From Pelecanus crispus (lineage: Eukaryota; Chordata; Aves; Pelecaniformes; Pelecanidae): DNA of 64,000 bases. The notes below the pieces were generated by a model. The model was not told the origin of the DNA. It did no database searches and saw only the letters and a list, made by a program, of their open reading frames with translations. The DNA lies in assembly GCF_030463565.1 (NCBI RefSeq), contig NC_134660.1:2158001-2222000 (forward strand). Reading direction: 5' to 3'. Below are positions 1 through 64,000 of this stretch, piece by piece. The position numbers were made by a program, and so were the translations under genes. Every line of letters starts with the position of its first letter. The stretch's first letter is position 1.

Positions 1-335
1 CCCGGGGGTCACAGCGCTTGCCCCCCCCGCTCTCTCCTTCCGCCTCCCGTGCCCCCGCTGCGCGCCGCGTCCCACCGCCCCAGCAAAGCGGGGGACAAAC
101 CCGGGAAGCGAAGCCCCCCGCCCCGGCGCACAGAGCCGCTTGGCGGGGCGCTGGCACCCACCGCCACCCCGAGCCGGGGGGGGACCCGAGGGGCTGGCGG
201 GGACCCAGCGCGCCCCGAGCTGCACCCAAAAAGCTGCACGGGGCTGGAGCCGAGCAGGCGCCGGAGCCAGACTGCTCCGAGGGGGCCGTTTACTTTGGGG
301 CAGATGCACCCAGCCAGGGGAAGGCTGGCAATTAT

Positions 336-349
336 GTTAATCCCTTAAC
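336..349. promoter_or_regulatory. GTTAA/TTAAC inverted repeat upstream of DKK3-like gene
   Basis: GTTAATCCCTTAAC lies about 140 bp before the start codon of the DKK3-like gene. It resembles an HNF1 palindrome, but the half-sites are separated by four bases instead of three, so binding by HNF1 is doubtful. The rest of positions 1-422 is GC-rich and shows no coding exon. Confidence 0.25.
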
Positions 350-422
350 TCCTGATTGCCTCCTCCTTCCCCATTAGGTGGGCAAACAGTTTGAGCAGCG
401 GGGGCCAAGATAGGCCGGGGGC

Positions 423-430
423 TACATATA
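423..430 (+). promoter_or_regulatory. TATA-like element of DKK3-like gene
   Basis: TACATATA sits 45 bp before the ATG at 475, which is the right distance for a start site near 455 and a very short 5' UTR. A GATA-type site (AGATAGG) lies just upstream at about 409-415. The assignment rests on position and sequence only. Confidence 0.45.
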
Positions 431-474
431 CCCAGCGCCCCAGGCCCCAGCACCCAGCGGCACCCGCCAGCAGC

Positions 475-3289
475 ATGCCGGTGTCCCCAGCCATCCTCTG
501 CCTCCTGGCCTTGCTGCTGCCCGCCGCCTCCGGCTACCTCTGGGCCTGGATGTACTCCTTGCCCCAGCAGCCGCCCGACGAAGCCGCGCTGGGCAGAAGC
601 ATCGGCCCCGGGGACAACCTGGAGGAGGTGAGTGGTGGGTGCCCCCCGCCCCGGGGTGCGGGGTTGCTGGGGGAGAGGAGGAGGGGGTGCAGCTGCAGCA
701 GGGGTGGGAGCTGAGTTTACAGCCGGGGTGGGAGCGGGGTTTGCAGCAGGGTGGGAGCTGGGGTGGGTACCGGAGCGGGAGCTGGGTTGCAACAGGGTGG
801 GAGCAGGGGTGGGAGACGGGGTGGGAGCTGAGTTTGCAGCCAGGGTGGGAGCTGGGGTGGGTACCGGAGCGGGAGCTGGGTTGCAACAGGGTGGGAGCAG
901 GGGTGGGAGCCGAGTTTACAGCCGGGGTGGGAGCGGGGTTTGCAAGCAGGGTGGGAGCTGGGGTGGGTGCAGGAGTGGGAGCGGGAGCTGAGTTTGCAGC
1001 CAGGATGGGAGCAGGGGTGGGAGCAGGGGTGGGAGCTTGGGTGGGAACCGGAGCGGGAGCTGGGTTGCAACAGGGTTGGAGCAGGGGTGGGTGCAGGAGC
1101 GGGAGCTGGGTTTGGCAGCAGGGTGGGAGCTGAGTTTGCAGCCAGGGTGGGAGCAGGGGTGGAAGCCGAGTTTACAGCCGGGGTGGGAGCTGGTGTGGGA
1201 GCAGGGGTGGGTACTGGAGCGGGAGCTGGGTTGCAACAGGGTGGGAGCAGGAGTGGGTGCAGAATTTGCTGCTGGGGTTGCAGCAGGGGTGGATGTAAGG
1301 GTGGGAGCTGGGTTTGTGGCCGGGGTTGGAGCAGGGGTGGGAGCCCAATTCGCAGCCGGGAGCCCGACTTGGGATGGGAAGGGGGCTCGGAGCGGGGGGC
1401 CAGGTGGGAGCTCGGAGCGGGGTTGGGGGGGGGCCAATTCGCAGCCGGGAGCCCAGCTCGGGCTGGGAAGGGGGCTCGGAGCGGGGGGCCCGGGGGGGGG
1501 CTCGGAGCGGGGGCCGGGGGGGCTCGGAGCGGGCTCGAAGCGGGGCCGGGGGGCTCGGAGCGGGGCCGGGGGCGGTGGGGGGGGCTCGGAGCGGGGCCGG
1601 GCCGGGAGGGGGGGCTCGGAGCGGGGCCGGGGGGCTCGGAGCGGGGCCGGGCCGGGAGGGGGGGCTCGGAGCGGGGCCGGGGGGCTGGGAGCGGGGCCGG
1701 GGGCGGTGGGGGGGCTGGGAGCGGGGCCGGGGGCGGTGGGGGGGCTGGGAGCGGGGCCGGGGGGCTCGGAGCGGGGCCGGGGGCGGTGGGGGGGCCGGGG
1801 GCGGTAGGGGGGCTGGGAGCGGGGCCGGGGGCGGTGGGGGGGCTGGGAGCGGGGCCGGGGGCGGTGGGGGGGCTCGGAGCGGGGCCGGGGGCGGTGGGGG
1901 GGCTGGGAGCGGGGCCGGGGGGCTGGGAGCGGGGCCGGGGGGCTCGGAGCGGGGCCGGGGGGCTGGGAGCGGGGCCGGGCCGGGCCGGGAGGGGGCGCGG
2001 TCGCGGCGGGCGGCGCCGGGCGCTCCAGTGGCGCAATCGGTCAGCGCGCGGTACTTATAGGGCAGTACGCGGAGCAATGCCGAGGTTGTGAGTTCGAGCC
2101 TCACCTGGAGCAGGACTTTTACGGGCTCCGGCAGCCACCTCGCTGTCCGTCCCCCCCCGCCCCGGCGCCGCCGCCGCCCCAACCCGCCGGGTTTTCTTTT
2201 CCCGAGAGAAAACCCTGGAGCCGCGGCGGGGGGGTTTCCCGCAGGGATGGGTCTCCCATCCCCACTGTTCCCCAGCCTGGCTGAGCGCTGCTGAGCTGCT
2301 CCCGGCCTTCGCACCCCTAAAACGCTCCCACGCACCCATGCCCAGCCCTGCTTCGCTTCATAACGTGCAAACAGACAGTTTTTTGCGCCCTGCTGCTGTT
2401 TCTGACCTGTCCCGGGGTTGGAGATGGGGTGAGGGATGGGGCCCGGGCCCTCTGATGTGCTGTGTCCCCCCCCCCCACGCAGGTGACAGCGTGCAGCCCG
2501 GCCAGCCCCTGCGCCCATGGGCACTTCTGCGACGAGCACTTCGGGCTGTGCCTGCCCACGCGCCCCGCGGGGCAGTACTGCCGCCGGGACACCCACTGCG
2601 CCCACGGCCTGCTCTGCATGTTCGGGAAGTGCCAGCAGCCCGCGCCCGACGGGCAGGAGGGTGAGCAGGGCTCTGGGATGGGGTCGGGGGACACGCAAGG
2701 GACCCCCCTGCCCCCCCAACCTCAACCCTGCGAGCTGGGGGGGGACGCGACGCTGTGGGGCAACCTCCAGCATCAGCCCCCGACGGCGCAAAGCCGACGG
2801 GTGCTGGGGGCACCCAGCCCCATTGCAGCCCCATCCCCGTGCCCCCAGCCTGGGGATGGCATGGCGGGGGGTCGGTCCCCTAACCCCGCTTTCTGCCCCG
2901 CCAGGAGCCCGGTGCCAGCGGGACGAGGAGTGCGGCGAGGGCGGCTGCTGCGCGCGGCAGCACGGCGAGCGGGTTTGCCAGCGGCGGCTGGCGCTGGCCC
3001 AGAGCTGCCATGTGCCCCCCGGGGGCCTGGCCTTCAGTATCAACCAGGTCTGCCCTTGCCAGGCCAGGCTGGTCTGCCGGGCCACCGCGCCCAGGCGAGA
3101 GTGAGTACGGGGGCTGCCGGGGACCCCCAAAAGCGGAGAGGGGGAGCGGGGGACACCTGGGTCCTGCCCTGGGTGTGGGGTGGAAATGGGGCAGGGGCCG
3201 AGGTGCCACCGCTGTCCCCGTGTCCTCTCCGCAGGAAGGCGTTCGAGTACCGGCCGGAGAAGAGCGAGTGGAGGTGCCGACATCCCTGA
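475..3289 (+). CDS. Secreted DKK3-like dickkopf-family protein, 193 aa
   Basis: Four coding exons: 475-627, 2483-2660, 2905-3100 and 3235-3289, all with GT/AG borders and compatible phases. The protein has a hydrophobic signal peptide (residues 1 to about 20), a short N-terminal stretch, and two cysteine-rich domains. The second (C114-C190) has the ten-cysteine dickkopf/colipase pattern C-x5-C-x4-CC-x8-C-x9-C-x14-C-x-C-x5-C-x21-C. The first (C55-C101) has only eight cysteines, missing one residue of the usual CC pair and one other. The 12-residue linker between the domains and the CxxGxC end of domain 1 resemble DKK3 more than DKK1/2/4, which have long linkers. Family members modulate Wnt/LRP or related extracellular signalling; the role of this one is unknown. 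I recall no DKK gene beside human CACNB1. Intron 1 is mostly minisatellite and holds a tRNA gene. Orthology is uncertain, so no symbol is given. Confidence 0.85.
706..1375. repeat. G-rich minisatellite in intron 1 of DKK3-like gene
   Basis: Tandem variants of GGGTGGGAGC with interspersed CAGGG, GTACCGGAGC and GAGTTTGCAGCC blocks. A higher-order unit of roughly 93 bp is visible; for example, the block beginning near 756 recurs near 849. The array is open in several frames on both strands, which produces long artefactual ORFs. Confidence 0.85.
1376..1990. repeat. GC-rich minisatellite (GGGGCTCGGAGCGGGGCCGG type)
   Basis: Short tandem units of GGGGCCGGGGGGCTCGGAGC, mixed with GGGGGCGGTGGG variants, run almost without interruption up to 30 bp before the tRNA gene. 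The composition is nearly pure G and C on this strand, with many four-run G tracts that could form quadruplexes. The array continues directly from the neighbouring G-rich array but has a different unit. Confidence 0.85.
2022..2112 (+). tRNA. tRNA-Ile (anticodon UAU) with 17-nt intron
   Basis: Exons are 2022-2059 and 2077-2112, with a 17-nt intron at 2060-2076, one base 3' of the anticodon (TAT, 2056-2058) as in vertebrate tRNA-Ile-UAU genes. The acceptor stem GCTCCAG (2022-2028) pairs perfectly with CTGGAGC (2105-2111), and the discriminator base is A2112. Box A (TGGCGCAATCGG, 2029-2040) and box B (GAGTTCGAGCC, 2090-2100) are intact. A Pol III terminator TTTT follows at 2117-2120. The mature length is 74 nt before CCA. 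It decodes the rare AUA codon. The gene lies in intron 1 of the DKK3-like gene on the same strand. Every structural element is intact, so it looks functional. Confidence 0.95.
2117..2120 (+). terminator. Pol III terminator of tRNA-Ile
   Basis: A run of four T residues begins five bases after the discriminator base. This is the minimal RNA polymerase III stop signal. Confidence 0.75.
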
Positions 3290-3346
3290 GCCGGCAGCGC
3301 CGTATTTATTCCCTGTAAATAGCGCGTCCAGAGCCGGCCGAGCGCC

Positions 3347-3352
3347 GATAAA
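3347..3352 (+). promoter_or_regulatory. Possible variant polyadenylation signal of DKK3-like gene
   Basis: GATAAA lies 58 bp after the stop codon at 3289. Canonical AATAAA copies on the same strand come later, at 3716-3756, so the 3' UTR could end at either place. Confidence 0.3.
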
Positions 3353-3666
3353 TCCGGCCGAGCGCCGCGCTAGGCCCGGCTGCTGCCGGTGACCATCACC
3401 CTGGCAGCGGGGCGGCAGGAGCCCCGAAAACTCCTGCGTCAGGTCTTCGCCCCTTCACGGGAGCCGGGCAGGTCCCAGCTCCGGCCCCAGCGGTGCCCCC
3501 TCCCCGGGGAAGCCGCTGAAGGCCCCCCCCAGGGAGAGGCATGGGGGTCACTGCAGAACTGAGTTGTGCCTGGTCTCAGCGCTGGCCCCAGCAGCTGTGG
3601 ACCCCCCCTCCCTGCTCCGCGCAGCCCCCACCAGGCACGGCCGCGGGGGCAGGTCTCACCGAAATG

Positions 3667-3672
3667 TTTATT
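3667..3672 (-). promoter_or_regulatory. CACNB1: Candidate CACNB1 polyadenylation signal
   Basis: TTTATT on + is AATAAA on -, about 1.6 kb downstream of the CACNB1 stop codon at 5293-5295. A second minus-strand AATAAA is at 3305-3310, inside the DKK3-like 3' UTR. No other coding sequence is visible between 3290 and 5292. Confidence 0.45.
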
Positions 3673-3715
3673 ACAAAGAACCAAGCGAGCGGGGCGAGTC
3701 CCCCCACACACCAAG

Positions 3716-3756
3716 AATAAATAAATAAAATACACTTTGTCGGGTCGTTAAATAAA
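3716..3756 (+). promoter_or_regulatory. AATAAA cluster, probable 3' end of DKK3-like transcript
   Basis: Several overlapping AATAAA motifs at 3716-3729 and one at 3751-3756 give canonical polyadenylation signals on the + strand. Use of this cluster would make the DKK3-like 3' UTR about 470 nt and make it overlap the tail of CACNB1 on the other strand. Confidence 0.45.
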
Positions 3757-5292
3757 GTTTGTGGAGAGACATAAATACGGGACAGTCCCTCTGCCCGCGG
3801 GAGGGCTGGGGCGGGGGGGACCCCACTGCCAGACCCCGGCTGCCGTGGGGGGGCTAATGTCGGGGCAGGCGGGTCTCAAAGCACTTGGCAGGCAGTGACA
3901 CTGAGTGTGTGTCGTGTCCCCCCCCCCAAAAAAAAAGAAAAGGGGGGAAACTGAGGCACACAATTGGCGGAGGCGGCTTGGCAGCGGCAGAAGTGGATGC
4001 CCCCGAGCCCCCCGACCTAGGCTGGTGGTCTGGGTAAGGCAGTGGCCCCGGGGACCCCCAGCATCGCCCCGGGGAGCGGGGACACACACACAAGGGGCTG
4101 CCCCAGAAGTGGGGTGAGCCCGGCCCCACGGTGAGGGCTGGATGTGGGGTGTCCCCACCCCACCCTGGTGCGGTCACCCCCTCCCCCCCCCCCGCAGAGG
4201 TTGGGGGGGGACGAGGGACGCTCCGGGGCGGGCGTGGGAGAAGGCAGTGCCCCGGGGTGCTGGGGGGGGGGCGAAGGCAGCCCTGCCGGGCAGGGGGGAC
4301 AGACAGACAGGCTCACAGACGGACAGACAGACGGACACAGCCGGATGGGGCGAGAGCGGACAGGCACGGTGGGGGGGGTTGGCACAAGGGGGGTTTTGGG
4401 GGGGCAGGGGCCTGGCACTGCCCGGCGGTCCCAGGGAAAGGGGGGGCGGCGCAGGGCCCCCCAGGGCAGAGGGACCCGTGGGTGCTGCCGCGGCTGCGGC
4501 AGGCCAGGGCTGGGTGGCTGTTAGCACGTGTTAGACCCCCCCAAACTGGCTCAGATTTGCACACACCCCCTCCCCACAAAATTCAGGCAGAGCCCCCCTC
4601 AAGGCAAACACATGCAAACACAGGCAGCACCCCCGGGGTGGGGGGGGGCATGGCCAGGGGGGCAGCAGGGACCCCTCCACCGCCTGCAGCACCCCAAAAC
4701 CCTGCACACACCACACACGCATGCACCCCCCCTCACCCCCCAGCTGCTGGGGGGGGGGCTGGGGGTCGCAGCCTTGCAGGGGTGCAGTGCCAGGCTGCAG
4801 GCACGGGCGGGGGGGTGCAGCTGGCAGGGACACCCCCCCTCACTACCACCAGCAGCTCAGGGGTCCCCCCCCTGCAGCCAGGTGGCAAACAGCACCATGG
4901 AGAAGCGGGGGGCACCGGGGGGGGGGGCAGCCACAGGCAAGGGCTGGGTGGGGAGCACGGCCCCCCCACCCCGTGCCCAGGGGCTGGGGACGTGCCGGCC
5001 GCGGGCAGAGCCCCCCGGGGTCCCCTTTGGTCGCTTGCTCTCCCTGCCAGGCAGGGAGGGCCCGAGGCACCGTGAGATGCTGGGGGGGGGGGGGGCTGCA
5101 GCAGGAGGGGAGACCCCACACACACCAAGGAGTGGGGCAGGGGGAGCCCCCGGGGGCAAAAGAGGGGGTCCCCACGGCACGGCGGGCCAGGCTTGGGGCT
5201 GGGGGGGGCACAAAGGCAACCAGCAGGGCTCTCCCCCACCCCAAAGCTGGTGCTGGGGGGGGGGGGCCATCCCCTGCCTGCACCCCCTCACC

Positions 5293-18423
<13,131 letters not shown>

Positions 18424-21400
18424 GGAGCTCGCCGGGGTCGGCGGGGACACACACACAGGGACAAGACGATGACGATGACGATGGAGCCCAGGCCTGGCCT
18501 CCGCCGTACTGGCCCCCGCGGTGACGGCGGCCCCGGCGTGCAGCGAGCGAGAAGAGGAGGAGGAGGAGGAAGGAGGAGTGGGGACGGCGGCAGGGGGGGA
18601 CAAGGGATGGCGGGCGGCTGCCTCCGCCTCGGCCGCTCCCACTGCGTTCCCGGGAGGGATGGGGAATGCGGGGATGCGGCCCCCCCCTCCCTTCCCAGGT
18701 AGGGTACCCCCAAAGCGGCTCCTTCCCCTGGGGGGGGAGGAGGGGGGGGTGATGAGGATCCCCCCTCCCCAAATGGGGGGGCACAGTGGTGCCCACCGCA
18801 GCTTGCACGCCCAGCCTTTAGCCTGGAGCAGACTTGCTTACTGCGAGGGGGGGACCCCAAAAAGAGATGGGGGGACACAGGGCCCCCAGGCTGTTGTGTG
18901 GCTCGGGGCGGGGGGGACATGCAGGGGCAGCCATGCCCCCGTCCCCAAATGTCAGCACCCGGAGCAGGACGTGCCACGGTCTGGGGAACCCGGGGCTCCC
19001 TCAAGACAAGGCTGCCCCTAAACCTCCAGCTTCTCCCCCTGGACTCTCCCCAGCTGGGATCCCCGCATCCTCAGAGCCACCCATGCCCCCCCCCTGCTCC
19101 CCAGGGGCATCCATGCCCGGCCACAGAGCCATCTGCACGCCCCACATGAAGCACCCAGCGAAAGGGCACCCCGGGGACCCCACAGCAACAGTGGGAGGAC
19201 ACCCGGGGCCAGCGGACCCCACGTGCGGCTGGGGAAGGGGCTGCACTTGACACCCACCGGCCCCCGCCATGGCTGCAGCTGCCCTGCAGGGACCCCAGCA
19301 CCATCCCTGGTGCCAGCGGGCGTGAGGGGCAGACCACGTGTGCCGGTGGGCGAGGGCTGCAGGCAGCATGTGCCAGGCAGGACGCAGCTTGCCCTTGCCC
19401 CCTCCCCAGGGAGCCCGGCCGGCGCTGGGGCCGATCGCCTCCTCCCCAGGCAGGAGCAGGCTGAGACCTCCCGCACTCATCTCACGTCAACTGCACCGCA
19501 GGAGCCGCTGCCGCCGGCTGTTGGAAAGTTAAAAATTCCTTGGGATCTCCCCGCCCCGCGCCAGCGGGTCTTTTCCTGCTCCAGTCCCAGCTCCCGCAGC
19601 TGCAGGACAATGTGCCCGGGGAAGCGGGACAGCTGACGCCACATTTTCCATTATTAGCCCCCATCCATCACCGGCACCGTAAGGTGCCTATGACAGCACC
19701 GGCGCACGCTTCGTGGCAGCCGGGCAGGTGGGGAAGGGAGGTTTGGAGGGGGACGAGCTGCTCAAGGTCACGCAGGCTGGCACCACCGACCCCGGGACAC
19801 AGCCCCAGAGCCCCGACCGCACCCAGCTCTACATCTTGTGCCTGGCCAAGCTCTGGGCATTAGGATTTTCTTGGCCCCCAACACCAAAGCCTGCCCGTCT
19901 CCTGCTTTGCCCAACTTCCCCAGGCCTGGGCCACGCGGCCAACGCAGGGGCTGAGGCCGGTGCAGGGTCTGTGGCGGGGAGCAGAGGGTGGTGGCAAGGG
20001 TGTTTTGGGGAGGCAGAGCCGGGTGCCAGGGCAGAGGCGGCGGGGGCCCTGCCAACAGGGAGCCTGCCCGAAGGCGGAGGGCGAGCACACCATTCCCAGG
20101 CAGCTGCGTGGGAGCGTAACTCAATTACAGCATCTCTCCCTTCCCGCTGCCAGAGCTGCTCCGCTCCCCCCCGGCAGCTGCCTGCACTGCCAGGGGCACG
20201 GGGTGCCAGCGTGGCCCCTCGCCGGGGCTCGCCGGGCTGCCTGCTCTGCCTCTGCTCCGAGCACAAGCAAGCTCCCCAGGCACAGAGCTACGGACGTGCC
20301 CGTCCGGTGCGGGATGCAACGGAGCAGGCAGACGAGGGATGGCCAGATCTTCCCCGACTTCTCTGGAGGAGCCTGTACACAAGCAGCAGCATCCCTACCT
20401 GGGCTGAAACATCTCGAATTTGGGGTCAGATCAGCCTCCTCATCCCTGCCCCTCTGGAAAGCACGGAGCACAAGGCAACGCTCCCAGTGGGCTGGGGAAC
20501 ACAGACACCCCCGCGTCTCACACGCAATCTCCTGCCTCCAGCCCACACAAATGGCCAAAAGCATCGATTTTTCCAGCGGCAAAACCCCAGAGCCACTCCT
20601 GGGCCGGTAATGAAAACCCAGTCATTCTCCTGTCTCAGGAGCCTCCAGATTTTGCGGTTTGTTTTATGAAAATGATGAGTCAGTTTTTAAACAGCAAAAG
20701 CCTGTGTTTATCTGTGTTTTTCTCTCAAAATGAACCAAAAATCTGTTGCCATCGGCTCCTCTTCTCATGCCATATGTTGACTGTGCTACGGCCGCCAGAT
20801 TCAAAAGGAACCGTTAGCATCCTGTCTTGGGTGTTTAACGAGGCACCTTTGGGGGCTTTCACTCTCCAACCACTCGCAACCTTCAGCGCTTGAAAGGAAA
20901 GAGGGAAAAGAAACACTGCAAAATGATGAATTTGGGCGCTATTGAGCATCAGCGTGGTTAAAAAGCAATATTTTCGCTGGGCAAGTTTGCTTTCCAGTGG
21001 GAATTCAGTCATGGAGAAACCCCTGTGGTTTTAGGCCAGTTACAATCTATACGTTATCATTTTGCAAGCTTTCCCTTCTTCCAGGAACTCTTCACCAATC
21101 TGTTCCTGGAGAGGCTCCAGTGCTTTTCTGGGTCGTTTCTCCGACACAAAGGACGCCAGTTGCCACCGGGCCCATTTCAAGCCTCACTACGGCATTTTCT
21201 GGGGACGTGCTTCTGGCTGGAAGAGGCAGGAGGTGCCACTCAGCCGGTCCGTGCCTCAGTTTCCCAACTGCAAATGGTGCCACTGACACATCCAGACCTC
21301 ACTCATGCCTTCGACTACAAATTGCTGGGGAGGTAAAACGCTCTCTGCCAAAGCCAGCCCTCACTGCAGCCCTGTTACCAGCCCTATCAAGAGGTTGTTT

Positions 21401-22009
21401 CACAGGAAAACGCAAGTCCTCCCTGTTCTAAGCAGCACTCTTAACCCAGTGACTGCAAAAGAGGGGGAACTTGAGCCACACGTGGAAATGAAGCAGGATC
21501 TGAGATCCCAGCTCGCCCCTCTCCTGCACCGACCTCTGGACATTCGCACTGCCCTTTAGGGCGACTTCTTGGGAAACAATGAACGATTGCAGCCGAACGC
21601 TGGAGAAACAGACATCCCATTTCTTGCTACAAAAAGCAACGTGACAAAGCTGACGTTAAACTCTTCCTAACCTACAACCTCCCGGTCAGGTGGGGAGGGT
21701 GAGGAGGGACAACCTGCACCCAGGTTTCCTCAGGTCCAACAAGGAGCCTGCAGCCGGGCTGGGGACAATCCCCCGGTGTGAGGAGAGGCCGCAGCGAGGG
21801 CAGGGCTGGGCCCTGCGGCCCTCGGCCCTGCGCTGCCCACCCCACGCAGGCCCACCGGCGGCGAGGGGGCACCCCCGCAGCCCCCCTCGGCCTGCCTGCA
21901 CAGCCCCGGGGCGTGTCCCTGGCTCCCAGCTCAGGCCCAGTGCTCCCAGTGCCCCCCCCCCAGTGCTCCCAGTGCCCCCCCCCCCAGTGCTCCCACCACC
22001 CACGTGCCG

Positions 22010-25057
<3,048 letters not shown>

Positions 25058-25103
25058 ACGCTGGCTGTCTTGTGTACATAGTGTTTTCCATCCACGAGCG
25101 TTC

Positions 25104-25109
25104 AATAAA
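25104..25109 (+). promoter_or_regulatory. RPL19: RPL19 polyadenylation signal
   Basis: Canonical AATAAA 47 bp after the stop codon, giving the very short 3' UTR expected of a ribosomal-protein mRNA. Confidence 0.93.
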
Positions 25110-25125
25110 ACACCGCATCCAGGAC

Positions 25126-26905
25126 TCGTCCCGCTGAATCTTGCACGCTCGCTCTCTTTCTCCAGGGTTTCTGGAACAGGGAGGGAAGGGCTGGGAAAGA
25201 ATGGCCGCTCCCTGCCTTGGTGCTGGGTGTGCCCTGCTTGTTGGGAACCAGACCCATTGGTTGGGCAGTTCTTGGGGTAAAGGTGAGCTGCAGCCCACAG
25301 GGCTGATGGCAGAGGGAGAGCGCGGCTCGGAGTCCTGCTGGCACCGGCCCTCGTCCCGGGCCATGCAGCCGCAGGGCCAGCTGCTGCGGGCAGCGCTGCG
25401 GCCAGAGCCCCGTTCCTGCGCCGGCAGCTCCTCCACGCAGCCGCAGCCTCCCGAGCGGAGCTGCGACGCCTCCGCCCGCAAGTGCAGTGCTGCCCTGCCG
25501 GTCTCCAGTGGGAGAAAAGGTGTCTGGGGGCCACCCCTGCCACCCACCGCACCCCGGAGCCCTTCCCCAACTCCCCGGCTGGGGCGGGCGGCAGCTCCGG
25601 GCCGGTGCTGGGGCTCAGGCGTGTCCCTGCTCAGCTCCTGCTGCAGTGAGGGGCCGATGAGTTCCTCGGGCCCATCCGAAACCCCCAGGAAAGGGCCCGC
25701 CTGGACCCCAAACACCCCAAGAAGCTGCTGCACCCTGAGGGGAGGTGGCCGATGGCAGAGCCGGGCTAGGCGTGGGCACAGAGCCCTTGGCCTCTCGTGG
25801 CCAAAACCCACAGCCAAGCCCGGGGTGGCCCGGTGCAATTCAACGGGGGAAGTTGCCCGTTGCGGTGGCCCCAGGTGGGGACAGCTGACAGCACCCATGG
25901 TGTCCCTGATGCCCATCGAGGGAATGGTGCCAAGATGCCCAGGGTTGGGGTACGGCCCCAGGAGGGGCTTCTGACCACGCATGCCGGAGCCAGCACCCTC
26001 AGGAGCGGGCCCTGAAGGGGAGCAGGCTCCCAGCCCCGCACAGGGGGACACGCCGCAGCCCCCACCCACCCGGGCTCAGGCCAGAGCTGGCTGTCAGGGG
26101 AAGCTTTCTGGGGGGCTCTGCTCCCGCAGCTGCCCCGGCAGCCCCTCATGGCAGCCCCCACAGCTCAGCCAGGAGCAGCACCGGGGGCGGCACCGAGCAG
26201 GGCAGGACTCATGCAGGGGAAGGACGGGGGGGGGGCTGCACACCCCCAGGCACCGGTATGAGGGAGCTGGGCCCAGAGCTCACAGCAGGGACCCCCCAGA
26301 TCCAGGTCCAGCTCCTCCAGACACCCCACACTCACCCAAGCAGCTCTTTTACAAAACCCACACCCACAGGTGCTGCCATCCCTGCACTGGGCACCATCCC
26401 CACAGACCCCCAAAAGCTCTGCACCCTCCCTGGGACCAGCTGGGCCTTTATAAGCCACAGGAAACACAGCTGAGACCCTCCCACCTCATCACACAGGTGA
26501 TGGGACCACCTGGGCACAGGGCTGGAGGGGGCTGCTTGCCCCCGATGCCTGGCCTGCGCCCCGTGCCGTGCCCACGCACCGCGTCCCCTCCCCGTGCCAG
26601 GACACCCCCCCATGCCCCCCTGGTGCCCGCTCCGTCCTTGGCCCTGCTGCCAACTCCACCGACGGTGACTCACGGCGCCCGGGCGCGGTGTGACTCACGC
26701 AGCCAAAAAAGAGCCCCGGTGCCGACAGCGGGTGGCACGTGGTACCCCACGGGGACGGCACCGAGACAAGGGGACAGGCACGCCGGCAGCGCTCGGCGGG
26801 GGGACACGCCACCCGCACCCCCTCTGCCCAGACACGCGGCAGTGCCAAAGCTCCTCCGGCCGGTGCAGAAAAATCACCCGGTAGCGCCAAAACCGCAGCA
26901 GCAGC
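25126..26905. other. Intergenic region between RPL19 and STAC2
   Basis: About 1.8 kb of GC-rich sequence between two tail-to-tail genes. I see no coding exon. Two perfect TGACTCA sites (26666-26672 and 26691-26697) sit 25 bp apart; the second is followed by CGCA, as in a Maf/AP-1-type element. Confidence 0.55.
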
Positions 26906-26909
26906 AGCG

Positions 26910-26915
26910 TTTAAT
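26910..26915 (-). promoter_or_regulatory. STAC2: Probable STAC2 polyadenylation signal
   Basis: TTTAAT on + is ATTAAA on -, about 530 nt downstream of the STAC2 stop codon. It is the best polyadenylation signal before RPL19. Confidence 0.5.
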
Positions 26916-27010
26916 TTAGGATCTCGGGCTGGAGCATCCCGGGCATAGGGCCGGGCGCTGCCCGGGCACGGCGGGGTGGTTATTGCTTGGGCGAACCGAG
27001 CCAGGCAGGG

Positions 27011-27042
27011 CACACGCGTGTGTGGGGCTGCACACGCGTGTG
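27011..27042. repeat. Two CACACGCGTGTG palindromes in STAC2 3' region
   Basis: Perfect 12-bp palindromes at 27011-27022 and 27031-27042, separated by 8 bp, lie in the probable STAC2 3' UTR. They share the alternating purine-pyrimidine core found at 16986-17076 and 29187-29204. Confidence 0.9.
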
Positions 27043-27443
27043 TTGGTGCGCAGATACCGGCGTGTCTCGCTTTGGAGCGCGTGGAGCCGCGCATGCATGG
27101 GCAGAGGTGCCCTCGTGTACGCACGGCCATTTGCAGCCCCCCTGTGCCGTGCCAACGCCGCGTCGGCGCACGCCGGGGGTGGTTCGGAGCAGCCGTGGGG
27201 GTGCCCCGTCTGTGGGCAAGGCCACCCCAGGGCCACCCCCGTGTCCCCCGCCAGCCCAGCACGCGCCTGGGGCCGGACCCCGAGGGATGGGGATGCTGGG
27301 GACAGGCCCCCCGGGCACGGCTGGGGGGGTCAAGTACCACCCGGACGGGGCTTCCTGAGGTGTGGTGATCCAGGGGAGGTGGAATCGCCGGGATGGGGAC
27401 AGGGACACCGGGGGGGTTCAGTGGGGGGGCTGGACGCTGCCCC

Positions 27444-30400
27444 TCAGATTTCGGTCAGTGCCTCGGCAGGGACCAGCCCCCGCTTCCTCCCGCTGGTCAC
27501 CCGGACGAGGCCCTGGGTCCTGCCCACGCCAACGCAGATCTGGGACGGGCAGACAGACGGACGGACGGAGGGGCAGCGGGGCACCGCCTTGGCGTCGCCC
27601 CACTGACAACGGACCCAACTCGGTGCACCCCAGGGCAGCAAGGTGCTGGCACCGGCGGGGTCCCCCCCCCTACCTGGTTCTCCCTGAGGCTCATGCGCCC
27701 CTGCTCCTTGTCACCCTGCACGGCCCGGCAGCTCCTCCAGACGCTCTCGCCGGGACGGACGCGCTGCACGAAGTTGGCCGGGAAGAAGCCCAGCCGGTCG
27801 CCCACCTTCCCCTGCGGCGCGGCCGAGCGGCGGCTGAGACCCCCCCGCGCTCGCCGCACCGGTGGCCGCCCCAGCACGCGGTGGGGCTGCGAACGGGCAC
27901 CGGCTCCCGGTCGCCCCGGCGCGTTCCCCCCCCCCCAACCCCACGGACCCCCTCCCCAACCCCACGGACCCCCCCACACCCCATGGACCCCCCTGACCTT
28001 CCACCAGTCCTCGTTGGAGTCGTCCACCAGCGTGACCCTGTCCCCGGGCCTGGGGGGACGGAGGCGTGGGGCAGCGTGGGGACGTCCCCCCCTCCGCTGC
28101 CCCTGTGGGTCCGGGCCCCCCGCCCCTGCCCCACCGACCCCACTCACTGCAGCGCCAGGTCCTGGTGCTCCTGCGGCACGAACTTGTAGAGAGCCACGTA
28201 GGAGAACATGGGTGCCCCGTCCCGCCGCGCCGGCCACCGGGCAGCCTGTGGGCACAGCCAGCCCTGCCCCATGGCCCCAGCCCCGTGTCCCACCCCTCAG
28301 CCCCACAGCCCCCTGCGACCCCCCACGCCTTGTGCCCTGCAGCCCCGTCCTGCAGCCCCACGGCGCCGGGGCATCACCCGAGCCCCCCCGGTCCCACCCT
28401 TCACCCCCATCCTGCCCCCCCAGACCCCCACCTGCTGCCCGGGGCTCCTCTCCTCCACGCTGTCCCTCTGTGCTGGGGTGGCAGCTGCCGAGGCAGACGG
28501 ATGGGGGGGACAGAGTTAGCCCTGAGACCCCCCCCCAAACCCCCACCCCAGCGCCACCCCCTTACCGCTGCCGCTCGGGCTCCCCGCGCTGCTTGGGGCG
28601 TCCCCGCTCTCCTCCCCGGCCGCCACCTTCTCACCCTAAGAGCACAGGGAGGGTTTGGGGGGGGGGTCCAACACCCCCACAGTGCTCCCCACCCCTCCCC
28701 AGTTCCGGGGGGTACCTGGATGCCGGGGGGCAGCTCCGTGGGGCCGGCACCATGTGCCAGGGAGGTGCCGAACCGCAGCGCTTCGTACACGGGGTCCACC
28801 CTCGCGCTGGGCTCTGCGGAGGGGGGACGGGGGGGACGGGGCGAGTCAGGGCCCCCCCCAGCCCGGCCTGAAAGCCGGGGTGCACCCCATGCCGGGCACA
28901 GGCTGGTTCCGCGGTGCAGCCATGGCCGGGGGCTCACCTGGGGGGGGTGAGCCCTGCGTGGAGCCCCCCTGCTCCGGCAGCAGCAAGGGCGAGCTGAAAT
29001 TGCGGCGGAAAGAGGTGGCCTGGGGGAAAAAACGGGGGATTTGGGGAAAAGGGGCACCCAGCGGCACTTGGGGGGGGGGATGCCAGGACTGAGGGTGCCC
29101 CTGGGCCCCCCGTGTGCATGGGGGGGGTGCGCTCGCACACGCACTGACACCTCTCTGCCCACATGTGCCGGCAGGCACGCATCCCGGCGCACACGCGTGT
29201 GCGCAGCCACGCGCCCCGGTGCCTGCAGCCCCCCCCGGGGCCGGGGCTGTGGCGGGGGTTTCGGGGGGGGCTGGCAGGGCTCTGTGTGTCCCCCCCCCAG
29301 CAGCACGTACCGTCTTGCCGGGGCACTGCTGGTGCGAGATCCCCTCGGAGCACCAGAGGTGCACGCCGGCCTTGCACGCCTTGCACCGCAGGCCCTGCCG
29401 CGAGTTGCCTGCAGGCGGAGGGGGGGGTCACGGCCAGGGGCAGGGGCTGCGCCCCCCACCCCGCCCCCCCATCCCCAAGTACACACAACCCCCCCAAAGC
29501 CCCGGGTAACCCACCCGCGATGAGCTGCCGGCACAGCTCGCAGGGGCAATGCTTCTTGAAGACGTACTGCTGGAAGCCGTGGGTGCGTGGGGGGGACGGG
29601 GGGGTCCCGGGGCTCTGCACCCCCCCGCCCGCCCGCGGGAAGAGGCTCTCCACGCTCTTGCTCCGCAGCAGCGTCCGGAGGGACAGAGACCGCTTCAGCC
29701 GCTGCATCTGCCGGAGGGACCCCCCCAGGGGTGGCAGGGACCCCCCAGGGGTGGCAGGGACCCCAGGAGGGGACGGGGGGCAGGGACTCCCCCAGGGGTG
29801 GCAGGGACCCCGGGAGGGGACGGGGAGACCCCTTAAACGGTGGCAGGGACCCCGGGAGGGGATGGGGGCAGGGACCCCACCCCAGGGATGGCAGGGACCC
29901 CGGGAGGGGATGGGGGGACCCCTCAAACGGTGGCAGGGACCCCCACACCCAGAGGTGCCAGGGACCCCGGGAGGGGACGGGGGCAGGGACCCCGGGAGGG
30001 GATGGGGGGACCCCTCAAAGGGTGGCACGGACCCTCCCATAGGTGCCAGGGACCCCGGGAGGGGCCGGGGGCAGGGACCCCCCCCCAGGGGTGGCGGAGA
30101 CCTCGGGAGGGGACGGGGAGACCCCTCAGAGGGCGGCAGGGACCCCGGGAGGGGCCCCCCCCGCTGCCCCCCGCGCTGCACCAGCCCAGCCCGGCCGGGA
30201 TCGGGCTCAGCGGGGCTTTGGGGGGGGGCCCGGGGCCGCTCCGGGGCTGAACCCCCCCAGCAACGCCCCAAATCGGCTGCAAGCGCCCGGCACAGGGTGC
30301 ACGGTCACCGCCCCCGGTGCACCCCCTCCGGTGCACACTCACCCCCCCGGTGCCCCCCCCCGGTGCACACTCACCCCCCGGTGCACACTCACCCCCCGGT

Positions 30401-30678
30401 GCCCCCCCCGGTGCACACTCACCCCCCCGGTGCACACTCAGCCCCCCGGTGCACACTCACCCCCCGGTGCACCCCCTCCGGTGCACACTCACCCACCCCC
30501 CCGGTGCACACTCACCCCCCCCGGTGCCCCCCCCGGTGCACACTCACCCCCCCGGTGCACCCCCCCCCGTTGCACACTCCCCCCCCGTGCCCCCCCGTAC
30601 CTTGCTGCCGTGCCCGGCCCCGGCGGGGGGCGGCTCGGGGGGTCCCACCGGTTCGCTCTCCCCGGGCGGCTCCGTCAT
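27444..30678 (-). CDS. STAC2: SH3 and cysteine-rich domain protein STAC2
   Basis: Eleven exons on -: 30601-30678, 29515-29707, 29311-29408, 28938-29019, 28716-28813, 28566-28635, 28432-28472, 28148-28245, 27998-28049, 27674-27811 and 27444-27539. They join to 1044 nt, 347 aa (human, from memory, 411). The motif [14 protein letters not shown] precedes a C1-type zinc domain (about 69-119, with CPCELCRQL and [12 protein letters not shown]). [14 protein letters not shown] linker motif follows, then SH3 (about 233-290, with ALYKFVPQE and DDSNEDWWK) and a C-terminal SH3-like region ending [13 protein letters not shown] proteins bind L-type calcium channels and inhibit their calcium-dependent inactivation; the family also supports excitation-contraction coupling. 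The protein is shorter because the proline/serine-rich linkers are reduced. Introns are short and GC-rich. Confidence 0.96.
29187..29204. repeat. 18-bp perfect palindrome with CACACGCGTGTG core
   Basis: GCGCACACGCGTGTGCGC reads the same on both strands and is entirely alternating pyrimidine/purine. It lies in the STAC2 intron between exons 3 and 4. Confidence 0.92.
29700..30165. repeat. Minisatellite in STAC2 intron 1
   Basis: Repeated units of GGTGGCAGGGACCCCGGGAG followed by GGGACGGGG blocks, about 30-60 bp with internal variation. The array starts beside the acceptor of exon 2. Confidence 0.85.
30305..30598. repeat. GGTGCACACTCACCCCCC minisatellite in STAC2 intron 1
   Basis: About 14 units of 18-20 bp containing GGTGCACACTCACCCC, some shortened to GGTGCCCCCCC. 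The array runs to within a few bases of the donor of exon 1 (30601). Confidence 0.88.
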
Positions 30679-30850
30679 TCACCCGCCACGCCCCGCCACG
30701 CCCCCCTCCCCCCCCCGCTGTCGCGACAGCGCCGCGACCCGGTCGCGACAGCGCCGTGCTCAAGCTGCCGCCGGCCCCTCCCACCGGGGGGGGAATGGAG
30801 AGATATGCTAATCCTTGGCTGCCCATTGGCTGCCGGCCCCCATGGGGCGG
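30679..30850 (-). promoter_or_regulatory. STAC2: STAC2 promoter region
   Basis: Just upstream of the ATG at 30678 lie two copies of GACAGCGCC (30725-30733 and 30747-30755), which match the right half-site of the REST/RE1 element, within a TCGCGACAGCGCCG direct repeat. A CCAAT box on - is at 30825-30829 and an octamer-like ATTAGCAT at 30805-30812. The start site cannot be fixed from sequence. Confidence 0.45.
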
Positions 30851-30904
30851 GGCTTGCCCCCCATCACCAGACGTCGCAGACGGGGGGGGCCCTGGGGGTA
30901 CCCC

Positions 30905-31465
30905 CCATTGACAGCCCGGGGGGGCAGCACCCAGGACCCCCCCATTTGGCATTTGGGGGGGCAGCACCCATTCCCCTGCCCGATATCGCGGGGGTGGGGG
31001 GTCTGTGCCCACGCCCCTGGGGGGGCAGCACCCAGACACCCCCCCTATTTGACATTTGGGGGGCAGCACCCATTCCCCTGCCCCATATCGCGGGGGTGGG
31101 GGGGTCTGTGCTCACGCCCCTGGGGGGGGCAGCACCCATAGACCCCCCATTTGCACCCTCGGGGGGGGGGAGCACCCATAGACCCCCCCATTTGACACCT
31201 GGGGGGGCAGCACCCATTCCCCCCGCCCGATATCGCGGGGGGGGGGTGTCTGTGCTCACGCCCCTGGGGGGGGCAGCACCCATAGACCCCCCCCATTTTC
31301 ACCATGGGGGGCAGGAGCACCCATAGACCCCCCCCCCCATTTGCACCCTGGGGCGGGGGGGAGCACCCATGGACCCCCCCATTTGCACCCTGGGGCGGGG
31401 GGGGGGGGGAGCACCCATGGCCCCCCCCTTTGACACTCCATCCACCCCCCAACACCCAAGGGGAG
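30905..31465. repeat. Complex minisatellite between STAC2 and CP2-like promoters
   Basis: Imperfect units of about 70-145 bp combine GGGGGGCAGCACCCA, a C-rich CCCCATTTG block and ATATCGCGGGGGTGG with GTCTGTGCTCACGCCCCT. Related units occur near 30,980, 31,080 and 31,228. G-tracts up to about 18 nt follow at 31,519-31,538. Confidence 0.8.
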
Positions 31466-31985
31466 GGGGGCAGCACCCATATCCCTCCCCTTAACACCCC
31501 CTACCCCTCCACTGACACCCGGGGGGGGGGGGGGGGGGGTCAGTGCCCTGCCTGAGCGCCCCCCCCCCCGCTTTTTTCTCCCCAAAATGAACCAAATCCG
31601 GGCGAAATGAAAGGAATTAAAATGCAGCGGGGGCCGCGCGGGCTGGCACAGGGCGGCCTTGGCTTCTCGCCCTGGACAGGGTGGCCTGGAATGGCGGGGG
31701 GGGGGGGCGGACACAAGGGGGGGGGACAGATGTCCTTGGCTGGGACAAGGGGACAGGGCATGGCTTTGGGAGGGGGGACGCGTGTGGGGCTGGTCCCGGG
31801 GGGCTCCGGCTGGCCACTTTGACCAGCCCCACGCGTGCCCCCCCCAGTACCCCCCTCCATTTTGTATTAACAACAAACACAGGGTGGGGACCCCCCACCC
31901 CCACCCCACTATTTACTGTCAACTCCCTCCCCAAACTGGACTCAACTGGGCCCAACTGGGCGCAGTCACCACCCCTCCCTGCGCC

Positions 31986-31992
31986 TATAAAA
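31986..31992 (+). promoter_or_regulatory. TATA box of CP2-like gene
   Basis: TATAAAA, followed by G, lies 86 bp before the ATG at 32072 and predicts a start near 32,015 with a 5' UTR of about 55 nt. It supports a real, regulated promoter for this gene. Confidence 0.75.
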
Positions 31993-32071
31993 GCTGGGGG
32001 GGGACCAAGCTGTCCCTCCCTGCTGGCACCTTCTGTGTGTGTCCCCCCCACCCCCCCAAAACCCCCCCACC

Positions 32072-35000
32072 ATGCTTTTCTGGCACGGTCAGCCCGACCA
32101 TTACTGGTCCAGTCCTGGGGAGATGTACCCCATCTCCGGCCCCGCGCTGCTCAGGTACCCCCCAATCCTAAAGCATCCCTTGTTTTTGGGGAAACTGAGG
32201 CACAGCTGAGTGCCCACCTTTTATTTTTTTTTTGGGGGGGGTCTGTTTCTCACAGGGACCCCCCCGTGCTGCCTTACCTGAAGCAAGAGGAACCCAACGG
32301 CATCTCCACCTCGCAGCCCCCCTGCCCAGCTTTCCAGTACGTGCTCTGCGCCCCGACTTCGCCCGCCGTCCGGCACCACGAGGAGACCCTCACCTACCTC
32401 AACCAGGGTGAGCTGGGGAGGGCTGGGGGCACCCCAGGGGGGTGGGACCCCCGCTCCGGGGGCTCAGCACCCACTTTTGACCCCCCCTCCCAGGGCAGTC
32501 GTACGAGATCCGCATGATGGGGAACCCCCGGGTGGAGCCGGGCGGGGAGGGACGGAGGATGCTGAAGGTGAGATGGGGGGGACCCCCCCAAAAAACTGGG
32601 GTGGAGCCCCGGGGCAAAGCCTGGGGCAAAGCTGCGGGGCAAAGCTCTGACCTGAAGAACCAGTTCAGCCCCAGTTCAGCCCCAGCTCGGCCCCAGTCCA
32701 GCCCCAGTTCAGCCCCATTCAGTCCCAGCTCAGTCTCAGTTCAGCCCCATTCAGTCCCAGTTCAGCCCCAGTCCAGCCCCAGTTCAGCCCCATTCAGTCC
32801 CCGTCCAGCCCCAGTTCAGCCCCATTCAGCCCCAGCTCAGCCCCAGTTCAGCCCCATTCAGTCCCAGTTCAGCCCAATTTCAGCCCCAGCTTAGCCCCAA
32901 TTCATCCCCAGTTGATCCCCAGCTCAGCCCCATTTCTGCCCCATTTCAGCCCATTTTGGCCCCATTCAGCCCCAGTTCAGCCCCAGCTCAGCCCCAGTCC
33001 AGCCCCATTCAGCCCCATTCAGTCCCAGCTCAGTCTCAGTTCAGCCCCATTCAGCCCCAGTTCAGCCCCAGTCCAGCACCAGTTCAGCCCCATTCAGTCC
33101 CAGTTCAGCCCCAGTCCAGCACCAGTCCAGCACCAGTTCAGCCCCATTCAGTCCCAGTTCAGCCCCAGTCCAGCACCAGTCCAGCACCAGTTCAGCCCCA
33201 TTCAGTCCCAGTTCAGCCCCAGTGCAGCTCCAGCTCAGCCCAATTTCAGCCTCAGCTTAGCCCCAATTCATCCCCAGTTGATCCCCAGCTCAGCCCCATT
33301 TCGGCCTCATTTCAGCCCATTTTGGCCCCATTCAGTCCCAGTTCAGCTCCAGCTCAGCCCTGGTGTAGCCCCAGTTCATCCCCAGTTGATACCCAGCTCA
33401 GGCCCAGTTCATCCCCAGTCCAGCCCCATTTCAGCCCCAGTTCAAGCCCCAGCTCAGCCCCAGTTCATCCCCAGTCCAGCCCCAGTCCAGCCCCGGTGCA
33501 GCCCCAGTTCATCCCCAGTCCAGCCCCAGTTCATCCCCAGTCCAGCCCCAGTTCAAGCCCCAGTGCAGCCCCAGTGCAGCCCCAGTTCAAGCCCCAGTTC
33601 ATCCCCAGTCCAGCCCCATTTCAGCCCCAGTCCAGCCCTGGTGCAGCCCCAGTTCATCCCCAGTTCATCCCCAGTTCATCCCCAGTTCAAGCCCCAGTGC
33701 AGCCCCAGTGCAGCCCCAGTTCATCCCCAGTCCAGCCCCAGTTCAAGCCCCAGTGCAGCCCCAGTCCAGCCCTGGTGCAGCCCCGTCTCTCCGCGGGTCG
33801 AGGGCCCGTGGCGGTGGGCTCAGCCCACAGCCGTGGCTGGCGGCGCGGGCCTGATCCTGCCACGCAGAGCGTGGTGCGGGTGGTCTTCCACGACCGGCGG
33901 CTGCAGTACTCGGAGCAGCAGCAGCTGGAGGGCTGGCGGTGGAGCCGCCCGGGCGATCGCATCCTCGACATCGGTGAGCGCTGGCTGGCGGGGCCTGGGG
34001 AGGGCCTGGGGGGGCCTGGGGGGGCCGTGCTCACCCCCCTCCCGCAGACATCCCCCTCTCCGTCGGCATCCTCGAACCCCAAATCCACCCCACGCTGCTC
34101 AACACGGTGGAGTTCCTCTGGGACCCCTCGAGGCGGACGTCCATCTTCGTGCAGGTGGGAGCCAGGCCTGGCCGGGGGCTTGGGGGGGCTTGGGGGGGGA
34201 CTGGGGGGGCTGGCGGGGGTCACGGCGGCCACCCCCGACCCCTCCGTCCCCGGCCAGGTTCACTGCATCAGCACCGAGTTCACGCTGCGGAAGAACGGGG
34301 GGGAGAAAGGCGTCCCCTTCCGCATCCAGATCGACACCTTCGGGGCGGGGGGCAAGGGGGACCCCCCCGAGCACCTCCACTCCGCCAGCTGCCTCGTCAA
34401 GGTGTTCAAGGTATTGGGGGGGGGGCACCAGAGACCCCAGGGTGCCCCCCATTGCTGGCAAACCCCGCCGTGAGCGTGGGGCAGCGCCCGCTGCAGCACC
34501 CTGAGGGGCTGGATGCATGAGGGTCTGGGTGCACGGGGTGTGGGTGCATGGCAGGGTGGGTGTATGGGGGTCTGAGCACCCCAGGGGTGCCTCAGGGATT
34601 TGGGTGCACGGGGTGTGGGTGCATGACGGGGTGTGGGTGCATGGGGGTCTGAGCACCCCAGGGGTCTGAGCACCCCAGGGGGGTGGGTGCATGGGGGTCT
34701 GAGCACCCCAGGGGGTCTGGGTGCCTCAGGGATGTGGGTGCACAGGGTGGGGGTGCATGGGGGGTGGGTGCATGGGGGTCTGAGCACCCCAGGGGGTCTG
34801 GGTGTCTCAAGGATCTGGGTGCATGGGGCGGGGGTGTGTGTGTGTGTGTGCATGGGGGGATGCATGGGGATCTGAGCACCCCAGGGGTCTGGGTGCCTCA
34901 GGGATCTGGGTGCATGGGGTGTGGGTGCATGGGGGTGGGTGCATGGGGGTCTGAGCACCCCAGGGGTCTGGGTGCCGCAGGGATCTGGGTGCACGGGACT

Positions 35001-36672
35001 CTGGGCTCCTGGGGGTCCGGGGTCCCCGCTGGCCACCATGGCGGTGGTCCCAGGGCCACGCTCACGGCCCCCGGTGCAGCCCAAGGGAGCAGACAGGAAG
35101 CAGAAGACGGACCGGGAGAAGGTGGAGAAGCAGCCGGCACCAGAGCGGGAGAAATTCCAGCCAGCCTACGAGAGCACCGTGCTGGCCGAGGTGGGACCCG
35201 GCCCTGGCACCCCTCCCTGGGGGCCGGGGTGCCCCCCCCGGGACCCTGCGCCCTGACCCCCTCCCTCCATCCTCAGTGCGCCCCGTGGCTGGACACGCTG
35301 GGTGCACCCCACAGCCCCCCCGGCACCCCGGGGCTGCCGTCTCCTCACCCCTTCAAGCTGCTGAGCCCGGAGAGGTAAGCGGAAACCCCCCGGACCCCCA
35401 GCGCCCGCCGGGGTCCCCCGCTCAGCCCCAGCCCCTCTCCCCGCAGGGTGTGCGTGTCGCCCGCCTGCGCTGCCGAGAGCCCCGCGGAGGGTCCTGGCGA
35501 GGTGAGGGTGCCACGGGTGCAGCCTTGGGCACCCCTATAGCCCCGCCATGGCCCCCCCGAGAGGCCGGCGGGGCTGAGAACGCGCCCGCTCGGTTCATGC
35601 CCCGGCTGAGGCTCCGCTGCTGCTGCTGGCAGGCGCTGAGCCCCTGCGCATCCCCCCTGGAGACGCAGCAGTGGCTGCACAAGCGTCGCTTCTCCGCCTA
35701 CGCCCGCGTCTTCGCCAACTTCACAGGTGAGGCCGCGGGCAGCTTGGGGCCAGGGCGGGGGGGACAGAGCCACCCCCCGTGGCTGTGACCCCCGCCCTGA
35801 GCCCCCCTGTCCGCAGGCGCCGACCTGCTGAAGCTCTCCCGCAGGGACCTCATCCAGATCTGCGGAGCCCCTGATGGCATCCGCCTCTGCAACGCGCTGA
35901 CGGGCAGGTGGGCTCCCGCATCCCGCGGGCCACCCTGGGGCCTCTTTTCGGGGACCCCCGGGAGCCTCCGCGGTGCCTGGCCGGATCCCTGCACCCCCCG
36001 CCAGACCCCTCTCTGCCCCCGCAGGTGCCCCCGTCCCCGGCTGACCCTCTATGTGTCACGGGAGCCCGCCGGCGGGGCCGAGGGCGCGGAGGATGGATGC
36101 TCAGGTGCGGGGCGGGTGGCGTGGGGTGGCGTGGGGACGGAGGGTCCGTGCTGATGGCCCCCTCCCCGTCCTCGTCCCGTCCCCAGGGCCGTACCAGGAG
36201 GTGCAGCTGGAGGAGCTGACGGCGGCCGAGCTGACGGGGAAGCTGGCCGAGCTGCTGGGGCTGCCCGCGGGCCAGATCCAGCGAGTGTCCCGGCAGGGAC
36301 CCTCCGGCATCCACATCCTCATCAGCGATCCCGTAAGGAGCGGGCAGGGACACCCGGGCGGTCCTGGACCCTGCAGCCACCCCCACCCCTCGGGGTCCCC
36401 AACCTGCTCCCAGCGAGGCTCGGCCCCTGTGGGTGCCCCTCGCTGCAGCGGGATGGGGGCGCGGGGAGGGGACACAGCCCCGGCCCGACCCCCTCACCTC
36501 GCCCCGCAGATGATCAGGAACCTCCTGGACGAGACGTGCTTCACAGTGGCCATCGGCAAAGGTAACGCGGCGGCCACGGGCAGGCAGAGCTGGGCGGGGG
36601 GCGATGGCCCCCGGCTGAGCCGTGTCTCCGGCAGCGCCCGGTCCGGAGGGCTACCAGCTGGTGCTGCGGTAG
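32072..36672 (+). CDS. CP2/grainyhead-family transcription factor, extra TFCP2/TFCP2L1/UBP1 paralogue, 479 aa
   Basis: Fifteen exons: 32072-32154, 32256-32407, 32494-32567, 33868-33973, 34048-34154, 34258-34410, 35080-35190, 35277-35374, 35447-35501, 35633-35726, 35817-35907, 36025-36104, 36187-36332, 36510-36561 and 36635-36672. All borders are GT/AG and phases agree (1440 nt). Residues about 50-262 form the CP2 DNA-binding domain, with [52 protein letters not shown] and [14 protein letters not shown] conserved. A SAM-like domain follows (about 317-385, [10 protein letters not shown] to [11 protein letters not shown]), then a C-terminal oligomerisation region with [10 protein letters not shown]. 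The N-terminus [12 protein letters not shown] resembles TFCP2L1 rather than TFCP2 or UBP1. The C-terminal region and the proline-rich linker are diverged. It should bind CP2 sites as a dimer or tetramer in the nucleus. Its place between STAC2 and FBXL20 excludes the three known genes, so no symbol is given. Confidence 0.93.
32655..33795. repeat. CAGTTCAGCCCC minisatellite in CP2-like intron 3
   Basis: About 1.1 kb of 12- to 17-bp units of CAGTTCAGCCC(C) and CAGTCCAGCCCC, with TTCATCCC and CATTTCAGCCC variants and higher-order copies. The array is almost free of stops, so artefactual proline/serine/glutamine ORFs run from it into exon 4. Confidence 0.92.
34500..35010. repeat. GTGCATGGGGGTCTGAGCACCCC minisatellite in CP2-like intron 6
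   Basis: Units of roughly 40-90 bp with GTGCATGGGGGTCTGAGCAC, CCCAGGGGTCTGGGTGCC and TCAGGGATCTGGGTGCA blocks repeat about seven times. A short (GT)n run lies at about 34836-34850. Confidence 0.87.
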
Positions 36673-36939
36673 GACCCGGCCCCCGGAGCTGCATCCCCCC
36701 CGGGAAGGGACATCTCCCACCGGAGCGAGGTGTGCGGGGATGGAGAGAGGAAGCCCGGGGCTGGCTCAGGCCCCAAAGCCCACCCTGCAAGCACGGTTCG
36801 CCCTCCCTCCATCCCCGCCGGGCTCGACGGACCCCTCACCAGAGGGGCGAGAGGCAGGGGTGCCGGCCCTTCCTCCCCGCGCTGATGGCGGCTGCATCCT
36901 CGCGCCCACCGCGTTGCCTTCGCCTCGTCCTTGTTTTGT

Positions 36940-36945
36940 ATTAAA
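36940..36945 (+). promoter_or_regulatory. Polyadenylation signal of CP2-like gene
   Basis: ATTAAA about 270 bp after the stop codon, preceded by a T-rich stretch. It gives a compact 3' UTR. No coding sequence is visible from here to about 37,760; this stretch is GC-rich and intergenic between two convergent genes. Confidence 0.7.
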
Positions 36946-37762
36946 GAATGGAACCAGCCGGCCCCGAGCCTGGCATCGTCCTCACGGCGCCGGCTGGGGT
37001 TTGGGCGAGGGGGTCCCCGGGGGTCCCGCACCCGCCGCGGGCTGGGAGCAGCCCCGTGGCCTCGGGGAGCCCCTGGGCCAGGTTGGGGAGCGGGGCCGGT
37101 GCGGGGCAGCCCGGGGGTAGCCCCTCTTCCCCGGCGAGCCCCCGGCAGCCGCGGGGTCAGCGCCGAGGAAGCCCGGGCAGAGCGGGTCCTGTGCCACGCC
37201 GCGGGGACGGAGCCGGCCACGGCGCAGAGCCCGGGGCAGCCTGAGCTGGCAAAACCCAGTAAACGCCATATTTCTGCGTTTGGGCTGGGAGAACGGGTTG
37301 TTTTTAACACCGAGTCCTTCCCCGCGAGCACCGTCCGGCGCGGCTGCTGCCGGCACGGAGGGCAGAGCTGGGTGGTGGAGCGAGACGGGGGAGGCCTTCG
37401 GGAGGAAGCGACTCGCAGGGCAAAGGATGGGTTTGGGATGAAGAAGGCGGCGGCGGTTTCCCCGGGGAGGAAGGATGGAGAGCCGGCGGAGCCGGAGGAC
37501 GCGGGCCAAGGAGCAAGGAGGGCACCGGGGCAGCGCAGCCGGGACACGGGGGTGGGCGATGGGGGTGCGGGCAAACACGGAGAGAGGGGAGGGCAGCGAG
37601 CGCGGGGGCAGAGACCGACACGGGCCCAGGGACCGTGGTGGGTGCAGGGTGGGGAGGAGGAAACACCCGCGACCCTCCCCAAAATACCCAGCCCTCGCTG
37701 CCCCCGCGGGGCTGGCGTACAGCGCGTCACAGACAAGGGACGACCTCGCTACATATATATAT

Positions 37763-39156
37763 TTTACTTTAGTTTTACTTTTAGTTAATGGCATTATTAT
37801 ATCCACACAGTGTCAAGGAAAGCACAGATTACAATATAATTAAAATAATATTTTACAGATCTCTCTATAATATATATATATAATCAAGGGAGCGTATGAC
37901 AAGGTTCCAGCTCGCGCGTCCAGCACATCGGACTGAACAGACACCGTGAGCCCACCCGAGTTTAAAAACGCGTTAAAAACACCGAGGAGGCCCCCCGGCC
38001 CGGGGGTCCGTGGGCTCCGCAGCCCCCCGCCGAGCCCGGGCCAAGCAGCGAGGGGAAGGGAGCTGGCGGATGAGCGCGCCGAGGCGGGGGTTTGCATAGA
38101 GGAGGGGGAATAATCCCGTTTGAGCGGACTCGGAGATAAAAGTGGGGGCCTCTGGCCAGCGGGGAAAGCCGAGGCGAGCTCCAAAACCAAGGTGAGCTCC
38201 GATGCACCTTTGGGGCGAGGGAGGTTTGCGGCCGCAGCACGCAGAGCCCCGGGGGAAGGCGGGTGCTGGGGGTGCGGGATTGCTGGCGGAGGGGGGCATT
38301 TCCAGGACGCCCCCCCCAGCAGCCTGGGTGCCCTCCCAGGGCAGGGGCTGGCACAGCCTGGCCGGCCCCACCGTGTCACCAGATGATGAGATGCGTTTCC
38401 TCGTCTCTTAAAAAAAAAAAAATTTAAAAAAATCTCCAAACTCCACGCAAGTTAAGCCAGGCAGCCGGTTAAGTGGCAGCTGCTGGCACGGAGAGCACGC
38501 ACCGCATGTCACCGCGACGGCCGGAGCCGCAGGGCAGTGCCAGGGGAGCGGGGGCCAGACCAGGCGTCACCCATGGTGGGATCCGCGATGTCCCCGCTGT
38601 ACGGGAGCCCCGGGGACAGCAGCACCGGCGCTGCCCAGCACCCGGCCACCCAGGAAGGGTCCCCAGGGTGCGAGGGGCTGGGAAGGCACAGCCCAGGCTG
38701 CCCGAGCATGGACTGAAGCTTTGAATGAAAGAGGAAAGTGGCTTCTCCCCTCCAACCTCCTTTTTTTGGGTTTTTTTTTGGCCCCATGCAACTCCCTAAG
38801 CTGCAGCACAGGGACCTCGGGACCCATCGGGGGAGCTGGGTGCCTCTGCCAGGCTTCAGCACGGAGAGAGCACAGAAACCTTGGCCAGCTTGCTTGGACG
38901 CCAGAAAAGAAAGCAAAAGAGGGGGAAAAAAAAAAAAAAAACAACCCACCCAACCAAACCCAAAACAACCTCCCCCCAACCACGCAATCCTTCAACAGAA
39001 GGGGACAGGATGTTTTAAACCTCATTTTTGGGGCATACCCCCAGGACACTGGAGCTAAGAACCTTGTCATACTGACACCCCCCCCCCCCCCAAAACCCCA
39101 ACCCAAACCCAAAACCATGACACCATGGGCCAGCCATGAACACCACATTCAGAGTA

Positions 39157-39190
<34 letters not shown>

Positions 39191-42100
39191 AAAAGAAAAA
39201 AGAAAAGGAAATTACAATGACATTTAGAAAATAGGAATTTGTTAAAGGTTTTGTTTTAAATAACCATTGCGACAGCATGTTACACTTGCCGCATCCTCAT
39301 GGGGAACGGGCACAGAATTGAGATAAAAAGCGCTGCTGTGTGTCTTGAAAGTCCAGAAAAGCCTCATTTTTGGTTGCATTAGATCTCCTCACACCACCTC
39401 CCCGGAGGATCCCTCTCCACCCGCCTGCTCGCGCCCTCTGAGCGCGCGAGGCCAGGGCAGCTCCCCCGGGGCTGCGCTACGTGGCCGGGGCGCGGCGCCG
39501 AAAGGGAGACCCGGGTTACAGCAAAACGCTGCTTTTCCAGGGGGTAACGCGGAGTCCAGCCTCCGCTCTACGTCCGCGGGACGCAGCTTCGACAGAAGCA
39601 TCTTAGGGTTCGGGGGCACACTCCGGTTTTCAAGGGAGGGCAAGGAAAGTATATGTGTGTGTATATATATGTTCGCCAATGTATAGCGAACAGCCCACGG
39701 TCTCGAATCAAGGCTCTGCCTTGTCCTGCTCGTCTAGCGCAGAGGCTGGAAAAGACGCGCTTGGCGCAAGTAGGGAGCTTGCAAACTGATTTGCTTTTCA
39801 GTCAGGGCTCGCTCCTCCCTGAGCCTTCCCAGTAGAGCCACCATTTTGCATCACTTACCCCTCAAAACAAAGACATTCCTCCCAGCGCTGGGCCCCGAAC
39901 GGCAGCGCTGGGTGCCCTCTGCACCCCGTCAAAGCCAGGGCCAGCACCCAGCGCTCCTCCAGCTCAGCTCGCCACCAGCCCGGCAGAGACAAGACGCATG
40001 CAGAGCAGAAACAGCATTCCCAAACACAGCCCACGTCCGGTATGCTGTCACGTGCAGGACGGGTTTTTTTTTGGTGGTTCTTTTTTTTTTTTTTTTTTTC
40101 TTCTACAAAGGTATTCCTCTAGCAAGACACAGCTTGGAAAATGGTGTTTATTGGTATTTATAAATACAAACATAAAGAGTCCATTTGAAGACGGATAATT
40201 GACTTAAAAGGACACTGTCAAGTAGTTTGAGCTACCTTAATGCTGTCACCCTGTTTGGAGGGGAAAAAAAAAAAAAAAAAAACGCTTTGGGTTCTGTATT
40301 CTCGAGTTTTCCCTTGAAAACTCTGCTCTGTTACAAAGAAATCAGTCAGCCAACTACGCTCTGGCTTGCAAATCCATTTTAGCTCTCCCTTGCCACAGTA
40401 TAAACTAAGCCAAGTGTTCTTCCCAGAGCTGTGCAAATACTGTGATTGCTGGGTGCTGCCCCAGGCACACCCGCCCGTCCAGAGTCAGTCTGCGACCCTG
40501 GGAAGCGCCATTATCTTCTGCCACCCTGAAAATCGGAGAAAGGAGCTCTGCAAATGAAGTATAGGAACATGCTCGTCGAGGAGAGAGAGAGAGAGAGAGA
40601 ATCCACAGCGCTAAAGAGGATTTGAATAAATATAACGGATTAAAAGCGATCTACAGGAAAGGAATTGACAGTATCCTTTTAAACACAGCATACTGGATTT
40701 CCTCCCAGCAGACTGTGCATCTGCGAGACTTTGTTAAGCATATACAGATGGGTCAGGGAAATCTAAGTTGTAGATGAAGGCGATTAACAGCTTCGGTGGT
40801 ACTAAGCGACCCTTCTGCCTGCCTGAATAGCTCAGACGGTGATAAGAGGGTTGGGAAGCAACACACTGTCCTCAAAGCAAACCCACAGTGAAAAAAGAAG
40901 CCCCTGGAACCCTAAAACAGCGATTCCTCGTGCTGCATCCCGCTCTTCCCCCATCATAAGATTCTTCAGCATCAAGGTGAGGCAGCACTTCCTTGGCTGC
41001 TGGCAGCCAGGATGATTAAAGAGACTTGCTCCTCTCCGTCTCGGTCAGCTGGGAGCCATCCATAAACACGTGCGCTCCCTTCCACCCCGGGGTGCAGACA
41101 GCAGGAAGAGCGCAATTACTTACACGTCAGCTCGTCTTCCACAAACCTGTTAGAGTTTGACCAAGTTCTGCCCCATTAAACATGTGGCATCTGCCCATCT
41201 GTTCCCATGTTTCATACTGGGCATCTGGAACTGCCAGCGTCAAGGAACTGGGAGTTCAGAGCTGGCCGGGGCTGTCTACGCTCCTCTGAAGGACCTGGGC
41301 TAATCTTGCCTGAAATTCCTCAAAACCAGCTGCTACGAACACGTACCCTGACAAGCTGGGAAGGACTGGCACATAGCAAACCCCCACTTCATTCAGATGG
41401 TTCCTTCTCCAGGGCAAGCCACTTACCTGCAGAAGATGCAAGAGTCAGCAAAATCACCCAGCGCTCGCACCTCAGCGTACAAAAAAAAAAATTGACAATA
41501 ATCGAGGGCGTATTTCAGGCCTGCTGTTCCTCCCGCTTCCATTAGCAAGTCATTATTCCTTGATCAGGGCAACAAGCAAGAAGATTCTACTTTGCTTTTC
41601 CTTGGGGGCAGGATGAAAGGTTGGAGAGAAAGGACAGCAGGAGTAGGGAACTTACAGTCGCTGGAACAGAGACTGTAACTTTTTCCCTATATCAAGAATT
41701 ATATTCTTGTCGCTGGGATAAAACCTGAAACGCAAAACAAATTCAGACACCCAGTCGCCGACAAAAACAGACCAAGAAGCCTACAGGAGCCTAGCCTGTA
41801 GTGCAGCTCACTTGTCATTTTAAAAACTTCCAAACAGGTCGTTACAGGCTCATCAGGCTTCTAATGGTATAAAGTCCTTTTTTTTTTTTTTTTTTTAAAT
41901 TTAAATTATTGATTCGTAGCTTTTGTTTGGTAAATCTCAACAAATTACTGAACTAAGAAATCTGTAAAAAAAAAAGCAGGATGTAGGGAGGGTAAAGAAA
42001 ATGAGCCTGACATTACAGATTTCAAGCTATATCACAACAATCTAGGAAGCCTCTGAGCTGGACGCTACAGAACACAGAAGAAACAGATGAACCTTCAATG

Positions 42101-42712
42101 TGAGCATGCTCAGGGTGGTCAGCAGGGAATGGGAAGTAGAGAAGCACAAGTAAATCATGTCTCACAACAGCTGCTGTTTCATTCCCTCACTGAAAAATGG
42201 ACGCGAAACTTGTTGGGATTTTCAGGTTTGGTTTTGTTGGGGGTTTTTTTCGTGTGTGGTTTTTTTTTTTTTCCTTTTTGTCTTCTGGACAACAGATGCA
42301 GGGTTAAAGCATGTTCCTTTCCTCTCCCCCTCTCCCCATTTCAAAGGATTTCAGTTACTATTCCAACCTCATCAGCAGCGACAGTCATTCTGGGTTCGCA
42401 AAAGCCTCCCCTCCTTACCGCAACGATTTCATCTGAGCATGCCCAGTAGGAATGGTTCAGAATTATACCAATCCACCTACAGAAAACGCCAACACAGCTC
42501 CAGCTCCCATACTGCAGAGTTCATCAGTTTGCTGGAACAGGTGGGGTGTGTATATGTATGTGTATGGGTGGCTACAGGGGCCTGGCACCACAGCCCTGCT
42601 CACTGGCCCTTGCAAATGACACTGGTATCGCTTTCCTTGAAGATACTGGTGTCCACCGTAATTCTACAAGGGTAATTAAATACTCAGTTTGCAAGGATGA
42701 CCACTTCCAGTG
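37763..42712 (-). other. FBXL20: FBXL20 3' UTR (probable)
   Basis: About 5 kb after the FBXL20 stop codon, AT-rich compared with the sequence to its left, with long A-tracts (about 38927-38941 and 39163-39189) and T-tracts (40081-40099 and 41879-41896) and a (GA)n run near 40580-40600. Candidate minus-strand polyadenylation signals are AATAAA at 40147-40152 and AGTAAA at 37763-37768 and 37774-37779. No coding exon other than the FBXL20 terminal exon is seen. The extent is inferred from composition and from the usual long FBXL20 3' UTR. Confidence 0.5.
40821..40840 (+). other. tRNA-Lys 5'-half-like fragment
   Basis: GCCTGAATAGCTCAGACGGT matches the first 20 bases of vertebrate tRNA-Lys(UUU) at 18 positions, including the A box. 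No anticodon arm or B box follows, so it is not a tRNA gene. It could be a degraded tRNA-derived retrosequence or chance. A weaker relative is at 63401-63413. Confidence 0.25.
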
Positions 42713-45700
42713 TCATAGGATGATGCAACATCTGCAGAAGCGTTGTCTGCTGCCCCCGACCGAAGGAGGTGGAGTCACAGGCGCGAAGTAGGCAAGGATT
42801 TTAATATTGGGTAAATGGGTCTGAAAAGACAAACACAATGTGTAAAGTGACAAGGGTAGTGGCAGCGCAAGAGTCAAAGAGCAGTTGAAATAGGCCTGGC
42901 TTACTCGTTTTCAGACTACAAACTAACACACGCATAAAAACTAGAGCTGAACTTTCAGTTCACCAGCATGATTTCCCCACAGACTGGATTAGCAAGTTCT
43001 TTGTTACCAGAAAACAGTTACAGGCAGCAGGAAAAAACGATGCTCTTTCCTCGCCATTAAGCCTGTGGCAGCCATGAGGAAACAGAACATTTAACTGTAC
43101 GGATCTGTGTTCTCTTTGCAAATAAAATGTTATCATTACACCTCTTTTACAAATGGAGGAATAGACGCAGGAGGGAAATCACTGGGACACGGAGTGCCTC
43201 AGACGCCCAGCAGCCAGCGACAGAGCAGCCCCGGCTCTGTCGCACTCGCAGGGACACGCAGCCTCCCTACAACAGCCTGGCTTTATTACAGGATTAGCTG
43301 GAGTTATTTATATGGGAGGTGTCAGTATAAAGTGCACTGCAATCTACGCCGAGCATATAAAGTCGTCGAGAGGAGGTGCCATTCTACACCTTTGCTGTGG
43401 CACTAACTCGCGGTCCCACGTTTAGGAGAGCGCCGTCGTGTACGAGTGCTTGTAAAATGAGCGCTTGCACGCTGGGTCTCCTCTGTTCCTTTCTGCTACT
43501 ACTCAGTGAACACAGCAATTATCTCTCTTCCCTACCAGCTACCATTCATCCCCATCCAATCTGCTGAGTGCAGGACAGCTATTAATTTCATAGATGATGG
43601 TTCTCACAATACTTTTAAGAATAAGCACCAGATTGTGAGGAATCTGAAACCTCAGCCCCCCCCCTCCTCCCACCGGATAAAGCGTTCAAGTCATAGCCTT
43701 AGCAGTGTTGGTTTTTTTTTTTTTTTTACCTTGAGTCTCTTGATCCCTGCCCGCGTGATTTGCTGACAGTCGTACAGTTCTATCCTCTTCAAGCTGTGGC
43801 AGCTTTTCAGGTGCTCCAGGGAGGCATCCGTGATCAAAGGGCAGTTGTCCAGCTCGATCACCTCCAAGCGATCGTGTGCGCAGGCGCCGTTTCCCAAGTG
43901 ACGAATCCCGTCGTCCGTGATCAGCTCACAGTGGGACAAACTCTACATCCAAAACACAGCAAGTTAGCAGCCTCTGCTATCGGCACACAGAAGCCAACAC
44001 CCTGCCGGGGGACACTGTGGGATGAGAGAGAAGATGGCCCACATTTCACAGGTTTGGACTGGTTTGCCACACTGGTTTTTTGGACGGGTCTATACTCCCT
44101 CCTTGCACCGGAGCCACTGCTGCGCTCCAGGCGCCGGGCTCTGGGGGCCTCCAACGACCAATGTGCCTGCAAGGGGAAAACCCATAGCCAAAGCACAATG
44201 GGAAAGGCAGCTGCTGAACGGAGACCAACGGGGCCAGGACGGCACAGAAATGGAGCAAATACCTCTGCTATCGAAGAAACTACATTTGTAAAATCTGTGG
44301 CTTTACACATCACAGGAAGGACCTTGTCACTGGGTCTAAGAACCAGCAGAAATACAATGTCACCTACTTGGTGCATTTTTTGGAGGGGCTGCATCTTAAA
44401 AGTTCTCGAGAAGGAAGTGGGGCTTGAATTAGGAGACAGCATCAGCCTGTTGCTGTGTTGACAGGCACAGCGTGCAGAACAGATGGCTGCACAGGAGAAC
44501 CCACTGACTGTATCCCCCCACCTCCCAGGACAGGTTTTCTCATGATGACGACGGAGCAATACACACAGGGACGCAGAGGAGGCCGAGACTAAATTCCCAG
44601 AAATTTAGACCAAGAGGAGCATTGCTTTCCAGAGCCAGCAAGGCTTTCCAGGTCTCAGCTGCCCAGCTCCATACTACAGGTGAGAAGAGCTGCGGTCTCC
44701 TCTCCCATGGATGGACTGACAGCCCAGTCTGTAGACAGATTCTGCTAGGTTTGCTGAGGACAGCCAGAGGCTGGTACCAGGAGAATCCAGTGTCCTATAA
44801 TTAATTTTCAGGCAGCTGTGGGTGCCTGGCATATGATTAATGCTAGCAGTAGGGGAGGGACAATAGGTTCTTCAGGGTCAAGTTTCTAGCCGAATTCTTC
44901 CAAGCCTTCGCAACACGTCTATGAAGTCAGAGACACAAATCCCCATGGGCAGTGCTTAAAATCCCTTTGTTTATAAAAAGAAAATGCTGAAAGGTCTCAC
45001 TTGTAATACTCACCAGAGCCTGAAGCCGTGGACAGTGTATGGAAAGCTGGATTAGTGTACTGTCTGTTATCTGAAAAAGAAAAAAAGAAAAAGCCCTTTC
45101 ATGCTGGGTGCTCTGCACAAGGACTTTTTTTCCCCCCTACAAAGGAAAAACTGCAAACTTTTGCCTAATCCCTGACAGCGTTCCCCACAGGAACTCATCT
45201 CCTGTGTGACCAAGTTTCAGATGTACAGATTCTTCCACTCCCTTACAGAAATCAACTCATGTCCTTAAAGGACTGCTAAGACACAGGTATTGGGTTTTTT
45301 GAGCTTCCTTAAGTAGCTCTCATGAAATAAGCTCCCAGTTAATAGAAGCAAGTGAGAAGACCTCTTCAACACCCCAATGTCTCCTAAATGTTTGTCTCTG
45401 AAAGTACAAGAGGTGTCCAAATCCCCTTCCAACAGCTTGGTGGACTGCTGAATCGTTCCTCTTTATTCTTCAGGAAGAAAGAGACTCAACACAATGGCTT
45501 TCTAATCTAAAAGCATTCAGAAGGGAACTTGCTGGGCTGTCTTTGTTCAATGCAGTCAGTCCAAGGACACAGCCCAATTTTTCTTCTTCCTTTTTTGGGT
45601 TAACTTTAAATCACTTCCTGTCTGGACTACCGTAATTTCCGCTTGTGATCTCCTGAATTTCTGCCCTGTAAACATCAGGAAGTACAGAATACTGGGGTCA

Positions 45701-48700
45701 CGCTGTTCTCTTGGCAGGAAGCAAAATCCTATTATCTCCACTGTCTGTATCTGAATCGATTTCAAATCTATCCTTTGGGTTAGAGATTTTTCATGGACTC
45801 TTGAGTAAATTCAACTATTTTCCCCTGTAAATGCTACCTTGAAATGGTTATCACCTTATGGCACATACCCTACAGAACAGTGCGTAGTCACATATAAGAG
45901 ACCTCCTTAAAACTAACGAAGACAGCTGCAGCACAGGGTTATAAGAGACTCAACAATAACAGCCTCATTACATCCCACTGCCTTTGAGGAAGGCTCAGGG
46001 TAGCACGGGCACCCCAGCTTTATTTCAAGTTGTTGCCGTGTCCTTTATAAAATCATTGCTGTTCAAACAATCTGGCTATGTTTTTTCAAAACAGAGCTAA
46101 CTTCCATTATTTCTAGCAAGAGATATATATAGATACATATATATATATATATATCTATCTATCTCTCACAAACCTTCCCTTGCCTTACACACAGAGATCT
46201 CACTCTGGGACTTTATCTTGTGTCAAGGGTCACAATTCACACATCTATTACATGACCTTCAGGACACATCTATTCTTATGAAAGATTTCTTTTATTATTT
46301 ACAGTAGCATTCATTACTATGAAATATGAACAAAGGACCAAACCGCAAAAGTAATGTTTTCTTATCCAAATACACCCGATCTTCTTGCTCAGGATTCTAA
46401 ATCAAGTTCTGATTTAGAGACAATCTACTTTTTCACAATCTTTCCACGCTGCTGTGACTGTGCTAAAAAAAGTAACAGCCAGAGGTGGCACCTCCTACCT
46501 GGACGCACTCTTCCAGGTCCATTTTTTCAAGCTCGTGGCAGTTCTAGGAACAAACAAAAGATTGCACTTAGTTTGTGCGTTCAAAGTTCAGACAGCAAAT
46601 ATAAACACAACTACAATAAGCCAGTCCTTTTTAAAAATGAAGGTTTTTCTTCCATGAAACATCATGAGGGAAAGGGAAGTTTGCTGCTTCTTTACGAACG
46701 CTACCAAATATAGTAAAGGCAATCTAGCAATTTCACTCATTTAAAGGCACCGAGGTTTTTTATTCATAGAAAGTAAAGGAGGTTAAATTTAGGGTCAGTT
46801 GTATAGAACACAGATTAATCTAGAAAAAACAAACGGTAAAGTTCATAACTCTCAAGTACTTAACATTTCAAGTAGTTTGGATGCACATTCTCCTAGATGT
46901 GTGGGTCAGGACAATGCCAAAAATTACATACAACTTAATTTTTGTAACTTAGCTCCCACTCAAACGTCGACATCCAAAGCATTACAAAAATCTACATTCA
47001 AGAGAAAGCCACTGTTTGTTCATATCTATCATGAAAGGAAAGCAAAGATACTTGATGAAAAAGTGGAAACGAGCACTTACCCTAGCTAGAGTGGTAAAGC
47101 CCACATCTGTTAGTTGAGAACACCTTGCAACTTCTAATATTCTGCACAGAAAGAATTTATAATAACCATGGTGGAGTCATTTTGCTTTTCAGAGTATTTC
47201 ATTAAAAGCTTCCAGCAACCCAGAAAAGTTTGACCTGGTTTAGGCTGTGTTCTCTGAGAGGATAATTTGCACAGAGTATCCACCCCTCTATACCTGAGTG
47301 TAGGTCACAGGGAAAGAAAAAAAGAAGTCAGGCTAAAAGGGAACTCCAAGGGTCATCCAGCCCGTGCCCTGCTACGAGGCAGGGAGGTCTAATCTGACAC
47401 ATGTTGGACTAAGGTGCTCTTAAAAACCTTCACTGCTGGACACTCCACAACCTCCCCAAGCAATCTCCTCTGCCTTCCACCCAAAATACAGATCCTGTTG
47501 TGAAAAAGGGTGTAATACACGACAACCTGGCAGATGGGCATGAAAAGAATAAATATTTAATGCCACGACAGAAGCGTCTGAAGTCTTCTAAGAGGCGAAC
47601 TGCTTGCTTCTGTGATAACAGATAAACTTGCTGGCAGACAGTTACCGCAGCTCTACAGGGGTTTGCTTCGCAACATTAACGTATTTATCCACCTTTACAG
47701 AAAAGAAAGCCAACTTGCCTAAAGCGCGTTATGCATTTTACCGTATGGAGCTTAATACTGTAAAGCTGCAGCTGAACATAAACACAGGAGCCATTTGGAA
47801 CCAAAACCATGTTTTACCTTCCTCTTTCACAACTGGTTTCCATACACTTGTATGCTGCACTTTGTACCCATAATTCTTTAAATGAGCTTCTCACAGAAAA
47901 CAGTTGTGGGTTCCCCCCCCCCCCCCCGAAGGCATGTATTTTATGCCATTTAAAACAGGCCACTCAGCTGTTACAGATATCAGATAATGAAACTGTCTCT
48001 TCTTTCTGCACCTGGCCATTTTCTGAATTATAGTGAAGTCTTCCTGAAGAAACTTGTCCTAATAAAAAAAAAGGTCTTAAAAAAATAAAGGAAACACCTG
48101 CAGAGATGTCACTGGAAGCCCACTCTGTCAAGCAGAGTGAAAGTTAGCACAAATTTTGTCTGCTACAAAATCATCATGAAAACCCTGTTAATGTCACATG
48201 TCAAGAGGAAACAATGTTGTTTAAATGTGTTTTCAGTTCCCAATACAAAATGAACCTAACCTTAACTGTTTTTCATAGAAGAACAGAAATAGAAGAACAG
48301 AACTGCTACTAAGCGAGTCTATTGGCAGTGCACACCACCACGGCACGGAGCTCTTTTACCACTGTTTCACTCGCACAAGTTTAGAAACCAGAAGTTTGGG
48401 TAAAACGACGACCTTCCCCCAGCAAACGCCTGGAAAAAGCTCAGTGATAAAAAGCGCACTTTCAGAAAGACATTAGAGTCTAAAATGGCTCAAATATTAC
48501 ACGACCGTGTCACCAAGAGCCTTTGGTCAACATGCAGTGGGTCACTGGAGCTCAGGTAACTCTGCATGAAAACTTACCTAAGCCGTGGGCAGTTCTGTCC
48601 CAGGGCGTTCAAGACGGCATCTGTAATGTTAGAGCAGCCTGAAGCACACAAGGATTGTAACTTGTGGCATCCTCTGCATATTGTAATGAGACCATCATCT

Positions 48701-51700
48701 GTTATTTGCTACAAGAAAAACAATAACACCATCACAAGCCATAACAACGTAGGTGGAGGTGCAAGGCACTGCATATTTTCCTTCTCAGACTTCCAACCGG
48801 GCACTTCACTGAGGCCAAGTTATGCTTCTTTCAACCCAAAAATGCGCTCAAATATTTCACTGGAGCAGCCGAAACAGGATAAGCCACACTGAAGTGACTT
48901 GTAAACATTCGGAAAGTGATTCCACATGCACGGAAATGTTTCTGAGCTTGGGCCACGTGAGCGACGGGGGAAGGCACGGTAGCTGCAGGCCTAGACTCAG
49001 TCCCCTGCCTTCCTCTGCAGCCCTCGCTTGTTAAGACTTTCTTGGCTGAAGCTCAGGGGAAAAAGTGCCTAACAGTCAGAGTTACCCACAAAATAAGCAG
49101 CAGGTTGTTTTCACAAACAGCCTTTTAAAAATAACACTTTGGTGGTTTGGGACCAAAACCTAAGCTGCGAGAGACGGGCTTACAGCCCAGATCACGTTAA
49201 ATTCACCCCGTGGCACCCCAGCTCCATCAACCCGCTGCGTCCCCGGACACACAGGGTCCGTCCAGCCCCGCGTGCTCTGCTCACAAATCTGGGCTGGCAA
49301 CAGCGCACAAATCTGCTCCAGATGCTTCCCCGCATGAGCACAAAGGGCTGGGACGCGGCGTGGCCGCGTCGAGGAGCCGCACGGGATCAAGAGCAGCGCA
49401 CGCAGCGGGATGAGGGAAAAAGGACAACAAGTGGCAGAGGCCGTGTGCATGCTGGAGGAGCAGGTTAAGCCTCCCTCAGTTCTTCGGTTCTGGATTTTTC
49501 AGAGGCAGCCAGGCTCAATTGCCACAGAAAAGCACCAACCTAGGGACTGGCACTGCTGCTTTTAAAATAGCAAACAGCAAGTCTGTGGGCTGGTAAGCCC
49601 CAGCGCTGGAGTGAGATGAAACAGAAACTGAGGAGAACTTGGTATTTTCAGTTCAGGAGATCAAGAACCTTATCAGTTTTCTTCTCCCTTCCACCTGCTT
49701 GCCTCTCCCCTTCCTGCCTCTCCCCTAGACGCCAGACGCAGGTCTGGAACTTGCTAACAGTCCAGCTCCTCCTTTGCAAGCACCCAGTCTCGGATGGATG
49801 GGCACCAGTCCCTAGCCAGTCCAGTAACTGGTAAAGCCACTCCTCAAACGGGACCGGGAAAGGACAGCCCTGCAGCCCCCAAAGGCCTTGCCCACTTCTG
49901 TGGAAGAGACTGCCCAGTTCCCGACTGCATCAGACTCACTGCACGAAGGTATGTACAAAGAGCCCGTTCCAATTTCTCTTTTGGCATAAATATACATTTT
50001 TGGCACTGCAGAATAATGGGTTTACAGCCCTTCTGTGCAGGGAAACTGCACTTCTTGGTTCAATTTCATAAAGAGACCGGAGGAACCGCCTGGCTAGATC
50101 ACCACACAAACACTCCAGCCTGACGGAAAGAATTTTTCCAACTAGTCCTGGAAATGAGTTTAGAAGCCCCATGGGCAGGGCAAAGAGACAAACAATTCTG
50201 ATAAAGTGAATGCTATGACGCCGTTTTGGGGGCTTATTCAACATTACTGAATGCTACCAAAAAGCTGTTTTTCATCAACTATTTTTAAAAGTCTCGTAAA
50301 TTTACAATTGCCCTGTCTGCACAGATGATGACGTTTCTGGGATGGAGTACGTTCTGCATGGTTCTGCTTAGGGACGGCCTCTAAATGCACAACAATGGCT
50401 GAGTTAGGAAATCATAGGAAGCTTTACTTACTAAGCATGTTTGGAGGTTTAAAGTCACCAGTTCAGGACAGTGTGCACCAATGTATTTCAGAGCTTCATC
50501 CTCAAGACGGAAAGAAAAAATTTAGAGACAGAAGCAACCTGTTAATACTTGAAGCAGTCTTCAAAATAAAGCTTTGAGAACAATAAAGCATCTGTGGTTT
50601 GGATAGCTATGGGGGAGGAGGGCAATGCACTGCAATCTCAAAATACACAGCAATAACTGCATGCCTTTTTTTTTTTTGCCTTTTTTTTTTTTTTTAACCC
50701 AGTCTCAGGAACAGAGTTCAAAGACCCACAACACTGAGTTACTGATTTAAAGAAAAGCTGATCTGATCAAACATACATAATTAACAAAGCAAGTAGTGAA
50801 ATCAGAAACTATTTACAGGAATTAAGGAAATGCTTCACTAGTGAGGACCTGTAAGTAACACCGTTTTATATTGCAATACTGGAACTCAAAAAAGGTCTTA
50901 TTTCAATGTGAGGAGCACAAACATATCCAGGTTGCTTTCTGATGACAAAAAAGTCCACTATTCTTAAATCTGTAAGAACAGATGGCAAGTAATTGATAAC
51001 AAGGATGTATTGCCATCAATATTACTCAAGACTCCATAAATTACTAGAAACTCAAGCTGTTTCTGTGACCCGAATTCTCAAAATAGGCTGAGATTGTTCT
51101 ATCTTTAATCAAGCCATTTTTACAGCCATGTAAACCCATCTCACATATTAAAAATCCAACAGCAGTATAAATTTAGAAAAACTACTGACTATAGCCCTTA
51201 CAGCTGGGCTTGCTTGCGCGCACAAGGGTATCACTGCTTTGTGCACATAACCAGTGTATTATTGCTTCGCTTACCATAACAAGCTCTCAGGACTTTCTGT
51301 GTCCATGCACAGGAGAAATATGCTTTTTGCAAAATAAAAACATATAGCTGTTTATCTATACACAGTAGACAAAAATGGCACTTATTGACTCATACTTAAG
51401 GAATCCCTATGCCCAAGGAAAAAAACCAAATCCAAAACAAATAAGCACTGTCAGCGTTCGGGTACAAGGACCTAACAGATCAGAGATCATTTCCAGGTCT
51501 ACCTCGAGGCTCTTAAAACTCTCAGGAGTCTCTGGGTCACAGGTTTCAAATCCTGCAGGTTCAGTTTTACTCTCCTTTTTCAAGGACAAGATTCCGAGAT
51601 ACGCATTTGCTCCTTTCTAGCCTATCTGTCTGCATTAGAAAGACCCCAGCCCACTTAACTCCTTTTTTTTTTTTTTTTTTCTACTTAGTCCCAACATTCT

Positions 51701-54700
51701 TTGTGAAATAGCTTTGCAAGGAGCTCTTGTTCATTAAAAGAGTAATGCTCAAGGCTGATGTTCCCCATACCCTGGTTCATAATTGATGTAACTCCTTAGT
51801 AAAGTTGTAATACAGTGAAGTATTTAACACATTCAACTTTTCAAGGATTCACCAGGTAAGACAGTAAAGAAAGATTGAAGGGAGTTAGTCTAAATAACAA
51901 AAAGTATAACAAGGGGGCAAAAAAACCCCTTTCGGCTGTAAGAGTTAGTGCACCATTTATATATTCCAAAGTACAAGCATCGCAGTCTCTGCAGCCTCTT
52001 CAAAATATACTGTTATAGCTCAAGAGCTGTATGATATACTTGAGGGAATAGTGCTGTGCTCCTGCCTGGCTGCAGAGATCTTGTCAAGGAGTCACATACA
52101 CGGTGACTCTCTTTGACTAACTAGAAGATCCAAACGACACGTAGAGGAAATTCTATCACCAGCGCTGACGAAAGTACAGTCGTGCTTTCTATAATTTTCC
52201 GAGCCTTCAGAAACTGATGGGTCTAGCCATGAATAACAAAGTTATCTCCTCTTTAAGAAAGTTTGCTCAATGTGTTCCCGACGGGGAAAAAAGAAGAATG
52301 ATTCTACAGCTAGATATGCAATTTGTTCACTGTCCCACTATTCATGCTGAGCTCAAAGCTATTAAAGAATTTCAATAAAAGCAGTTAATCTCCAACAGAC
52401 ACATTGTGAGTAATTCCAGTAACGTAACATTTCTGGAAACAGAAAAATCCACGATACTTCATCCCCCTACTTTCAGTTACAGCAGAAATAAGCCAGCTGT
52501 TATTATTTAATTTGAGCACTCTCCATAGAGCCATACCTGCGTGCAGCCTTTCAGAGACAGGGCTTTGAGTCCACCACAGCCTCTCACCAGAGCCTGGATG
52601 CCATCCTTAGTCACTTGGTCGCACCAGGAGATATTCAGCTGTTCCAGCAGTGGGCATCCCTCGCTTTGGAGGTGAAAGGAAAAGCGTGGGAAGCTTGGTT
52701 TTGTTTTGGAAAGAAATCCTGCTTCAAGCCAGAATCTAGGAAATTCCCATTTCTGGAACCCACGTGAGCGCAGATGTACACCCGCACCGCCCCACACACC
52801 CGCGGGGGACACGTTTGTCAAACACCATCTCCAGATGCGAAGAGCTCTCCAGAGGCAGTATCAGGAGCTCTAAAGCAGGGTGTTAGTAGGGTAGAAGACC
52901 ACCGATTTATCCCATTTTGGACGCCTCCCCGCTCCTAAACAAGGACAGACACTATGGGCTTTCTGGATCTAAATACAGCCAAACCACCCTCAACAAAAAC
53001 CACAGATAGGGCTGATTCCTGCCATGCTGCTTCTATCTTTCCAGGTGTAACTTTGCATTTGCAAATAGCTGCCAGCAGGAGTAACACTCAAGCGTAATTT
53101 GTAATTAGGAAGAGAGATACATGCTATCATGTATTTAAGATAGCTGCAGCACAAATTTGACCACGTGAAATTAGAGACAAGGATGAAGACCCTCAAGGGA
53201 AGGAAAAACCAGGCTCAAAGTATTTTCATGTAGCTACAGAAATAATTTAATCATTCATTTGTTCTTTCAAATCTGTGTTTTCTTCTGGTGTTTAGATTCA
53301 CCCTCCAGTATTCTTTCCCCCTGTGATACAGCTTTCCTGTATTTTCTTTTATTCCACTGGTATATCGCTTGAATTTTTTTTTTAATAGCGTGGCCTCTAC
53401 TGTTACCTTTAGTGGGTTTTTTTGCCTCCTTTTCTCTGTCCCAATATCTTCCCACCAATGTCTGTCTATCCCTTCCTTTTCTAGATTACTTGGAAATTCC
53501 ACTTAGCACATTTAAGCAGTTATATGTCTCCTAAGCAGTTTAAAAAGACAAATAAGTCACATGCTGGTGTTCACCTTCTAGCTACGTAAACAACTGCTAA
53601 ATACGCAATGGTACACTTACAATAAAGAAGTTGACTGTTAGTAAATGAGCATTTTAAAAAGGCAGACTAAGACTTTAGTCTCCCCAGAAATCCCTCCTCC
53701 AAGACTTTTAATAGAATATAATTCTTCTTCTACTGCTAATAACTATTAGGACAGATACAAAAAAGGTCAAGTGCAGCTTTTAACCGAGTCGTCCTCCTCT
53801 GCCTCGGCAAACGAGGAGGCACAACGTGCGAATGCTGAGCTCTGCTGGGGAAGGCCTGAATTCTAATCACAGTTACACCTCAGCCTATGTCAGCCTACAT
53901 CAGTCTCCTCCAAGGCACAAGAGACACATGGGGCAATGGTGGATCAGACTATCTGGAAACAACTGGCAAAAGTCAATGTTGTTGACTCCTACCTCAGTGC
54001 TTTCAGAGACAGGTTGGTTATGGAAATGCAGGAAGCCAAATCAAGGTGCCTGAGTTTAGAGCAGAACTTACCGAGGCTGGTACACGTACTGAAAGAGAAC
54101 ATACAAGACACACTCATGCAACAGATTTATTCAAAGTCATATACATTTCATATGACATGCACTGTATTATCTACCGCACGCACAAGCCTGGCCTTCCCTT
54201 AAAAAGAAAAAAAAAAAAAAAGGGATGGAGAATGTAACACGGTGCACACAGAAAAGGGGAAGACAGGGCAAACGGAGATGAGAACGTTACTCACGCATCT
54301 GTGATCTTGGTACAGCCATTTAGGTTCAATACTTCAATATTTCTGCAGTTCTGGGCAAATGTCCTTTATTAAAGGAAAAGGAAAGCAGTATTTTTCAGGC
54401 AATATTTAACTTCCAGTTTGTTTGGGTTTTTTTAACAGCATTTGTTTTAACCATAACACATCAGATACAATTTTACAACATTGTCTCAAACAAAATGAAT
54501 ACATAAATAAATAATGAGTAAATAAATAAATAAAATACATTATTTATGTTGTTCCGTATCTTGCCTTGGGATTTCCCAGCCTAAAGGCAAAAGCTTCTAA
54601 TTCAGTGCCAATTACTACTTAGCCTGTAGCAACAGCTGGCATTATTTTAACAAGAATTGAGAAAAATGGCTACTGCATGAAGTTAAAAAATGGTAAATTA

Positions 54701-57700
54701 AAAAGGCTTGTATGTTACCGCTTTCGATGTTTTAAGTTAGACACACAGGCTAAAGAACTTGTTTCCGAAGCGTTCATAAATTATTCCAATCCTCTGTGGT
54801 TGTAGAAACCGAATCGTTCTTTACACCACATTTAAGAGCAGAAAGAAGCCGTACCACTACCTTAATGCATTGTCTCCCACTTCTTGACAGCCACGCAGGC
54901 TTAACTGCCGCAAGAAACCCCCACATCTTTTAGAAATATTCTCAACTACCCGGCCCTGTCGGAGACAGAAAGAATTACATTAAAATCCAAAAGTCACCTG
55001 ATCATTCAAAAAGTTGAATTCAAGTTTTGCAGATTAACAACAGTCTGTTATTCTAGGTACAAGAGTGCTAGGAAAACAAAAACACCTTGATAATAATCTA
55101 AGGCAGGGAGAGGGAGAATTATTCAGCTTCTGAAGATGGAGAGACAGGGAACAATTACTGAAAGCCATTCAGGCTCATGACTGAGGAATTTCGGCCAGTT
55201 CAGAGCTCCCACACATCGATACAGACTACCCAAGAAAGATGAAAGCACCAATGCCATTGCTACAACATGAGCAGTAAGATTTACAAATACGTACAGTCAA
55301 TGTACTATAAATGGATATGCTTAGATTTCTATTCAAAACAGAGATGAGGCAGAACCAGCCCACGAGTTTTATTCTCACAGAAAAAGGGATTTAAGCATTT
55401 GTGTTCAAGAGATCTAGAAAATGCTTTTTAAATTTCAAATTTGTAACTAATGGAAGCCTCCAGAGACCCCACTATAAGCTAGCATTTACCCAGCTATTCC
55501 TCACTGCGAACAAGGTGCAAAAACCATTGAGAGAATATTTGTATCAGTGTCCAGAAATTCAAAAACCTGCCCCTCTACTTTAGTCTACGTGGTTGTTCAT
55601 GACGGAACAGGAACTTCACTCGGTTCTTCAAGTACTAGTTGGCATTTAAGAGCTCTATAATGATGAAGATATTCTTCTATGGTCCTTTTCCAGTGGGGGG
55701 AAAAAAAAAAAAAAAAATCAATTATCCAGCTCAGTACAACCACAATACTGCAATCAAAAAAGGGACACCAGCTTAGCTAGATCTCTGCACGAGCTTCTGG
55801 TGACATCTGGCCACTTGCTTTCGGGGCCACAGGAGCAGCTCTGGAGCGGCAGCGTGCTGCTCAACGCTGCCCTGGCCGCAGGCCCACAGAGACTGCGGCT
55901 CAACCCGCGCAGCCGCGTGGAAGGGCTAGAAAATCTGAAAAGTCCGTTTTTGAAACTCCCCTAGCAAGCCGATGAATTCATATGCTTGAATTAGAGGATT
56001 CAAACACGTTTGTATATAGAATTGACATCAACTGATGGATTTACATTCCTTTAAAGCAAACAACGTTTAGGACATCAGAAAGTCTAGCAGGTACTTTCAG
56101 GTGAGGTGCAACATATTCAAGCATTTTGTTTTAAAAGGGGAAGTCCGTGCTTATGCAAGAACATGTATTTGATGTATAGAGCGGTGCTAGAGAACAAAGA
56201 GACATTAAAACCATGCAAAAACCACTCAAGAATGCAAAGAGCCTAGTTTGTATTCACAGCACTCCTGCCTCCCTCCCTCCTCCACAGACCAGCGACAGCA
56301 GCAAGGCTGAGCAGCTCTGTCCACGTTTCCCGCTACCTCCACAGACCAGGCACCACGGATAACTTTGCTCTACCTCCGTGAAAGTAAATAATTACACGGG
56401 CCCAGAACTTTCAAGGCACGTTAAGAGATAAAATATTTATTATCAAGAACAAAAATCACACCATTTACTTCCTTCAAGTCTCAGGCCACTTGGACCGCTG
56501 CAAGCACGCAGAGTCACAGTATCACAGGCCTGTTCCTTTATCTGCGCGTCTCAGCTGCTTAGCTACACAGCTGGCAGAAGGAGATTATTTTAACTCTTTC
56601 CTCCACAACGTGTGTATTTCCCACCAGTTCCCGCAAGGTGTGAGTCTGCAGTCATCATCCGGCTTATGCCTCCGTCTACAATGAGTTAAAATGATACAAC
56701 TCCCTAGCTCCCTCCTCCAACATGTTTTAAAGAGGATATAACATCCTGATAAGAAACTTAAGGGTTGTTTTTTTCCCTCGTCCCTTTTCCTGATTAATGC
56801 AATTTTAAGAACAGCACGACAACAGCATCCGTTCCTATCAGCGCCGAGTAGCCCGCATCTAACAGATTTAGAACAGCTACAATGAAGCATTTCCAAAGCT
56901 GCATCTTTTAGGAACAATTTTGACCTTGCCCCCCTGAGTCATCTTCACTTACGTTTCAATTTTTGATATGAAAAGACAGACAGGAAAGGACAGACATATT
57001 GCAGGCCATGTTTCAAAAGACAGTCAGTCTTAATGGCGTAAGTCAGTGCTGTGTTAACATTTCAGCGAAAGGAAAAAGTAGCCTAAATTCTGCTATACAG
57101 AAGCAGCAGTCTTCCACAAGAACATACCTATTCTACTTATTTTTGTTTTCAGAACACACACAAAAATACTTTCCTTCTATTACTACCTTTAAGTACTGAT
57201 ACAGATATCTAATTCTGTCCATTTTCAAAAGCTGAATGGATTGCCAAGGCTTTAAAGACTCCCTGAAGCTAAGAAGAACTGAAATTAATGGTTCCTATCT
57301 CTAGGGAAGGTAAAAAGGGTTACGCTGGGAGTATTAAGCCATTCTAGGCTGTAATTACATTTTTAACAAGAAAAATGGGTTTGTATGTCATTTAATTATA
57401 CCTGAATATCCGTCTGGAAATTAAACAGGTCAATTCGCTGCCAGTTACTGCCATCCAGGGCCAGAACATTCCATGCCTTTATTGGGGAAAAAAATGTAAA
57501 TGTGTTGTTAATATGAAGAAAAAAAAAAAAAACAACAAACCACCAACCAAAACCAAAAAAAAACCCCCCACATGCCAGTGAGGACCTAGTTACAATTTGG
57601 TCCTTTCAGAAACAACATTCCGTCTCAGATGTAAAAGCAACAAGTAATTACAGCCAACCGTGCAGTTACCAGAATCGCCTGCTCGGAGAGGAGTGCCCTC

Positions 57701-59881
57701 AGCTACACGGCCCGCTCCGGGCAAGCCCCCAAAGCGGGCAAGCCCCCAAAGCGGGCAAGCCCCCAAAGCGGGCAAGCCCGCGGTGCCCAGCCACTTCTGC
57801 TCCCACGGGAGGCACGGGTGCTGAGCCCACGGCACCAGGCAGCGCTGGAGCGTGGGCGTCTTCGCAGTCCTGGCTGGAATCTCAGTCCCCTCCGCAGCAT
57901 CACCGGCTAAACCAACGCCTTTGGAGGACGCTAGCGGGACCAACATGAAGGATACCAGGACACGGGCGAGCCCCAGGGGAGACCCTACACCAGGCATCTA
58001 CGCTGACAAGAGAAGCGCAGCTTGCCTGAGGGCGTGGAGGACTATGCGGCGAGATCCCATACGTGGTGGGAGAGGCCATCACCTTGCACACCCCTCTCTC
58101 TTGCCTCCAGCAGAAAGAGATGTTCAAGGGGGTGCTGCATCCCACCGATGGAGAAATTCAAAGCTTTGCAAGCTGTCCAGATAAAGCATCCAGCTCTTAC
58201 CTGAGAACTATGCACCACTGCCAGAGGGACAGTGTTTACTACCACTGACTTAAGTGTTTGGTTTGGTTTTTTTAAACAAACCAACAAAATCTCATGTGGT
58301 TCATGCTACAAATGAGAACCAGGAACTGAAAGTTAGCAATTCTGCCCTTAATGAATGAAAAAGGTTGTCAACACAGTACTATACTTGAAGCTTTAATTAC
58401 ATAATCAAAGTAAACAACCAGATCTCATAATAACCATGAGTCCATCATTATGAAAGAGTGCATGTATATGTATGCAGGCATATTTTTATACTACATCTAT
58501 TACATGCACTAACCTACATCTCCATCCCAATATCCTAGTTCTTGTGCAAGCCACGTATAGACTTAGAACAGCTGACAGAACTGTGGCATTAATCGATGTT
58601 CTGCATTTTAAATCTCATCGCTGATATCTGTTTTAAGGTCTAGTTATCGCCATGATAAAAGTAATAGCTCCAGTGGAAAAGAAATGCATCAGTAGATGCA
58701 AGTTATAAACACAGCATATTTTAATGTGCAATGTAGGCAACATTACATTGCCTTTCTGTAGCTCCATGCAGATACTTCAGTCCTTTACAATACGTGCTGT
58801 GTCACATAATGAATAATATGTTCTCTGATGCCCCGCGGACTGTGTACAGGAGCAAGGGACAAAAATGGAAGTACACCTTGACATTGGCAAGTATCTTCTT
58901 TTGACAGCCCATTTTGGTCAATATTGTTCTGCTGGAGAAGTGAATTTCAGCTGGAAGATCTTTCACTAGAAGACCTATGTCATTCAGAAAACTTGGGATG
59001 ATAACCGTAATGCCTAGGCATCACACAGGATATTTTCAATGCAATTAAAAATGTTTAAGCATGGTCTTTTTTATTCTTATGTACTCTGAATAATGAAACA
59101 AGTTATGGCTCAAGTTTGAACCCAGGATTGATCGGTTTTCTACGGGTGCCACTCAGCACCAGCTCAGCCAGTACGGTGAACGCACCACTACAAACACCGT
59201 CCCGTGTAACCCACTTCCCTCTCCTGCTGTAGTAACGCTTCCTCCGTGTGTCTTAGATACCGGCAGGATAAAGTATCTGAACAAATCTGGTAGCTCTAAT
59301 AACTGGTCCTGCAGTTGGAGGATTTTTCCAAGCGAATAATCCAAGCTGGATTTCATTAGCTGAAGCCCACAAAAACTATGAGCTACTTACGCTTACTTCA
59401 ACTACATCCAAGTAGGAAAGTAAACTTTCATTGATTGCGCTGCATCTTTGTGAATCAAAACTTCTATATCCCCACCAAAACCCCCAAGATGCCATTTTAG
59501 ACTCATCCAAGCTTAGTATTTTCATCAGCACAGGCCTCCTGTACAAACCCAGGCTGGCTGGAGAGTTCTTGGGCAAAAAGTCAGCAACAGGGCCCGGGAC
59601 ACTGGCAAAGCGGTATTCAGGCTTTGAGCCCCCCTTCACTGGTGCCGTCAGAAGTTTCTGGTATCACGGCGTTAATACGGGACGCTAAATAACAATAGTT
59701 GAGTTGCACAAAGCTCCCTGGTACAAATCCTCCCGGTTTGACATGCTAGGGAAGGCTGGAGCGAGTGGATTGTCACCCAAATCCAATCAACTGTTAAAAT
59801 CCACCAGCAAGGAGGAAGGTTCTTACCCTGGAAACTTGAGCACAACGACACAGAGTGACCACATCCAGGAAAGAGAAAATT
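42713..59881 (-). CDS. FBXL20: F-box and leucine-rich repeat protein 20 (5' end beyond window)
   Basis: Thirteen exons on -: 59827-59881, 57402-57476, 54861-54955, 54295-54363, 53993-54088, 52537-52663, 50432-50500, 48578-48708, 47081-47141, 46499-46543, 45014-45070, 43730-43942 and 42713-42820. They encode 399 residues from within the F-box (IFSFLDVVTLCRCAQVSR) through about eleven Amn1-type leucine-rich repeats to the stop. The start exon(s) lie to the right of the window. The C-terminus CCIIL is a CaaX prenylation motif for membrane attachment. FBXL20 is the substrate receptor of an SCF ubiquitin ligase; in mammals it targets synaptic RIM1 and Vps34. Some residues (FNFQTD) match its paralogue FBXL2, but repeats, THLPNIK and PPPSVGGSRQRFCRCC mark FBXL20. 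The exon ending at 50500 lacks two residues (LE) relative to human because no AG precedes them. Confidence 0.95.
46115..46166. repeat. AT / TCTA microsatellite in FBXL20 intron
   Basis: ATATATAGATACATATATATATATA followed by TCTATCTATCTATCTC forms a compound dinucleotide and tetranucleotide repeat. Confidence 0.85.
47330..47490 (-). mobile_element. CR1-like LINE fragment, 3' region
   Basis: On + the segment reads GGTCATCCAGCCC, then GCCCTGCTACGAGGCAGGG, CTTAAAAACCTTCACTG, GACACTCCACAACCTCCCC and AAGCAATCTCCTCTGCC. This is the reverse complement of the 3' part of avian/reptilian CR1 elements in order and spacing. It is 5'-truncated and diverged. It lies in a FBXL20 intron between the exons at 47081 and 48578. 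Confidence 0.7.
54485..54536. repeat. AATA-type microsatellite in FBXL20 intron
   Basis: Runs of AATAAATAAATAA with one interruption (TGAGT) form a short tetranucleotide repeat. Confidence 0.8.
57718..57778. repeat. 17-bp tandem repeat in FBXL20 intron
   Basis: GGGCAAGCCCCCAAAGC occurs about three and a half times in a local GC-rich island (about 57,690-57,900) inside otherwise AT-rich intron. Each unit has a small internal inverted repeat (GGGC/GCCC). No exon is apparent in the island. Confidence 0.85.
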
Positions 59882-60117
59882 CTGTAACAGGAATAAAAGA
59901 CACCTTATTGGTTATCTACATTTAAAACAAAGAGAACATGGAAAACAAAGGGAGGAAGAAAAAAAAAAAAAAAAAAAAAGACTGGAGACAGCAAAACTTC
60001 TTTGTAATTCAGTTGAAAGCTGAACTGTGAAAAGAAGCGCAGACCTAGCAGTTAACAAGTGAAAGCAAAACACAGATACTGAGCCACTGTGAAATATTAA
60101 TCTCACACCTCGTAGTA

Positions 60118-60224
60118 TTTACTGACAGTAAACCGAACGATTATTTATCAAAACAGACGCTTACAGATATCACGTAGCTTAACAGTCAGCTATTCAGCTA
60201 AGTCAGGACATGGCAGAACAGTCA
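60118..60224. repeat. Diverged direct repeat, copy 1
   Basis: Shares TTACTGACAG, TTATTTATCAAAACA, GCTTACAG and ATAGCTTAACAGTCA-type blocks in the same order with 61831-61945. By eye identity is about 80-85 percent with small indels. Confidence 0.75.
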
Positions 60225-61830
60225 CGCTGGGCTGGTTTGGCTCCTACTCGACGCAGGAGCATCGCTGTGCCCAGCGCCTCCGTTCAACAAAAACAACATC
60301 TTTAGCAACAGCTCTCCAAAAGCGGGAGTGTAATAATTAACAGTTAATAGATCAAAGCAACACGACAGCCTGATTTCAGCGCGTGGATTATTTCTTTTCT
60401 TTTTACACAGCTGTGCTAAATACGAAGTGTTGTTAGCGCAGAGGCCGGAGGAGTATTTTGCTCTGCAATACTGCAAAGCAACTTGCACAGCCAGATGATT
60501 TGTTCCGATGGTGTCGGTACAGTGTCTAGGAGAGACTCATTTAGGATTAAGCCGATGCGGTCACTCCTCTGTGGTATGTCATTCGTCTGCCAGGGCACAC
60601 CCAAGTGTTCAGGCCAACACCCTGGTGTTGCTGTCCTGTTTGTTGGGATAAAGGAATTAGACAGTAACACTTTGCAATGCTATACTGGGCTAAGACATCC
60701 ATGCTTTTATCTCAGGCATATACACCCCTGCCTGTGAATGCAGGAAGTACCAAGCCCATTTAAAGCTCCCAAACCTGTACCGGTATATCAATATGGTTAT
60801 TTTATGGTTTATGGTTATTCAAACAATCGCACGCCACAAAACCAGAGAGGGTCAAGTGGACAGCAGAAGGATAATAAGGTCTCATTCTCTTTGATAGCGA
60901 TTATAAAACCGTAGGATGAAATGTTTTTGCAAAGTTAACACAAGTGTTTGACTACAAGAGAACGCTTGCACATATGCTTTAATATTTTAAATTTGAAGAC
61001 CACCAGAAAGAGAAGGCAAATGTTATCAGACGCAAGTGTTAAAGGTACGGGGCACGCAATTTTGTTCCAAGCTATACACTATTTTATAAAATACTCTTGT
61101 CAGATCAAGTACGGTTGTCCAGGAGAAATTCGGAGAACAAAACAAAACTCCACTGCTCCAAAACTCTCCAGACTTTCTCAAGAGAACAGCGTATGCCCAG
61201 ATTAGCAATTGTTTGGATACCTGCAACACTTGAGTCATCTCCCCACAAGACTGTGGGCTTGGAGGGGGCCGTATGTAAGCTTTCCTATATTCTCAGCAGA
61301 CCTGCCTGTGCTGGAAGAGACTCAGAAATGAGAAGATGTTGCTGGCAGCGTGTTCTTTTTGTGTGACTTAGAAACTTAACAAACACCCTGTACTAACTTG
61401 TTACTGAAACTCTCATAAAACCGAGAAAGCTGTGTGATGTGCTCATCTCCCCAGATAAGTACAAAGAATACATTTGAATAAATAGCACAGATACCGATAA
61501 AGCTGGGGGAAGAGGGCTGAACGAACAAACATGTGCATCACAGACTGCACTCTGTCCTAGAGATAAACGGTGAGGGGTTATCCAGGCTTTTGCTACTGAC
61601 ACCCGGTTTTGTACGCACGTCAATACGCACCGCACACCTTCGCGGACACCCATGTATTTGTACACTGTTATATACAAGCAGCTAATCCCGGATTTTCAAA
61701 CTTTAGGAGAGGGCACAAGCAAGACCGAGATGATATGATACAACCACTGCATGACCAAGCTTTCTTCACTAGCAGGTATTTGAAAAGCACTTTAGAAACA
61801 TCAGTGTTGGTGGAAGAAGAGAAAAGGATG

Positions 61831-61945
61831 TTACTGACAGAGGATGAATGCAGTTTATTTATCAAAACACAGATGCTTACAGGTATCACATAGCTTAACA
61901 GTCAAACATTCAATTAAGTCAGGATATAGCAGAATAAACAGCCAC
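61831..61945. repeat. Diverged direct repeat, copy 2
   Basis: Same orientation as 60118-60224 and about 1.7 kb away. Blocks such as TAGCTTAACAGTCA and AAGTCAGGA are common to both. It may be a local duplication or two copies of an unnamed interspersed repeat. Confidence 0.75.
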
Positions 61946-64000
61946 ACGCTCTCCTGTCTATACTGCCCAAAGATACTCACAGATTCAAGGCGTTTGGTTC
62001 AAGATACTTCTCATCTGTTCCTTATGCACCTCATCACGAGACAAAATTTACAGTGACGTGCTGAGATATATGCAGTTAAGAGGTCCGGAAAAGAGCTAAT
62101 ATGCACTTTACCGTAACATTGTTTTGGGAACCCACTCTGGATTTCAGAAGCAGTTCCATACTCGCCTTCATCTGCTTATAGACAAGTCCTCCCCTTGAAT
62201 TCAATGTCATTTATTCACGCATGCATGTGAGCACTGAGGATTTATTTTAGCACAATGTCAATGTGCTACAACAATACAAGGAAAGCCTAGGGAAATGATA
62301 AAAGCTAGGGAAAATTCTTCCTTTTCCCCTAGATCCCCATCATAGGAGCAAAAAGATATCAAACTCCATGGGAACAGCGGCTAGGTCAATAACTACGCAA
62401 GCTTTCTATATTTTCATTAAAATTGCTTTCTCCGTCGAAATCCCAGGCTATTAATAACCACCTCATCCCCCTATCAGGGCTATTAGGTCTTGGCCAAATT
62501 CTTTTCTACTTCCTGCTCCTCCCTTCCCAGTCTACCCACACAGTAAAAGGGTTGTCAACACGGCAAACACGCTTGCCCCTCTCACCTCTGAGGTTAACAT
62601 TGCTGAGCTTCGCCACGAGTTCCCTTGCTGTCTAACTCAGGGACTTTGGCTCCCAAAAGCTTAAGAGCCATTTTCCAGTGTTTTCTGAACCGCTCTTGCG
62701 TTTGTTCAGGAATATTAGCCAGTGACTCAGCAGAATCAGCCTGCAAAAATTACTCTTTCAGCAGCCGGTACTACTGCGTCGTGCATTTTGGTCATTTCAG
62801 AATTGGCTCCAACTGCAACCCTTCGCATGAACCGGAGAGAACCGCAGGAGCACAGTTAAAATCTTGCAGGCACAATGACCCAAGCTAAGTTTTCCAATGC
62901 AGCCCTGAGGGCCAGGCTTTTTCTTCTCCAAGGGGCTGTTGGGGAACATTTAAAAAAAACAAAACCAGAAACCCACAAGCTTCCCACATGGCTAAGCAAT
63001 GATTGAGCAGACATTGTCTTCCAACAGGAATACAGTACAGGTCATAAATGCTGGGTCTCTTTTCAGCAGTCTGCACAATATAAAATAAAGCAAAGGTAAT
63101 CTATATGTTCACTTGAAATAATATGCATTCTTGTTATTACCCTACGGCTCAATTAAAACTGGAATTGACAATGAGGAAACATACTGGGCTGACAGGAAAT
63201 TTGGATGCGACTTAGCTCGTCAGCTCCAGCCCGTCTCTCAGTAAGAGGGACAATTCCTCCTGGAATTGTCCCAAAGCACCAAATCCTTAGAAAATACCTG
63301 CTGCTCTGGTCAGATTCAGCTCATCTGGTGAAAGAAAGCAGAGAAGAGTAAGTAGCAGCAGGCTGAACCGTATTACTTGAATAATGGCTTTCCTCATCCT
63401 GCCTGAATAGATCAAAAGGCACATATAGCTGGGATGTTTATTTTTACATCCAACACACAGGATTTCTGCTTTGCTCACAGCTGACTGCTATACTCTTACA
63501 TTGGTCTTTTTACTCTTCAGAGTTGACAGTAAGAAAATAATCCACACCAAGAACTTTATCATCAAACAGTGATCACAGGTGAAGGCAGACTGAGTATTCC
63601 AAACAGGAATTAAAACAAGTCTGGCATTGCAGCAGATTAAATTATTTCCCTGCAAATTAACTCACTATGTTTAGGGCTTTGCCTGAACAGTCCAGCACCA
63701 GACAATTTAGCTAAAACACACTGCAGTTAGAGCATTTTTCAGGTTTCAACCTCTTAATCCACTCAGGGTTTTCTAGGACTCCTCACTTTCCCACTGCCAC
63801 TCTAATTAGATTAGGGTCAAGACTCTACTGAAATCCCTGGATGCTTCGAGCTTTGAGGTGAGCTAGCTTAGACCTTTAGCCTTCTAAAATTATCAACACC
63901 AATTCATGTCAGTGACCCACCATTCAAGTTAAATTTCGCTCCACGCTCATTTTATGCCGATAGGCAGGCCAGGAGGAGAGAAACGACAACTTTGCTGCCA

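Follow-up and report, generated by a model that had tools for sequence, protein, structure and literature searches.

A CP2-family gene between STAC2 and FBXL20

The 64,000-nucleotide stretch of DNA analysed here (the window) contains a CP2-family gene, hereafter gene X, on its forward strand (Table 1). Its 15 exons make up a coding sequence of 1440 nt including the stop codon and encode 479 amino acids. This agrees with the first-pass annotation, which had proposed a complete CP2 gene of that size with all of its splice sites kept. All 14 introns have GT-AG boundaries and the frame is free of internal stop codons, so that neither the broken frame nor the broken splice sites of a pseudogene are present; the 14 introns also rule out a retrocopy. 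The context of the start codon is CCACCATGC. The TATA box and polyadenylation signal that had been assigned to the gene were both recovered, as motif matches only.

The neighbouring genes were located with STAC2, FBXL20, RPL19 and CACNB queries. As had been claimed, X is flanked by STAC2 and FBXL20, both on the opposite strand, and lies tail-to-tail with FBXL20 at a distance of about 6 kb between their ends. RPL19 and a CACNB gene, which we take from its position to be CACNB1, lie to the left of STAC2. An ARL5 query gave no match within the window.

Table 1 Coordinates of gene X, its parts and its neighbours in the window
Feature	Position	Strand	Remark
CACNB gene	11028-7309	-	left of STAC2
RPL19	22781-25054	+	left of STAC2
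STAC2	27447..29710	-	exon matches
TATAAA	31986..31991	+	86 bases 5' of the X start codon; motif match only
X, whole coding span	32072..36672	+	15 exons, 479 aa
X exon 1	32072..32154	+	MLFWH start, common to TFCP2L1 of the same genome
X exon 2	32256..32407	+	152 nt
K37 codon in LKQE of X	32281..32283	+	fits SUMO motif psi-K-x-E; K30 of mouse CRTR-1/TFCP2L1 (PMC2908540, excerpt)
CP2 DNA-binding domain	32326..35136	+	Pfam; residues 52-244 (exons 2-7)
X exon 3	32494..32567	+	74 nt vs 77 nt in paralogues
11-bp minisatellite	32660..33784	+	about 103 copies, within X intron 3
X exon 4	33868..33973	+	
X exon 5	34048..34154	+	
X exon 6	34258..34410	+	
Leu220 codon CTC of X	34393..34395	+	at the TFCP2 Gln234 position, by alignment
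X exon 7	35080..35190	+	basic segment retained
X exon 8	35277..35374	+	
X exon 9	35447..35501	+	
X exon 10	35633..35726	+	
SAM_3 domain	35636..35902	+	Pfam; residues 315-373 (exons 10-11)
X exon 11	35817..35907	+	
X exon 12	36025..36104	+	
GRHL1_C domain	36035..36666	+	Pfam; C-terminal dimerisation-type; residues 379-478
X exon 13	36187..36332	+	
X exon 14	36510..36561	+	
X exon 15	36635..36672	+	including stop codon
ATTAAA	36940..36945	+	polyadenylation-type signal; motif match only
FBXL20	42716..59883	-	exon matches, query residues 35-436; first exon unmatched

Domain composition of the X protein

Pfam profiles identified the three domains looked for in a CP2/LSF protein, namely the CP2 DNA-binding domain (DBD; PF04516, 1.3e-52, 178.7 bits against a cut-off of 25), the SAM domain (SAM_3, PF18016, 5.9e-17, 61.8 bits against 22.6) and a C-terminal dimerisation-type domain (GRHL1_C, PF25416, 1.9e-13, 50.5 bits against 27). 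The best solved relative is the TFCP2 DBD structure 8y7v (E=1.6e-108). GRHL1-3 have the CP2 fold and the C-terminal domain in common with X, but match it far more weakly, with 82.7-85.1 bits for GRHL1/2 against 366.8 bits for TFCP2; moreover, X has the SAM domain that distinguishes LSF proteins from GRH proteins (PMC2873413, excerpt). By its sequence, X is an intact member of the CP2/LSF subfamily.

A fourth gene beside TFCP2, TFCP2L1 and UBP1

At least 16 CP2-domain matches were found in the assembly, in seven loci, of which three are GRHL-type and four are CP2-type. The three loci with the strongest PF04516 matches, considered as candidates for the known CP2 genes, turned out to be GRHL-type. 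TFCP2, TFCP2L1 and UBP1 lie on contigs C32, C5 and C2, respectively, all apart from X, and were rebuilt from this genome with frames open across the recovered exons; for UBP1 and TFCP2 the initial coding exon was not among these. X shares 56-57% identity with each of these genes, while they are 70-78% identical among themselves. With all three on other contigs and X about equidistant from them, the proposal of a separate fourth CP2 gene held up. The alternative named beforehand, a translocated TFCP2, TFCP2L1 or UBP1, was rejected because all three are present elsewhere in the genome; X also falls outside all three orthologue pairs in the best unrooted tree.

Each known gene resembles X in its own way. 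TFCP2L1 (CRTR-1, LBP-9) has in common with X the domain order, the exon plan, the MLFWH start and residues including S143, L156 and L161 (TFCP2 numbering), but is only 56% identical to it (465 positions, same genome). It also differs in its SUMO motifs, since X has LKQE where TFCP2L1 has FKQE, and has lost the other motif, LKAE, reading GKAP there (motifs from PMC2908540, excerpt). TFCP2 (LSF, CP2c) is 72% identical to X in the DBD and 57% overall (445 positions), and differs from it by Q234L. UBP1 (LBP-1a/b) is 56% identical (449 positions); the human UBP1 form compared lacks the MLFWH start and contains an insert without counterpart in X. The exon for this insert gave no convincing match in the UBP1 stretch of the same genome.

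The human family is listed as GRHL1-3, TFCP2, TFCP2L1 and UBP1 only, with none on 17q (table in PMC6585022), and reviews describe the CP2 subfamily as three genes (PMC6213935; PMC7471608, for mammals; excerpts). Among the matches listed from titles and abstract starts in the open-licence PMC literature, we found no description of a fourth vertebrate CP2 gene. This bird-like genome keeps a fourth CP2 gene that is missing from the human family list in PMC6585022; automatic database annotation may well carry it already under a LOC number.

Phylogenetic position and selection

Trees included three human sequences, and the best tree is unrooted. In this tree, TFCP2L1 is nearest to X, but the human and bird TFCP2L1 proteins form a group of their own that leaves X outside (97.4/97), which would place the split of X before the parting of birds and mammals. 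The AU test rejected X with the TFCP2 pair (0.016, not rejected by the SH test), inside the TFCP2 pair (0.008) and inside the UBP1 pair (0.006), and was borderline for X inside the TFCP2L1 clade (0.059 on the bird side, 0.051 on the human side). X with UBP1 was not rejected (p=0.123). The more conservative SH test rejected only two of seven topologies, those with X inside the TFCP2 or the UBP1 pair. The paralogue-specific sites that X shares are spread evenly over TFCP2L1 (8), UBP1 (8) and TFCP2 (4). A GRHL-rooted tree placed X with TFCP2+UBP1 (97/60) and did not hold the TFCP2L1 pair together (0/23); it was not relied on, given its outgroup branch of 4.2 and its disagreement with the unrooted tree. 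Hence, the resemblance to TFCP2L1 noted in the first-pass annotation agrees with the best tree, but a sister relation is not proven by it given the AU result for X with UBP1, and the tree alone does not settle the sister and age of X.

X evolves fast, with a branch of 0.91 compared with 0.02-0.08 for the other terminal branches. Its divergence from the paralogues is uneven, with identities of 67-72% in the DBD, 55-64% in the SAM domain and only 32-36% in the linker. An omega of 1 on the X branch was rejected (2dlnL about 79.6), in a test whose synonymous sites are saturated and which does not cover the recent past; with this qualification, the result goes against a dN/dS near 1. The long branch, the divergent linker and the loss of a glutamine invariant in eight relatives (see below) could be taken to mean that X is a relic, with an open frame but with expression or selection gone. 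However, the GT-AG boundaries at all 14 introns, the 479 codons without a stop, the DBD and SAM domains conserved despite the divergent linker, and the rejection of omega=1 all speak against this reading, which we regard as very improbable. These results indicate that X was constrained for the greater part of its past, though not necessarily at present, and X is probably a functional gene.

Replacement of an invariant glutamine in the DNA-binding domain

The preservation of the DNA-binding motifs, claimed earlier, was found in large part. The comparison covered six CP2 proteins, three of the same genome and three human, and two GRHLs. Of the 57 positions that do not vary among these eight, 51 are kept in X, but an invariant glutamine is not: the position of TFCP2 Gln234, glutamine in all six CP2 proteins and both GRHLs, is leucine in X. 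Together with the divergent linker and N-terminus, this change suggests a DNA affinity or specificity altered relative to the other three proteins.

A dominant-negative, laboratory-made TFCP2 carries Q234L/K236E (figure legend in PMC10667816). X might therefore be translated and oligomerise through its recognisable SAM and C-terminal domains, yet bind DNA poorly, making it a natural inhibitor of its CP2 paralogues, which would be compatible with the quartet origin discussed below. The invariance of position 234 among the relatives also fits this idea. On the other hand, X keeps the lysine at 236, so the second dominant-negative change is missing, the basic GADRKQK segment is kept, and an effect of Q234L by itself was not found in the excerpt of PMC10667816. 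We consider this reading unlikely. More doubtful still is its extension, in which X, as a natural dominant-negative counterpart of LSF, would be a whole-genome-duplication copy that retained its oligomerisation domains but not the glutamine, and that tunes TFCP2, TFCP2L1 and UBP1 in vertebrates other than mammals, a brake lost in mammals.

Position of X among the HOX paralogons and its origin

UBP1 sits in a neighbourhood arranged like that of X: an FBXL2/FBXL20 gene lies tail-to-tail with it, and its contig also carries a STAC-family exon. FBXL2 (C2:52160490-52161779, plus strand) is tail-to-tail with UBP1, the reading frame of which runs on the minus strand and stops at C2:52165729. Two FBXL2 exons were matched, with 70% and 78% identity to FBXL20; one STAC2 exon also matches on C2 and, weakly, on C32. 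Furthermore, the best 4 of 79 matches to a HOX9 query fall on C32, C5, C2 and C18, the same four contigs that carry the four CP2 genes. The chance of placing four genes one on each of these contigs, in proportion to contig size, is about 4e-6 (computed post hoc). The four CP2 genes are thus distributed over four HOX paralogons with paralogous neighbours. A CLASP family search gave no matches in the genome nor in 14 controls, and hence is uninformative as a synteny test.

A later, lineage-specific duplication, for example of sauropsid TFCP2L1, inserted between STAC2 and FBXL20, would account for the MLFWH start and further stretches matching TFCP2L1, and X beside bird TFCP2L1 alone is not formally rejected (AU p=0.059). 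Such a copy, however, would have to land by chance at the place beside FBXL20 that corresponds to the UBP1-FBXL2 locus, in the matching tail-to-tail orientation and on the contig that also holds a HOXB-type match; in addition, X is left out of the group formed by the bird and human TFCP2L1 proteins, and the introns exclude a retrocopy. We therefore judge a later duplicate very improbable.

X is intact, domain-bearing, separate from the known three genes and located in a paralogon position, which is most simply read as a HOXB-side origin in the two rounds of whole-genome duplication (2R). We consider it very likely that X is an intact fourth CP2/LSF gene, that it belongs on the HOXB side of a 2R quartet and was retained here and lost in mammals, and that it encodes a likely LSF-type factor. 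The two rounds, at the root of the vertebrates, would have produced UBP1 on the HOXA side, X on the HOXB side, TFCP2 on the HOXC side and TFCP2L1 on the HOXD side; X would then have been kept in this lineage and presumably lost from mammals. LSF-type CP2 domains bind CNRG-type half-sites. X, if expressed as we expect, is most likely an LSF-type transcription factor whose p53-like CP2 domain would bind paired half-sites, and its SAM and C-terminal domains may build homo- or hetero-oligomers with TFCP2, UBP1 and TFCP2L1.

Roles in embryonic stem cells, kidney and ionocytes are described for TFCP2, TFCP2L1 and UBP1 (PMC2908540, PMC12768278; excerpts). Outside mammals, the redundancy among these genes may have to be assessed for a set of four. 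X would complete a CP2 set of four paralogons on the HOX contigs, and its leucine would offer a natural test of the role of Gln234.

Structure and neighbourhood of the CP2-family gene

The CP2-family gene under study (hereafter X) has an uninterrupted frame without internal stop, and all of its 14 introns are bounded by GT...AG (Table below). The three Pfam domains of its product, CP2, SAM_3 and GRHL1_C, follow one another as in LSF proteins. The closest solved structure, 8y7v, is that of the DNA-binding domain of TFCP2 (366.8 bits), and GRHL1/2 structures come next (82.7-85.1 bits). Searches with human protein queries gave the gene order CACNB1 (-), RPL19 (+), STAC2 (-), X (+), FBXL20 (-), in which CACNB1 is named from its position, the query having been a family stretch. 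FBXL20 and X are convergent (tail-to-tail), with about 6 kb between their ends. Without X, this is the human 17q12 gene order.

Table. Features of X, its surroundings and the UBP1 end
Feature	Position	Strand	Remark
X, coding frame	window 32072-36672	+	1440 nt with stop; 479 aa; 15 spliced exons
CP2 domain of X	residues 52-244		Pfam, above cut-off
SAM_3 domain of X	residues 315-373		Pfam, above cut-off
GRHL1_C domain of X	residues 379-478		Pfam, above cut-off
TATAAA	86 bases 5' of X start codon		motif match only
ATTAAA	3' of X stop		motif match only
Minisatellite, nearly filling X intron 3	window 32660-33784		11-bp unit (CCAGTTCAGCC), ~103 copies, 80% matches
G-rich tandem repeats, X intron 6	window 34505-35005		including ~80-bp units
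Several overlapping G/C-rich tandem arrays	window 29715-31532		between STAC2 matches and X
Sharp G+C step	window 28001-44000		drop from 0.74 and 0.68 at 28-36 kb (around X) via 0.64 at 36-40 kb to 0.42-0.47 from 40 kb (in FBXL20)
tRNA-Ile, anticodon TAT	window 2022-2112		91 nt; detected by two programs
FBXL2	C2:52160490-52161779	+
UBP1	ends C2:52165729	-	heads towards FBXL2

X and its three paralogues in the same genome

The assembly (1.314 Gb, 310 contigs), in which the window is C18:2158001-2222000, resembles a bird genome in its size, its small GC-rich contigs and its genes. A search of the whole assembly for the CP2 domain returned at least 16 matches grouped in seven loci, three of GRHL type (C2:151.9 Mb, C3 and C16) and four of CP2 type (C5, C2:52.18 Mb, C32 and, on C18, X). 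The other CP2-type genes were rebuilt with GT-AG splice sites and open frames: TFCP2L1 (C5) completely, with 475 aa, TFCP2 (C32) from exon 2 through the stop, and UBP1 (C2) as exons 2-14, its last exon being located separately. The insert of the human UBP1 form had no convincing match in the UBP1 stretch C2:52166501-52196000, and it may be absent from this genome or too diverged. X and the paralogues have exon lengths in common, for example 152, 106, 107, 153, 111, 94, 91 and 52 nt (exons 2, 4, 5, 6, 7, 10, 11 and 14). Part of this agreement comes from the construction, since phases were imposed and 10 of the 42 exons had their ends reset manually, a final step that imposed neither splice dinucleotides nor open frames.

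X shares 57.1% identity with TFCP2 (445 positions), 55.7% with UBP1 (449) and 56.1% with TFCP2L1 (465), as against 69.6-78.1% among these three. Identity is highest in the DNA-binding domain (67-72%), followed by SAM (55-64%) and the C-terminal domain (44-47%), and is weakest in the linker (32-36%) and the N-terminal part (29-46%). X retains 204 of 274 positions invariant in six CP2 proteins, and 51 of 57 when GRHL1/2 are included. Five of these six losses are mild (K80R, K114R, V116L, I187V and I235V, TFCP2 numbering); the sixth is Q234L (Leu220 of X), whose codon, CTC, differs at two bases from both glutamine codons, making a read error unlikely.

In a codon model (431 ungapped codons, four paralogues, one fixed tree), omega=1 on the X branch was rejected (lnL -4927.60 versus -4887.78). 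The estimate of 0.016 is not meaningful as a value, because GC3 of X is 0.90 versus 0.34-0.66 and synonymous sites are saturated. The rejection shows that X was constrained over most of its history; present function is not thereby proven.

Probable mode of action

CP2 proteins form homo- and heteromers, with a DNA-binding unit considered tetrameric (PMC2908540); X has the domains needed for such assembly. The same source describes a SUMO motif at K30 of mouse CRTR-1, where SUMO holds back activity; X retains a motif of this type in its N-terminal part, the motif being FKQE in CRTR-1 and LKQE, at K37, in X. Q234L is one of the two changes, with K236E, in a laboratory dominant-negative TFCP2, as part of PMC10667816 reports. 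X might therefore have altered DNA-binding strength or specificity, or dampen its partners. X keeps lysine 236 and thus lacks the second change. That X acts as an inhibitor of its partners seems unlikely; we prefer to regard X as probably a plain transcription factor.

Tree and genome position

A tree of X, its three paralogues and three human proteins recovered the human + bird pairs of TFCP2, TFCP2L1 and UBP1, and placed X outside the TFCP2L1 pair (support 97.4/97) on a terminal branch of 0.91 versus 0.02-0.08 for the others. Among seven topologies, the AU test gave 0.971 for this placement, 0.123 for X with the UBP1 pair, 0.016 with the TFCP2 pair, 0.008 with bird TFCP2 only and 0.006 with bird UBP1 only; the late-duplicate topologies, X with bird or human TFCP2L1 only, received 0.059 and 0.051. 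The more conservative SH test rejected just X with bird TFCP2 only (0.031) and with bird UBP1 only (0.041). TFCP2L1 and UBP1 are therefore both possible sisters of X, TFCP2 is disfavoured, and the tree alone excludes a late TFCP2L1 duplicate only at the borderline. With a GRHL outgroup (branch 4.2), X grouped with TFCP2+UBP1 (97/60) and the TFCP2L1 pair was broken up (0/23).

Genome position is more telling than the tree on the origin of X. The best four of 79 matches to a HOXC9 homeodomain query lie on C32 (99% identity), C5 (95%), C2 (86%) and C18 (89%), the contigs of TFCP2, TFCP2L1, UBP1 and X. Four genes placed proportionally to contig size would fall one on each with a chance of about 4e-6, a figure calculated after the result was known and weighted mostly by the small contigs C18 and C32. 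UBP1 and FBXL2 share the convergent plan of X and FBXL20, and part of PMC2715105 names them together within one small interval in mouse and human. The STAC2 query gave 24 matches, six to STAC2 itself and 18 elsewhere. The best of the 18 is C2:53.45 Mb (E=5.1e-9); matches on C1, C13, C3, C1 and C12 come next, and C32:0.95 Mb is seventh (6.2e-6). The C2 and C32 matches fall on a single shared exon of STAC2 (query 194-242 for C2, 194-241 for C32), and most of the other 16 match the general SH3 part only. We take the C2 match to be probably STAC and the C32 match, less certainly, to be STAC3.

Passages of two reviews count three CP2/LSF members (PMC6213935; for mammals, PMC7471608), and no description of a fourth was found among the matches listed in the literature searched. 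From the HOX contigs, the FBXL2/FBXL20 plan and the STAC matches, we conclude that X most probably represents the HOXB side in a quartet created by the two whole-genome duplications at the vertebrate base, with UBP1, TFCP2 and TFCP2L1 on the HOXA, HOXC and HOXD sides. As the human family list in PMC6585022 holds six genes, none on 17q, X was most likely lost from mammals.
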